From assembly GCF_017447225.1 (NCBI RefSeq), contig NZ_JAFSNZ010000036.1:1-51819 (forward strand): DNA of 51,819 nucleotides, read 5' to 3'. A model generated the notes under the pieces. It was given only the letters and a program-made list of their open reading frames with translations. It was not told where the DNA came from and searched no databases. A program made the position numbers and the translations under genes. Positions 1 through 51,819 of the stretch are shown one piece after another; position 1 is the first letter of the stretch; each line of letters opens with the position of its first letter. Source of the DNA: Methanobrevibacter sp. Its GTDB lineage: Archaea > Methanobacteriota > Methanobacteria > Methanobacteriales > Methanobacteriaceae.

Positions 1-91
1 AACTTCTATTATAATGATTATATTGATTTTTCAAAATATTATGAATTTAGTGCATGTATATGAGATTGCCAATATATCAATAAAAATTACA

Positions 92-553
92 TTAAAATAA
101 GCCCGAAATCAAGGTTAAATTTAAATAGTGGACAACACCATTATCTTCAATCCAATTAGTTACATTGTTCAGCAATTTTTTTGAACGAAGTCCAATTAGT
201 CTTTTACAGGCCAATAATATAAATGGTGCTAGAATAATCATCACCAAGGCATGTGCAATTTCAATTGATGTTAAATTCTGATAAAAATCAACAAAACATG
301 ATAATGTAAGCAATTGTGAGGTTACAGCTGCCAAAAATAGCAGAATAAAATTTTCCAGATCAAACAATCTGAACAATTGAAAAATTTTTTTAAAGTTAAA
401 TGCCTGGAAAAAAGATCCCCTGTGCTGATACCTGTTGAGAAGGGCTGTGATTAATATTGCATATACTGCGATAAATAATGCGAAAAACACCGCAGCCAAT
501 AAGATATTATCAGACAAATGAATTTTACCCAAATGGAATAAATATGTAAGCAA
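92..553 (-). CDS. Hypothetical integral membrane protein
   Basis: About 153 residues with several hydrophobic segments (roughly residues 15-40, 65-90 and 98-115) separated by a basic loop, so it is a multi-pass membrane protein. I do not recognise the family. The start is doubtful: the only usable codon is a TTG at 551-553 without a Shine-Dalgarno sequence, while the open frame continues upstream to a stop at 587-589 and encodes more hydrophobic residues without ATG or GTG. That upstream stretch overlaps the end of the M24 peptidase gene. It could be downstream of that gene in one transcript, or a remnant that has lost its start. Confidence 0.5.
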   Translation of the reverse strand: MLTYLFHLGKIHLSDNILLAAVFFALFIAVYAILITALLNRYQHRGSFFQAFNFKKIFQLFRLFDLENFILLFLAAVTSQLLTLSCFVDFYQNLTSIEIAHALVMIILAPFILLACKRLIGLRSKKLLNNVTNWIEDNGVVHYLNLTLISGLF

Positions 554-573
554 AATACCATAAATTGCAACAG

Positions 574-1575
574 TTATAACGGCAAATTACCGATAATCCT
601 TCCTTTATTTTCAATAGCTATCGTGTCTTCTATACGAACCCCGAATTTCCCTTCCAGGTATATTCCCGGTTCAACCGTAATGACCATTCCTTTTTCAATG
701 ATTGTCTTATCCCTTAAAGAAAATCCTGGAGTTTCATGAATATCCAAACCCAGACTATGACCTGTTGAATGAATGAACCTGTCGCCATAGCCATATTCAG
801 TGATAATGTCTCTTGAAACTTTATCTATTTCACAGCATTTTAATCCTGGCTTTATTGCCTTGATTGCTTTATCATGAGCTTCACGAACGATATCAAATAT
901 CTCATACTGCTTTTCAGTGTAAACTATTGTCCTTGTATTGTCTGAACAGTATCCATTGAATTTAGCTCCCCAGTCAACAAGTATTGGAGTTTCCAAGGGT
1001 TTAGACTGCGGAATTGCATGAGGCAGGCTTGTATTGGCTCCACTCACCAAAATAGTGTCAAAGGATTCGCCTGATGCTCCGTTTTCAATCATCAGCCTGA
1101 CCAGATCAAATGCCAGAACATCTTCATTTTCACTTCTTGAAGCAACATCCAACTCTTTAAAAGCAGTCTGTGCAATTTCTGTTGCCTTTTCAATGTTTTC
1201 AATCTCTGAATAATCTTTAATCATCCTTTGTTTATCAATATAATTTTTTGAAGTAATTTCAAAATCGTCCCTGAACTTTTCATAGTAACTGTAAACAAGA
1301 CTTGGCTCGATGGCCAGATTTTTTATGCCTTCCTTTTTCATATCATCAATCATTATTTCAAATTTTTCGTATTCACGAACTTCGATTGACGAATCCCTTT
1401 TTGCGATTTCCATATCCATTTGTGAGGCATAAATTATCGGATTTTCCTTAATGATACAGAAAGCAAAACTGGTAGGTTTATAATTGGAAATATATTGAAT
1501 ATTTGTAAATTGTGTTAATAAGTAAGCCTGAATATTATCTTTTTCCATATCTTTTAGAATATTTTTTATGTGCAT
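574..1575 (-). CDS. M24 family metallopeptidase (Xaa-Pro aminopeptidase type)
   Basis: Predicted cytoplasmic dimetal aminopeptidase with the pita-bread fold, removing N-terminal residues before proline. The C-terminal half has all metal-ligand motifs: the two aspartates in DWGAKF and CSDNTRT, the histidine in HSTGHSLGLD, the glutamate in TVEPGIY and the last glutamate in GVRIEDT. The N-terminal creatinase-like domain is also present. I chose the ATG at 1573-1575 (333 residues) rather than an upstream one at 1677, because the longer form would add a non-conserved stretch reading through the promoter and into the divergent gene. The TATA box at 1596-1608 is about 27 bases upstream, so the message is probably leaderless. 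Confidence 0.88.
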   Translation of the reverse strand: MHIKNILKDMEKDNIQAYLLTQFTNIQYISNYKPTSFAFCIIKENPIIYASQMDMEIAKRDSSIEVREYEKFEIMIDDMKKEGIKNLAIEPSLVYSYYEKFRDDFEITSKNYIDKQRMIKDYSEIENIEKATEIAQTAFKELDVASRSENEDVLAFDLVRLMIENGASGESFDTILVSGANTSLPHAIPQSKPLETPILVDWGAKFNGYCSDNTRTIVYTEKQYEIFDIVREAHDKAIKAIKPGLKCCEIDKVSRDIITEYGYGDRFIHSTGHSLGLDIHETPGFSLRDKTIIEKGMVITVEPGIYLEGKFGVRIEDTIAIENKGRIIGNLPL

Positions 1576-1595
1576 AGTTAAATATTTAGAAAAAA

Positions 1596-1608
1596 CTTTT
1601 ATATATAG
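1596..1608. promoter_or_regulatory. Shared TATA box for two divergent genes
   Basis: The sequence CTTTTATATATAG lies in the 52-base gap between the M24 peptidase (start 1575) and the M50 protease (start 1628). It reads as a TATA element on both strands, and its centre is about 26-27 bases from each start codon. No second TATA-like box and no Shine-Dalgarno sequence is visible before either start. The inference is one nearly symmetrical box directing two leaderless transcripts. Confidence 0.6.
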
Positions 1609-1627
1609 AATTAGATATTTTAAAACT

Positions 1628-2272
1628 ATGTTTAAAGTTACAACAAGTGAAATAAGAGATTTGATTATTGCATTCATTTTTATTTCCCTAAGTTTCTCAA
1701 TCCTTTATTCAGGCCGTAATTTTGCTGCATTACAGCAAATATTTCCAATAGTAATGATTGGATTAGGTTTAGGATTTATATTGCATGAATTAGGACATAA
1801 ATTCACTTCCATGCATTATGGTTATTGGGCCGAATTCAAGTTATGGCCTGCAGGATTGATATTCGCATTGGTATCATCATTTTTCGGCTTTGTTTTTGCG
1901 GCTCCAGGTGCAGTGTATACTTATGCCGGAAACTACTTGGATGACAAGACCAATGGAATCATATCCCTTGCAGGACCTGTTGTTAATATAGCGCTTGCAT
2001 TAGTCTTTCTGTTTATTGCTGCTGCAGTTTATCCAAGCGCATTTTATGATGCAACAATGCAGTTCGTATTCATTGTATGTTCTCTAGGTTTTTCCACAAA
2101 CAGTTATTTGGCTGTTTTCAACTTAATTCCAGTTTGGAATTTAGATGGATCAAAAGTACTCAGATGGAATATTGGTATTTGGCTAATTACTATTGCTATT
2201 GCAGGCATCATGACATTTATGTCAATGACAATGGGTGTTGAAAGTATAGTTAGAATTTTAATAGGATTTTAA
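1628..2272 (+). CDS. M50 family site-2-type membrane metalloprotease
   Basis: Integral membrane zinc protease of about 214 residues. The zinc motif HELGH is at residues 53-57 inside a membrane segment, and the second M50 motif, NLDG, is near residue 193. There are about six hydrophobic segments and no PDZ domain, as in short archaeal S2P homologues that cut substrates within the membrane. I chose the ATG at 1628 because the upstream ATG at 1568 would read through the TATA box. Its stop is one base before the ycaO start, so it may be co-transcribed with the thioamidation genes, though no functional link is known to me. Confidence 0.85.
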   Translation: MFKVTTSEIRDLIIAFIFISLSFSILYSGRNFAALQQIFPIVMIGLGLGFILHELGHKFTSMHYGYWAEFKLWPAGLIFALVSSFFGFVFAAPGAVYTYAGNYLDDKTNGIISLAGPVVNIALALVFLFIAAAVYPSAFYDATMQFVFIVCSLGFSTNSYLAVFNLIPVWNLDGSKVLRWNIGIWLITIAIAGIMTFMSMTMGVESIVRILIGF

Positions 2273-2273
2273 A

Positions 2274-3476
2274 ATGACATCAAAAGAGATTAAATATTTT
2301 AAAGGAACTCACAGGATAATTCCTCCAAGCGAAACTATTGCAAACAATGAAGATAAATGCAAGACTGCAGGAATTACCCGTATTACCGAGATTACACATT
2401 TGGACAGGATTGGCCTGCCCGTCTTTTCAGCAATCAGGCCAACATCACAGGAAGGGTCAATAAGCATTTATGGTGGGAAAGGAATAAGTGTGGAACATGC
2501 CAAGGCCTCAGCCATGATGGAAGGTTTTGAAAGATATTCTGCAGAAAGACAGGATGATGAAACAGTATTTGAAACCTTGAGAGATATTTCTTCAGAAAAT
2601 GTTATCAATCCGAAATCCCTGAATTTACCGAAGGAATTTGAAAAAAAGGATGTTGATGACATTACACTTGAATGGAGTGTGTGTCATGATCTGATTAGTG
2701 GTGAAGACTTTTATGTTCCTTCAAATGCAATTTTTCACCCATATGATTTGGAGAATAATTCCGCTTTAAGCTTATTCAAATCAAACACCAATGGTCTTGC
2801 TTCTGGAAACAGTAAAGAGGAAGCTATATTGCACGGAATGTTTGAGGTCATTGAAAGGGATGCGTGGAGCATATTTGAGCTGACCCATAAGAATTCAAAA
2901 CAGATTGATTTAAACAGCATTGAAAGCGATGTTGTAAATGATGCTCTTTTAAAATTCAGCGATAATGAAATAAACATTAAATTAATGGATTTGACAGCAG
3001 ACATTAATGTACCGACAATAGCCGCATCTTCAGATGATACGCTGCTAAAAGATGCTGGACTTTTGACTTTGGGAATAGGAACTCATCTGGATCCTGAAGT
3101 TGCAATTTTAAGGGCATTGACAGAAGTGGCTCAAAGTCGGGCAACTCAAATTCATGGGGCTCGTGAAGATACAGTCAGGGCAGATTTTGCAAGAACCGCC
3201 GGTTATGAACGTATGAAAAGAATCAATAAACATTACTTCCAAGAAGAAGAAAATAAAATTAACTTAAGCGACATTGAAAATAGAAGCACTGACTCGATTA
3301 CAAAAGATATTGATATTGTTCTGGACGAACTGAAAGCAAATGAAATAGAGCATGTCCTGTATTACGATTTGACACGCCCAGAACTTGATGTTAATGTTGT
3401 ACGTGTTGTTATCCCGACCATGGAAGTTTATTCAATCGATCAAAGCCGTGCCGGATATAGATTTTTAAGAGTATGA
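2274..3476 (+). CDS. ycaO: YcaO-type McrA glycine thioamidation enzyme
   Basis: 400-residue YcaO family protein matching the methanogen group once called methanogenesis marker protein 1. In methanogens YcaO uses ATP to activate a peptide backbone, and with TfuA it converts a glycine of McrA, the catalytic subunit of methyl-coenzyme M reductase, to thioglycine. The conserved N-terminal part (RITEITHLDRIGLPVF), the glutamate-rich helix EGFERYSAE and the central FEVIERDAWS block are present, as is a proline-containing segment near the end. It is followed after 4 bases by tfuA and then by a LarE-like sulfurtransferase, which supports the assignment and suggests a local sulfur supply. Confidence 0.93.
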   Translation: MTSKEIKYFKGTHRIIPPSETIANNEDKCKTAGITRITEITHLDRIGLPVFSAIRPTSQEGSISIYGGKGISVEHAKASAMMEGFERYSAERQDDETVFETLRDISSENVINPKSLNLPKEFEKKDVDDITLEWSVCHDLISGEDFYVPSNAIFHPYDLENNSALSLFKSNTNGLASGNSKEEAILHGMFEVIERDAWSIFELTHKNSKQIDLNSIESDVVNDALLKFSDNEINIKLMDLTADINVPTIAASSDDTLLKDAGLLTLGIGTHLDPEVAILRALTEVAQSRATQIHGAREDTVRADFARTAGYERMKRINKHYFQEEENKINLSDIENRSTDSITKDIDIVLDELKANEIEHVLYYDLTRPELDVNVVRVVIPTMEVYSIDQSRAGYRFLRV

Positions 3477-3480
3477 TTTT

Positions 3481-4134
3481 ATGGTTAAAATTATAATTTA
3501 CTGCGGATTATCCGTACCATATGATGAAGCAAAAGAAATTCTGGACTCCCATGATGATGTGGAAGTCATTTACAAAAGGCCAATTAAAAGAGGAGATTTG
3601 GGAGTTGACATAAAAGAAAACCCAGATATTATCGGCATTATTGATGGAGTATTTCACCAGAATTCATCTGTTGGCCACAAGGAGCTTTTAAAGGTCATTG
3701 ACAGTGGAGTCATGGTTGTTGGTGCATCAAGCATGGGGGCCTTGAGAGCATCAGAGCTTGATTCACTTGGAATGATTGGTATCGGATATGTTTATGAGCA
3801 GTATGCCACAGGAAAAGTCGCATCAGATGATGACGTGGCAGTTATGCTTGACAGCGAAACACTTGAAAGCTTATCCGAACCCTTGATTAATATGGATTAT
3901 GTTTTTACCAATGCAGTGAAAGAAAACATCATTTCACAAAGCCAAAAAGAGGAATTGATTCAAATTGCCAAATCAACTTTTTATCCAAAACGTAACTATG
4001 CACAAACATTGGCCAGTTCCAATTTAGATGATAATGTGAAATCCAAACTCATTGATTTTATCAGAACATCCCCTGATATTAAAAAAGAGGACGGTAAAGA
4101 GTTGCTCAGATATATTGCGGATATGGTGAAATGA
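3481..4134 (+). CDS. tfuA: TfuA-like partner of YcaO (McrA thioamidation)
   Basis: 217-residue TfuA family protein. TfuA homologues always sit near YcaO in methanogens and are thought to deliver or activate sulfide for backbone thioamidation. The TfuA core is recognisable: IIDGVFHQNSSVGHKELL, then the VVGASSMGALRASEL segment and the acidic VASDDDVAVM stretch. It follows ycaO after 4 bases, and its stop overlaps the start of the next gene in an ATGA (4131-4134). This is a translationally coupled three-gene unit. Confidence 0.92.
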   Translation: MVKIIIYCGLSVPYDEAKEILDSHDDVEVIYKRPIKRGDLGVDIKENPDIIGIIDGVFHQNSSVGHKELLKVIDSGVMVVGASSMGALRASELDSLGMIGIGYVYEQYATGKVASDDDVAVMLDSETLESLSEPLINMDYVFTNAVKENIISQSQKEELIQIAKSTFYPKRNYAQTLASSNLDDNVKSKLIDFIRTSPDIKKEDGKELLRYIADMVK

Positions 4135-5141
4135 AACTAGAAGAAAAGATTAATACTGTTGAAAAGATTTTAAAAGACAAAAAAGTAGCTGTCGGATTTT
4201 CCGGAGGTGCAGACAGCACTTTAATCACATATCTTGCATCAAAAGTAAGCAGTGATGTTTTGGCAATAACCATTGACAATCACTTATTTCAGGACAATTT
4301 CTTAAATCACACAAAAGATATGGCATCAAAATTTAAGGTAAAGCACCACATAATCGATTTAAACTTCTATGATAATGAAGATTTCTTGAAAAACTTACCT
4401 GACAGATGTCATTCATGCAGAAATATGATGTATTCAAAAATAAAAGAGTATGCTGAGGATAATGGCTTTGACTACATCTGTGATGGAAATAACATTAGCG
4501 ATCTGGTTGTAGACAGACCAGGGATATTAATCACATATGCAATGGATTTCAAAACACCATTAATTGAAGCCAAATTAACTTCAAAAGAAATTCATGAATA
4601 TCTGAATATAAACAATATCAAATATTCAAAATCAACCACATGCCTTGCAACAAGAATCAAAACCAATACTCCAATCACATCAGACAGGATTGATAAAATC
4701 CTGAAAAGTGAAAATTATCTTTCAAAAATAACCGGGAGTGAATTGGTCAAAGTTAGGGATTTTAATGAAATTGGTATATGTGAAGTAGAAGATATTTCAA
4801 AAATTGCAAAGATGAATTCATTAAATGAAATTAATGATAAATTAAAATCATATGGATATGAAAAAGTCTGCTTAAATTTGTCATCAATTGATGATAATGA
4901 GGAGATAATTATCGACTATGCAAATAATGGATTTTCATACCAACTGCCATTTACAGTAAACATCGAAAATACAAAAAAAGTTCTTGGAAAAAAAATAATC
5001 TGTGAAAATTCAGAAAAAATAGAATTGGAAAAAATATGCATAAATAAAAATGGTATGATTGAAGGCCATAATTATGAAGATTATGATGAAGCACTATTAG
5101 ATTTTATGGACATATTGCCTCAAATCAGAAGAAATATCTAA
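4131..5141 (+). CDS. LarE-like PP-loop sulfurtransferase
   Basis: 336-residue PP-loop ATP pyrophosphatase of the LarE family. LarE donates sulfur to the nickel-pincer cofactor of lactate racemase, either sacrificially from a cysteine or through an iron-sulfur cluster. The PP-loop SGGADS is at residues 24-29. Cysteines 93 and 96 (CHSCR) and 171 (in STTCLATR, the position of the LarE sulfur-donor cysteine) could hold a [4Fe-4S] cluster, as proposed for some LarE proteins; this is inference. Residues from about 240 on form an extension beyond the roughly 275 residues of classical LarE. No larB or larC is nearby. The ATGA overlap with tfuA suggests it supplies sulfur for McrA thioglycine. Confidence 0.82.
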   Translation: MKLEEKINTVEKILKDKKVAVGFSGGADSTLITYLASKVSSDVLAITIDNHLFQDNFLNHTKDMASKFKVKHHIIDLNFYDNEDFLKNLPDRCHSCRNMMYSKIKEYAEDNGFDYICDGNNISDLVVDRPGILITYAMDFKTPLIEAKLTSKEIHEYLNINNIKYSKSTTCLATRIKTNTPITSDRIDKILKSENYLSKITGSELVKVRDFNEIGICEVEDISKIAKMNSLNEINDKLKSYGYEKVCLNLSSIDDNEEIIIDYANNGFSYQLPFTVNIENTKKVLGKKIICENSEKIELEKICINKNGMIEGHNYEDYDEALLDFMDILPQIRRNI

Positions 5142-5142
5142 A

Positions 5143-5607
5143 CTACTTATTTTTCATTTCCATATATTTCTTTAAGACAATGTCCGGAGTTTCAATAACT
5201 TTATTATAAGTCTCATTGAATGGAGTCTTTTCATCATCACTTTCTGATGAGTTTCTAAGGCCGTTTAAAAATAATGTTTTGCCATCAATCTTAAATCCGA
5301 TATCATCGGCTTCGACTTCAATTAGGTTGATTTCGATTTGAGAAGCTCTTTCCAAATCATCATCAGAGGTAACTTCATATTTTAGCTTTAAAGTTTTGTG
5401 GGGAGTTAGTTCATTAATAGTTCTTTTAATAACAGATTCAAAAAGTTCCAGGAACTTGACTACAGGAGGTAAGTCATTTGCCCACCAATACGCTAGAACA
5501 GAGTTCAGGACGATATGATGTTCCACATATTCATCTCTCCATCTGGCTCTAACGCCTACGGAACTGTCATCAACAATTTTAATAACTAAAACTGGACTAA
5601 CCGCCAT
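5143..5607 (-). CDS. Hypothetical protein downstream of CBS-domain gene
   Basis: 154-residue soluble protein that I do not recognise. It has mixed alpha/beta character, an acidic C-terminal half and no signal peptide, membrane segment or cysteine cluster. Its ATG at 5605-5607 is preceded by GTGAT, a plausible ribosome binding site. It follows the four-CBS gene after 10 bases and probably ends the Usp-CBS-unknown operon, which hints at a role in the same energy- or stress-sensing circuit. It ends two bases from the convergent larE-like gene. Confidence 0.65.
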   Translation of the reverse strand: MAVSPVLVIKIVDDSSVGVRARWRDEYVEHHIVLNSVLAYWWANDLPPVVKFLELFESVIKRTINELTPHKTLKLKYEVTSDDDLERASQIEINLIEVEADDIGFKIDGKTLFLNGLRNSSESDDEKTPFNETYNKVIETPDIVLKKYMEMKNK

Positions 5608-5617
5608 CTTATCACAG

Positions 5618-6457
5618 TTATTCTACTAAAGCTTTAATTAAGTCACTAGCTCTTACAAGACCAACTAAGTCTCCTTCAACACCAATAACTGGAATTTGCT
5701 CAATATGTAATGTTTTCATTTTTTTAGCACAATCTGAAACTTTTGTTTTAGAATTAGCTACTTCAACATTACCGACAGCAACATCACTGACAACTTTATC
5801 AGTGAATTTTAAATGATTCTTTTCAATGTATAATACGGAAGTACTGTCCCAAGACCATTTGTCTCCTTCAGTACCAACAGTGGAACTGTGTTCACTTCTT
5901 TCGGAAATAATTTCACTTTCAGCAATGAAATCAGTTTCAGTTAAGATTCCGGACAATTGAGCATCATCATTTAATGCCAAGATTGATTTGAGTCCAAATT
6001 GCTTCATGGATTCAAATGCAACATTCAATGGAGTTTTTTCCCATGTTGTAGGAACAGTAGTAATCATATAATTTTCAACAGCATCATCAATTTCAAGTTT
6101 AGTTAAAGCTTGAGATACTAAATCAAATGAAGTGATTATTCCAACTAATTCACCATCATCATTAACAACAGGAACTCTTCTTACATCATTTTCAATCATT
6201 CTTTTAGCAACATCAGTTACATCCTCATCAGGACTGGCTGTAATAAGATTCCTACTCATTAACATAGCAATTTGTTCTTCATCAGGATTATTAATTAAAT
6301 CAGAACGGGTTACAACACCAACTAATCTGTTATCGTCTTCTTTAACAACAGGAAGAACTGCTTTATTTTCTTTTCTCATTAAGTCTAAAACTTTTTCTCT
6401 GCTTCCAGGAACGGAAACACTAACAACCTTTTTAGACATTACTCTTTTAACTAACAT
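5618..6457 (-). CDS. Four-CBS-domain protein
   Basis: 279-residue protein made almost entirely of four CBS domains (about residues 1-60, 65-125, 130-190 and 220-279). Each has the pattern of a variable helix, a valine-rich strand (VLPVV, VRRVPVV, IEQIPVI) and a closing GLV-S-DL or GIIT-FDL motif. CBS pairs bind adenosine nucleotides or SAM and act as energy sensors. No catalytic domain is attached, so it must act on a partner. I chose the ATG at 6455-6457 because AAGGTG lies just upstream; a longer frame to 6508 would start inside the promoter-proximal spacer and add a non-conserved hydrophobic stretch. It follows the Usp gene by 40 bases. Confidence 0.85.
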   Translation of the reverse strand: MLVKRVMSKKVVSVSVPGSREKVLDLMRKENKAVLPVVKEDDNRLVGVVTRSDLINNPDEEQIAMLMSRNLITASPDEDVTDVAKRMIENDVRRVPVVNDDGELVGIITSFDLVSQALTKLEIDDAVENYMITTVPTTWEKTPLNVAFESMKQFGLKSILALNDDAQLSGILTETDFIAESEIISERSEHSSTVGTEGDKWSWDSTSVLYIEKNHLKFTDKVVSDVAVGNVEVANSKTKVSDCAKKMKTLHIEQIPVIGVEGDLVGLVRASDLIKALVE

Positions 6458-6497
6458 TAAAAACACCTTAATAGTAAATATGTAAATAATTATTAAA

Positions 6498-6920
6498 TTA
6501 ATGTACAATTAATACAGGGCATTTAGCTGTGTGAACAACCTTTTCACTGACACTGCCCAAAATAAATCTATCAAAACCAGATTTACCAGAACTGCCTATA
6601 ACAATTAAATCGACATCCTCCTCAGAGGCCACATCCAATATAGATTTTGCAGGAGAACCCTCTTTGATAACTGGAGTTATTTTTACGTCTTCTTCATTCA
6701 TATCTTCAAACTGTTTAAGATCTTTTTCACAACGATCTTTTAATATTTCATTTAATTGTTCTACTTCATCGTTTAAGGAAATCCCATTAATAAAATTATT
6801 TTCTGATACACTCAATGCAATAATTTCAGCGCCAGTAACTTTTGCTAAAAATATGGCATGTAATTGTGCTTTTTTTGCAAATTCAGACCCATCTGTTGGG
6901 ACTAAAATCTTCTTGTACAT
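6498..6920 (-). CDS. Universal stress protein, UspA family
   Basis: 140-residue single-domain Usp. The N-terminus MYKKILVPTDGSE and the C-terminal nucleotide motif are typical: G-2X-G-9X-G(S) is satisfied by GSSGKSGFDRFILGS, then VVHTAKCPVLIV, so it is expected to bind ATP. The ATG at 6918-6920 has GGAGAT six bases upstream. It is the first gene of a unit with the four-CBS protein and an unknown protein. Both known families bind adenine nucleotides, so the operon may sense cellular energy status. Confidence 0.9.
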   Translation of the reverse strand: MYKKILVPTDGSEFAKKAQLHAIFLAKVTGAEIIALSVSENNFINGISLNDEVEQLNEILKDRCEKDLKQFEDMNEEDVKITPVIKEGSPAKSILDVASEEDVDLIVIGSSGKSGFDRFILGSVSEKVVHTAKCPVLIVH

Positions 6921-6962
6921 ATTTCCATCTCCAATAATATATGACTCTATATGTTCAATATA

Positions 6963-8105
6963 TTATTGGTTTATAATTTTATTAATAGTATATAATATAT
7001 TTTTTGTTTCTGAACGATTTATTACAGATAAATGAGGATTTTTAGAAAAACTTTCAATGACATTAAACTCTGCAATCTGGCCAATTTCAATATATGATTT
7101 GCCGAAATTAAAAGGACAGGCATTGGTAGTTGCCATTTTCAGAAGTTCACATGGATCTAAATAATCATTATATGTGACAGACATTAGTTTAAGCGTGAAT
7201 TCCAGTTCTCTGAACATATTTGGTGAGTTAATCATTACATTGTCAGTTCCCAAAATTGGCTTAATGCCTGTTTTCAACATTTCATTTAAAGGAGCAATTC
7301 CCACATTCAATGTGGCGTTGGCTCTGGGACAGACAACAACATTGGCATCGGAATTTTTTATCAAATTCAAATCATTGTTTTTAGGATTGGTGCAGTGAAC
7401 CAGCTGATTGAAGTTAGAATTGACACCTCGCTCAATTTCTGTCCTATTTAATTTGGCTAAAGAGTCAATTTGCGTAGACTCAGACTCGGCAACATGAATG
7501 GATGAAATCTTTCCTGCCTTTTTGCACTCTTCAACAATCAGATTTGCAACATCATCGCTAATCTCACCAAATCCACTTGGAGCAATACCGTCAGCTATTT
7601 TCAATAACTTGCGAATGGCTTTTCTAACTTCAGATAAATCCGGATCATCGCCATAGAAACTGTCGTCACGGCCGAGAATTATTGGAGTAATCGGAATGTC
7701 TTTTGAAGCCTTCCTTAAAAGTTTTACTCCGTTGATGCCCCCTTCACGATAATCAATGAAATGAGTAGTGCCTGATTTGACCATTTCCCACATAGTCCCT
7801 CTCATTGCTTCTATGACCGCTTCATCTTCAGCAGCAGCTAAAGCACGGTGTTTAACCCCATTAGGAGGCTTTACCATCTCACCTAAAGATAATCCATATC
7901 CTTCATCTTTAATTATTGAGTCACCAATATGAGTATGGCCGTTTAAAAAGGAAGGACATACTATTGCACCATCAACATCAATAATCCTGCCCTCATGGGC
8001 ATTTTGAGAAATTTCTATGATAATTCCATCATCAACAACAATATTGGCCTTGATTGGATTGAGATTCAGACCTCTTAAAATAATTCCGTTAGCTACAGTA
8101 AACAT
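6963..8105 (-). CDS. Amidohydrolase superfamily protein (ATZ/TRZ-like deaminase)
   Basis: 380-residue metal-dependent hydrolase. It has the complete mononuclear-metal signature: H57 and H59 (NGHTHIGD), H204 and E207 (HVAESE), H237 (LVHCTN) and D288 (LGTDN). This fits the cytosine deaminase, MTA/SAH deaminase and chlorohydrolase group, acting on a nucleobase, nucleoside or related amidine. Shorter than MtaD/SsnA proteins (about 430), it lacks an obvious substrate-specific motif, so I leave the substrate open. It ends 43 bases before the Usp start and could contribute to the same message. Confidence 0.82.
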   Translation of the reverse strand: MFTVANGIILRGLNLNPIKANIVVDDGIIIEISQNAHEGRIIDVDGAIVCPSFLNGHTHIGDSIIKDEGYGLSLGEMVKPPNGVKHRALAAAEDEAVIEAMRGTMWEMVKSGTTHFIDYREGGINGVKLLRKASKDIPITPIILGRDDSFYGDDPDLSEVRKAIRKLLKIADGIAPSGFGEISDDVANLIVEECKKAGKISSIHVAESESTQIDSLAKLNRTEIERGVNSNFNQLVHCTNPKNNDLNLIKNSDANVVVCPRANATLNVGIAPLNEMLKTGIKPILGTDNVMINSPNMFRELEFTLKLMSVTYNDYLDPCELLKMATTNACPFNFGKSYIEIGQIAEFNVIESFSKNPHLSVINRSETKNILYTINKIINQ

Positions 8106-8247
8106 TAAAAAAAAGTTTCTAATAAATAATACTTATAATTTTTCTTTGAAAATTTATGTAAAAACTAAAATCACCAACAATCAAATAAGTTTTTAAAACT
8201 TCTTTTTCTTTTTTATAAATCCTCAATTAAAAATTTATTAGATACTA

Positions 8248-8258
8248 ACTATATACTA
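8248..8258 (+). promoter_or_regulatory. TATA box of the zinc-ribbon gene
   Basis: ACTATATACTA lies about 22-28 bases before two candidate start codons (8275 and 8281). No ribosome binding site separates it from them, so the transcript is probably leaderless. The spacing slightly favours the second ATG. Confidence 0.45.
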
Positions 8259-8274
8259 TAATCATACCAAATTT

Positions 8275-8874
8275 ATGAGGATGATTGAAATTAACTCTCA
8301 GGAAATAAGATATTTTTACAGAAATATTGTTAAAAGCGGAGACGTATTCCGTATCAAATATAACAATAAGGATTATGGAGAGTTTAAAAAATTATCCGAC
8401 GCATTATACGAAAGAGATGCTCTTTTTTACTGTAATTTTGACTATGATTTGCTTGTTGAATGTGACCTTGAAAACAAGTATGAAAATATGACATTACCAC
8501 CATTTCCGGAAAAGAGATCAAAAGGAAGAATAAAAGGAATAAAAGTTAACAAAAAAGAACGTGAAGGAGAAATCCTTTTTGATCACAAAAAAAGAGGATT
8601 TTATATTCAGAAAGGAGAAAACATTTTCGGATATTATTCATCAATGACAGAAGCCTTTTATTATAAAAAAATATTGATGGAAAACGATTGGGACGAAAAT
8701 GCAATTAAAAGCAAGATTACACTTAGAATTGAAATTAATAAAAAACTTGACCTGAATAAGGAATATGAAGTAAAACTTAACTATTGCCCTAACTGCAGAA
8801 GCAAACTGAAAATTAACCAGGAAGAATGTCCTTCATGCGGAATTAACATAAAAGAATACCTGTATTCAAACTAA
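8275..8874 (+). CDS. Hypothetical protein with C-terminal zinc ribbon
   Basis: About 199 residues. The final 30 hold two CPxC knuckles (CPNC and CPSC, 13 residues apart), a zinc ribbon. The preceding part is basic and rich in aromatic residues. It contains two similar segments of the type K-x-x-Y-x-x-F-x-x-(L/M)-x-x-A-(L/F)-Y near residues 30-50 and 112-130, which suggests an internal duplication of a small alpha/beta unit (also seen in AP2-like DNA-binding repeats, but I cannot assert that). The start is ATG 8275 or 8281. It is convergent with carB, with a palindromic stem between them. Confidence 0.7.
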   Translation: MRMIEINSQEIRYFYRNIVKSGDVFRIKYNNKDYGEFKKLSDALYERDALFYCNFDYDLLVECDLENKYENMTLPPFPEKRSKGRIKGIKVNKKEREGEILFDHKKRGFYIQKGENIFGYYSSMTEAFYYKKILMENDWDENAIKSKITLRIEINKKLDLNKEYEVKLNYCPNCRSKLKINQEECPSCGINIKEYLYSN

Positions 8875-8879
8875 AAAAA

Positions 8880-8910
8880 GAGAAAAATTAATGAAGAATA
8901 ATTATTCTTC
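8880..8910 (-). terminator. Terminator stem overlapping the carB stop
   Basis: Positions 8893-8910 are a perfect 18-base palindrome (GAAGAATAA and its complement) that contains the carB stop codon (8902-8904). On the minus strand it is followed by a U-rich run, as expected for a carB terminator. The zinc-ribbon gene ends 18 bases before it on the other strand. Confidence 0.5.
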
Positions 8911-11900
8911 ACCAACATAGTCGTTTAATGATTTTACATTGATTTTATTATTTTGAACCGCTTCAATAGCGTTTAAAGCAGCTCTTGCACCAGCCAATGT
9001 GGTAACATAAGGAATTCCTAGCTCAATAGCTAAACGTCTAATGATATAACCGTCCTGAGCAGACTGTTTTCCTTCGGAAGTGTTAATAATCAAATCAATT
9101 TCTTTGTTTAAGATTGAATCCCTAATGTTAGGGGAACCCTGAGATACTTTTTTGACTTTTTCAACAGTATCAAGGCCTGTTGCATCAGCTGTTCCTGAAG
9201 TTGCGACAAGTTCAAATCCTAGTGTTGCTGCTTTTTCTGCAATTGGTCTGATTTTTTTCTTATCGTCTTCTTTAACACTGATGAATATTTTACCTTCTTT
9301 AGGTAAATCCATACCTGCTGAAAGTTGTGATTTGTAAAATGCCATTCCAAAGCTTTCATCAATACCTATACTTTCACCAGTAGATTTCATTTCAGGACCT
9401 AAAACAGTATCGGATTCAGGCAGTTTCAAGAATGGGAATACTGATTCTTTTACTGCAACATGATCAATCTTGATTTCTTTAGTTAAATTAAAGTCTTTGA
9501 GTTTAGCACCATTCATAATCCATGTAGCCACTTTAGCTAAAGGCACACCAATAGCTTTACTTACAAACGGAACAGTTCTACTTGCACGAGGATTTGCTTC
9601 AATGATATAGACCATTTCCTCATCAAGTTTTACTGCATATTGAATGTTCATCAAACCTTTAACATCAAGTTCCAATGCCAATTTTCTTGAATTCTCACGA
9701 ATAGTGTCCAGGATGTGTGCCGGAATGGTTTGTGGCGGAATTACACATGCGGAGTCTCCTGAGTGAACTCCAGCTTCTTCAATGTGTTCCATGATTCCTG
9801 CAATGAATACATCTTCACCATCACATAAGATATCAACATCCAATTCGATTGCATCTTCAAGGAATTTATCAACAAGAATAGGGTGTTCCGGTGAAACCTT
9901 AACTGCCTCTTTCATATATTCCTCAAGCTCATTGTTGTCATAAACAATTTCCATAGCTCTTCCGCCGATAACATATGACGGACGTACCAGTACTGGGAAT
10001 GTGATTTTTTCTGCAATTTCACGAGCTTCCTCAAAGGAATTAGCGGTTCCATAAGGAGCTTGGTGAATGTGTAATTTTTCTAAAAGTTCAGCGAACAATT
10101 CCCTGTCTTCTACCCTGTCAATACTTTCATATGGAGTTCCGAGGATTTTTACTCCAGCATTTGCCAAAGGCACAGCCAAGTTAATTGACGTTTGACCACC
10201 GAACTGGACAATGACGCCATCAGGTTTTTCCTGGTCGATTACTCCCATCACATCTTCAAAGGTAATTGGTTCGAAGAAGAGTTTGTCTGAAATATCATAA
10301 TCTGTACTTACGGTTTCAGGGTTGTTGTTGATTAAGATTGTTTCAATTCCGTCCTCTTTTAAAGCTAATGATGAATGTACACAACAGTAATCGAACTCAA
10401 TACCTTGACCGATTCTGATTGGACCTGCACCTAAAATAACAACTTTTTTCTTTGTTGTTGATGTGAGTTCATTTCCCGTATCATAGCTACTGTAGTAATA
10501 AGGAGTTTTAGCTTCAAATTCAGCAGCACAGGTATCTACCATCTTATAAGACTGTTTTATATTGTATCTTGAGAGTAAATTTCTGATATATTCTTCAGTC
10601 TGACCTGACAATTCAGCTAATCTTTTATTGGAGCAGCCGATTTGTTTTGCTTTTCTTAAGTATGCTTCATCATCCAATTTATCTGCAGTGACATCATTTT
10701 CGAAGTTTACGATATTTCTGATTTTGTATAAGAAGAATTTGTCAATGTTAGTTAATTTTTGGATTTTATCCAGATCCATTCCGTCCTTGATTGCTGAATA
10801 GATTTGGAAATAAATTACATCAGTAGGATTGGATAAGTCTTCTTCAGTGTATTCCATATATTCAAAACCGTCAAAGCCCATATCAAGTGATCTGAGTGCT
10901 TTTTGGAATGCTTCTTCAAAGGTTCTTCCGATAGCCATTACTTCACCTGTAGCTTTCATCTGAACGCCCACTTCACGGCTGATTCCTTTGAATTTGTCAA
11001 ATGGCCATCTTGGGATTTTAACGACAACATAATCGATTGCAGGTTCAAATGAAGCTGGGGTTTCTTTGGTGATATCATTTCTGATTTCATCCAATGTCAT
11101 TCCTAAAGCCACTTTAGAAGAGATTTTTGCAATAGGATAACCTGTAGCTTTGGATGCTAGTGCACTACTTCTTGATACACGAGGGTTTACTTCAATTACT
11201 TTATATTCATCAGTTTCAGGGTTTAAAGCGAATTGGATGTTACATCCACCGCGAATGCCCAATGCCCTTATGATTTTAATTGATGCATCACGCATTTTCT
11301 GAATGGTTTCATCACATAAGTTTTGAATCGGAGCAACAACAACACTGTCTCCTGTGTGAATACCCATAGGATCGATGTTTTCCATTGTACATACAATAAT
11401 ACAGGTATCTTCCTTATCCCTCATTACTTCAAATTCGATTTCTTTCCATCCGAGAACGGATTCGTCAATAAGAACCTGATTAATGAAACTCATATCCAAA
11501 CCGTGATTAGCGATTTCGATTAATTCTTTTTCATTATGGGCAATTCCTCCACCAGTTCCACCTAAAGTGAATGCCGGTCTTACAATAACAGGATAGCCGA
11601 TTTCTTCTACTGCCTTAAGTGCATCATCAACACTTTCAACAGCCTGACATTTTGGAATTTCCCCACCAATCTCTTCCATAAGATTAGCGAACAGGTCCCT
11701 GTCCTCCACATCCTTAATGGTTTGAACATCAGAACCTAAAACCTTAATTCCATCCAATAATCCTAAATCTCCAAGACCTGTTGCTATATTTAATCCGGTT
11801 TGTCCACCCATGGTTGGTAAAATAGCATCAACTTCTTCTTCCTCAATAATTTTAGCAACAATTTCCGGAGTCAATGGTTCTGTATAAACAGTATCTGCCA

Positions 11901-12078
11901 TGTCAATATCAGTTTGAATAGTAGCCGGATTACTGTTAACAAGCACAGTTTCGATACCTTCTTCCCTTAGTGATTTACATGCTTGTGATCCAGAATAATC
12001 GAACTCAGCAGCTTGTCCGATTTGAATAGGCCCAGAACCAATAATTAATACTTTTTTAATATCTTTATCTACTGGCAT
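8902..12078 (-). CDS. carB: Carbamoyl-phosphate synthase, large subunit
   Basis: 1058 residues, full length. It catalyses the ATP-dependent steps that make carbamoyl phosphate for arginine and pyrimidine synthesis: activation of bicarbonate in the first ATP-grasp half (GSGPIQIGQAAEFDYSG at the N-terminus) and of carbamate in the second half (LGAGPIRIGQGIEFDY near residue 560). The oligomerisation domain lies between, and a C-terminal MGS-like allosteric domain (about 930-1058, with ATSGTADAT and TLAGARAAL) closes it. It follows carA by 21 bases, giving carA-carB order. No frameshift or domain loss is seen. Confidence 0.97.
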   Translation of the reverse strand: MPVDKDIKKVLIIGSGPIQIGQAAEFDYSGSQACKSLREEGIETVLVNSNPATIQTDIDMADTVYTEPLTPEIVAKIIEEEEVDAILPTMGGQTGLNIATGLGDLGLLDGIKVLGSDVQTIKDVEDRDLFANLMEEIGGEIPKCQAVESVDDALKAVEEIGYPVIVRPAFTLGGTGGGIAHNEKELIEIANHGLDMSFINQVLIDESVLGWKEIEFEVMRDKEDTCIIVCTMENIDPMGIHTGDSVVVAPIQNLCDETIQKMRDASIKIIRALGIRGGCNIQFALNPETDEYKVIEVNPRVSRSSALASKATGYPIAKISSKVALGMTLDEIRNDITKETPASFEPAIDYVVVKIPRWPFDKFKGISREVGVQMKATGEVMAIGRTFEEAFQKALRSLDMGFDGFEYMEYTEEDLSNPTDVIYFQIYSAIKDGMDLDKIQKLTNIDKFFLYKIRNIVNFENDVTADKLDDEAYLRKAKQIGCSNKRLAELSGQTEEYIRNLLSRYNIKQSYKMVDTCAAEFEAKTPYYYSSYDTGNELTSTTKKKVVILGAGPIRIGQGIEFDYCCVHSSLALKEDGIETILINNNPETVSTDYDISDKLFFEPITFEDVMGVIDQEKPDGVIVQFGGQTSINLAVPLANAGVKILGTPYESIDRVEDRELFAELLEKLHIHQAPYGTANSFEEAREIAEKITFPVLVRPSYVIGGRAMEIVYDNNELEEYMKEAVKVSPEHPILVDKFLEDAIELDVDILCDGEDVFIAGIMEHIEEAGVHSGDSACVIPPQTIPAHILDTIRENSRKLALELDVKGLMNIQYAVKLDEEMVYIIEANPRASRTVPFVSKAIGVPLAKVATWIMNGAKLKDFNLTKEIKIDHVAVKESVFPFLKLPESDTVLGPEMKSTGESIGIDESFGMAFYKSQLSAGMDLPKEGKIFISVKEDDKKKIRPIAEKAATLGFELVATSGTADATGLDTVEKVKKVSQGSPNIRDSILNKEIDLIINTSEGKQSAQDGYIIRRLAIELGIPYVTTLAGARAALNAIEAVQNNKINVKSLNDYVGEE

Positions 12079-12099
12079 ATCTAATCCTCTTTTAATTAA

Positions 12100-13182
12100 T
12101 TAATAATCTTCCATCATTTGATTGAATTCGTCAAAAATGCTCCTTGTATCATTTGGACCAGGTCCTGCTTCAGGATGGTATTGTATACAATGTAGCGGCA
12201 ATTCCTTATGGGAAATACCTTCAGGAGTTCCATCATTTAAATTAATTTGGGTTAAAACCAAATCAGTTTCTTTCAATGATTCCTTATCAATGGTGAACCC
12301 GTGATTTTGTGATGTGATAAATACTTTTCCAGTGTTTAAATCTTTAACTGGCTGATTTTCTCCTCTGTGTCCAAATTTCATTTTATAAGATTTAGCTCCA
12401 AAAGATTTTGCAATTAACTGCTGTCCCATACAGATACCAAAAATAGGTAATCTGTTGGATAGTTTTTTCATGGTTTCGATTGTTTCAGTTACCCTGTCGG
12501 GATTTCCCGGTCCTGAAGTAATCATCAACCCACTAGGAGAGTAATCTAAAATAGTTTTATAGTCAGTGTCATATGGGAATAAAACTACTCCAATATCCCT
12601 TTCTAAAAATGAGTTAATAATATTCTTTTTAACACCACAATCAATTAATGCAACTTTCTTATCAGCATCCTCATTGAAAACTTTAATTTCTTTTGTTGAA
12701 ACTTCAGGAACAACATCCCTGTCTTCAATGCTTGGCTGTGATTTTGCCATTTCAATTAATTTATCATCAGATATATCTTCAGTGGTGATAGCTGCTTTAA
12801 GAGAACCTCTTTCACGAATTTTTAAAGTTAAATCTCTTGTATCAACTCCACTGATACCTGGAGTCTTAAATTCTTTTAAAAATTCATCTAAAGTTTTTTG
12901 AGGTCCGAAATTGGATAATTCACGACAAACTTCACGACAAACAAAACCTTCAACCTGAATCTTATCAGATTGATACCAGTCTTCACTTACCCCATGATTT
13001 CCCTCTAAAGGATAAGTGGACATCAATATCTCTCCTTTAAAAGACGGATCAGTCAGGGATTCAGTATAACCACCCATACCTGTTGAAAAAACAAGTTCTC
13101 CGAGTTTAGTTGTCTCATAACCAAATCCTTCTCCTTTTATAACAGTTCCATCTTCCAAAGCTAATTTAGCTATTTTTACCAT
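12100..13182 (-). CDS. carA: Carbamoyl-phosphate synthase, small subunit
   Basis: 360-residue glutaminase subunit that feeds ammonia to CarB. The N-terminal CPSase domain is complete ([28 protein letters not shown]). The class I glutamine amidotransferase domain has C251 in FGICMGQQ, and H336 and E338 in [10 protein letters not shown]. The start ATG at 13180-13182 has GGTGAT just upstream. A TATA box at about 13226-13240 would give a leader of about 20-25 bases. No riboswitch-like or attenuator structure is visible in that leader. Confidence 0.96.
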
Positions 13183-13225
13183 TAAATCACCATTATATAA
13201 AAAAATATAAAAATTATCTATCTCT

Positions 13226-13240
13226 ATTATATATCTTTTA
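13226..13240 (-). promoter_or_regulatory. TATA box of the carAB operon
   Basis: On the minus strand this reads AAAAGATATATAATA, centred about 50 bases before the carA start, which predicts transcription from about 13205. A GGTGAT ribosome binding site precedes the start codon in that leader. Confidence 0.5.
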
Positions 13241-13274
13241 CAATATTATTAAAAGTTTGTTTTTTGCAAAAAAA

Positions 13275-13308
13275 TGGTAAAAAAAGAATTGTGATTAACA
13301 AATCACAA
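13275..13308 (-). terminator. Stem-loop and U-tract terminator of the winged-helix gene
   Basis: Read on the minus strand: an 8-base perfect stem TTGTGATT / AATCACAA with a 4-base loop (13289-13308), followed by TTCTTTTTTT. The gene's TGA stop (13303-13305) lies inside the first arm. This is a well-formed hairpin plus U-tract, although archaeal termination mainly needs the U-tract. Confidence 0.7.
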
Positions 13309-13566
13309 ATATTTAAGAACCTTATTTCCATTATCTGTTAGCTTATACAATCTGCCCTTACGAACATTAGGGGTTGCGCAAACAACAAGATTTTTCTTTC
13401 TTAAATCTGCCAGAATATTAGATATATGATTAGTGCGAATATCCAGCGCATCACCAATTTCAGTAGGAGTTTTCAAATCATAACTAAGAAATTTGATAAT
13501 GTCTTTTCTGCGATTTGATGCACGGACATATGCAACTAATTCCAGAAACTCTTCATCTTCATGCAT
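13303..13566 (-). CDS. Small winged helix-turn-helix transcriptional regulator
   Basis: 87 residues, essentially one winged-helix domain of the ArsR/MarR-like archaeal type. The helix-turn-helix is about residues 32-56 (KTPTEIGDALDIRTNHISNI) and the wing is LVVCATPNVRKGRLYKLTDNG. There is no effector domain, so a ligand-free or two-cysteine sensing mode cannot be judged; only one cysteine is present. The promoter contains two 10-base palindromes (13585-13594 and 13598-13607), which suggests autoregulation. It precedes carAB on the same strand, but a strong terminator separates them. Confidence 0.85.
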   Translation of the reverse strand: MHEDEEFLELVAYVRASNRRKDIIKFLSYDLKTPTEIGDALDIRTNHISNILADLRKKNLVVCATPNVRKGRLYKLTDNGNKVLKYL

Positions 13567-13584
13567 AAATAAATATTTATAATA

Positions 13585-13607
13585 AGTATATACTATTGAT
13601 ATATATC
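13585..13607. promoter_or_regulatory. Paired palindromes in the regulator promoter
   Basis: AGTATATACT (13585-13594) and GATATATATC (13598-13607) are both perfect palindromes, 13 bases centre to centre. The second fits a TATA box about 37 bases before the regulator start, and the first would sit between it and the transcription start. An autoregulatory operator is inferred; AT-rich palindromes also arise by chance. Confidence 0.35.
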
Positions 13608-13671
13608 ACTTAACACACTCATAACATACCCATGACAAACACTTAATTCACTTCTGATTTTGAGGGAGAAA

Positions 13672-14058
13672 ATGGATGAAAATTTGATTAATATTTTAGA
13701 CGACTTCAGGAAGATGAAAATTGACTATGACATCGAACGATTTAAACTGATGTCATACCAACTGGAAAATCTCATAAACGAATATGAATCATTAACAAGA
13801 ATAAGACAGGAAATCCAGGAAAAATACTTTGCCGCAATTGACAATATAAAAGACAATGAAATTGATATGGACATTGATTATTCAAGATGGGAAAAGGTAA
13901 GGTTGGATGAAGACTCATACTGGAAAGAGGAATTGGACGAACTGTCTGAAATGAAATATGAAATCGATGAAGCAATAAAACTATTGAAAAATGGTGAGAT
14001 TGAAAAGCTATTAATTGAAGAAGAAGAAAAATTAACCGGTGATAAGGTTAAAAAATAG
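13672..14058 (+). CDS. Hypothetical coiled-coil protein
   Basis: 128-residue, strongly charged and acidic protein. It is almost wholly helical, with heptad-like runs (YQLENLINEYESLTRIRQEI and ELDELSEMKYEIDEAIKLL), so it is probably an elongated coiled coil. I do not recognise the family. I chose the ATG at 13672 because GAGGGAG lies just before it; a TTG at 13660 would remove that site. It is divergent from the winged-helix regulator with about 105 bases between them, so that regulator could control it. Confidence 0.65.
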   Translation: MDENLINILDDFRKMKIDYDIERFKLMSYQLENLINEYESLTRIRQEIQEKYFAAIDNIKDNEIDMDIDYSRWEKVRLDEDSYWKEELDELSEMKYEIDEAIKLLKNGEIEKLLIEEEEKLTGDKVKK

Positions 14059-14075
14059 TTAATCTATTTTTAAAC
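14047..14075. terminator. Bidirectional stem-loop between convergent genes
   Basis: GTTAAAAAATAG (14047-14058) pairs with CTATTTTTAAAC (14064-14075) over 11 of 12 positions, with a single A-A mismatch and a 5-base loop. The stop of the coiled-coil gene (14056-14058) is in one arm and the nadC stop (14059-14061) begins in the loop. It probably ends both transcripts. Confidence 0.5.
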
Positions 14076-14880
14076 TGAAATCAAGGCTTCTGGAAGAATG
14101 GGTGAGGCCACCTATTGAGATGATATCAACACCAAGATCAAGATAATCCTTAATGTTGTCTTCATTAATTCCGCCGGATATTTCAATTAAGGAATTTTGG
14201 CGTATGCCTCTTTTTTCCAGTTCAGCCAAAACCTCACTGACCTGCAGATGATTCATGTTATCCAGCATCACAATATCCGCATTATTTTCAACACAGGCAA
14301 CTGCATCATCAAGTGTTTCAACCTCAATTTCAATTTTTTTAGAAAAGCTGGCGTTTTTCTGTGCCTTTTTAAGAGCATCCAATGGAGTTCCGACAATAGC
14401 TATATGATTATCCTTTATTAAAAGCATGTCATCCAAACTGAATCTGTGAGTATCTGCACCGCCGATTTTTAAAGCCATTTTATCATATTTTCCTATTGCA
14501 GGTTGGGTTTTGCGAGTTCCTGCAATGATGACTTTTCCATCAGCCAAGTTAACATACCTGTTTGCAGCACTTGCCACACCGCTCATGCGCATCAGTAAAT
14601 TCAAAGCAGTTCTCTCAACCAATAATATATCTCGGGCATTTCCATGAATGAACATCAACAAGTCGCCTTTTTTGATTTCACAGCCGTCATTCATATGAAA
14701 CATGACTCTAACATTTCTTGATTCGAACAGTTCTTTAGCTACATTAATGCCTGCCAAAATACCCTCATCTTTTGAAACAATATATGCATTTACTTCATCC
14801 AATTCATCAATAACACTGTTTGAAGTCACATCTCCAAACCCTTCATCTTCTTCAAGCATATATTCAAGTATTTTATCCAC
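14059..14880 (-). CDS. nadC: Nicotinate-nucleotide pyrophosphorylase
   Basis: 273 residues, normal length for NadC. It converts quinolinate and PRPP to nicotinate mononucleotide, carbon dioxide and pyrophosphate in de novo NAD synthesis. Typical segments are EDEGFGDVTS at the N-terminus, VERTALNLLMRMSGVASA, the catalytic TRKTQP motif, the GGADTHRFSLDDMLLIKDNH block, and the EIEVETLDDA and SGGINEDNI strands of the barrel. It lies about 1.7 kb from nadA on the opposite strand, with rnz and a channel gene between them, so the two NAD genes are close but not in one operon. Confidence 0.96.
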   Translation of the reverse strand: MDKILEYMLEEDEGFGDVTSNSVIDELDEVNAYIVSKDEGILAGINVAKELFESRNVRVMFHMNDGCEIKKGDLLMFIHGNARDILLVERTALNLLMRMSGVASAANRYVNLADGKVIIAGTRKTQPAIGKYDKMALKIGGADTHRFSLDDMLLIKDNHIAIVGTPLDALKKAQKNASFSKKIEIEVETLDDAVACVENNADIVMLDNMNHLQVSEVLAELEKRGIRQNSLIEISGGINEDNIKDYLDLGVDIISIGGLTHSSRSLDFSLKID

Positions 14881-14956
14881 ATCATCACCTTAAAAAAATT
14901 TAATATATTAATTAAAATATATATTTAAATTACAATATAAAATAAGTGATTAAATT

Positions 14957-15850
14957 ATGGAAATTACATTTTTAGGAACGTCATCTGCAGTTCATTCTTA
15001 TTCAAGAAGCCATCCTTCAATTGCCCTTAAAGCTTTTGGAGAGACCATACTATTTGACTGTGGTGAAGGGACGCAAAGACAATTGATTTATGCAAAAATA
15101 AGTCCGATGAAAATTTCCAAGATTTTCATAACGCATTACCATGGAGACCATATACTGGGAATTCCTGGATTGTTGCAGTCAATGAATTTCAGGGGACGCG
15201 AAAGCAAATTAACGATTTACGGACCGGAAGGCCTTGATAATTTACGCCAGGCAATATCCCACCTTGGATTTCCTAACTTTGACTTTCCATTGGAATGGGT
15301 TGAAATTGACTCAGGAACAATAATTGAAAATGAGGAATACATAATAAAAGCACAAAGAGTCAAACACAATACATTAACTTTAGCTTATTCTGTTGAAGAA
15401 CTTAAAAAACCAAGATTTTTACGTGAAAAGGCAATTGAACTGGGAGTTCCTGAAGGACCTTTGTTCGGAAAACTCCACAATGGAATTCCAGTTGAAGTAA
15501 ATGGTGAAATCATACAACCCGAACAGGTTTTGGGTCCACCACGAAAAGGCAATAAACTGACTTATTCCGGAGATACCGTACCTTGTGAAGAGATGATTGA
15601 ATTTTCAAAGAACTCCACCATTTTAATTCATGAATCAACATACAAAGCCGAAGACAGAGACAAAGCAGACCTGCATGCTCATTCCACTTCAACTGATGCT
15701 GCAAATATTGCACTGCAATCAGGCTCAAAAGAGCTGATATTAACTCACATCAGTACAAGATATACTGAATTGGACGATATGCTAAAAGAATCAAAAGAAA
15801 TATTTGAAAAAACAAGAATTGCCAAAGATTTGATGAAAGTGGAGTTATAA
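14957..15850 (+). CDS. rnz: Ribonuclease Z (tRNA 3' processing)
   Basis: 297-residue metallo-beta-lactamase-fold endonuclease that cuts 3' trailers from precursor tRNAs. The N-terminus MEITFLGTSSAVHSYSR is typical. The zinc motif HYHGDH is at residues 60-65. Further ligands follow in RVKHNT, YSGDT and the late LTHISTRY. The exosite arm expected of the short RNase Z form is present (residues about 150-190, with the GPLFGKL segment). Its stop is one base before the MscS channel gene, so those two are co-transcribed. Confidence 0.95.
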   Translation: MEITFLGTSSAVHSYSRSHPSIALKAFGETILFDCGEGTQRQLIYAKISPMKISKIFITHYHGDHILGIPGLLQSMNFRGRESKLTIYGPEGLDNLRQAISHLGFPNFDFPLEWVEIDSGTIIENEEYIIKAQRVKHNTLTLAYSVEELKKPRFLREKAIELGVPEGPLFGKLHNGIPVEVNGEIIQPEQVLGPPRKGNKLTYSGDTVPCEEMIEFSKNSTILIHESTYKAEDRDKADLHAHSTSTDAANIALQSGSKELILTHISTRYTELDDMLKESKEIFEKTRIAKDLMKVEL

Positions 15851-15851
15851 T

Positions 15852-16583
15852 ATGATTTTTCCGGTGAACCCTTTAGAAACTACTCTGATGATTATTGCCA
15901 TAATAGTTATAACAACAATAATAGCCAGAATTATTACAAGACTATTGAATAGATTTGAGCGCTTTAAGGATGATATGACCGGAATATATCTTATCAGAGA
16001 TCTTATCGTGTACATAATTTATTTTATTGCTTTGATGGAAATTTTAAGTCTGTTTGGAATTAACTTATATGGCACATTATTGAGTTTAGGTATTGTGGGT
16101 ATTGCAGTGAGTTTAGCAGCCAAAGACATAATATCCAATTTATTTTCAGGAATCATACTTATCCTAGGAAAAAGCATCAGAGTAGGAGATACTATCGAGC
16201 TGAATAATACAAAAGGAGTGATAGAAAGTATCCACTTGCGCACAACCACAATAAAAGATGATGATGGCATAGTCAGTACAATACCGAATTCAACTCTTAC
16301 AAATAACTTGTTCAAATTATATAAGGCTCCTGAAAAGTACCGTATTAATATATTGGCAGGATTACCATTGAATATTGATTTGGATGAATTTAATGAATAT
16401 ATCATTAAAGAAATTAAACAGCTGGATGATGTTTTGGACAATCCAGAACCAAGGATTTATGCAAAAGGTATAACATTTGAAGAAACAAACATTAAAGTAT
16501 CATTTTGGATAAAAGACTATAATAATAAAGATGATGATAAATTAATTATTACTAATAAAATAAGAGAATTTTCGAATAGGTGA
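15852..16583 (+). CDS. MscS-family mechanosensitive ion channel
   Basis: 243 residues. Three membrane segments (about residues 10-30, 48-70 and 75-95), where the third is the glycine- and alanine-rich pore helix (GIVGIAVSLAAKDIISNLFSG), followed by the beta domain GDTIELNNTKGVIESIHLRTT and the PNSTLTNN motif. It releases solutes under hypo-osmotic stress. It is slightly shorter than E. coli MscS (286). It starts one base after rnz and ends 4 bases before nadA, forming an rnz-mscS-nadA unit. Confidence 0.92.
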   Translation: MIFPVNPLETTLMIIAIIVITTIIARIITRLLNRFERFKDDMTGIYLIRDLIVYIIYFIALMEILSLFGINLYGTLLSLGIVGIAVSLAAKDIISNLFSGIILILGKSIRVGDTIELNNTKGVIESIHLRTTTIKDDDGIVSTIPNSTLTNNLFKLYKAPEKYRINILAGLPLNIDLDEFNEYIIKEIKQLDDVLDNPEPRIYAKGITFEETNIKVSFWIKDYNNKDDDKLIITNKIREFSNR

Positions 16584-16587
16584 AACG

Positions 16588-17499
16588 ATGAGCATACAGG
16601 ATGAAATAAAAGAATTGAAAGAGGAGAAAAATGCAATTATCCTTGCACATAATTACCAGCCAAAAGAAATTCAGGAAATCGCTGATTTTTTAGGTGACTC
16701 ATTGGAATTATGTATTAAAGCATCTGAAATCGATGATAAGGATTTAGTTGTATTTTGTGGTGTCGATTTTATGGCAGAAACTGCATATATATTAAATCCG
16801 GACAAAAAAATTGTCATTCCAGATTTAGAGGCGGAATGTCCAATGGCTCATATGTTGCCTGAAGAAGAACTGTTGAAATCCATCGAAGAGCATCCTGATG
16901 CTGGAGTAATCCTTTATGTAAACAGTATTGCTGAGGCAAAACAACATGCAGACACATTATGTACCTCTGCCAATGCAGTCAAAGTAACTGAAAGTTTACC
17001 TCATGAAAAAATCCTATTTGGACCAGACAATAATTTAGGAGCACATGTTCAGCAAAAAATCGACAAGGAAATCATCCCGACACCAAAAGGCGGACACTGC
17101 TATGTTCACAAACTGTTCCATGTTGAAGATGTTGAACTTAAACGTGAACAATACCCTAATGCGATTATCATCTGCCACCCCGAATGTAATATGAACGTTC
17201 AGGAAGCTTGTGATGAAGTACTGTCCACCGGAGGAATGTTAAAGTTCATTGCGGAAAGCGATGCTGAAGAATTTGTTATCGGGACAGAAATCGACATGAT
17301 TACAAGAATTAACTCTGAAATCCCTGGAAAAAAACTTTATCCTTTGCTTGAAGGAGCAATCTGTGAAACAATGAAACTTCACACATTGGAAAAAGTCAGA
17401 GATGCATTGAAAAATGAGTCTCCCGAAGTTACTGTTCCTGATGAAGTGGCAAGCAAATCTTTAAAAGCAGTACAGCATATGCTTGATGCATCAAAATAG
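16588..17499 (+). CDS. nadA: Quinolinate synthase A
   Basis: 303-residue [4Fe-4S] enzyme that condenses iminoaspartate with dihydroxyacetone phosphate to form quinolinate. The fold's three repeats each supply a cluster cysteine: in DLEAECPMAHML, in CHPECNMNVQEACDEV, and in LLEGAICETMKLHTL. The N-terminal AIILAHNYQP motif and the GHCYVHKLF segment are also seen. It partners functionally with nadC nearby. Its TAG stop overlaps the first arm of a 6-base stem-loop. Confidence 0.96.
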   Translation: MSIQDEIKELKEEKNAIILAHNYQPKEIQEIADFLGDSLELCIKASEIDDKDLVVFCGVDFMAETAYILNPDKKIVIPDLEAECPMAHMLPEEELLKSIEEHPDAGVILYVNSIAEAKQHADTLCTSANAVKVTESLPHEKILFGPDNNLGAHVQQKIDKEIIPTPKGGHCYVHKLFHVEDVELKREQYPNAIIICHPECNMNVQEACDEVLSTGGMLKFIAESDAEEFVIGTEIDMITRINSEIPGKKLYPLLEGAICETMKLHTLEKVRDALKNESPEVTVPDEVASKSLKAVQHMLDASK

Positions 17500-17516
17500 C
17501 TAGTTTATTTCTAGCT
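17498..17516. terminator. Stem-loop between nadA and the convergent hydrolase gene
   Basis: AGCTAG (17498-17503) and CTAGCT (17511-17516) form a perfect 6-base stem with a 7-base AT loop. It overlaps the nadA stop codon at 17497-17499 and is followed by TTAAAATTTC and more T-rich sequence. It could serve both converging genes. Confidence 0.4.
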
Positions 17517-17532
17517 TAAAATTTCTTTATTA

Positions 17533-18528
17533 TTATTTTTCAACAAATTCCCTAATCTTATCTTCAATTTTATATAGGGAATCAGCTTCATTGGATTTGT
17601 TGGAAGCATCCAACAATATAAATTCGGAACCTTCAACAGCTTCATGAATTGGTATTGAATCATATTCAGGAACAGAAAGGTTATTATTTTTAACACCAAT
17701 GACCAAAAGCCTGCATTTTATTTTATTTAACTGTGATGTTAAATCCAAAGACAATATGAACTCATTAGCTTTTTTCATATCAAAGATATCCCTAAATAAA
17801 CCTTCATCGCGGAAATTTTCTAAAGAGACATCTATTTCCTGAGGAGATAATGAATAAATATAATTTATTGGAAAACTCAATAAATAATGAAGCTGTGAAA
17901 GCAAAATTAATGCTTGGGACATTGATTTATGATAAACATCCTCCTGATTTTGGATTGAAGTTTCAAGTATGTTGGTTGATAGTTTAGAAAAAACATATTT
18001 AAAACCGGAATTTATATGTGAACTTGCAAAATGAATAACAAACTCCATATCTTCAGGATAATGAATAGCCCATCCTAAAGCAATAGATCCGCCAAAAGAA
18101 TAACCAAAAATACCTTTAATCTTTTTAATTTCTGGAAATTTTTCCTTTAAGAATTGTCTTTGAAAATTAACCAAATCTTCCATTTCATAAGAAGGAAAAT
18201 CATTTTTTAATTCTGAAACCGATGGGGAAAATGAGTTTGAAAAGCCCAGTGATGTGATGGAAATAATGAAATAATCCTCTTGATTGAATAATTTATCCCT
18301 GCCAAATATCTGATTAAAATCATGAATGGATGAGTAGTCATCAAAAAAACCGTGGCAGAAAAGAATTGCATTAATCATATTGCCATTTTCATCATATTTC
18401 GGAGTTCCCATACTCCCATAATCAACAACAGCATCTTCAACAATTGTGCCATCATTAAATTCAAATTTCTCAATAAAATATTGTTCATTTTTTAAGAAAT
18501 ATTTCTCTTTATCCATTTCATCTACCAT
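17533..18528 (-). CDS. Alpha/beta hydrolase, MetX-like
   Basis: 331 residues of alpha/beta-hydrolase fold related to homoserine O-acetyltransferase-like proteins. The oxyanion region AILFCHGFF, the nucleophile elbow GYSFGG and the early YGSMGTPKYD motif are clear. The late aspartate and the final catalytic histidine are not obvious: the C-terminal part reads SIPIHEAVEGSEFILLDA, and the usual GH near the end is missing (DASNKSNEADS instead). It may therefore have an altered triad. It is paralogous to the product of 18923-19926 and lies about 120 bases downstream on the same strand. Confidence 0.75.
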   Translation of the reverse strand: MVDEMDKEKYFLKNEQYFIEKFEFNDGTIVEDAVVDYGSMGTPKYDENGNMINAILFCHGFFDDYSSIHDFNQIFGRDKLFNQEDYFIISITSLGFSNSFSPSVSELKNDFPSYEMEDLVNFQRQFLKEKFPEIKKIKGIFGYSFGGSIALGWAIHYPEDMEFVIHFASSHINSGFKYVFSKLSTNILETSIQNQEDVYHKSMSQALILLSQLHYLLSFPINYIYSLSPQEIDVSLENFRDEGLFRDIFDMKKANEFILSLDLTSQLNKIKCRLLVIGVKNNNLSVPEYDSIPIHEAVEGSEFILLDASNKSNEADSLYKIEDKIREFVEK

Positions 18529-18648
18529 AAATACTGCTTAATGAATAATTGATAATAATCAATATTTATAATTTACTTAAAAAATTAGTAACAAATATGA
18601 AATATTCAACAAAACTGTTAAAAAATATCAAAAATATATGAAAAATGT

Positions 18649-18921
18649 TCATATATCTTCTAAAAAGCCAGATAAAAAAACGTTCATTTCGATTTCTTCA
18701 CGCGCTATAAAATCATCGAGCCTTATCTTGGCCACATCACTTTGAAAAGGGAAAATATCTTCAAAATACAGCCTTATTTTAATAATATCTTCATTAATTG
18801 AAGTTTCTTCATCCAGATTTTCATGGAGATATTTCATTTGATTTGACAATAATCCGCTTACTTCATAATCTATGAAGGGAATTTCAACATTTTCATCAAA
18901 ATCGGTTATTTTTACAATCAT
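18649..18921 (-). CDS. Hypothetical small acidic protein
   Basis: About 90 residues, acidic, with no recognisable domain, signal or membrane segment. I chose the ATG at 18919-18921: GGTGAG overlaps the end of the upstream hydrolase gene and serves as its ribosome binding site. A GTG at 18930 is the alternative and would overlap that gene by 8 bases. The tight coupling suggests a product made together with the MetX-like hydrolase, but there is no evidence for its role. Confidence 0.6.
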   Translation of the reverse strand: MIVKITDFDENVEIPFIDYEVSGLLSNQMKYLHENLDEETSINEDIIKIRLYFEDIFPFQSDVAKIRLDDFIAREEIEMNVFLSGFLEDI

Positions 18922-18922
18922 T

Positions 18923-19926
18923 TTACTCACCGAAATTTTTCATAAATTCGTTTAATTCATCAGCAATAGTTTCTAGTTCATTGAAGCATAAATGGCCGAG
19001 TTGGGAGTCCATTATAACAATTTGAGAGCCTTTAATCATTTCAGACATAGGGATTCCATCAAGTTCCGGTGGAAAATGAGGATCTTGAGCACAGGAAATG
19101 ATAAATGTCTTTGATTTAATCTTGTCCAAGTCATTTTCAACATCATAATTCATGCAAGCTTCATTGCAATATTTAATGTCATATACATCCAAAAATAAGC
19201 TTTCTTCACCATACTCCTCAAAATTTTGAGACAATTCGTCCTTTGGAGTTGCCCTTAATGCTTCTTTGGAAACACCAAAATTAAATTCGGCCAAACTGGC
19301 TAAGCGGATTGTTCTTTTAATGGAATCGTTTGAAATGCCATTTTCATAATTCTCATCAGAAGTGATGATTTCATTCACGAATTTGGACAGTATATAATCA
19401 TGACCTGCAACCTTGTAACTGCTTACACCAGGCATAATAAAATCTGCAAAGTCAGGGTATAATATAGCTGAAGTTAATGCAACAAAACCGCCCATGGAAT
19501 TGCCTATAATACCCAAAACATGATTGATGTTGAATTTTTCAGCCAAAAACTGCTTTTGAAAGTTAACTACATCCTCTATTGTGTAGCTTGGAAATTTATT
19601 CTTTAACCCCGTAGAAGATGGAGAACATGACCCTGGAGAACCTAAAGCAGAAATTGATATGAAGAAATATTTATTTTCATCAAAAGGAGCATTTTCATGA
19701 ATTAAAGGAAAAATCTTTTTTACAGATGTGAAATTGCCTAAAGAACCATGACAATAAACAATAGCATTAGTAATAAGATTTCCATCATATTTAGGAGTTC
19801 CAAATGTCATAAATTCAACATTCACAGTTTTTAAAACTTCACCATTTGTAAATTCAAATGAATCCATCACAAACGTTTCCCTTTTCTGTTCAAAATATTC
19901 CTCTTCACAAATTTTAAACCCACCAT
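18923..19926 (-). pseudogene. Alpha/beta hydrolase, MetX-like, with probable N-terminal frameshift
   Basis: The continuous frame (18923-19870, 315 residues from GTG) is a complete hydrolase core: TFGTPKYD, IVYCHGSLG, nucleophile GNSMGG, then aspartate (CAQDPHFPPE) and a GHLC histidine near the end. Upstream, the same frame encodes EEEYFEQKRETF, which matches the paralogue at 17533-18528 (EKYFLKNEQYF), but it has no start codon. The ATG at 19924-19926 is in another frame. One extra base in the four-base T run at 19912-19915 would join them into 334 residues, close to the paralogue's 331. Either the GTG start is used, or a base was lost by mutation or in assembly. The catalytic core is intact. 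Confidence 0.6.
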
Positions 19927-19995
19927 CTATTTTAATATCTAAAATTAATTTTTTAAAACAAAATATTTAAATTAATCTAACCAATGTAAAAAGTA

Positions 19996-20778
19996 ATGAA
20001 ATATAAAATTCTTGAAAGACCGGATTGTGAAAAAGCATTTGAATTAGTCGAAGAGGCATTACGAAAAAGAGCCACAATAATAATTTTTGCATGCTGCAAA
20101 GTGGAGTACGAAGGGCGTGCTTTAAGTCAGCTGAATTGGGGAGAACGCATAATACTAATCAAACCTGACGGATCATTTCTAATACATCAGGACAAAAAAG
20201 TAGAACCTGTAAATTGGCAGCCTCCAAAATCCAAAACCAGGCAATACCTGAAAGGAGACAGACTTATATTGGAAAGCCACAGAAGAACACCGAAAGAACT
20301 GTTAAGCGTTGAAATCAGACAAATCCAATTTATCAATTATGCGAATGTTGAAGACTTTGAAGAGCTTGAACAGGCAGGATATGAAAAGGACATGAGCGAC
20401 ATGATTATGGAAAGACCACACATTATCGAAGAAGGCTTTACTCCTAAAACAAGAGAGTACAGCGTGGAACACGGATTCATTGACATATTGGGTAAAGATA
20501 ATGATGGTAATCTGATGATTTTAGAGCTAAAAGCAAGAAAAGCAGGCGTCAGTGCAGTAAAACAACTGAAAAGATACCTGGACGATTTTGAAAATAAAGA
20601 AAATGATTATCTGAAAGAATGCAAAGCACAGAAAAAGAAAATTAGAGGCTTACTTGTGGCACCATCCCTTATGGAAGATGCTCGAGAATTGATTGAAGAG
20701 GAAGGTATTGAATTTGTAAGTGTTGAACCTCCTCGTGAATTAAAAAGAGATAAAAAAATAACATTGGATGCATTCTAA
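19996..20778 (+). CDS. nucS: Mismatch/flap endonuclease NucS (EndoMS)
   Basis: 260-residue NucS (formerly DUF91). It binds PCNA and cleaves both strands at mismatches, or branched DNA, and is thought to replace MutS-MutL repair in many archaea. The N-terminal beta domain has NWGERIILIKPDGSFLIHQ. The RecB-like nuclease domain has D163, E177, K179 and Q190 (GFIDIL, LELKARKAG, VKQLKRY). The C-terminal ITLDAF resembles a PCNA-binding tail. A TATA-like AAATATTTAAATT at about 19961-19973 is near 28 bases upstream, so the message may be leaderless. Confidence 0.94.
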   Translation: MKYKILERPDCEKAFELVEEALRKRATIIIFACCKVEYEGRALSQLNWGERIILIKPDGSFLIHQDKKVEPVNWQPPKSKTRQYLKGDRLILESHRRTPKELLSVEIRQIQFINYANVEDFEELEQAGYEKDMSDMIMERPHIIEEGFTPKTREYSVEHGFIDILGKDNDGNLMILELKARKAGVSAVKQLKRYLDDFENKENDYLKECKAQKKKIRGLLVAPSLMEDARELIEEEGIEFVSVEPPRELKRDKKITLDAF

Positions 20779-21257
20779 TTCAAGACCGCATCGTCAATTC
20801 TTTTCATTTCATCTTCATAATATTTCTTAGTGTGTTCATTTGCAGGAATTGATGTGGTGAGATGACATTCCTTTTCCAATTTGTAAATTAAATAATTTTC
20901 ATCATCAAGGTCTATTGTTGAATCTTCATCCAGCAATTCCAAATTATCCAATTCATAAATGATATCATCAAATTCCTTTTGTTCCAATTCAATGACATCA
21001 TCCAATTCCATTTCCTGAATTTTAGGATTTAATTGAAATGCAATTGCTACAAATCCATTCACTGTTTTATTTGAAATGTCAAATTGTGATTTTCTAATTT
21101 CATCCATACTAAATTTAATATGAGTTATAGTTGATTTAGTTACTGGGATTTCTTTTGATAAGCCTATTTGATTGATTTCATATGAATTTTTCCAATTTCC
21201 AAGTTTATAAACTGCATAATTTATATCATTAACATTAATTTTTTTATCATCAGACAT
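20775..21257 (-). CDS. Hypothetical acidic protein
   Basis: About 160 residues, acidic. The pattern near residue 8 (INDINYAVYKLGNWKNSYEINQIGL-like) recurs in spirit near the C-terminus. No catalytic motif or membrane segment is visible. I chose the ATG at 21255-21257 because GAGTGAT lies just upstream; a GTG three codons earlier would use part of that site. Its end overlaps the convergent nucS by four bases. Confidence 0.6.
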   Translation of the reverse strand: MSDDKKINVNDINYAVYKLGNWKNSYEINQIGLSKEIPVTKSTITHIKFSMDEIRKSQFDISNKTVNGFVAIAFQLNPKIQEMELDDVIELEQKEFDDIIYELDNLELLDEDSTIDLDDENYLIYKLEKECHLTTSIPANEHTKKYYEDEMKRIDDAVLN

Positions 21258-21340
21258 TTGAATCACTCTTACTATTATATTATAATCATTTACTTTAAAT
21301 AATATAAGTAATAAAACTAAATTTTAATGGAGGTTAATCT

Positions 21341-22033
21341 GTGAAAAAATGTCCTGAATGTGGAAATCCTAGTTATGATGGTGCTCCAGTTTGTGGAAAT
21401 TGCGGTTATAAATTTCCCAAACCTAAAGTAAAAGCTATTAGAGAAGAGGATATCTTCGAAGACAGACCAATAATAAATAAAAATGGAAATGAACCAAGTA
21501 CATTACAAATTTTAAAAGACAATAAACTTGTTATTGGTGCCATTTTACTTATAACAATTATAGTGATTGGTATAATTATAGCTACAGGACCAGCTACCGA
21601 AACATCAACTAGTGTTGATGGAGCTCAAAAATATTCAAACGCTGGCGTTTCATTCACATATCCATCAGATTGGAGTGAAACAAATGGAAGCGATGAATTA
21701 CACGAAGATGCAATCTTCTTTGAAGGTAGCAATGGTACTTTTATTGAGTATTACACTGTTTCTAGTGAATTTTCATCAATATATGAAATAAATAGTCAGA
21801 GAATTAGTTCTGCTCAAGAAAATGGAGATTACATAAATACAATTCAAACAATTCAATTAGATGGAAAAAATACGTCTGATGTTGTCTTAGAAAACTACGA
21901 TGGTAGTTATACAAGATATGTATCATTATTATCTAATGGTAATTTATATGTATTGAAATTTAATGGAAACACATTAGATTCTGTTACATCTAATGAAACT
22001 GAAGCTGTATTACAATCTATACATATTGAATAG
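21341..22033 (+). CDS. Membrane-anchored zinc-ribbon protein with PsbP-like outer domain
   Basis: 230 residues starting with GTG at 21341, preceded by a strong GGAGGTT. Cysteines 4, 7, 18 and 21 (CPECG, CGNCG) form an N-terminal zinc ribbon, followed by a short linker and one membrane helix (about residues 62-84). The rest faces out and begins YSNAGVSFTYPSDWSE, the typical opening of PsbP-related or lipoprotein-like extracytoplasmic domains in methanogens. It is probably anchored with the ribbon inside. The function is unknown. Confidence 0.75.
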   Translation: MKKCPECGNPSYDGAPVCGNCGYKFPKPKVKAIREEDIFEDRPIINKNGNEPSTLQILKDNKLVIGAILLITIIVIGIIIATGPATETSTSVDGAQKYSNAGVSFTYPSDWSETNGSDELHEDAIFFEGSNGTFIEYYTVSSEFSSIYEINSQRISSAQENGDYINTIQTIQLDGKNTSDVVLENYDGSYTRYVSLLSNGNLYVLKFNGNTLDSVTSNETEAVLQSIHIE

Positions 22034-22075
22034 TATGAATACTTTCATACTTTCAATTTAATTTTTAAGCATAAT

Positions 22076-22903
22076 ATGACTAAAATAAAGATAGCTTTAT
22101 GTCAAATGAATGTTATTGACAATAAGCAGGAAAATATTTTAAAAGCAACTTCGATGATTAATGAAGCTGCTAGTTTCGATTCTGATTTTGTTGTTCTTCC
22201 AGAAATGTTCAATTGTCCTTATTCTAATGAAAAATTCATTGAATATGCTGAAGAAGAAAAATTAAGTTCTACTTTAGATATTATTTCTAAACTAGCCAAA
22301 AAAAATGAAATTTATATTTTAGCCGGATCAATTCCTGAAAAAGAGAATTCGAAAATATACAATACAAGCTATCTCTTTGACAGGAAAGGAAAAATAATTG
22401 CAAAACACAGAAAGATGCATCTTTTTGATGTGGATGTTAAAGACGGAATCTATTTTAAGGAATCAGATACATTAACACCAGGCAATGAATTCAATGTTGC
22501 TGAAACAGAATTTTCTAAAATAGGTATGGGAATATGCTATGATGTCAGATTTCCGCAATTAGCCCAAATAAATGTTAAAAAAGGCGCTGAAATTTTATTC
22601 TATCCAGGTGCGTTCAATATGACAACCGGCCCTGCACATTGGGAATTGCTGTTTAGATCAAGAGCTTTGGATAATCAGGTATTTTGCATAGGCGTTGCCC
22701 CTGCATTGAATGAAGATGCTGATTATCACAGCTACGGCCATTCAATTGCTGTAAATCCTTGGGGAGAAGTAATTTGTCAGCTAGAATATGGGGAAGAATT
22801 AAAAATTATAGAAATAGACTTGGATGAAATAAAAAAAGTTAGGGAAGAAATCCCTGTTTTAAAAAATAAAAGAAATGATTTATATGAAATAATCGAAAAA
22901 TAA
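22076..22903 (+). CDS. Nitrilase-superfamily amidohydrolase (omega-amidase like)
   Basis: 275 residues of the carbon-nitrogen hydrolase fold. The catalytic triad is complete: E43 (LPEMFNCPY), K113 (HRKMHLFD) and C154 (GICYDVRFPQLA). The overall motif set (LPGNEF-like TPGNEFN, RSRALDNQVF, HSYGHSIAVNPWGEV) is closest to the omega-amidase/Nit2 branch, which deaminates alpha-ketoglutaramate and similar amides. The substrate assignment is inference. It follows the zinc-ribbon gene by 42 bases and ends against the HEAT gene. Confidence 0.88.
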   Translation: MTKIKIALCQMNVIDNKQENILKATSMINEAASFDSDFVVLPEMFNCPYSNEKFIEYAEEEKLSSTLDIISKLAKKNEIYILAGSIPEKENSKIYNTSYLFDRKGKIIAKHRKMHLFDVDVKDGIYFKESDTLTPGNEFNVAETEFSKIGMGICYDVRFPQLAQINVKKGAEILFYPGAFNMTTGPAHWELLFRSRALDNQVFCIGVAPALNEDADYHSYGHSIAVNPWGEVICQLEYGEELKIIEIDLDEIKKVREEIPVLKNKRNDLYEIIEK

Positions 22904-22918
22904 TTATCTCATTTTTTC
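22895..22918. terminator. AT-rich stem spanning two convergent stops
   Basis: GAAAAAT (22895-22901) can pair with ATTTTTTC (22911-22918), with a wobble or bulge at the base. Both stop codons (22901-22906) fall at the stem edge or in the loop. It is weak because it is nearly all A-T, but it matches the design at other convergent junctions here. Confidence 0.3.
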
Positions 22919-23755
22919 CAATCTTTTAACAAACCAGTCTTCTTTTCCCGGTTTTTTCTCGGACAATACTTCAATAGCCTTTTCAAGAACAGCTATTTCA
23001 TTGTCATCCTGACGCAATTTTCTATATAAAACAGCTAATCTTTTATATGGAGCGTCCTTATCAGTTCCGGAATCGACATATTTTTCATATTCTTTGATTG
23101 CTTTTTGAGGATTGGTCTTTTCCATTTCTTTAATAGTTTTCATTGGAATTGTACTTGATACAACTTTGCCTTCAGCTTTTGCCTTTTGAATCTTTTCAGC
23201 TTTTTTAATTGCCTTATTACATGATTTTTTGAAGTCTTTTTCAGATTCGGCACGTCTGGCTTTTTTGATTAAGTCAATGGATTCATCGGATGCCAAATCA
23301 GCACAGGCATAAATTGTTGCTAATTTTACACCCCAATCTTCATCATCCAGACCTTTGGCAATTGTATCCAATTCCCCGTGAGCCTGAAGTTCGCCTAAAG
23401 CACGGATTGATACCTTCCTAACACCAAAATCTTCATCGCTTACTGCTTCGGCAAATAGAGGAATAGCTTTTTCATTATTAGTTTCTTTTAAAGCGAATGC
23501 TAAAAATCTTTTATTTTTTCCTGTTTCAGATGTGAATTTAGAAACTAATCTATCGAATGCGACATTGCCCATATTTCCTAAAATTTCAGCAGCTTTAAAT
23601 CTAACCTGTGCATTTTCATCAGTTGTAGCTTCAATTAACGGATCAATAGCTTCTTCATCAGTTACACCAATTAATGATTCAATGGCTTCTTTTCTAATAC
23701 TTACATCTTCATTTTGAAGATTTTCTATCGCTTCAGTCATTGTTAGATTAGACAT
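22904..23755 (-). CDS. HEAT-repeat protein
   Basis: 283 residues. The first 160 are about five HEAT/PBS-lyase-type repeats of roughly 30 residues, each with a D-x-x-V-R-x-x-A or similar core (NEDVSIRKEAIESLI, DENAQVRFKAAEILG, DEDFGVRKVSIRALG, DEDWGVKLATIYACA). The remainder is basic, then a TPR-like helical end with KEYEKYVDSG and LAVLYRKLR. It is probably a scaffold for protein binding. It is divergent from the Lhr-type helicase with an 81-base shared promoter region. Confidence 0.85.
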   Translation of the reverse strand: MSNLTMTEAIENLQNEDVSIRKEAIESLIGVTDEEAIDPLIEATTDENAQVRFKAAEILGNMGNVAFDRLVSKFTSETGKNKRFLAFALKETNNEKAIPLFAEAVSDEDFGVRKVSIRALGELQAHGELDTIAKGLDDEDWGVKLATIYACADLASDESIDLIKKARRAESEKDFKKSCNKAIKKAEKIQKAKAEGKVVSSTIPMKTIKEMEKTNPQKAIKEYEKYVDSGTDKDAPYKRLAVLYRKLRQDDNEIAVLEKAIEVLSEKKPGKEDWFVKRLEKMR

Positions 23756-23836
23756 TTATATAACCTCTAATGTTAATATATTAAAATATTAGATTTTGTA
23801 AATATATAATCTTTTAAGAAAAGGATTGCTGATAAT

Positions 23837-26434
23837 ATGATTCAGGAGCAGACTAAAAATTATTCAAAAAAAGAGATTTATAAAACCCTCCACCCATGGG
23901 TTAGAAAATGGTTTGACTCCAAATTTGAAGATTTTACTCCTGCTCAGAAAAAATCAATCGTCGAAATCCATAAGAAGAATAATGTATTGGTTTCATCACC
24001 GACAGGCTCCGGGAAAACATTGACTGCATTTTTATCAGTCATCAGCGAGCTTACAGCATTATCCGAAAAGGGAAAACTTGAAGATAAAGTTTATTGTATT
24101 TATATCTCCCCATTAAAGGCACTGGACAATGATATTGAAAAAAACCTGGATGAACCTTTAGAGGAGATAGAAAAACTTTCCGGGAAAAAATTGGGCATCA
24201 GAAAAGCCGTGAGAACCGGAGACACCACACAATACCAAAGACAGAAGATGCTTAAAGTACCTCCGCACATTCTCATTACAACACCGGAAACATTATCAAT
24301 TCTTCTTGTAGCACCAAAGTTTAGAGAAAAATTAAGTCATGTGAAATACGTGATTATTGACGAGATACATTCTCTTGCTGAAAACAAACGGGGTGTTCAT
24401 TTAAGTTTATCCCTTGAGAGACTGCAGCATCTGGTTGGTGGCTTTACAAGAATAGGGCTTTCTGCTACAGTCAGTCCCATTGAAGAAGTTGCAAAATTTT
24501 TAGTGGGATATGAATATGGTGTTGAAAGGAACTGCAGCATAGTTAACATAAACTATCTCAAGGAACTGGATATGGAAGTGATGTGTCCTGTCAGCGACAT
24601 TACAATAGCTGATGAAGAGGATACCCGTTTAGGATTATACAGCTTGCTTGATGATTTAATCCAGGAAAACAAAACAACACTGATTTTTACAAATACCCGT
24701 AGCGGAACAGAAAGATTTGTCTATAACCTCAAAAAAATGTTTCCAATGAATTACAACAGCGAAAACATCATGGCACACCATTCATCCCTTTCCAAAGAAG
24801 TCAGACTGGAAACTGAAAATAAACTGAAAGAGGGTGAGCTGAAAGCGGTCGTATCATCAACATCCCTTGAATTAGGTATTGATATCGGATACATTGACTT
24901 GGTTGTACTTGTTAATTCCCCAAAATCCGTATCAAGAGCCCTTCAAAGAATAGGCAGAAGCGGACATAAGCTGCATGAAAAGTCAAGAGGAAAAATCATC
25001 GTGACGGACAGAGATGATCTGGTGGAATGTTCTGTTCTTTTGAAAAATGCCAAGGAAGGCAAAATAGACAGGATTCAGATTCCGACAAACTGTCTGGATG
25101 TTTTGGCACAGCATATCTACGGAATGGGAATCGAAAATCCCTGGGATATTGACTATGCATATGATGTTATCCGCAAAAGCTATTGCTATAAAGATTTAAG
25201 CAGAGATGACTATGAGGACGTTCTGAGCTATTTGGCCGGAGAATACGGTGCACTTGAAGAAAGATACGTTTATGCAAAAATATGGATTGATTATAATGAA
25301 AATACCTTCGGCAAGAGAGGAAAATTAGCCAGAATGCTTTATTCAACAAATATCGGAACTATTCCCGACAGTTCAGGGGTTTTGGTTAAATGTGATGGTG
25401 AAACTGTAGGTAAAATTGAAGCGGAATTCATGGAAAGACTTAAAAAGGGTGATACTTTTGTTTTAGGTGGAAACACTTACAGATTCAATTACGGCAAAGG
25501 AATGACAATTAATGTCAGTCCATCCAGTGGACCGCCAACGATACCCTCATGGTTTTCACAGCAGCTGCCATTGTCCTTTGATTTGGCAATGGACATACAG
25601 CGATTTAGGGCACATATGGATTCAATGTTTCAATACAGAAGAAGCAAGGAAGACATAATGGAATTCATCTACGATTATCTCTATGTTGACGACTTTGCGG
25701 CAAATTCCATTTATGAATATTTTGTCGAACAGTTCAAGTATGCTCAGATACCGAGCAACAGAAAATTACTGATTGAATATTACCGTGGTTTTGGTGACAG
25801 ACGCTTTGTAATATTTCACAGTTTATTCGGAAGAAAGGTAAATGATGCGCTCTCCCGTGCAGTAGCTTACCTTGTGGCAAGAAGATACAATATGAATGTT
25901 ACAATATCCATATCAGACAATGGATTTTACTTGAGTTCCGACAGTAAAATTGGCGGACTGGAATCATTTAAGGAATTAACTCCTGAAAACTTCAAGCCGA
26001 TACTTACACAGTCCCTTGAAAAAACAGAAACCCTGGCAAGCAGATTCAGGCATTGCGCCGGAAGGTCACTGATGACTTTAAGGAAATACAAAGGCGAATC
26101 CAAATCAGTAGGCCGCCAGCAGGTGCGTGGAAAGATATTGCTTAAATTCGTGCGGGAAATGGATGAGAATTTCCCTATTTTAAAGGAAGCTAAAAGAGAA
26201 TCACTGGAAGATTATATGGATGTTGAAAATGCTCAAAAAGTAATAGAATGGATTGCCTCAGAAGAAATGGAAATAAAAACAATCAATACTGTAATACCAA
26301 CCCCATTTGCTTTTAATTTAGTTTCTCAAGGATATCTTGATGTATTGAACCAGAATGACCGTGCAGAATTTACAAAAAGAATGCATCTGGCAGTGCTTGA
26401 AAAAATTAAAGACAAATTATCGGATATCTATTAA
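23837..26434 (+). CDS. Lhr-type DEAD/DEAH superfamily 2 helicase
   Basis: 865 residues with the Lhr-core arrangement: RecA1 with Walker [10 protein letters not shown] (residues 53-61) and a DEIH box ([15 protein letters not shown]), SAT motif GLSATVSP, and RecA2 with [23 protein letters not shown] and QRIGRSGH. These are followed by a winged-helix region and a large C-terminal beta and helical domain that ends in the NRRVYH-like tail region. Archaeal Lhr proteins unwind forked DNA and are linked to repair. The genes nearby include nucS, but no operon connects them. The start ATG has a weak upstream ribosome site. Confidence 0.93.
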
Positions 26435-26509
26435 TCAAAAATCATATTTAAAAGATGAATATATAAATTAATGTAGTTAAAAAAATAATTTCATTAAAAA
26501 GGTGAAATA

Positions 26510-26884
26510 ATGACTAAATGGAGTGCAGTGATTATAGGTTTTATATTAACCGTTATGGTAAGGGCATTTATTCCACATTATGAGTTCATCGGATTACTTG
26601 TTGTAGGATTCATTGTAGGTTACATTGCACACTCAGGAACCCTTGGAGGACTGTGGAATGCTGCTGTTGCAGGTGCTTTAGGCACAATAATAACTGCAAT
26701 AATATTTATTTTTATGGCAACATTTGGTGGAAGTTTAACTGGAATCTTTGGAGGGCTAGTCGGATTTACCGTATCCGGAGTAGCAAGTTTGATAGAAGTT
26801 GTAAAACAACTGATTTATTATGCAATAGTAATGGGAATTACTGGAGCGGCAGGAGGATTTTTCAATTCAAGAAATAAGGAGTAA
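26510..26884 (+). CDS. Small membrane protein (DUF5518-like)
   Basis: 124 residues with about four hydrophobic segments rich in glycine and alanine (VGFIVGYIAHSGTLGG, AAVAGALGTIITAIIFIFM, GIFGGLVGFTVSG). This glycine-zipper pattern is typical of the DUF5518 family common in methanogens and haloarchaea. The function is unknown. The start has AAAGGTGA seven bases upstream, and a TATA box (GAATATATAAAT) at about 26456-26467. It is followed 5 bases later by another small membrane protein gene. Confidence 0.7.
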   Translation: MTKWSAVIIGFILTVMVRAFIPHYEFIGLLVVGFIVGYIAHSGTLGGLWNAAVAGALGTIITAIIFIFMATFGGSLTGIFGGLVGFTVSGVASLIEVVKQLIYYAIVMGITGAAGGFFNSRNKE

Positions 26885-26889
26885 ATAAT

Positions 26890-27303
26890 ATGGCATTAAA
26901 AGGGGATATTGATTGGAAAGCATTAATTATAGGTGCTGCGGCATCAGCAGCAATGGTAATTATAGGATCTTATGGATATGACTGGGCATACCTTTTCGCA
27001 TCCATCGGTTTATTATATGTCGGATACACGGCAATCAACATAAAATATGGTGCTATTCTCGGTGCATTAGCTTCCACACCAATTGTATATCTGATGTTTC
27101 AGGGAGCACTCGGAGAATTCAGCGGAGAGTTCTTTACATCACCTACAGGAACAGTCAGTGTTGTAGTACTCATTCTTCTTATAGGTGCATTAATCGGATT
27201 TGTTGGTGCATGGGCAAAAAGAGACCGTGTAAAAGCAAAGGAAGAGTACGAAAAAAAACAGAAAATTGGTAAAAATAAAAATAAAAAGAAAAATAATAAC
27301 TAA
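26890..27303 (+). CDS. Small membrane protein with basic tail
   Basis: 137 residues with four hydrophobic segments (about residues 10-30, 33-50, 52-72 and 88-108) and a lysine- and asparagine-rich C-terminus (KKQKIGKNKNKKK) likely on the cytoplasmic side. It is preceded by AAGGAG at the end of the upstream gene. The family is not recognised. It probably functions with the preceding small membrane protein, since they are co-transcribed. Confidence 0.65.
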   Translation: MALKGDIDWKALIIGAAASAAMVIIGSYGYDWAYLFASIGLLYVGYTAINIKYGAILGALASTPIVYLMFQGALGEFSGEFFTSPTGTVSVVVLILLIGALIGFVGAWAKRDRVKAKEEYEKKQKIGKNKNKKKNNN

Positions 27304-27321
27304 AATTATGTTATTATTTTT
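27289..27321. terminator. 12-base perfect stem-loop over two stop codons
   Basis: AAAAATAATAAC (27289-27300) is exactly complementary to GTTATTATTTTT (27310-27321), with a 9-base loop. The loop contains the stop of the upstream membrane protein (27301-27303) and that of purP (27306-27308). The arms themselves encode the last residues of both proteins. It is a likely bidirectional terminator. Confidence 0.6.
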
Positions 27322-28397
27322 TCTAATTCTTCTTTTTCAATTGCATTTTTGATTTCAAGAGCAATTCTTCTACCCATACTCATAGGTTTACCGTAAGTTA
27401 GGTATGAGTAAGGAGAACCGTCCATAAATGTATTTGTTCCACCATCAGTTCTTGCACTGATTTCAAAACAGATTACCTCAAGGTTATCGTTGACTAATGT
27501 TTGCATACAGAACGGACCGTTTAATCCAGGTTCAACTAATTTTTTAGCGCTTTCAACCAGTTTATCCGCCATGTCAAACACTTGTGGAAGTAATGATTCT
27601 CTTATTACAGCAGGGTGGTTACCTGTTACAACATAAGAAGGACTTAAATCAATGTCAAGTTGGTCTTTTGCAGGCATTCTTACAAAACCGTCAATACTGG
27701 ATTCATATCTTGTATCCATACCCATCAGTTCAACTTTATCTTCCAGTGCTGAGTAGAAATAGTGTATACAGTAATTACATCCTGAAACATATTCTTCAAT
27801 GTGTGCTGCTTCGACATCAGAATCTTCTAACCATCCACGAGATTTCATAGCTTCAATTTTAGAGTCGAATTCTTCTGGAGATGATGCTACAAAGTAACCT
27901 CTTCCTCCTCTTGCTCCAGGGAACTTGACCATTACTGGCCTGTCAATTTGTGATGGGTCATCATACTTATAAGGAATACGGACATTACCTTCAACAAGCA
28001 ATGCTCTTTCTTTATCTCTTTCAGCTTCCCATCTTAAAACATCCCTATTACCGAACATAGGAACATTGAACTTGTCTTCAACATTATCCAAACCTGCGTA
28101 AGCAACAAAAGAACCGTGTGGAATGACAATTGCATTCATATCTCTTAATTGCTGTTGAACATCCTCATTTACAATGTCTTTGAATTCATCAACAATAATG
28201 TATTCATCAGCTACATCAAATCTCTGATATGGGACTTCTCTTCCCTTTTCACAGACAATAGCTGTTCTGAATCCTTCCTCTTTTGCTCCTTGTAAAATAT
28301 GTAAAGAAGTGTGGCTTCCAAGGGTTGCAAGGGTTATTTCATCTTTATCATATTTACTTAAAATCTCCAAGATATCTTCTTTTTTAACTTCTCCCAT
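27306..28397 (-). CDS. purP: Formate-phosphoribosylaminoimidazolecarboxamide ligase
   Basis: 363-residue ATP-grasp enzyme of archaeal purine synthesis. It converts AICAR and formate to FAICAR with ATP, replacing the folate-dependent PurH step, as expected in methanogens lacking folate. Recognisable parts are TLGSHTSLHILQGAKEEGF, IPHGSFVAYAG, the ATP-grasp VKFPGARGGRGYF and the metal-binding CFEISARTDGGTN. I chose the ATG at 28395-28397; the frame can be extended three codons to a TTG without a better ribosome site. Confidence 0.96.
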   Translation of the reverse strand: MGEVKKEDILEILSKYDKDEITLATLGSHTSLHILQGAKEEGFRTAIVCEKGREVPYQRFDVADEYIIVDEFKDIVNEDVQQQLRDMNAIVIPHGSFVAYAGLDNVEDKFNVPMFGNRDVLRWEAERDKERALLVEGNVRIPYKYDDPSQIDRPVMVKFPGARGGRGYFVASSPEEFDSKIEAMKSRGWLEDSDVEAAHIEEYVSGCNYCIHYFYSALEDKVELMGMDTRYESSIDGFVRMPAKDQLDIDLSPSYVVTGNHPAVIRESLLPQVFDMADKLVESAKKLVEPGLNGPFCMQTLVNDNLEVICFEISARTDGGTNTFMDGSPYSYLTYGKPMSMGRRIALEIKNAIEKEELEKIIT

Positions 28398-28513
28398 AAT
28401 AACCAAATCCTTGATTAGATAATATATTTTATATATTTATAAATTAATAACTCTTTTTATTTGAACAAATGATTAAAAGCAATGATGACAAAAATATATT
28501 TGAGGATAAAATT

Positions 28514-29044
28514 ATGCTAATAGGATTAATTTCAGATACACATATTCCGGATAGGGCCAGACAAATTCCAGGAAATGTTTTGGAATCATTTAAAGATGTT
28601 GATTTGATAATACATTCCGGAGATTTAACTACAACAGCAGTCATTGATGAATTGGAAAAGATTGCTCCTGTGACTGCAATTCAGGGAAACATGGATAGAG
28701 TTGCAGGTCTTGACCTGCCAACATCACAAGTCATTGATGTGGAAGGCGTGAAAATTGGAGTTGCCCATGGAGAAGTCTATCCAAGGGGAGATACCCAGCA
28801 GTTATTGTATTTGGCAAGAGAACTGGACGTTAACATACTCGTTACGGGCCATTCTCATCAGCCGAAAATAGAGCAGGTTGAGGATGTTTTACTTTTAAAT
28901 CCTGGAAGCCCTATTGTTCCCAGGCTAGCTGACAGGACAGTTATGTTGCTTGAAATTAATGATAAGAATGTGGATGTAGAGATAGTTAAGATTGGTGCGC
29001 CTGTATGCAGTGCACTTGATTTTAATCAATATCCGAGGGATTGA
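28514..29044 (+). CDS. Metallophosphoesterase, YfcE/MJ0936 type
   Basis: 176-residue phosphodiesterase with all dimetal motifs: [22 protein letters not shown] and TGHSH. Related archaeal enzymes cleave phosphodiester bonds in cyclic nucleotides or model substrates; the physiological substrate is unknown. I chose the ATG at 28514, which directly begins [10 protein letters not shown] and has GAGGA seven bases upstream; an ATG at 28469 would add 15 non-conserved residues. It is followed after one base by rlmE. Confidence 0.9.
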
Positions 29045-29045
29045 A

Positions 29046-29666
29046 ATGGGAAGCAAATGGCAGATGGAAAGAAAAAAAGACCCTTACTACAAAAGAGCTA
29101 AAGCAGAGGATTATCGTTCAAGAGCATCATATAAACTCAAGCAATTAGACAAGAAATATAAAATCATTAAAAGCGGAAATACCGTTGTTGATTTAGGTGC
29201 AGCACCTGGTGGCTGGTCACAAGTGGCATTGGAAAAAGTTGGTGAAGAAGGAATTGTTGTCGGTGTTGACTTGAACCGTATTGGGGCACTTCCAGAAGAG
29301 AATTACTTCAGAATTAAAGGAGACTTCACCACCGAAGAGGTACAGGGAAAGATTATGCGCGTAATCGGCGGTAAGGCGAAAGTTGTCATGAGCGATGCCT
29401 CACCGGAATTGTGCGGCATTAAAAACCTGGATCAGTTAAGATCCATTGATTTGACCAATTCTGTTATCGGAATAGCCGACAATATCCTGGAACATAAGGG
29501 AAATCTTGTCATGAAAGTATTTCAGGGACCGGAATATAAGGAAATGTTGGATGGGCTTAAAAAGAAATTCAGACAGGTCAAAACTACAAAACCACCATCA
29601 TCCCGTAAAAAAAGTTCAGAAATGTACGTTGTTGGCTTAGGTTATAAACATCGCATAAAAAAATAA
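29046..29666 (+). CDS. rlmE: Ribosomal RNA 2'-O-methyltransferase RlmE
   Basis: 206-residue FtsJ/RrmJ family enzyme that methylates the 2'-hydroxyl of the A-loop uridine of 23S rRNA (U2552 in E. coli). The SAM motif [15 protein letters not shown] is at residues 47-61. The catalytic K-D-K-E tetrad is met by K30 (RASYKL), the aspartate in VMSDASPE, the lysine in NLVMKVFQG and the glutamate in SSEMYVVG. I chose the ATG at 29046, one base after the phosphoesterase stop. An upstream frame start at 28992 lies inside that gene. Confidence 0.95.
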
Positions 29667-29678
29667 AGAAAAAGAAGT

Positions 29679-30098
29679 TTAAAGATTTTCATATGCTTGA
29701 TGAGCAGTAGCCAATTTTTCTTTAGCGAACTCAATTCTACTATCGACATCATTTGATGGTTTGCCTGCATCCAGTGCAGATTGGACATTGTCAATAGCTG
29801 AGGCTGCTCGTGAAAGTTCTATTCTAGCATCATTATATTTTTGAATATCATCAGAATCACCAGCATAATAAGTTGATTTTATGGAATCGAACTTGGATTC
29901 CAAATCCCCATATTCAGCTTTGAGTTGGGCCAAATCATCATACTGATTTCCGGAAGATATTTCATCAGTAATTGACTCATTAACGATACTAAATCCAACA
30001 TAAGCAACTACAATGATTGTTGCAATAATCATGATAATTCCAACAACAGAAATTAACATAGAAGTGGATTTGAATAAGCTTAGTCTTGATTTTCTCAT
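29679..30098 (-). CDS. Membrane-anchored coiled-coil protein
   Basis: 139 residues. It has a basic N-terminus (MRKSRLSLFKS), one transmembrane helix (about residues 13-35) and then a helical extracytoplasmic part with repeated leucine and alanine (LAQLKAEYGDLESKFDSI and later AASAIDNVQSALDAG). It looks like a type II anchored coiled coil; the family is not recognised. The ATG at 30096-30098 has GAGGTT four bases upstream. It converges with rlmE across 12 A-rich bases. Confidence 0.7.
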   Translation of the reverse strand: MRKSRLSLFKSTSMLISVVGIIMIIATIIVVAYVGFSIVNESITDEISSGNQYDDLAQLKAEYGDLESKFDSIKSTYYAGDSDDIQKYNDARIELSRAASAIDNVQSALDAGKPSNDVDSRIEFAKEKLATAHQAYENL

Positions 30099-30158
30099 AT
30101 TAACCTCATTTCAATATATTAAATATATAATTTATAAATTTTAATATATAATTTTTAC

Positions 30159-30557
30159 CTAAAAAATTCTTTTTATTCCTAAAATTGAATCAAAATCACT
30201 GTCAAATGATACTATTTTGTTTATTCCCAAACTTTCCATAGACTTAAGTATAGTGCAATCAGAATAATTGATAGCCCCATTATAGTGTAAATATAAATCA
30301 ATAGCATCATTATATTCATTGCTGTTTAAATAATGGATATCGCAAGAATTTAATATTATTTCAATAGATTCTTTAATAATGTATCCTTGTTTGATTTTTT
30401 TACATTTGCTTAAGAAATTGATTGTTTCTGTAAGAACCGTATTATTAATAATCAAGTTCCCGCCATCAATCAAACCGATTAGTTCATTTGCACGAGGATT
30501 GTTAACATCATTAGTCAGCAATAATCCCACAAGAAACGAAGTATCAACAAAAATCAT
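30159..30557 (-). CDS. vapC: VapC-type PIN-domain ribonuclease toxin
   Basis: 132-residue PIN-domain protein. Acidic residues expected to bind magnesium are D5 (IFVDTSFL), E44 (LTETINF), D100 (NYSDCTIL) and D119 (SFDSDFD). VapC toxins cut tRNA or rRNA and block growth until neutralised by VapB. The ATG (30555-30557) overlaps the stop of the upstream antitoxin gene in an ATGA, the classic coupled arrangement. It is a small two-gene module between a membrane-protein gene and mcm. Confidence 0.88.
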   Translation of the reverse strand: MIFVDTSFLVGLLLTNDVNNPRANELIGLIDGGNLIINNTVLTETINFLSKCKKIKQGYIIKESIEIILNSCDIHYLNSNEYNDAIDLYLHYNGAINYSDCTILKSMESLGINKIVSFDSDFDSILGIKRIF

Positions 30558-30796
30558 AGCTCCCGTCTTCCCAATTGTTTTTTGATTTCAACTGAATCAG
30601 TAGTGTATGGTAAAGTAATGCTATTCGCCAAATCCTTAAGGGATCCTTTTTTATTGGGCTTTTTTGATTCGGATAATCCCTTAATAATCCATAATTTAAT
30701 CAATTCTGTTTGGGTCATTCGTGATTCGACTGCAAATTCCTTAATTTGATATATTAAATCTTCATCAAGTCTTAACGAGATCTGTTTGGTTGCCAT
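30554..30796 (-). CDS. vapB: VapB-type ribbon-helix-helix antitoxin
   Basis: 80 residues. The N-terminus MATKQISLRLDEDLIYQIKEF is a ribbon-helix-helix beta strand and first helix, followed by MTQTELIKLWIIKGL. It should dimerise to bind operator DNA, while its C-terminal part (about residues 48-80) covers the VapC active site. AAAAGGTG precedes the start. The promoter has a 16-base palindromic element at 30809-30824, the likely operator. Confidence 0.85.
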   Translation of the reverse strand: MATKQISLRLDEDLIYQIKEFAVESRMTQTELIKLWIIKGLSESKKPNKKGSLKDLANSITLPYTTDSVEIKKQLGRREL

Positions 30797-30808
30797 GAAA
30801 ACACCTTT

Positions 30809-30824
30809 TGCTACATTGGTAGCA
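30809..30824. promoter_or_regulatory. Probable VapB operator palindrome
   Basis: TGCTAC-ATTG-GTAGCA is a perfect inverted repeat with 6-base arms and a 4-base centre, 13 bases before the vapB start. The TATA-rich run at about 30825-30842 (minus strand) places transcription start inside it. Ribbon-helix-helix antitoxins usually bind such sites to repress their own operon. Confidence 0.5.
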
Positions 30825-30853
30825 ATATATATTTATATATTAATATATAATTT

Positions 30854-30877
30854 TTACTTTTCAAATGCTCTATGCAA
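30854..30877 (+). promoter_or_regulatory. 24-base element upstream of mcm, also found upstream of the MutS-like gene
   Basis: The core TTCAAATGCTCTA is preceded by TTACT plus one variable base and followed by one variable base plus GCAA. The same 24 positions occur at 47670-47693 with 22 identities, in the same orientation and also just upstream of a TATA-like box. It ends 35 bases before the mcm start codon. Confidence 0.45.
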
Positions 30878-30912
30878 TTATTTTTTAAGCATGAAAACTT
30901 AATGTAATATTA

Positions 30913-32919
30913 ATGAAATCTACTACTAAATCACAAACATTAATTACAAAATTTGAAGAATTTTTTGCAACTTCATATAAGGATGATGTGTTTGAAATTC
31001 TTGAAACGTACCCGGATAACAGATCGCTGACCGTGGATTATAATATTTTGGAAGTATTCGATCCAGACTTGGCGGATTTGTTGGTTGAAAAACCTGAAGA
31101 GGTTATTGAAGCGGCACAAATAGCTGTTAAAAATATTGACCCTCTGGCGAAAGATGCTGATTTAAACATTCGTTTTAAAAATCTGACCAATATTATACCA
31201 TTAAAGATACTGTTAAGTAAATATATCGGAACATTCGTTGCTGCGGAAGGAATCGTTAGGAAAACAGATGAGATAAGGCCACGTATTGAAACTGCAGTCT
31301 TTGAATGTAGGGGATGTATGCGTCTTCACGAAGTTGAGCAAACTTCCGACAGAACAATATTGGAGCCTTCATTATGTGGAGAATGCGGAGGAAGGTCTTT
31401 CAGACTGCTTCAGGAAGAATCTCATTATATCGATACTCAAACCGCAAGAATGCAGGAACCTTTAGAGAATTTATCCGGAGGAACCGAACCTAAACAAATG
31501 TTAATGATTTTGGAAGATGATTTAGTAGATGAATTAAATCCAGGGGACAAAGTAAGAATTACTGGTACTTTAAAAACATTTAGGGAGGAGCGAAGCGGAA
31601 AATTCAAAAATTACATTTATGTAAATCATATCGAACCTTTAGAACAGGAATTTGAAGAGCTTCACCTTTCAGAAGAGGATGAGGAAGAAATCCTGGAATT
31701 GTCAAAAGATCCCAATATCTATGAAAAGATAATCAAATCAACTGCACCATCAATCAGAGGATATCGTGATGTAAAAGAAGCTATCGCATTGCAGTTATTC
31801 GGTGGATCTGCAAAGCAATTGGAAGATGAAACCAGATTAAGGGGAGATATTCACATCCTTATTGTTGGGGACCCTGGTATCGGTAAGTCCCAGATTCTTA
31901 AATACGTTTCCAAACTGGCTCCGAGAAGCATATATACCAGTGGTAAAGGTACCACAGGAGCAGGTCTGACTGCAGCGGCTGTAAGAGACGAACTAGGTGG
32001 ATGGTCACTGGAAGCAGGTGCATTGGTTTTAGGAGACCAGGGTAACGTATGTGTTGACGAACTGGACAAGATGAGGTCTGAAGACCGTTCAGCACTTCAC
32101 GAAGCTTTAGAACAACAGACCGTAAGTATTGCAAAAGCAGGTATTATGGCAACTTTAAATTCGAGATGTTCTGTGCTTGCTGCTGCAAACCCTAAATTCG
32201 GAAGATTTGACAGATTCAAAGTACTGGCTGATCAGATTGAATTGCCACCCCCAATTCTATCCCGTTTTGATTTGATTTTTGTCGTTGAAGACAAACCAAG
32301 CAGAAAAGGGGATTCAGAATTGGCTCAGCACATTCTTAATATTCACCAGTCAAATACTGTTGATTATGAAATCGAACCAGATTTACTTAGAAAATACATC
32401 GCATATGCACGTAAAAACGTCAATCCCGTTTTAAGTGATGAAGCAAATGAAGTATTGAAAAATTTCTATGTGGATACGAGAAACAGCAGCGGCAATACTG
32501 AAGAAAACTCCGTTGTTCCAATTACTGCAAGACAACTTGAAGCTATTATTCGTTTAGCAGAAGCCTGTGCCAAAATGAAATTAAAAGAAGTTGTTGACAA
32601 AGAAGATGCTAAAAAAGCAGTCAGATTGCAGATGGCATGTCTCAAGGAAGTCGGAGTTGATCCAGAAACTGGTGAGCTTGAAGCTGACATCGTTGGCGGA
32701 GGAAGACCTAAATCTGAGAGAGACAAAATGGGTGTTATAGTTGACGAAGTAAAATTGCTTGAAGAAGAATATAACGGCCAGGCCCCTGTTAATGTTTTAA
32801 AGAACAATATGGAAGAAAAACATGATGTGAGTGAGGATAAAGTCGAAAATCTCATTAGAAACCTAACGCAACGTGGAATCTTATACGAACCAGGTGCAGG
32901 ATATGTGAAAAGAGTTTAA
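30913..32919 (+). CDS. mcm: Replicative helicase MCM
   Basis: 668-residue hexameric 3'-5' DNA helicase. The N-terminal domain has an OB fold and a zinc motif (C132, C135, C155, C158). The AAA+ domain has Walker [10 protein letters not shown] (319-327), Walker [10 protein letters not shown] (379-387), sensor 1 in LAAANPKFG and the arginine finger LSRFDLIF. A winged-helix domain closes the protein (about 600-668). No intein or insertion is seen. It is divergent from vapBC with a 116-base region that holds the vapB operator and the 24-base element. Confidence 0.97.
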
Positions 32920-32942
32920 AAAATAAGTATAGGTATTGAATA

Positions 32943-32980
32943 ATGATTTTAACAATAACTTAATAAATGATTAAAATCAT
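32943..32980. repeat. Inverted repeat between mcm and aIF2-beta
   Basis: ATGATTTTAA (32943-32952) and its exact complement TTAAAATCAT (32971-32980) flank an 18-base spacer. It lies just upstream of the probable TATA box of the aIF2-beta gene (about 32985-32995), so it could be an operator or a loose terminator for mcm. No U-tract follows it directly. Confidence 0.35.
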
Positions 32981-33023
32981 AATTAATATATTATACTTAT
33001 ACTGATTTTTACGGAGTGATAAT

Positions 33024-33431
33024 ATGGATAAATATGAAGATTTATTAGAAAGAGCAATAGACCAGTTACCTCCTGAAGTATTTGAACACAAAAGATTTAA
33101 AATTCCTAAAGCTTATTCAGATATCCAAGGTAATAGAACATTCATTAAAAACTTTAAAGAAGTGAGTGAAGGATTAAATAGAGATCCTCAACATTTATTA
33201 AAGTTCTTAATGAGAGAGTTAGGTACTGCAGGTAATGTAGATGGTGCAAGAGCAATATTGCAGGGTAAATTTACCCATTACTTAATTAATGAAAGAATTG
33301 AAGATTATGTGGACAAATATGTAATTTGCCACGAATGTAACAGACCAGATACTAAAATTATAAGAGAAGGCAGAATATTCCTATTGAAATGTTCCGCTTG
33401 TGGTGCAACCGCTCCGCTCAAACAATTATAA
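33024..33431 (+). CDS. Translation initiation factor aIF2, beta subunit
   Basis: 135-residue archaeal homologue of eIF2-beta, part of the factor that brings initiator tRNA to the ribosome. It has the N-terminal helix, the central alpha/beta domain ([15 protein letters not shown]) and the C-terminal C4 zinc ribbon (CHEC and CSACG). Full length for the archaeal family. GGAGTGAT precedes the start at a good distance. T-rich sequence follows and probably ends transcription. Confidence 0.95.
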
Positions 33432-33468
33432 TTTTTTATCTTTTTTACTTATTTTTTAAATGATTTTT

Positions 33469-34512
33469 ATGTTTTGTATAGAATGCGGAAGCGAAGATAA
33501 ACAGATGGTTGGGGAAATCTGCATAGATTGCTTTTTAAAAGAATTTGAAATGATTGAAATTCCCGAAAACATTATTGTTGAAATATGCAGCCATTGTAAC
33601 AGCCGTTTAGAGGAAGGAAAATGGAGCGAATCATATCTTCCGGAAGAAGAAATAATATATCGTGCTCTTGAGAGAAATATAAAAATCAATGATTTGGTTG
33701 AAAATGAAGAAATCAACCTTGAAATTGACCAGATTAAAGGCACAATAGCTAACTGTTTTGTTGAAGTTGTTGGTGATGTTTATGGAGTTTCAATTGATGA
33801 AACACATGACACTCAGGTAAGAATTCAAAAAACCGTTTGTCCAACATGCAGCAAACTTCAGGCAGGATATTACGAATCAGTTATCCAATTTAGAGCAGAC
33901 AAAAGAGAGATTAAAGCTGAAGAATATAAAAAGGCGGATGAAGTTGTCGCAAGAACGTTGGATAAGCAGGCAAAAGTGGATAAACTAGCTTATTGTCCGC
34001 AGATTGCCAAATTAAAAGAAGGTTATGATTACTATATTGGATCTTTAAAGACGGGAAGAAAAGTTGCCGAAGCACTGAAAGAGGAATTTGGTGGAGTCAT
34101 TAAAGAATCACCAAGACTCATCAGCGAAGACAAATCAACCGGAAAAGGTCTTTACAGAATTTGGATTTCTATTAGGATTCCTGAATTTGAAATCAATGAT
34201 ATTGTAGAATATGAAGATAAGATAATACAAGTGAGTGACATTGACAAAAATAGGGTTGTGGGAACAGATATTAAGACAAACAAGAAGCATAACATTCCAA
34301 TGAAAAGTTTGGAAAACATAAAACTCGTTAAAAAAGAATCAGAAATAGAAACCACAACAATAATATCAATGTCTCCAAAAATAATCCAAATTTTGGATCC
34401 GAGTGATTTTTCTGCAGTCGATTTGGAAATGCGGGATGAATTTAAAGATTACAATATTGGTGACGAAATCAGAATTATTAAAATTGATAATTACATTTAC
34501 TTGATTAAATAA
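33469..34512 (+). CDS. NMD3-related protein
   Basis: About 347 residues. In eukaryotes NMD3 is the large-subunit nuclear export adaptor; archaeal homologues are thought to act in ribosome assembly or 50S binding. The N-terminus carries four CxxC-type pairs: CIECG, CIDC, CSHC and CPTC. The following eL/aIF-like and beta domains are present, including LDKQAKVD and the [13 protein letters not shown] segment. The start is ATG 33469 (MFCIECG) or 33460; the first gives the conserved beginning. It ends 8 bases before tyrS. Confidence 0.88.
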
Positions 34513-34520
34513 GTGATAAA

Positions 34521-35483
34521 ATGAATATTGAAGAAAAAATTCAGTTAATTGAAGAAGGAACCCTGGAAGTTATAGACCGTGAAGAACTAAAAGAAGTGCT
34601 TGAAAAAGACCAGCCTATAGCTTATACAGGTTATGAACCTTCAGGTAAAATCCATTTAGGGCATGCTGTAACTGTACAGAAACTTAAAACCCTACAAAAA
34701 TTAGGTTTTAAAATTAAAATATTGCTTGCAGATTACCATGCATTTTTAAATGGAAAAGGAACAGTTGAAGAGATAGCGGAAACTGCCGAATACAATAAAA
34801 AATGTTTCCAGGCATTAGGTCTTGACGAAACAACCGAATATGTTTATGGCTCATCTTTCCAATTAGAACCTGATTATACTGATAAAGTTTATAAATTAGC
34901 TACATTAACTACATTGAAAAGAGCTAGAAGAAGTATGGATCAAGTAAGTCGTGCAGATGACAATCCTAAAGTAGCTAGCGTGATTTATCCGATAATGCAG
35001 ACTGTAGATATGGCTGCACTTGAAGTGGATATCGCATTAGGCGGAATGGAACAAAGAAAAATCCAAATGTTAGCCCGTGAAAACCTTGAAAAAATTGGTG
35101 AAAACGTTCCAGTATGTATCCACACACCATTATTGCACGGTCTTGACGGTGACGCTAAAATGTCTTCAAGCAAAGGAAATTATATTGCAGTAGATGATTC
35201 AGTTGAAGAAATCACCAAAAAAATCAATAAAAGCTACTGTCCACAGGGAGAAATTGAAGGAAATCCAATGATTGAAATTGCAGAAACCTTTGTATACCCA
35301 AATCAAGATACTTTACTTATCAAAAGACCTGAAAAATTCGGAGGAGACATTGAATTAACTCACGACGAATTAATTAAGGAATTTGGTGAAGGCAACTTAC
35401 ACCCAATGGATTTGAAAAACGGAATTAAAGATTTCTTAATTGAATTCTTTGCTCCGGTTAGAGAATATATGGAGGAAAATTAA
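34521..35483 (+). CDS. tyrS: Tyrosine-tRNA ligase
   Basis: 320-residue class I synthetase of the short archaeal form, lacking the bacterial S4-like anticodon domain. HIGH is represented by HLGH in KIHLGHAV (about residues 44-50), and KMSSS is intact in AKMSSSKGN (about 212-220). The tyrosine pocket includes YTGYEPSG and the specificity region [11 protein letters not shown]. The start has GTGAT upstream. The next gene begins on the base after its stop. Confidence 0.95.
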
Positions 35484-35690
35484 ATGGTCGAAGAAAAAGA
35501 AGAGTTCGAAATGGGTTTACCGAACGGCGTCGGTGAACAAATGCTTGCTCATGCATTTGAAAAGTTTGATATTAAATTGGAACAAACTGAATTCGGTCCT
35601 AAAATTATTGGAGAATACGATGAGCTTGTTAAAGTTAAAGAATTTTTAGCTAATGCGATTGCTGAAAGGATAAAAGAATTAGAAGGATAA
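35484..35690 (+). CDS. Small conserved protein following tyrS
   Basis: 68 residues, acidic, probably a small alpha/beta fold (GLPNGVGEQMLAHAFEKFDIKLEQ then a helix ending in AIAERIKELEG). I do not know a function. It starts directly after tyrS with GGAGGAAAA in the tyrS end as its ribosome binding site, so it is translationally coupled. Its stop lies inside a near-perfect terminator stem. Confidence 0.7.
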   Translation: MVEEKEEFEMGLPNGVGEQMLAHAFEKFDIKLEQTEFGPKIIGEYDELVKVKEFLANAIAERIKELEG

Positions 35691-35714
35691 TTATTCTTCT
35701 TTTATTTATTTTTT
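35681..35714 (+). terminator. Stem and U-tract terminator of the tyrS operon
   Basis: AGAAGGATAA pairs with TTATTCTTCT (35681-35700) at 9 of 10 positions, directly abutting arms, then TTTATTTATTTTTT. The stop codon of the 68-residue gene (35688-35690) is in the first arm. The next gene starts at the end of the T-run. Confidence 0.55.
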
Positions 35715-36365
35715 ATGAAAAACTATAAAAACTACATTTCATACATTTTAGGCCTATTTGTAATGACAATAGGCATAGCATTTTCAATTAAATCTAATTT
35801 AGGAATATCTCCAGTCAGTACAATACCATACACCATGACTGTCATCTGGGGCGTTGAGATAGGAATAGCCACAATCATTTTCCATTGCATACTTGTTTTA
35901 ATTCAGTACATACTGCTACAAGACAGATTTGGTATGAAAAACTTGAGCCAGATACCTGTTGGGATAATATTCGGGTTTTTTACAAGTTTCTCTGTTTATA
36001 TATTATCTTTCATTCCAGAATCAACAAGTTTCTTAATATCGTTAATATATATGATTATCAGTATTTTTACAATAGCATTTGGAATATTTCTGTATTTGCC
36101 ACCTAATCTGATACCTCTTGCAGGAGAAGGTGCCATGCAGGCCGTTTCAATTGTTTTTAATAGAAAATTTTCAAACGTTAAAATCGGATTTGATGTGACA
36201 ATGGTGGTGATATCCGCAATAACATGCCTATTTTTCATACATTCCCTGGGCAGCGTTGGTTTAGGAACGATTATTTCAGCCATTTTTGTTGGCATGGCAC
36301 TGAAGTTAATTGTAAAATTATACACATCTGTTACTGGAAAAACGGTTGATTTAAAGTCAATGTAG
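35715..36365 (+). CDS. YczE/YitT-like membrane protein
   Basis: 216 residues with about six hydrophobic segments. It begins MKNYKNYISYILGLFVMTIGIAFSIK, then SNLGISPVSTIPYTMT, the signature of the YczE/DUF6198 family of small membrane proteins related to YitT. A transport role is likely, with substrate unknown. It starts within 15 bases of a terminator, so the promoter must overlap the T-rich run or lie in the preceding gene. Confidence 0.8.
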   Translation: MKNYKNYISYILGLFVMTIGIAFSIKSNLGISPVSTIPYTMTVIWGVEIGIATIIFHCILVLIQYILLQDRFGMKNLSQIPVGIIFGFFTSFSVYILSFIPESTSFLISLIYMIISIFTIAFGIFLYLPPNLIPLAGEGAMQAVSIVFNRKFSNVKIGFDVTMVVISAITCLFFIHSLGSVGLGTIISAIFVGMALKLIVKLYTSVTGKTVDLKSM

Positions 36366-36738
36366 ACCATTTTAAAAAAATCATCAACATCTTATAAACA
36401 ATACCTCCCATTATTTTTACACAGGATTTTCAACACAAAAATTAATAAAATTTATTCAAGCATACTTTAATAAATAAATAAAATTTAAAAAATATCAAAT
36501 ATACTTTATAGTGTTGCATAATCAGCCAATATAAAAAATTTTTTGATAAAACTTAAAAATAAAATTATAAACACCCCAATTAACACCAAAATAATTTTAA
36601 AGCAATATTATTAAAAATCACTCATTTAAAATAAAGTATAACGACCCATATATTTACCCAATTTATCAATTTAACTTTAAAAATACCATAGTTTATATAG
36701 TATAAATTAATACTTTTTAATTAAGTGAAGGTGATTGT
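36366..36738. other. Long AT-rich region before the methanol operon
   Basis: 373 bases without a gene. ATACTTTA occurs at 36462-36469 and 36501-36508 and its complement at 36632-36639; the second and third extend to a 10-base inverted pair, 36500-36509 and 36631-36640. There is no tRNA-like or GC-rich structure. It is the longest gene-free stretch here, so it may hold regulator-binding sites for mtaB. Confidence 0.5.
36692..36735 (+). promoter_or_regulatory. Promoter and ribosome binding site of mtaB
   Basis: TTTATATAG (36692-36700) is a good archaeal TATA box, with transcription expected near 36720. AGGTGAT (36729-36735) is a strong ribosome binding site three bases before the mtaB ATG. A second TATA-like run, TATAAATTAA, immediately follows the first. 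Confidence 0.6.
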
Positions 36739-38124
36739 ATGAAACGATTTACTAAAATGGAATATGATAATCCAGACGAAATGGTTTTTGGTTTTGCAAA
36801 ACACCCTGTAAAAACAAAGTATGATATCGAAATCGGTGCAGGATATGTCAATCCAATTATCAAAGTAGCTCCTAAAGAAGGCAGTGAAAAGTCAATGGAA
36901 AGTATGGTTGCAGAATGTAAAAATATTGCCATCAGCGCATGTCAAAGAGCATTGAATATAGGTTTGCCTTCTTTCATAATAGAACAGGAACACATTGCTC
37001 AACAGACTGCAAATCCCGAATGGGCAGGCGCCTGTACGCAGGCACAAGTCGAAGTGCTTGAAAAATTCCATGACGAATATGGGATAAAAGTAGCGCTTAA
37101 AGCAACCCCTGCAGATATTAGGGATGAAGAAAAGGGATCAGACTACAGAACATCACAGCAATATCAAAATGTAATGGAATCTGTAGAACAGTGCTGTGAA
37201 AATGGCGCATCAATAATCTGTATTGAAACAACGGGAGGAAAATCCGTTTCAGATTATGGAATATCAAGAGGAGATCCAAGAGCAATTCTCTTTGGTATTG
37301 GAGTATTGGGAAGTATCGATATGGAATTTATGTGGGAGGAAATTGTTAAAATATGTAACAAACACAATGTGATTCCTGGAGGAGATACGAACTGTTCACA
37401 ATCAAATACAGCAATGTTTTTGGCAGGAGGATTGCTTGATAAAGACTGTTCACATACATTGGCAGCGATAGCTAGAGGTATTGGTGCAGGAAACAGTTTA
37501 GTTGCTGTAGAATGCGGTGCAAAAGGACCTCTTAAAGATTGTGGATATGAAAATCCTATTGTTAAAGCAATAAGTGGAGTGCCAATTGCAACCGAAGGTA
37601 AAAATGCTGTGTGCGCACATTCAGATTTGATGGGTAACCTGATTGCCGGAATATGTGACTGCTGGAGTAATGAATCCGTTTATCACAGGGAAGAAATGGG
37701 TGGAACAACACCAGAAGTTTGGCTGCAGGCTACCGGATTTGAAGCTTCATTAATGAACACCGCAATCCAAACCGGTGAAGAAAAAACTCTAAGAGATTTA
37801 TACACATTAACAGACAAATACAGAGATCCACAGGCATTAATCTTAGCATATGACAACGCATACAGAATAGGTCAGGCCATTGTTGAACATGGTGAAGACC
37901 CATATCAAAGAAGTATCGCAGCGGCTCTGGAAGTCGGAGCAATAATTCAGGAAGCAGTAGATTCTAAAAAGATGCAATTGACCAGATTTGAACAGGACAG
38001 CCTGGACAGTGCAATGAGAACATTCAGAAAATTGCCAGAAGACTCTGCCAAATTCATAAAACGTAGCGTAAGAAGATATGGTCGTAAAGTTGAAGATTTC
38101 GACCCTAAAAACTATGAATTATAA
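36739..38124 (+). CDS. mtaB: Methanol:corrinoid methyltransferase
   Basis: 461 residues, full length. It cleaves the C-O bond of methanol and transfers the methyl to the cob(I)amide of MtaC. Zinc ligands known from Methanosarcina barkeri MtaB (E164, C220, C269) are matched here, shifted by one, at E163 (IICIETTGG), C219 (GGDTNCSQSN) and C268 (LKDCGYENP). The TIM-barrel continues to the end with no stop. It heads the operon mtaB-mtaC-activase-mtaA on the plus strand, with its own TATA box and ribosome binding site. Confidence 0.97.
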   Translation: MKRFTKMEYDNPDEMVFGFAKHPVKTKYDIEIGAGYVNPIIKVAPKEGSEKSMESMVAECKNIAISACQRALNIGLPSFIIEQEHIAQQTANPEWAGACTQAQVEVLEKFHDEYGIKVALKATPADIRDEEKGSDYRTSQQYQNVMESVEQCCENGASIICIETTGGKSVSDYGISRGDPRAILFGIGVLGSIDMEFMWEEIVKICNKHNVIPGGDTNCSQSNTAMFLAGGLLDKDCSHTLAAIARGIGAGNSLVAVECGAKGPLKDCGYENPIVKAISGVPIATEGKNAVCAHSDLMGNLIAGICDCWSNESVYHREEMGGTTPEVWLQATGFEASLMNTAIQTGEEKTLRDLYTLTDKYRDPQALILAYDNAYRIGQAIVEHGEDPYQRSIAAALEVGAIIQEAVDSKKMQLTRFEQDSLDSAMRTFRKLPEDSAKFIKRSVRRYGRKVEDFDPKNYEL

Positions 38125-38137
38125 ATGAGGGATTGAA

Positions 38138-38965
38138 ATGAGTTATAAAGATTTAGAAGATAAAATTAACCAAGAAAAAATATCTGTCAGATATAATGTC
38201 GTTGCTGAAGGTGCAGCAATGAAAGCAGAAGATTATCCTGAAGTTAAAGAAATCCTTCCAACAGACGAACCATTCAGAAAAATTGCATTGGAAATATTAT
38301 ATGAAGATAAAATCAATGCACTGAAAGACGTTAAAAAATCACTTGATGATGGTGTTTCACCAATTGAATTAATTAACAACGGTTTGATGAAAGGAATTGA
38401 TGCTGTAAGTACACTATACACCAAAGGAGTTTATTTCTTACCTGATTTAATGCTTGCCGGAGATGCTATGATGGAAAGTGTTAAAGAATGTGAAAAGGTT
38501 CTAGGACGTAAAAGCGATACTAAAGGAACAGTGGTCTGTTTTGTGGCTGAAGGAGACCCTCACGATATCGGTAAAAACTTGATTTTAATGTTTTTAAGAG
38601 CTGGAGGATATGAAGCTATAGACTTAGGTCGTGACGTTCCTGCCCAAAGAGTCGTTGAAGCAGTAAAAGAACACAATCCGTTATTCATGACAGGAACTGC
38701 CCTTATGACCACAACAATGACTGCATTTCCAAAAGTTGTTGAAGCACTTGAAGAAGCAGGTCTTGAAGTTCCTGCTATCGGATGCGGCGGTGGAGCAGTC
38801 CGTAAAGATTATGTGGAAACCATGCCTATGACCGTTTACGGTGTAGAAGCATATCACACTCCAAAACTAGCTGATGCAATATTAAATGACAACAAAAACT
38901 GGGAAGATTTAAGAAAAGAATACAGTGACGTTGTCGGCGAATTCGTATCAGAATATGCGAGTTAA
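38138..38965 (+). CDS. mtaC: Methanol corrinoid protein
   Basis: 275 residues. The corrinoid protein that carries the methyl between MtaB and MtaA. After an N-terminal helical cap (about residues 40-125) comes a Rossmann-like B12 domain with the base-off motif D140-x-H142-x-x-G145 in EGDPHDIGKNL, so H142 is the lower cobalt ligand. Further B12 contacts are in MTGTALMTTTM and CGGGAV. It is 13 bases after mtaB with GAGGGATT as ribosome site. Confidence 0.97.
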   Translation: MSYKDLEDKINQEKISVRYNVVAEGAAMKAEDYPEVKEILPTDEPFRKIALEILYEDKINALKDVKKSLDDGVSPIELINNGLMKGIDAVSTLYTKGVYFLPDLMLAGDAMMESVKECEKVLGRKSDTKGTVVCFVAEGDPHDIGKNLILMFLRAGGYEAIDLGRDVPAQRVVEAVKEHNPLFMTGTALMTTTMTAFPKVVEALEEAGLEVPAIGCGGGAVRKDYVETMPMTVYGVEAYHTPKLADAILNDNKNWEDLRKEYSDVVGEFVSEYAS

Positions 38966-38970
38966 ATAAA

Positions 38971-40566
38971 ATGAATGAAGAATTTGGGATAGCTATAGAT
39001 ATTGGAACAAGCGGTATTCGAGCACAAAGTTATGATTTAAATACCAATAAAACAATATCTACAGCAATAACCTTAAGACATCCCTTGCCGGGAGCCAATG
39101 TTGTCGATCATCTTCATTTCGCACTGGAAATTGGGGTTGATGAAGCACACACATTATTGATGAGAGCTATAAACAAAGTTATCTCCAATTTGGATATTGA
39201 AAATATTAGAAAGATTGCCGTATGCGGAAATCCCATACAGTTATCTCTATTCAACAATATTGAAATTAGGGATTTGGCTTTTTGGGGTGAAAATGCTTTA
39301 AAGGAACAGAACATAACTCCACCATCCAGAAAATCAAAGGTTATCAAATCATCCGAAATCGGATTGGATGCTGGTGATGATGTTGATGTTTACATCCCCC
39401 CTGCGATAAAGCATGAAATCGGTGCTGATGCATTGGCAATGCTTTACAAATCTGATGCCTTAAACAAAAATGAAGATTCATTGATTATTGACTTTGGAAC
39501 CAATGCCGAAATGGCGCTTATTGTTGAAGGTGAAGTTTACACCGCTTCTGCAGCTGCAGGCCCTGCAATTGAAGGACAGACAATAGAAAAAGGCAGACTG
39601 GCTTCCCCAAATACAATTTGTGATATCGAAAAGGAAAATGAATACTGGAGAATGAAAATTCTTGACGATGAGTTATTTACCTGTGATGGTGACCTGATTA
39701 ATCCAAAAACGGGAGAAGTAATTGAAAAAGGCGTTTTTGAAGCAAAAGGAATTACCGGAACCGGTGTTATAGCTGCATTCAGCTTAGCCATAGATGACGG
39801 ATTAATGAATAATGATAAAATTTATCTGCAAGATGATGTTTATCTAACAAAAGATGACATTTCAAATATTGGAAAGGCACTTGGGGCTTTTAGAGCTGGA
39901 GAGTTAACCTTAGCTGAAAGTTCTGATATTTACCTGGACGAAATTGACTCTGTTTATATGGCTGGTGCATCCGGTTTTTATGTGGATGCTAAAAAATCAT
40001 TGAAAATCGGACAGATTCCCCCATCTTCAGCAGAAATATATCAAATTGGAAATACTTCCCTTGCAATGGCAAAGGATATTGTTTTAAACCCAAAATTACT
40101 TGATGAATTGCAGGAAATAGCTGATAATATTGAAAGCAACCATATTATGCTTGCAACATCAGAAATATTCGAGAAAATATATTCACTTGAATTAGCAATG
40201 TATGAACAAGGAATGCCGTTTTCAACATATAAACAATGGCTTTTAAAATATGGCTTTCAGGATCTTCCACCAATTGAAGAAAACCCGGAAATTCATAAAC
40301 TGTTCGAAAGAGACATTGCAGACAGTGGCGAAAATCCAATAAAAACTGTTGATATTTCAAATACAATGACAACACAATTTGATAATTGTATTTACTGTAT
40401 GGAATGTGTAAATAACTGCCCTGAAAATGCATTATCCTTAGATGGAGAAAAATTTAACCTGAGAAGTGATTTATGCTCAGGACTCGGCTGTTTAAGATGC
40501 GTTAGAAACTGCATGCAAAATGCATTCAAATACAATCAATTTTATGAAAAAAGTGATGACTTATGA
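38971..40566 (+). CDS. Corrinoid reductive activase (RamA/MapA family)
   Basis: 531 residues. An ATP-dependent enzyme that reduces inactive Co(II) corrinoid of MtaC to Co(I). The N-terminal part is an ASKHA-type ATPase (AIDIGTSGIRAQ; DFGTNAEMAL; MAGASGFYVDAKK), matching COG3894/DUF4445. The last 70 residues hold two four-cysteine clusters of ferredoxin type (CIYCMECVNNCP and CSGLGCLRCVRNC), as in Methanosarcina RamA. It lies between mtaC and mtaA and overlaps mtaA by four bases (ATGA), which points to dedicated service of the methanol system. Confidence 0.92.
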   Translation: MNEEFGIAIDIGTSGIRAQSYDLNTNKTISTAITLRHPLPGANVVDHLHFALEIGVDEAHTLLMRAINKVISNLDIENIRKIAVCGNPIQLSLFNNIEIRDLAFWGENALKEQNITPPSRKSKVIKSSEIGLDAGDDVDVYIPPAIKHEIGADALAMLYKSDALNKNEDSLIIDFGTNAEMALIVEGEVYTASAAAGPAIEGQTIEKGRLASPNTICDIEKENEYWRMKILDDELFTCDGDLINPKTGEVIEKGVFEAKGITGTGVIAAFSLAIDDGLMNNDKIYLQDDVYLTKDDISNIGKALGAFRAGELTLAESSDIYLDEIDSVYMAGASGFYVDAKKSLKIGQIPPSSAEIYQIGNTSLAMAKDIVLNPKLLDELQEIADNIESNHIMLATSEIFEKIYSLELAMYEQGMPFSTYKQWLLKYGFQDLPPIEENPEIHKLFERDIADSGENPIKTVDISNTMTTQFDNCIYCMECVNNCPENALSLDGEKFNLRSDLCSGLGCLRCVRNCMQNAFKYNQFYEKSDDL

Positions 40567-41570
40567 ATTATAAAGAAAACCTTAAAAAAGCACTTACTGG
40601 TGAAAAAGTAGATGCAAAACCAATAGTTAGTGTGACACAACTCGGAACTATTGATGCAATGAACCAAAATAACATTTCATGGCCAGAGGCCCATAAAGAT
40701 GCTAATCAAATGGCTACATTAGCCAGTTCATTATATGAACTTGCAGGACTTGAATGTGCAAGGCTGCCATTTTGTCTGACTGTAGAGGCTGAAGCACTGG
40801 GCTGTGATGTGAATTTGGGAAACAATGAAAGAGTGCCTGAAGTTGAAATTACACCATTTGAATATGCGGATGATATTGAAGCACCTAATGATTTTCTTAA
40901 AAGAGGAAGGATACCTGTAGTTTTAGAAGCAATTGATATTTTAAAAGAAAAATATGATGAATTGCCTATAATTGTCGGTATTACAGGACCATTCACATTA
41001 ACAGGACACTTGCTGGGAATTGAAAACCTTGTAAGATACATGAAAACGGATGTTGAAGAAGTTGAAATAGCTGTTGAAAACTGTGTTGATGTGAGCATGG
41101 ATTATATAGAAGCTATTCAGGACCATGGAGCGGATGTCATATGTGTCAATGAACCTACTGCATCTCCAGAGTTGATTGCGCCAAATGACTTTAAATCATT
41201 GGTCAAACCAAACCTAGAAGATCTGGCAGATTATATTGAAATTTTAAAGGTTCTGCATATCTGCGGGTCTACACAACCGATAATAAAAGATATGGCCACA
41301 TGCGGTTTTGATGGAATCAGTGTTGAAGAAGCCGTCGACATTCCTCAAGCCCAACAGGAAATTGCAGATATTGATTGCGTTATTTTAGGAAATATCTCAA
41401 CATCAAAAACATTGTTAAGCGGCAATGCAGATGATGTTAAAAATGATGTGAAAAAAGCAATTGATGATGGAATAGACATATTAGCGCCAAGTTGCGGAAT
41501 TGCACCAAACACTCCACTAGACAACATTAAAGCAGCAATTGCAGAGCGAAATGAATATTTCAATCTTTAA
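40563..41570 (+). CDS. mtaA: Methylcobamide:coenzyme M methyltransferase
   Basis: 335 residues of the uroporphyrinogen decarboxylase fold. It moves the methyl from MtaC to coenzyme M, forming methyl-CoM for methyl-coenzyme M reductase. The zinc ligands H232 and C234 (LHICGST) and C311 (APSCGIAP) are all present. The name mtaA rests on linkage to mtaB and mtaC; MtbA-like specificity for methylamines is less likely. It overlaps the activase gene by 4 bases. Its end overlaps the convergent unknown gene at 41560. Confidence 0.93.
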   Translation: MNYKENLKKALTGEKVDAKPIVSVTQLGTIDAMNQNNISWPEAHKDANQMATLASSLYELAGLECARLPFCLTVEAEALGCDVNLGNNERVPEVEITPFEYADDIEAPNDFLKRGRIPVVLEAIDILKEKYDELPIIVGITGPFTLTGHLLGIENLVRYMKTDVEEVEIAVENCVDVSMDYIEAIQDHGADVICVNEPTASPELIAPNDFKSLVKPNLEDLADYIEILKVLHICGSTQPIIKDMATCGFDGISVEEAVDIPQAQQEIADIDCVILGNISTSKTLLSGNADDVKNDVKKAIDDGIDILAPSCGIAPNTPLDNIKAAIAERNEYFNL

Positions 41571-42108
41571 AATTGAATGAAACAAAAATTGTAGCAACAG
41601 AAGAATCTTGGCCATAGCCATATTCTTCTTTTAAATATTCATCACTTTGTGTTGAAGGTGAAGATGAAATTACTTCAGAAATGTTATCAAAGCCATCTAA
41701 TTCAGGAAAAGGAACGGGAGGCAATACAAAATATTCATTACCTTTTTCCAAATTATGATTATGCAACACGTCCTTAAAAATTATAAAATCATCACTTAAA
41801 AATTTAACATCCTCGTCATCACGATACTTTTCTTTTTCAGAGTCCGTGAAAATGTCATGACCTAAAACTTCACCGTCAAAAATTAAAAGCAGCGTTGGAG
41901 ATGGTGGTGGCCTGAAAAAACCCTTTTTAAAAATAACAACTGAACAGTCTCTTTTAAAGCATTCCTGAATACCCTGATTGAAAACGGGAATTAATTCCTC
42001 CGATCTTTGAGACTCAATATCAATGACATTCAATATATCCCGTTTTGACAGTTCAAAAACACCCAGAACACCATCGAGAGATGATAATAATTTTAAAATA
42101 CCTTGCAT
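41560..42108 (-). CDS. Hypothetical methanogen protein downstream of tmk
   Basis: About 182 residues. It contains a central IFKKGFFRPPPSPTLLLIFDGEVLGHD stretch and a polar, proline-containing C-terminal half, with no membrane segment. I do not recognise the family. I chose the ATG at 42106-42108 because TAGGAG, overlapping the tmk stop, is seven bases upstream; a longer frame to 42204 would lie inside tmk. It probably depends on translation of tmk. Its end overlaps mtaA by 11 bases on the opposite strand. Confidence 0.65.
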   Translation of the reverse strand: MQGILKLLSSLDGVLGVFELSKRDILNVIDIESQRSEELIPVFNQGIQECFKRDCSVVIFKKGFFRPPPSPTLLLIFDGEVLGHDIFTDSEKEKYRDDEDVKFLSDDFIIFKDVLHNHNLEKGNEYFVLPPVPFPELDGFDNISEVISSSPSTQSDEYLKEEYGYGQDSSVATIFVSFNFKD

Positions 42109-42115
42109 AAAACTC

Positions 42116-42694
42116 CTACCTAACACAATCAGGACACAATCCCACTTTTGATGCGACAGCCTTTTTAATATCTGAAGAAACTTTATTGATTCCATTATTG
42201 GCATTGATTATTTCATGTTCAAAGTTTTCAGCCAATTTTAAATAGTTTTCTCTAACACCAGTCAAAAATTCTTCATTTTCAAATGTATCCTCGCCGGAAG
42301 TTCTTGCAACAGATGTTTTAACATCCAAATCCAGTAAAATTAATAAATCAGGCTTTTTAGCATACTTATTTAGAATAGCTATCCACTCAGCAGGTTCCTG
42401 ATAGGCAAGTGACGAAATAAATGATCTGTCGGATATGATAACCTTTTTTTCATCTTCCAGTTTATCCATTATCAGCATCCTATCCGCTGCAAAAAGCAAT
42501 CCCAATGTTTTTTGAACTCTGTCTGTTGTTGCATCTGGCCTTTGTAAGATTTTTCTAATTAATTTACCGACTTCTGAATCAGTTGGTTCAACCAAAGTCT
42601 CGACTTCAAGACCATTAGCCTCTAACCATTCCTTTAACATTTGAATTTGAGTGGATTTTCCCGCACCGTCAATTCCTTCAAAAACAATATACAT
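42116..42694 (-). CDS. tmk: Thymidylate kinase
   Basis: 192 residues. It phosphorylates dTMP to dTDP for DNA synthesis. The P-loop FEGIDGAGKSTQ is residues 5-16. The DR(Y/S/H) motif is DRSFISSLAYQEP near residue 89. The LID segment is RTSGEDTFENEEF with arginine. It is the first gene of a unit with the unknown gene 41560-42108. The final three cysteines, CPDC-type at the C-terminus (GLCPDC), form a possible extra metal site not found in all homologues. Confidence 0.95.
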   Translation of the reverse strand: MYIVFEGIDGAGKSTQIQMLKEWLEANGLEVETLVEPTDSEVGKLIRKILQRPDATTDRVQKTLGLLFAADRMLIMDKLEDEKKVIISDRSFISSLAYQEPAEWIAILNKYAKKPDLLILLDLDVKTSVARTSGEDTFENEEFLTGVRENYLKLAENFEHEIINANNGINKVSSDIKKAVASKVGLCPDCVR

Positions 42695-42814
42695 AAAAAT
42701 AATTTTAGTTTAGATAATATTTAAATTATCTGAAAATGGCTTTTTTACAAATAAAATAAATAATACGAAAAACATAATTTAAATTACTATAAAAATATCA
42801 GGGTGTAAAAAATA

Positions 42815-45307
42815 ATGCATTTACAAGAATTATTGGCTCCGGCAGGTTCTTATGACGTGCTTGTTATTGCAGTCAATGCAGGTGCTGATGCAGTTTATAT
42901 TGCAGGACAAAATTATGGTGCTAGAGCTTTTGCTAAAAATTTTACAATGGAAGAAATCGAAAAGGCAGTTACTTATGCTCACTTAAATAACGCCAAAGTC
43001 CATGTCACAGTCAATACATTAATCAATAACTTTGAGATTATTAACGTTCTAGATTATCTATTCAAACTATACCAGATTGGCGTTGATGCAGTTATCGTTC
43101 AGGATTTTGGAATTATTCAGCTTTTAAAGAAATTAATGCCTGATTTGGAAGTCCATGCATCCACACAAATGGCATTGAGCAATTATTCTGCAATCAGATG
43201 GGCTTATGACAACAACATCAAAAGAATTGTTCTTCCAAGAGAAAAATCAATTGAAGAAATCGAAATGATCCACAGCCAGATTGAAAAAGATGATATTGAC
43301 TTGGAACTGGAAGTTTTCGGTCATGGAGCGCTATGTTATTGCGTTTCCGGAAATTGCTATATGTCCTCATACAATAGCGGAAGAAGCGGAAATAGGGGAG
43401 CTTGTGCACAGCCATGCAGACGGGAATACCGTCTGAAATACAGAGGATATAATGTGGGAAACGGATTTCTGTTATCAACACATGACCTTGCAACATACAA
43501 TAATCTGGATGCTATTTCAAAAGCGGGAGTTACATCCCTCAAACTGGAAGGCAGAATGAAATCTGGAGACTATATAGGAACCATTGTCAACAGCTACAGG
43601 AATATAATCGATGGAAATCCCGGTGACTGGCAAAAAGATTTACACCTTGTTTTTAACAGAAGATTCACCAATGGATACATCATGAATGATAAGCCTGGTC
43701 AGGTAATGGGAAGAGGCAGTTCCGGTCATGAAGGATTATATATAGGAGATATAACCAATATTGACGGAACCAAAGTAACGATTGAAATAAAAAACAAAGA
43801 AATTCCTGTTATTCTTGAAAAAGGAGATGGAATAGCATTTAAGTACAACGGCAAAATCAAAGGAATCTATCTTGAAAACATCATCAAACAGGATGAAAAT
43901 GAAATCATCATTGATACGACACGTCTTGTAAAGGTAGGAACTGAAGTGTTTATCAGCTATTCTGCAAAAACCCATGAAAGCCTAAAGCAGTTTAAAAACG
44001 AAACAGTAAAAAACAATATACCAATTAATGTGACATTCAATTTCCAGAAAGACCTGACAGCAAACATTAAAGTCGAATATTATCTTGATGATGAACTGAT
44101 TAATTTCAGATACAAAGGAATTGCAAGATTCGAAAAGGCCAAAAACCGTCCAATAACAAAAGAGTCAATTATTAAACAGCTTGAAAAAACAGGCGGAACA
44201 TCATTTTACATGGAAAAAATCAGATTCAATGACATGCCAGAGGATTTATTCATTCCGATAAGCGGATTGAATAAAATCAGAAGAGAAATTCTTGATAAAG
44301 CTGAAGAATTATTATTAAATCATTATACTCCAACCAAAAAGTCAATAAAATCAACTAGAAAAAAATTGGAAGAATTCAAAAACAATTATGAATCTTATGA
44401 AAATAAGACCAATAAAAAAGCAAAACTGTCCCTTTTTGCCAATGATTTAAATCAGATTAGAGCGGCAAACGGTTTTAATTTGAAAAGAATATATCTTGAT
44501 GTGAATTGCCTGTACAATAACCCTGAGGATTACTACGAAAACATTGAAGATATCTTAAAAGAGGCAATACGAATTGCACCTGAAATTGAAATTGTTTGGG
44601 TTTTATCATCATTTATAAATGAATTTGAATTAATAAAAGCAAAAAACATTATAAAAGAATTGGAAGCAGAAGGATACTTAATTTCAGTCATGGTTGACTC
44701 ACCGGGAGCAGAAAAGATATTTGACTGTCCTGTATATGGAAACCATAATCTTAATGTATGGAACTCATTTACTGTGGAAAATCTGTCAAAATATAACGGA
44801 CTGATATTGTCCTGTGAACTTTCCGGACGTGAAATTAAAGAAATAACCCATAAAAATTACATTAAAAATACCGATTTGGAAATGATTGTCCACGGCAACC
44901 TGGAAGTTATTGTGAGTCGTGACGACTTTTCAAACCTAAACGATGGAAGAGATTTCATCATAGGAAATAATGCGGAATATGCAACATTGGAAGATAAGAA
45001 AAGGAAAAAATTCAAATATAAAGTATTCTTTGACTATAATCGCCAAAGCCATATCCTGAATAAGGATTGCTTATGTTTGATTGAAGAGATGAATGAAATA
45101 AAAACTTTGAATTTGGATAATCTTATTGTTGACTGCAGATATTCAACAGAAGAGTATACCAAAAATATATTGGCAATCTATAATGATAGTTTGGGCGATA
45201 TTTCACAGGAAAAGCTGAATGAATTTAAATACGAGATAATGGACTTTTCACAGTCATACATTAATAAAGGAAATTATATTGAAGGAAGATTACATGAGGA
45301 TACCTGA
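42815..45307 (+). CDS. U32 family protein, long form, first of a tandem pair
   Basis: 830 residues. The U32 name implies a peptidase, but characterised members (RlhA, TrhP, UbiU/UbiV) are iron-sulfur proteins in hydroxylation of RNA or quinone precursors. The TIM-barrel core begins LQELLAPAGSYD. A cluster motif is formed by C174, C181, C197 and C201 (GALCYCVSGNC then ACAQPC), plus C176. The C-terminal half has the collagenase-like DUF3656 region and a helical tail. It is longer than E. coli RlhA (about 650). It is coupled to the second U32 gene by a 14-base overlap. Confidence 0.87.
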   Translation: MHLQELLAPAGSYDVLVIAVNAGADAVYIAGQNYGARAFAKNFTMEEIEKAVTYAHLNNAKVHVTVNTLINNFEIINVLDYLFKLYQIGVDAVIVQDFGIIQLLKKLMPDLEVHASTQMALSNYSAIRWAYDNNIKRIVLPREKSIEEIEMIHSQIEKDDIDLELEVFGHGALCYCVSGNCYMSSYNSGRSGNRGACAQPCRREYRLKYRGYNVGNGFLLSTHDLATYNNLDAISKAGVTSLKLEGRMKSGDYIGTIVNSYRNIIDGNPGDWQKDLHLVFNRRFTNGYIMNDKPGQVMGRGSSGHEGLYIGDITNIDGTKVTIEIKNKEIPVILEKGDGIAFKYNGKIKGIYLENIIKQDENEIIIDTTRLVKVGTEVFISYSAKTHESLKQFKNETVKNNIPINVTFNFQKDLTANIKVEYYLDDELINFRYKGIARFEKAKNRPITKESIIKQLEKTGGTSFYMEKIRFNDMPEDLFIPISGLNKIRREILDKAEELLLNHYTPTKKSIKSTRKKLEEFKNNYESYENKTNKKAKLSLFANDLNQIRAANGFNLKRIYLDVNCLYNNPEDYYENIEDILKEAIRIAPEIEIVWVLSSFINEFELIKAKNIIKELEAEGYLISVMVDSPGAEKIFDCPVYGNHNLNVWNSFTVENLSKYNGLILSCELSGREIKEITHKNYIKNTDLEMIVHGNLEVIVSRDDFSNLNDGRDFIIGNNAEYATLEDKKRKKFKYKVFFDYNRQSHILNKDCLCLIEEMNEIKTLNLDNLIVDCRYSTEEYTKNILAIYNDSLGDISQEKLNEFKYEIMDFSQSYINKGNYIEGRLHEDT

Positions 45308-47663
45308 GTTACTTGCCCCTGTCGGATCCATGGAACATTTAAAGATTGCAATTAATGCAGGTGCTAGTTCCGTTTACTTGTCTGGAAAAAACTATGGTGC
45401 AAGAAAGTATGCTGAAAACTTCACATTAGATGAAATACGTGAAGCAGTGCACATTGCACACCTGCACAATGTACGAGTTTATGTAACCGTAAATACATTA
45501 ATTAAACAAATGGAACTGGAAAATGCACTTAATTATTTGAATGAGTTATATGCAATAGGCGTGGATGCTGTTCTGGTTCAGGATTTAGGCCTCATTGAAC
45601 TGATTAATAAATATCTGCCGAAGCTGAAAATTCATGCCTCAACACAGTTTACCTGCGAAAATCAAAAGAAAATTGATTATCTTGAAAGCAAAAATGTCAA
45701 AAGAGTTGTTCTTCCACGTGAAATGAGAAAAGAAGAAATAAAAAACTTAAAAACAAATATGGAACTTGAAATATTTGCTCATGGAGCATTATGCTATTCA
45801 TATTCAGGACAATGTTTGATGAGCAGTTTCAAAGGTGGAAGAAGCGGGAACAGAGGAACATGCGCCCAACCATGCAGGCAAAAATACAGATTATCAAATA
45901 ATAAAAAGAAAGATTATTATTTATCTCCAAAAGATTTATGCTTATATGAAGAACTGAAAGAAATCAGCGAGTTGAATATCAGATGCATTAAGATTGAAGG
46001 AAGAATGCGTTCCAAAGAATACTTAGCCATCGTCATAAGCAGTTACAGAAAAGCATTGAACAAACTAAAAAGTAACAAAATCACCAATACTGAAAATCTT
46101 AATTTAGTATTCAACAGAGGATTTACCAAAGGCCAGTTTATGAATTCCTACAAAAGAAGCATCAGATCAGGGCATTTGGGATTAAGAATCGGTAAGGTCA
46201 TAGACAGTAAAAATTCACAGATTGCCATTAGAATCGATGACAATATAAATACTATACCGGACAAGGGGGATGGATTGTTAATTGTTAAAAATAACAATGA
46301 CTATGGAATGGAAATTTCGCAAAATCCGATAATTACAACATTGAATCATTTTAATAAAAATAAATTAAAGTCTATTAAGGATTTAACAAGAAAAGACAAG
46401 GTTATGATTATCAAAAAAGTCAGACAGAACAAAAAAATTAACTTCAATCTAACCGGTTCGACAGTTTATCTGACAAAAAGAAATTCATTGAATAAGTTAG
46501 TAAAAGAAATTGAAAACAAGACTTCCAGCTATATAAAATCAAAGCTAATATTGACATTTTCTTTAAAGAACAAATATCCTCATCTAAAAGGACGCTTAAC
46601 TCTTGCAAACCGTAGGGAAGTTACTTATGAAGTGACTGGAACAAGCAAATTTGAAACACCTTTGAAAAGAAATGTTGATGCAAAAAGCATTGAAAAGCAA
46701 TTATCCAAACTGGATAATTACCCATATCAGATTACCCAAATCAATATGAACTATGACGGCAGCCTGTTTATTCCGATTAAGGAAATTAATAAAATTAGAA
46801 GAGAGTTATTTGAAGGATTGGCTGAAGAAGTAAATAAATTATACGAAAATAAAAAAGAAAAAATTGATTACAATCAAAATCAATTGAAAAGAACTGACGA
46901 ACTTTCACTATCATATTATACAAACAATATTGAGGAATTATCTGAAATTACTGGTGTTAAAAGAGTTTATTTGGAAATTCCGCCAAAAAACAGTATTAAT
47001 TTCATGGTTAATTTCCTGAAAAAGGCTGTTGAAATAAGTTATCCAAAAGATTATGAATTAATCTGGAAATGGCCAGATATCGCTCATGATGAACTAATTA
47101 AATCCCTAAATAAAGTTAGAGGAATTTTAAATAAGATGGGACTAAAAATAGACATCATGTCCAATGACTTTAAAGGAGATTATGGACCATATTCGATGAA
47201 TATAAGCAATACCGAATCAATTAATGCATTGAAAGATTATAAACTAGCCACTTTATCACCAGAACTTACAAAACCCGATTATGAAGACATTATCAGACAC
47301 TGCGAAGATAATTCAAAAATTGAAATTCTAGTTCAGGGATGTATTGAACTTATGAAAACAAGATATGGATTTAAAGAAAAAATTGACAATGCAAAGTTAA
47401 TTGATTCTAAAAACAACATTTATCCAATACATAAAAGTTTATCTGAAGAAGAACTGATTATTTTCAATAGTGAAGACTTATCATTAATTGACGAAATAGA
47501 CTACCTGAAATCAATAGGCTATGTTAATTTTTCAATAGATGGTCGCTTTAAAGACAATGATTACTTCAAATTAATAGAAGTTTATGATAAAGCATTGAAT
47601 GGCGAAATTAATAAAAAAGATGTTTTAAAATATTCGCCAAAAACCACAAAAGGAAATTTCTAA
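45294..47663 (+). CDS. U32 family protein, long form, second of a tandem pair
   Basis: 789 residues, a paralogue of the preceding protein through its whole length (PELLAPVGSMEHLKIAINAG; GALCYSYSGQC; GTCAQPCRQKYRL). The four cluster cysteines are retained, but the extra one of the first copy is serine here. I chose the ATG at 45294, which has GGAAG upstream and begins MRIPELLAPV; an ATG at 45279 adds five residues. It overlaps the first U32 gene by 14 bases, so the two are made together and may form a heterodimer like UbiU-UbiV; this is inference. Confidence 0.87.
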   Translation: MRIPELLAPVGSMEHLKIAINAGASSVYLSGKNYGARKYAENFTLDEIREAVHIAHLHNVRVYVTVNTLIKQMELENALNYLNELYAIGVDAVLVQDLGLIELINKYLPKLKIHASTQFTCENQKKIDYLESKNVKRVVLPREMRKEEIKNLKTNMELEIFAHGALCYSYSGQCLMSSFKGGRSGNRGTCAQPCRQKYRLSNNKKKDYYLSPKDLCLYEELKEISELNIRCIKIEGRMRSKEYLAIVISSYRKALNKLKSNKITNTENLNLVFNRGFTKGQFMNSYKRSIRSGHLGLRIGKVIDSKNSQIAIRIDDNINTIPDKGDGLLIVKNNNDYGMEISQNPIITTLNHFNKNKLKSIKDLTRKDKVMIIKKVRQNKKINFNLTGSTVYLTKRNSLNKLVKEIENKTSSYIKSKLILTFSLKNKYPHLKGRLTLANRREVTYEVTGTSKFETPLKRNVDAKSIEKQLSKLDNYPYQITQINMNYDGSLFIPIKEINKIRRELFEGLAEEVNKLYENKKEKIDYNQNQLKRTDELSLSYYTNNIEELSEITGVKRVYLEIPPKNSINFMVNFLKKAVEISYPKDYELIWKWPDIAHDELIKSLNKVRGILNKMGLKIDIMSNDFKGDYGPYSMNISNTESINALKDYKLATLSPELTKPDYEDIIRHCEDNSKIEILVQGCIELMKTRYGFKEKIDNAKLIDSKNNIYPIHKSLSEEELIIFNSEDLSLIDEIDYLKSIGYVNFSIDGRFKDNDYFKLIEVYDKALNGEINKKDVLKYSPKTTKGNF

Positions 47664-47669
47664 AAAATA

Positions 47670-47693
47670 TTACTGTTCAAATGCTCTAGGCAA
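47670..47693 (+). promoter_or_regulatory. 24-base element upstream of the MutS-like gene
   Basis: Second copy of the element at 30854-30877 (22 of 24 identical), in the same orientation. Here it is followed by AATTATATATTAAG, a TATA box at about 47699-47709, and by the gene start at 47742. It lies 6 bases after the end of the second U32 gene. Confidence 0.45.
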
Positions 47694-47741
47694 ATTCTAA
47701 TTATATATTAAGTTAATAATAACATTAAGGGTTTGGTTAAA

Positions 47742-49667
47742 ATGGAAGGAGAATTACAAACATTGCAAGAAATAAAAGGAATCGGAGATAAAATCTCTGA
47801 AAAAATAATTAGAAGTGTTGGGGGAGAAGAAGAACTCCAGAAAATAATTGATGAAGTTGATGTAGAAAGAATAATTGAGATAGACGGAATAAGTCAGAGA
47901 AAAGCAATTACCATCATGCATCAGTTATTGAATAATGACAATTACGAATTTATGAAAAGCGACAGGGCAATTGAAATTTATGAAGACATCATAAACAAGA
48001 TATTGGCATACTCCAATACATCATATTCAAAAAACAGAATTCTTCTCTTAACACCATCCAAAGATTTGAATAAAATCAAAAAACAGGTAAAATTCATAAT
48101 GGATGCTAAAAATGCAGTATCCCAAATGCCAATTATCAAATTAAGAGGATTAATGAAAAACTTGAAAGAGCTTGAAGAGCCAAAAGCAGAATATGATGCA
48201 AGTAAAGTCATCTTAGTTGAAAGCGAAGAGGACAATTCATATCTATGTGATTTAGGCCTTAACCAATACTACCCCATTTTAACCGCAAGCGATTCTCCAT
48301 TACTCAAAGAGGAATTGATGAATTATGATTTAATATTTTACGTTTATTCCCAGGCAATTCTCGATTTTGAAGGAATGCCAAATTTAGTTATGATCAATAT
48401 TGATGAAAATGACTATGAAATCGTTCCCGAAAAAATAATCAACTTCTTTATCCAAAACCAGGAGACATTTCAAAGAGTTCATGAAATTCAAAAAATCAGA
48501 AACAAGGAAAGTGTTTTGGGAGATATAATTCCAATAATTGATGAGTTGAACATCGTTGAGAAAAAAGAAGTTGATTTGGACGAACTTGTTAATTCATTGA
48601 AATATGAGATGGATGAAGAATTAGAAAAATCCATAAAAAATATTGACCTTGAAGGAGATGAAATTCTCAACTTATTAAACAACAACTTCCCACCAAAAAT
48701 AAGCAAAATATTTGATGATATTATAAGTAAACGTAAGGAAATCATCAAGGAAAAAACTGGGCTGGATTTTGATCCATACCTCAGAAAATATCCTATTGAA
48801 ATTGACGAACAGGAAGTTGAAAGAGTAAAACTTGAAAGATCATCCAAAAAAGAGAATGATATCTTCGATATTAAGAAAAGCGCGGCAATACAACTCAATT
48901 CAATTAAGCAAAGAGCTATAGAGGAAGTTGAAGATGTAATTAAGTTCGATTATGAATTCTCACTCGGAAGCTTTGCATATGAATATGAATTAGTGGAACC
49001 CGAATTCACCAATGACATTAAACTGAAAGGAGCGCTTCACTTAGATTTATCCCTTAAAAAGGATGAAGACCACATTCAAAAAATTGATTATGAACTGAAT
49101 GAACAGGAAAATATTGCGCTTCTAACCGGAGCAAACAGTGGTGGTAAAACTACACTGCTTGAAACATTAACCCAAATTTCAATCATGGCACAAATGGGTC
49201 TTCCTGTAAGTGCTGATGAGTGCGAAATCAAATTGTTTGATGAAATCTATCACTTCTCCAAAAAGAGATCACTTGATGCAGGAGCATTTGAATCATTCCT
49301 AAATGTATTCATACCAATTGTTACAACAAACAGTGAAAAATTAGTATTGTTGGATGAACTTGAAGGAATAACAGAGCTTGAAGCGGCCGTTAAAATCATT
49401 TCCACATTTATTGACATGATAAAGGAATCAAATTCCTACGGAATAATAGTAACCCACATGGCAAGAGAACTGATGAATTATACGGAGGTCCGGGTCGATG
49501 GAATAGAAGCTAAAGGATTGGATGAAGATTACAATTTAATCGTTGACAGAACTCCAAAAATGAATTTCCTTGCTAAAAGTACTCCTGAGTTGATTTTGAA
49601 AAGAATATATGAAAAATCTGATGATGATTTAAAGATAGTGTATGCAAGAATTTTAGAAAAATTCTAA
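47742..49667 (+). CDS. MutS-type ATPase with helix-hairpin-helix start
   Basis: 641 residues. The first 65 form two helix-hairpin-helix motifs (LQEIKGIGDKISEKI and IIEIDGISQRKAITI), a DNA-binding unit. The middle is helical and poorly conserved. The C-terminal part is a MutS-family ABC ATPase: Walker A TGANSGGKTT (about 462-471), the Q-loop region, signature-type LDAGAFESF, Walker B LVLLDELEG and the switch histidine in VTHMA. There is no mismatch-recognition domain I and no Smr nuclease, as in the archaeal MutS2-related group. I chose ATG 47742 after AAGGGT; a TTG three codons earlier is possible. Confidence 0.82.
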   Translation: MEGELQTLQEIKGIGDKISEKIIRSVGGEEELQKIIDEVDVERIIEIDGISQRKAITIMHQLLNNDNYEFMKSDRAIEIYEDIINKILAYSNTSYSKNRILLLTPSKDLNKIKKQVKFIMDAKNAVSQMPIIKLRGLMKNLKELEEPKAEYDASKVILVESEEDNSYLCDLGLNQYYPILTASDSPLLKEELMNYDLIFYVYSQAILDFEGMPNLVMINIDENDYEIVPEKIINFFIQNQETFQRVHEIQKIRNKESVLGDIIPIIDELNIVEKKEVDLDELVNSLKYEMDEELEKSIKNIDLEGDEILNLLNNNFPPKISKIFDDIISKRKEIIKEKTGLDFDPYLRKYPIEIDEQEVERVKLERSSKKENDIFDIKKSAAIQLNSIKQRAIEEVEDVIKFDYEFSLGSFAYEYELVEPEFTNDIKLKGALHLDLSLKKDEDHIQKIDYELNEQENIALLTGANSGGKTTLLETLTQISIMAQMGLPVSADECEIKLFDEIYHFSKKRSLDAGAFESFLNVFIPIVTTNSEKLVLLDELEGITELEAAVKIISTFIDMIKESNSYGIIVTHMARELMNYTEVRVDGIEAKGLDEDYNLIVDRTPKMNFLAKSTPELILKRIYEKSDDDLKIVYARILEKF

Positions 49668-49695
49668 ATACTACATTACACAAAATTTTTTATTG

Positions 49696-51351
49696 ATGAA
49701 AATAACTTCCAACACAAAAAATCCAGATATTCAGAGAATAAATCAGATTTACCAGGTGCTTAAAAAGAATGATTTTGGATATTTGATTGAAGAAAACACT
49801 TTTTTTAAGACATTTCCTTTTCTTAGAAATAGAAAAAGAGAAAAAGAAGAGAATTTTCCTGATGAAACAATACCAATAAGAATTAGAAAAGTGCTTGAAG
49901 ATTTGGGGCCGGCATACATAAAATTAGGCCAAATGTTATCTACAAGACCAGATTTAGTGGGTTTGGAAATATCTGAAGAACTTCAAAAATTAAGGGATAA
50001 CACCCCCGTTGTCGATTTTGAAAAAATTAAAGAGTTAATTGAAGAGGAATTAGGTCAGAACATAGAGGACATTTATACTGACCTAAACGAAACTCCAATC
50101 GGTTCAGCATCTATTGGTCAGGTTTATACTGCTGTTTTAAAAGAAAATGGAGAAAAAGTAGCCATTAAAGTACAAAAACCAAATAGTGAGGAAATTGTTA
50201 AAACAGACATTAAAATCATGAAATTTTTAGCCGTGAGAATTGATAAATTCATCAGCAAAACAAAAGTTTACAATTTGCCCGCAATCGTTTCTGAATTTGA
50301 AAGATCCATATTAAAAGAAATAAATTACCTGGAAGAAGTAAGAAATATGGAAGTTATCCAATCTAATTTTAAGAATGTCCCTTATGTACATATTCCTAAA
50401 GTTTATGATGATTACTGTTCGGGAAAAATAATTACAATGGAATTGGTTAAAGGAGAAGAACTGAGCAAAGTAATTGAAGATGACTCTAAAAAATACAACA
50501 AGAAATTAATAGCAAAAAGAGGAACAAATTCATTTTTCAAACAGATTATGCTTGACGGATTTTTCCATGCTGACCCCCATCCCGGAAACATATTCGTAAT
50601 GGAAGGCAATAAAATCTGTTACATTGATATGGGAATGATGGGAATACTGAGCGATGATTTTAAAGAAAATCTAGCAGAATTAATTATTCTTTTAATTAAC
50701 GGAAATGCTGACAATATCATTAATCAATTAATTTATATGGACATAATTACGCCATCACAGAATACTCCAGAGCTTAAAGAGGACATTAATGATTTAATGA
50801 AAAAATACTATGGAACAAAGCTTAAAAACATCAATGGAAGTATTGAAGATTTGCTGAACACCATGATTAAACATAATGTATCATTACCTAGGGAGTTTGT
50901 AATGCTTGCAAGAGGATTGGCTCTGGTTGAGGAAAGCGGTAAAAAACTGGATCCTGACTTTGATACAGCTAAAGAGTTGAAAAGATTATCCAAAAAAATA
51001 TTGGCTCAAAAAGTATCGCCAAACAGATTAATAAAAATCGGTTCAAATTATCTTCTGGAAATGGGACATTTAGCCAAAGGACTGCCGACAACAGTGAACA
51101 ATACATTATCCAAATTGGAAGCGGGCGATATTACATTAAAATTAAAGATTGAAGGAATCAGTGAAATATCCAAACAGTTAACAACAGCAATAATTATAGC
51201 GGCGCTGATTGTGGGTTCGTCACTTGCACTATTTGCAGACAAAGGACCGACAATAATTGATATTCCAGTTTTGGGATTAATCGGCTTTTTAATAAGCTTT
51301 GCATTGGGAGTCTATCTTGTAGCCCAATACATAATGTTTAACATGGACTGA
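49696..51351 (+). CDS. AarF/UbiB (ABC1) family kinase-like protein
   Basis: 551 residues. An atypical kinase with the UbiB features: the KxGQ-type motif at LGPAYIKLGQMLSTRPD, the alanine-type loop SASIGQVYTA in place of a glycine-rich loop, the invariant lysine in VAIKVQKP, the ExD-like EINYLEE, the catalytic HADPHPGN and metal-binding IDMGMMG. Two C-terminal membrane helices (about 495-513 and 522-545) anchor it. Bacterial UbiB supports quinone synthesis by a lipid-extraction ATPase activity; this methanogen has no ubiquinone, so its lipid substrate is unknown. The start is ATG 49696. Confidence 0.9.
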   Translation: MKITSNTKNPDIQRINQIYQVLKKNDFGYLIEENTFFKTFPFLRNRKREKEENFPDETIPIRIRKVLEDLGPAYIKLGQMLSTRPDLVGLEISEELQKLRDNTPVVDFEKIKELIEEELGQNIEDIYTDLNETPIGSASIGQVYTAVLKENGEKVAIKVQKPNSEEIVKTDIKIMKFLAVRIDKFISKTKVYNLPAIVSEFERSILKEINYLEEVRNMEVIQSNFKNVPYVHIPKVYDDYCSGKIITMELVKGEELSKVIEDDSKKYNKKLIAKRGTNSFFKQIMLDGFFHADPHPGNIFVMEGNKICYIDMGMMGILSDDFKENLAELIILLINGNADNIINQLIYMDIITPSQNTPELKEDINDLMKKYYGTKLKNINGSIEDLLNTMIKHNVSLPREFVMLARGLALVEESGKKLDPDFDTAKELKRLSKKILAQKVSPNRLIKIGSNYLLEMGHLAKGLPTTVNNTLSKLEAGDITLKLKIEGISEISKQLTTAIIIAALIVGSSLALFADKGPTIIDIPVLGLIGFLISFALGVYLVAQYIMFNMD

Positions 51352-51361
51352 AAATATTTCA

Positions 51362-51404
51362 GGAAAAATTAAAAAAAAGATGGTGAATATGTTCTACTCA
51401 CCAT
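51362..51404 (-). terminator. Stem-loop and U-tract terminator of the small membrane gene
   Basis: ATGGTGA (51380-51386) and TCACCAT (51398-51404) form a 7-base stem with an 11-base loop. On the minus strand a U8 run and more U-rich sequence follow, ending near 51362. The TAG stop of the gene (51394-51396) lies in the loop. Confidence 0.65.
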
Positions 51405-51624
51405 TAACAGCTTTTACTTCTTTGTATGTTAGATATAGTGAATAAATCCAAATAATGAATACAATAATTCCTAAAATTGGACTTACCAAATAGAATAACA
51501 CTTCAAAGATTATAGCAAGAACTGCTAAAATAATCCCTCTTTTCACATCTCCGGCATAAATTAATCCTAATCCTGACCATATGATTGAAAGAACAATTGC
51601 AATTATCATATTTTTCTTAGCCAT
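51394..51624 (-). CDS. Small TM2-like membrane protein
   Basis: 76 residues with two to three membrane segments. IVLSIIWSGLGLIYAGDVKRGIILAVLAI is like the TM2-type pattern in which a glycine-rich turn and a short polar loop join two helices. The function is unknown. A strong GGAGGATG ribosome site precedes the ATG at 51622-51624. A TATA box (minus-strand TTTATATATTT) at about 51679-51690 gives a normal promoter, so the gene is complete and native to the AT-rich part. Confidence 0.75.
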   Translation of the reverse strand: MAKKNMIIAIVLSIIWSGLGLIYAGDVKRGIILAVLAIIFEVLFYLVSPILGIIVFIIWIYSLYLTYKEVKAVNGE

Positions 51625-51710
51625 TTTTCATCCTCCTTTTAACTTTTTTGATAAGATATTAACATTTCTACTTTTAAAAATATATAAATTATACAGTTTA
51701 TGAATATACA

Positions 51711-51819
51711 TGACCGCTGAATAGATCAGCGCAACCACTGCCTGCACCAGCAGCATCGAAATGACCGGCATCCCTCCGGGCACAAAGAGATGCTGCAGCC
51801 AGTTCAGTGCCATGGTCAG
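51711..51819. other. GC-rich foreign-looking segment at the window end
   Basis: The last 109 bases contain 63 G or C (58 percent), against roughly 20 percent in the 100 bases before. On the minus strand they encode an uninterrupted hydrophobic stretch (ALNWLQHLFVPGGMP, then an alanine- and valine-rich helix) with GC-rich codon ends, resembling the inside of a bacterial membrane transporter gene. The reading frame then runs into the promoter of the small membrane gene. A chimeric assembly end is the simplest explanation. Confidence 0.6.

Follow-up and report, generated by a model that had tools for sequence, protein, structure and literature searches.

The characterised relatives of U32 proteins are described as hydroxylation enzymes, among them UbiU and UbiV with their Fe–S clusters. 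RlhA (E. coli YdcP) is the 23S rRNA ho5C2501 synthase; its chain is described as consisting of RlhA1 and RlhA2 domains (PMC6747719), and E161, C169 and C176 are reported to be required (PMC6599085). TrhP (YegQ) makes the wobble ho5U of tRNA, and the tandem pair UbiU–UbiV consists of single-domain proteins, given as 331 and 292 aa, with cysteine spacings reported as CX6CX16CX38C or CXnCX12CX3C. As far as the review literature covers it, ho5C is assigned to Bacteria only. Among ATPases with a MutS core, the described systems are bacterial MutS, MutS2 and archaeal MutS5, the last described as binding Holliday junctions (PMC11276520), and a UV-responsive promoter hexamer is described 5′ of the core promoter of DNA-damage genes in the archaeon Sulfolobus acidocaldarius (PMC5817253). 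Here, we compare with these systems a locus of a gut methanogen, Methanobrevibacter sp., and propose that its U32 genes are most likely RNA hydroxylase genes and that the neighboring MutS-type gene belongs to a candidate DNA-repair and replication regulon.

Results

Gene Layout

The window, that is, the whole stretch of DNA analysed, covers 51,819 nt of contig NZ_JAFSNZ010000036.1 (assembly GCF_017447225.1). The initial annotation had reported two U32 genes followed by a MutS-type ATPase and a UbiB kinase, and all four are present in the positions, strand and order that it gave (Table 1). The U32 genes overlap by 14 nt, with ATG 45294 preferred over the listed TTG 45279 as the start of U32b, and they fall into two orthologue groups. 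A gap of 78 nt, holding a promoter-like sequence of its own, separates U32b from the MutS-type gene, and 28 nt lie between the latter and UbiB. Curated Pfam cut-offs are exceeded by both U32 proteins for PF01136 (two stretches each) and PF12392 (DUF3656), by the MutS-type protein for MutS_V and by UbiB for ABC1 (PF03109; 254 vs. 22.9 bits). The GC-rich last ~110 bases of the window had no match among E. coli records.

Table 1. Coordinates of the genes and promoter features in the window
Feature	Position	Strand	Description
dTMP kinase	42116..42694	-	Divergent neighbor of U32a, conserved; likewise of the single U32 gene in other genera
U32a	42815..45307	+	RlhA-type U32 protein, 830 aa; U32 barrel, DUF3656, second U32-like domain
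U32b	45294..47663	+	RlhA-type U32 protein, 789 aa; orthologue of the copy that adjoins the MutS-type gene across the order
Promoter element TACTGTTCAAATGCTCT	47671..47687	+	Exact match to TACTnnTCAAATGCTCT; upstream of the MutS-type gene
TATA-like TTATATATT	47701..47709	+	3′ of the element; same register in aligned spacers
MutS-type ATPase	47742..49667	+	641 aa, N-terminal helix-hairpin-helix; start ATG 47742
UbiB/ABC1 atypical kinase	49696..51351	+	551 aa; start ATG 49696; neighbor at times, place not conserved
Second exact copy of TACTnnTCAAATGCTCT in the window	30855..30871	+	Upstream of MCM
MCM replicative helicase	30913..32919	+	Carries TACTnnTCAAATGCTCT upstream

Architecture of the U32 Proteins

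The motif C-x6-C-x15-C-x3-C is present in each U32 protein, and its four cysteines, which the initial annotation had assigned to a cluster, are the sole invariant cysteines across 23 aligned relatives; the extra cysteine said to differ between the paralogues is real, forming a CYC in U32a, but it is not meaningful, being found in several U32b-type and absent from several U32a-type proteins. PF01136 and DUF3656 are common to U32a, U32b and E. coli RlhA, and the second PF01136 stretch, present in U32a and U32b and missing from the single-stretch Pfam assignment of RlhA, corresponds to a further U32-like (RlhA2) domain within one chain. The invariant residues E159, C167 and C174 of U32b align with E161, C169 and C176 of RlhA. 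Whereas the order of a U32 barrel, with CX6CX15CX3C and a catalytic Glu, and then DUF3656 is the same, RlhA is shorter (653 aa vs. 789–830 aa) and U32a and U32b are archaeal, comprise two paralogues and are very distant in sequence. TrhP has the U32 catalytic domain and shared residues but carries PF16325 and no DUF3656, and its NCBIfam model gave a score of 213 against a cut-off of 534; the initial annotation's alternative, RNA hydroxylation like that of RlhA or TrhP, is supported by an architecture and catalytic residues that match RlhA. Like the pair studied here, UbiU and UbiV are encoded in tandem and have U32 barrels with four cysteines, but they consist of PF01136 alone, and the spacing in U32a and U32b is neither of theirs. 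With NCBIfam scores of 179 and 176 bits for U32a and U32b with the UbiU model (cut-off 440) and of 52 and 39 bits with the UbiV model (cut-off 275), we reject membership in UbiU/UbiV on the grounds of domain make-up, cysteine spacing and these scores.

The predicted structure of U32b has a pLDDT of 85.1, and its first barrel matched the U32 protein MK0906 (5d88) with Z 16.9 (208 aligned, rmsd 3.3), closely followed by CutC barrels (Z 16.5); 5d88 was found by the fold search only, a sequence search of solved structures with the U32 proteins giving no match. In relatives, purifying selection acts on both genes, which are intact there; the ratios are rough, as dS is saturated. The genome itself encodes the prephenate enzymes chorismate mutase and prephenate dehydratase, and a typed 15-base pattern for the 23S C2501 region had no match in this MAG, from which the rRNA is perhaps missing.

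Two Orthologue Groups

RlhA-type genes occur in 140 of 149 Methanobacteriales genomes. In a tree built with the short outgroup proteins omitted, one branch separates group A (19 rows) from group B (26 rows), and the split was nearly the same in the first tree, which included them; four syntenic copies of genus g3 grouped with U32a on a long branch in the first tree and with U32b after the short outgroup was dropped. Rooting against E. coli RlhA had a support of 33, and strict orthology with RlhA is unproven because the branch of the latter is very long (2.16 in the first tree). U32b is the order-wide copy adjoining the MutS-type gene, as it does in most genera examined, and in six genera, each with a single DUF3656 match that is of the B type, it is the sole copy. 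U32a is an extra paralogue, in tandem with U32b in three genera and unlinked in four, the two lying far apart in g3 and g5 (some of them complete chromosomes) and being carried by different contigs in g12 and g13; in g13, the cysteine motif is broken in the syntenic copy and intact in the other.

The initial annotation had named two observations that would refute its reading, a gene order confined to this genome and U32 genes that lie unlinked in relatives. Within Methanobrevibacter, all 28 named loci have U32a next to U32b, and the arrangement is not unique to the source genome; the second observation was made, as linkage of the pair breaks down in the genera above. UbiB lies directly 3′ of the MutS-type gene in 9 of 23 informative named loci. 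Among the aligned loci, the U32a row of L038, a cross-hit to U32b, was left out, and a full U32a is lacking in L045, because of a frame break, and in L050, which the contig truncates. Over-long frames in G033, G024, G057 and G039 were taken as stretches of N, and the g5 U32b copies and the MutS-type frames of G057 and G039 were used for position only or excluded. UbiB had no match in the near-complete Methanobrevibacter genomes G005, G036 and G037, and the score of our UbiB with the ubiquinone equivalog TIGR01982 was 380, below the cut-off of 487.55.

The MutS-Type ATPase and Its Promoter Element

The MutS-type protein has the MutS core and ATPase of MutS, MutS2 and archaeal MutS5, the likeness to the last being one of description only. 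In contrast to MutS2 and MutS, it combines this core with a helix-hairpin-helix N terminus, and Pfam searches found neither an Smr domain (at E 0.001) nor a mismatch-binding domain. It scored 85 bits with the NCBIfam MutS2 (RqcU) model (cut-off 400) and fell below the NCBIfam cut-off for mismatch-repair MutS. The top Foldseek match of its model was MutS2 on a collided disome, and a second fold comparison left MutS and MutS2 chains tied (Z 21–25).

All 12 Methanobrevibacter genomes scanned are enriched for the 17-bp element TACTnnTCAAATGCTCT, each having 15–45 sites versus 1–5 for a reversed-pattern control. With at most one mismatch, it is found in 26 of 28 spacers upstream of the MutS-type gene, none being present at U32 or UbiB starts, and in L046, where 1.9 kb lie between the MutS-type gene and U32b, it stays with the former. 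Other genes preceded by the element encode Top6B, RPA, Hjc, a Hef-like helicase, UvrD, UvrA, MCM, NrdD and DinG-like helicases (Pfam/NCBIfam) as well as a conserved small membrane protein, and for each of the 14 ORFs that follow sites in G014, a homologue follows a site in G027. The element also precedes genes for a PfkB kinase, DUF4065-like proteins and small proteins, with no known DNA role, and, in G034, TnpB-like IS copies. By eye, the MutS-type genes of eight other genera have no such element upstream; a near-match next to the second Orc1/Cdc6 gene of a sister-family genome suggests that the element may be older than the family. A reading as an Orc1/Cdc6 origin box, prompted by a repeat of M. 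thermautotrophicus, was rejected, as the surroundings of each genome's best Orc1/Cdc6 gene hold no cluster of elements; one site lies next to the second paralogue, upstream of a small ORF.

Discussion

A single functional cluster or operon of the four genes is ruled out because the MutS-type gene has a promoter element of its own and the linkage of UbiB is patchy. We judge it rather probable that the genes represent three separate things, the U32 pair, the MutS-type ATPase and UbiB, each as proposed here. From their sequences, U32a and U32b are likeliest to be two prephenate-dependent [4Fe–4S] RNA hydroxylases working without O2. By homology, the four cysteines of the first barrel would bind one [4Fe–4S] cluster per chain, prephenate would be the metabolite needed, and each protein would hydroxylate an RNA pyrimidine at C5; the positions are most likely two, one per group, namely the equivalent of 23S rRNA C2501 and another site. 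The existence of two orthologue groups predicts two such targets.

The proteins most likely serve different RNA positions rather than forming one obligate heterodimer. Throughout Methanobrevibacter, the genes are adjacent and overlap or nearly so, which suggests coexpression and would fit a heterodimeric RNA hydroxylase there, and tandem U32 pairs have described precedents in UbiU–UbiV for quinones and, perhaps for tRNA, in B. subtilis yrrN–yrrO. Obligate pairing is nevertheless unlikely: U32b-type proteins are the only DUF3656 U32 proteins in six genera, the two are unlinked in four more, in g13 the syntenic copy has a broken cysteine motif and the other an intact one, and a single chain already has the two U32-like domains. 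Still more doubtful, and very improbable in our view, is the UbiU–UbiV-like pair acting with UbiB on a lipid or quinone-like molecule, as the initial annotation had favored. Such a pair would draw on the same superfamily and its described O2-independent chemistry and on the nearby UbiB, but neither architecture nor model scores fit, UbiB is adjacent in a minority of loci, G006 and G009 have UbiB without a DUF3656 U32 protein and the three genomes lacking UbiB have the pair; UbiB would rather be an unrelated kinase-like gene whose downstream position is limited to some members of the genus. A peptidase function is suggested by family names ("collagenase") alone and, given the hydroxylation enzymes among the characterised relatives and the retained cluster motif, is exceedingly improbable.

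For the MutS-type ATPase, the neighborhood with U32b in most genera could mean a functional tie, separate promoters notwithstanding, and, together with the disome-bound top match, it would fit a protein acting on ribosomes like MutS2/RqcU in a ribosome-quality locus with rRNA-modifying U32 proteins. We consider this quite unlikely, as the fold comparison does not separate MutS from MutS2, no Smr domain was found, and the candidate regulon weakens the link, its promoter element being common to genes of DNA repair and replication but absent from the U32 genes. Having TACTnnTCAAATGCTCT in common with such genes would assign the ATPase to DNA repair, and we propose that it is a DNA-repair or recombination protein whose own promoter would be governed by this element.

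The most interesting point of the locus may be this candidate regulon that shares the element of the MutS-type gene. Judged from the genomes, it looks like an archaeal DNA-repair and replication regulon marked by TACTnnTCAAATGCTCT, and no description of one with this element was found in the literature searched. The Sulfolobus hexamer is the described likeness, whereas our element is 17 bp long, has another sequence, comes from another phylum and stands before repair and replication genes themselves. One regulator would control the element promoters, some 15–40 per Methanobrevibacter genome, among them those of the repair and replication genes, the MutS-type protein and the small membrane protein. 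In bacteria, SOS-induced small membrane proteins halt cell division, and the one of the regulon might do the same. On balance, we favor reading TACTTTTCAAATGCTCT as the mark of an archaeal SOS-like regulon of Methanobacteriales under one regulator, alongside RlhA paralogues that would carry RNA C5-hydroxylation into archaea.

The element bears on the possible existence in euryarchaea of a coordinated DNA-damage regulon with sequence-specific control and, with more than 10 conserved repair and replication targets, offers bait for the regulator and a gene list to follow after damage. The wide presence of RlhA-type genes in the order predicts hydroxylated archaeal RNA, made without O2 in strict anaerobes; if true, the archaeal RlhA paralogues would extend the C5-hydroxylation of RNA to a second domain of life.

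Results

The four genes of the initial annotation, two tandem U32 genes (U32a and U32b), a MutS-type ATPase gene and a UbiB kinase gene, are present and intact in the window. The window is an entire contig (C25, 51,819 bases), and the genome to which it belongs is Methanobrevibacter-like, incomplete and 2.16 Mb in size. All 28 named relatives of the locus are Methanobrevibacter, the closest by MutS-type protein (96%) being on a contig titled M. millerae (L048). For U32b the later ATG (see table), preceded by a GAAGGA-like ribosome site, is preferable, and the overlap with U32a is then 14 nt; the gap between the two genes is -14, -4 or -1 nt in the named loci. Upstream on the same strand lie what we take to be methanol:corrinoid methyltransferase parts, namely MtaB, MtaC, a RamA-like activator and MtaA look-alikes. 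The window ends in a GC-rich stretch with one minus-strand frame open; it matched nothing in E. coli genomes and has the appearance of a chimeric contig end.

Coordinates of the features discussed
Feature	Location	Remarks
MutS-type promoter element	window 47671-47687	upstream of TATA-like stretch
Second copy of element	window 30855-30871	upstream of TATA-like stretch
MCM	window 30913-32919	MCM model 941.3, cut-off 940
U32b start	window 45294	ATG
Presumed methyltransferase genes	window 36739-41570	
GC-rich end	window 51712-51819	~110 bases; 54% GC in 51700-51799 vs ~30%
Third U32 protein	G000:C115:11564-12292	415 aa, without DUF3656
Syntenic U32b of genus g13	L092 (G065) 3957-6365	803 aa
Small hydrophobic ORF behind element	L161, L171, L136, L146, L139, L137	

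Each U32 protein carries two PF01136 domains and one PF12392 (DUF3656) in Pfam. Both domain families are also found in E. coli RlhA, whereas TrhP combines PF01136 with PF16325, and UbiU and UbiV have PF01136 only; scores with the NCBIfam models of TrhP, UbiU and UbiV were far under the cut-offs. The motif E-x7-C-x6-C-x15-C-x3-C is present in both proteins and, among the named loci, intact in 28/28 U32b and 25/25 full-length U32a. Its glutamate and the first pair of cysteines are the aligned counterparts of RlhA E161, C169 and C176, described as needed for ho5C2501 (PMC6599085). The pattern CX6CX15CX3/4C is reported as common to most U32 families, with [4Fe-4S] clusters proposed for them, in an account where RlhA1 and RlhA2 are two domains within one protein (PMC6747719). 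The four motif cysteines are the only ones invariant across a 23-row alignment, so the second U32 domain has no conserved cysteine. The first barrel of a U32b structure model (pLDDT 85.1, pTM 0.83, 23 alignment rows) resembles the U32 protein MK0906 (5d88; Z 16.9, 208 aligned, rmsd 3.3); other TIM barrels score close behind, and the match thus backs the fold, not the function. Judged by sequence, U32a and U32b are RlhA-type proteins. The same genome encodes a third U32 protein, which lacks DUF3656.

DUF3656 was matched in 140 of 149 Methanobacteriales genomes and, in a phylum search at completeness of at least 90%, in 89 of 95. Among the 66 genomes of the window's genus, 60 gave two matches, four a single match and two no match, the six with fewer than two being 75-86% complete; family f2 (g18), inferred to be Methanothermobacter-like, has exactly one in 8/8 genomes, and family f3 has none in four. 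On the 40 fetched stretches mapped for gene order, a single U32 gene lies between the opposite-strand dTMP kinase gene (tmk) and the MutS-type gene in genera g18, g6, g9, g16 and g17 (seven genomes), and about 4 kb separates U32 and MutS-type genes in g14 (one genome). The tandem occupies the same interval in g1 and g4; it is kept in two g2 genomes, with the MutS-type gene 1.7 kb off (G070) or about 8 kb off and inverted (G018). One U32 gene of g3 is on the tmk side and the other elsewhere, about 0.7 Mb (G020) or 1.5 Mb (G011) away on complete chromosomes, about 1.2 Mb away on one contig (G047) or on a separate contig (G021); the copies are about 1.1 Mb apart in a complete g5 genome (G033) and on different contigs in g12 and g13.

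Trees were built from 49 rows, and from 46 without short outgroup proteins. Both split the copies into two groups, with SH-aLRT 99 in the 46-row tree: A (19 rows) holds U32a with the unlinked copies and those standing alone in g8 and g15, and B (26 rows) holds U32b with the syntenic and all other single copies. The four g3 syntenic copies form a long branch with A in the 49-row tree, and E. coli RlhA, placed with support of 33 in the 46-row tree, does not fix the root.

The MutS-type gene occurs in 136 of 149 genomes. Its product has a MutS core and ATPase, to which MutS2 and MutS chains score equally; a helix-hairpin-helix at the N-terminus of the window protein scores 23.9, below the Pfam cut-off of 27, and the model has N-terminal helices at residues 4-62. 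The 17-bp element TCAAATGCTCT, followed by a TATA-like stretch, stands 62-78 nt upstream of its start in 26/28 loci with at most one mismatch, the exceptions at that tolerance being L044 and L045; in L046, where U32b is 1.9 kb away, it remains with the MutS-type gene. Related forms precede this gene in g6 and g16, clearly in one of the two g2 genomes and with less clarity in g18, and inspection by eye found none in g3, g4, g5, g9, g11, g12, g14 and g17. Before U32a, U32b and UbiB, allowing four mismatches, the search gave a single AT-rich match, before U32a, taken as chance. The MutS-type gene has its own putative switch.

With two mismatches allowed, TACTnnTCAAATGCTCT has 45 sites in the source genome and its reversed pattern has 5; the corresponding pairs for eleven further genomes of this genus are 41/5, 26/3, 24/1, 31/5, 29/2, 19/1, 15/2, 28/3, 36/3, 32/3 and 41/5. 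Downstream genes were read in G014 (17 sites at no more than one mismatch, 16 fetched plus the MutS-type promoter), in G027 (20 fetched plus the MutS-type site) and, for part of the sites, in G000 (the source genome) and G034, the sites spanning loci L105-L123 and L154-L193. Those of G014 encode Top6B, a YdjM-like protein, Hjc, an SF2 helicase (Pfam DEAD, Helicase_C; presumably of Hef type), an OB-fold protein (RPA-like), a PfkB kinase, an integrase, UvrD, a DinG/XPD-like helicase, DUF763 and, as we assume from resemblance in sequence, a further DinG-like helicase, NrdD, a DUF4065-like protein and a small protein. Each of the 14 G014 ORFs is matched by a homologue behind a G027 site (61-95% identity); UvrA, named by likeness, follows the element in G027 and G034, and MCM in G000 and G034. 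No ORF of at least 90 aa follows it at 2 of the 16 fetched G014 sites (L166 and L161); at L161 a conserved ORF of about 59 aa (about 56-64 aa across loci) encodes a single hydrophobic stretch and runs convergent to the second Orc1/Cdc6 gene, an arrangement also seen in G000, G027, G034, G025 and, with one mismatch, G010 (g18). Its product is possibly a damage-induced membrane protein. TnpB-like insertion-sequence genes, named by likeness, stand behind the element in G034 (L114, L116, L120, L189-L191), as if they had recruited the host regulon.

Discussion

The initial annotation read the U32 pair as a UbiU-UbiV-like heterodimer tied to UbiB, and the NCBIfam scores and the presence of PF12392 speak against this; its alternative, RNA hydroxylation, gains support from the family evidence of architecture and aligned RlhA residues. 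The expected linkage of the pair breaks down in g3, g5, g12 and g13. For the order, an obligate U32a-U32b heterodimer is unlikely, because, going by the trees, six genera make do with the B copy (the reverse, A in the absence of B, is found only in two draft genomes, of g8 and g15) and because the syntenic g13 copy has a broken cysteine pattern, its A copy being intact; the gene overlap allows co-operation in Methanobrevibacter. UbiB is a loose neighbour, and the proposed tie to the U32 genes is not supported: counting as informative the 23 of 28 loci with UbiB in view or at least 600 bases visible after a complete MutS-type gene (five named contigs are too short to judge), it directly follows that gene in nine (broken in L045) and not in 14, lying 1.6 kb further on in L036. 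UbiB is matched in 118/149 genomes, including f3 genomes without DUF3656 (G006, G009), and is without a match in G005, G036 and G037 although the U32 pair is present; a paralogue (42% identity) lies on contig C46 of the source genome.

We regard TACTnnTCAAATGCTCT upstream of a TATA-like stretch as marking a candidate DNA-repair/replication regulon in Methanobrevibacter. The case for a clean repair regulon is weakened by the PfkB, DUF4065-like, small-protein and TnpB-like genes that also carry the element, and as the 53 sites of its base table were chosen by the pattern itself, only the downstream TATA register is independent. An archaeal precedent exists in the UV-promoter hexamer described for Sulfolobus (PMC5817253); the literature searched, which took in few subscription journals, gave no earlier report of the element. 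Membership of the candidate regulon would assign the MutS-type protein to DNA repair and recombination; MutS5 of the archaeon Pyrococcus, a possible counterpart, is said to bind Holliday junctions (PMC11276520), and Hjc is in the element's gene set. The lead worth pursuing is the element in front of the MutS-type gene.

By homology, the first U32 barrel would hold a [4Fe-4S] cluster, and the reaction would be a prephenate-dependent, O2-independent C5 hydroxylation of an RNA pyrimidine. Prephenate dehydratase and chorismate mutase are present in the source genome; nearly all control genomes have them too (14/14 and 13/14), and they are therefore permissive evidence only. One account assigns ho5C to Bacteria only and calls for re-examination in other domains (PMC7694415). 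The U32 genes add RlhA-type members from a domain of life where they were not expected.
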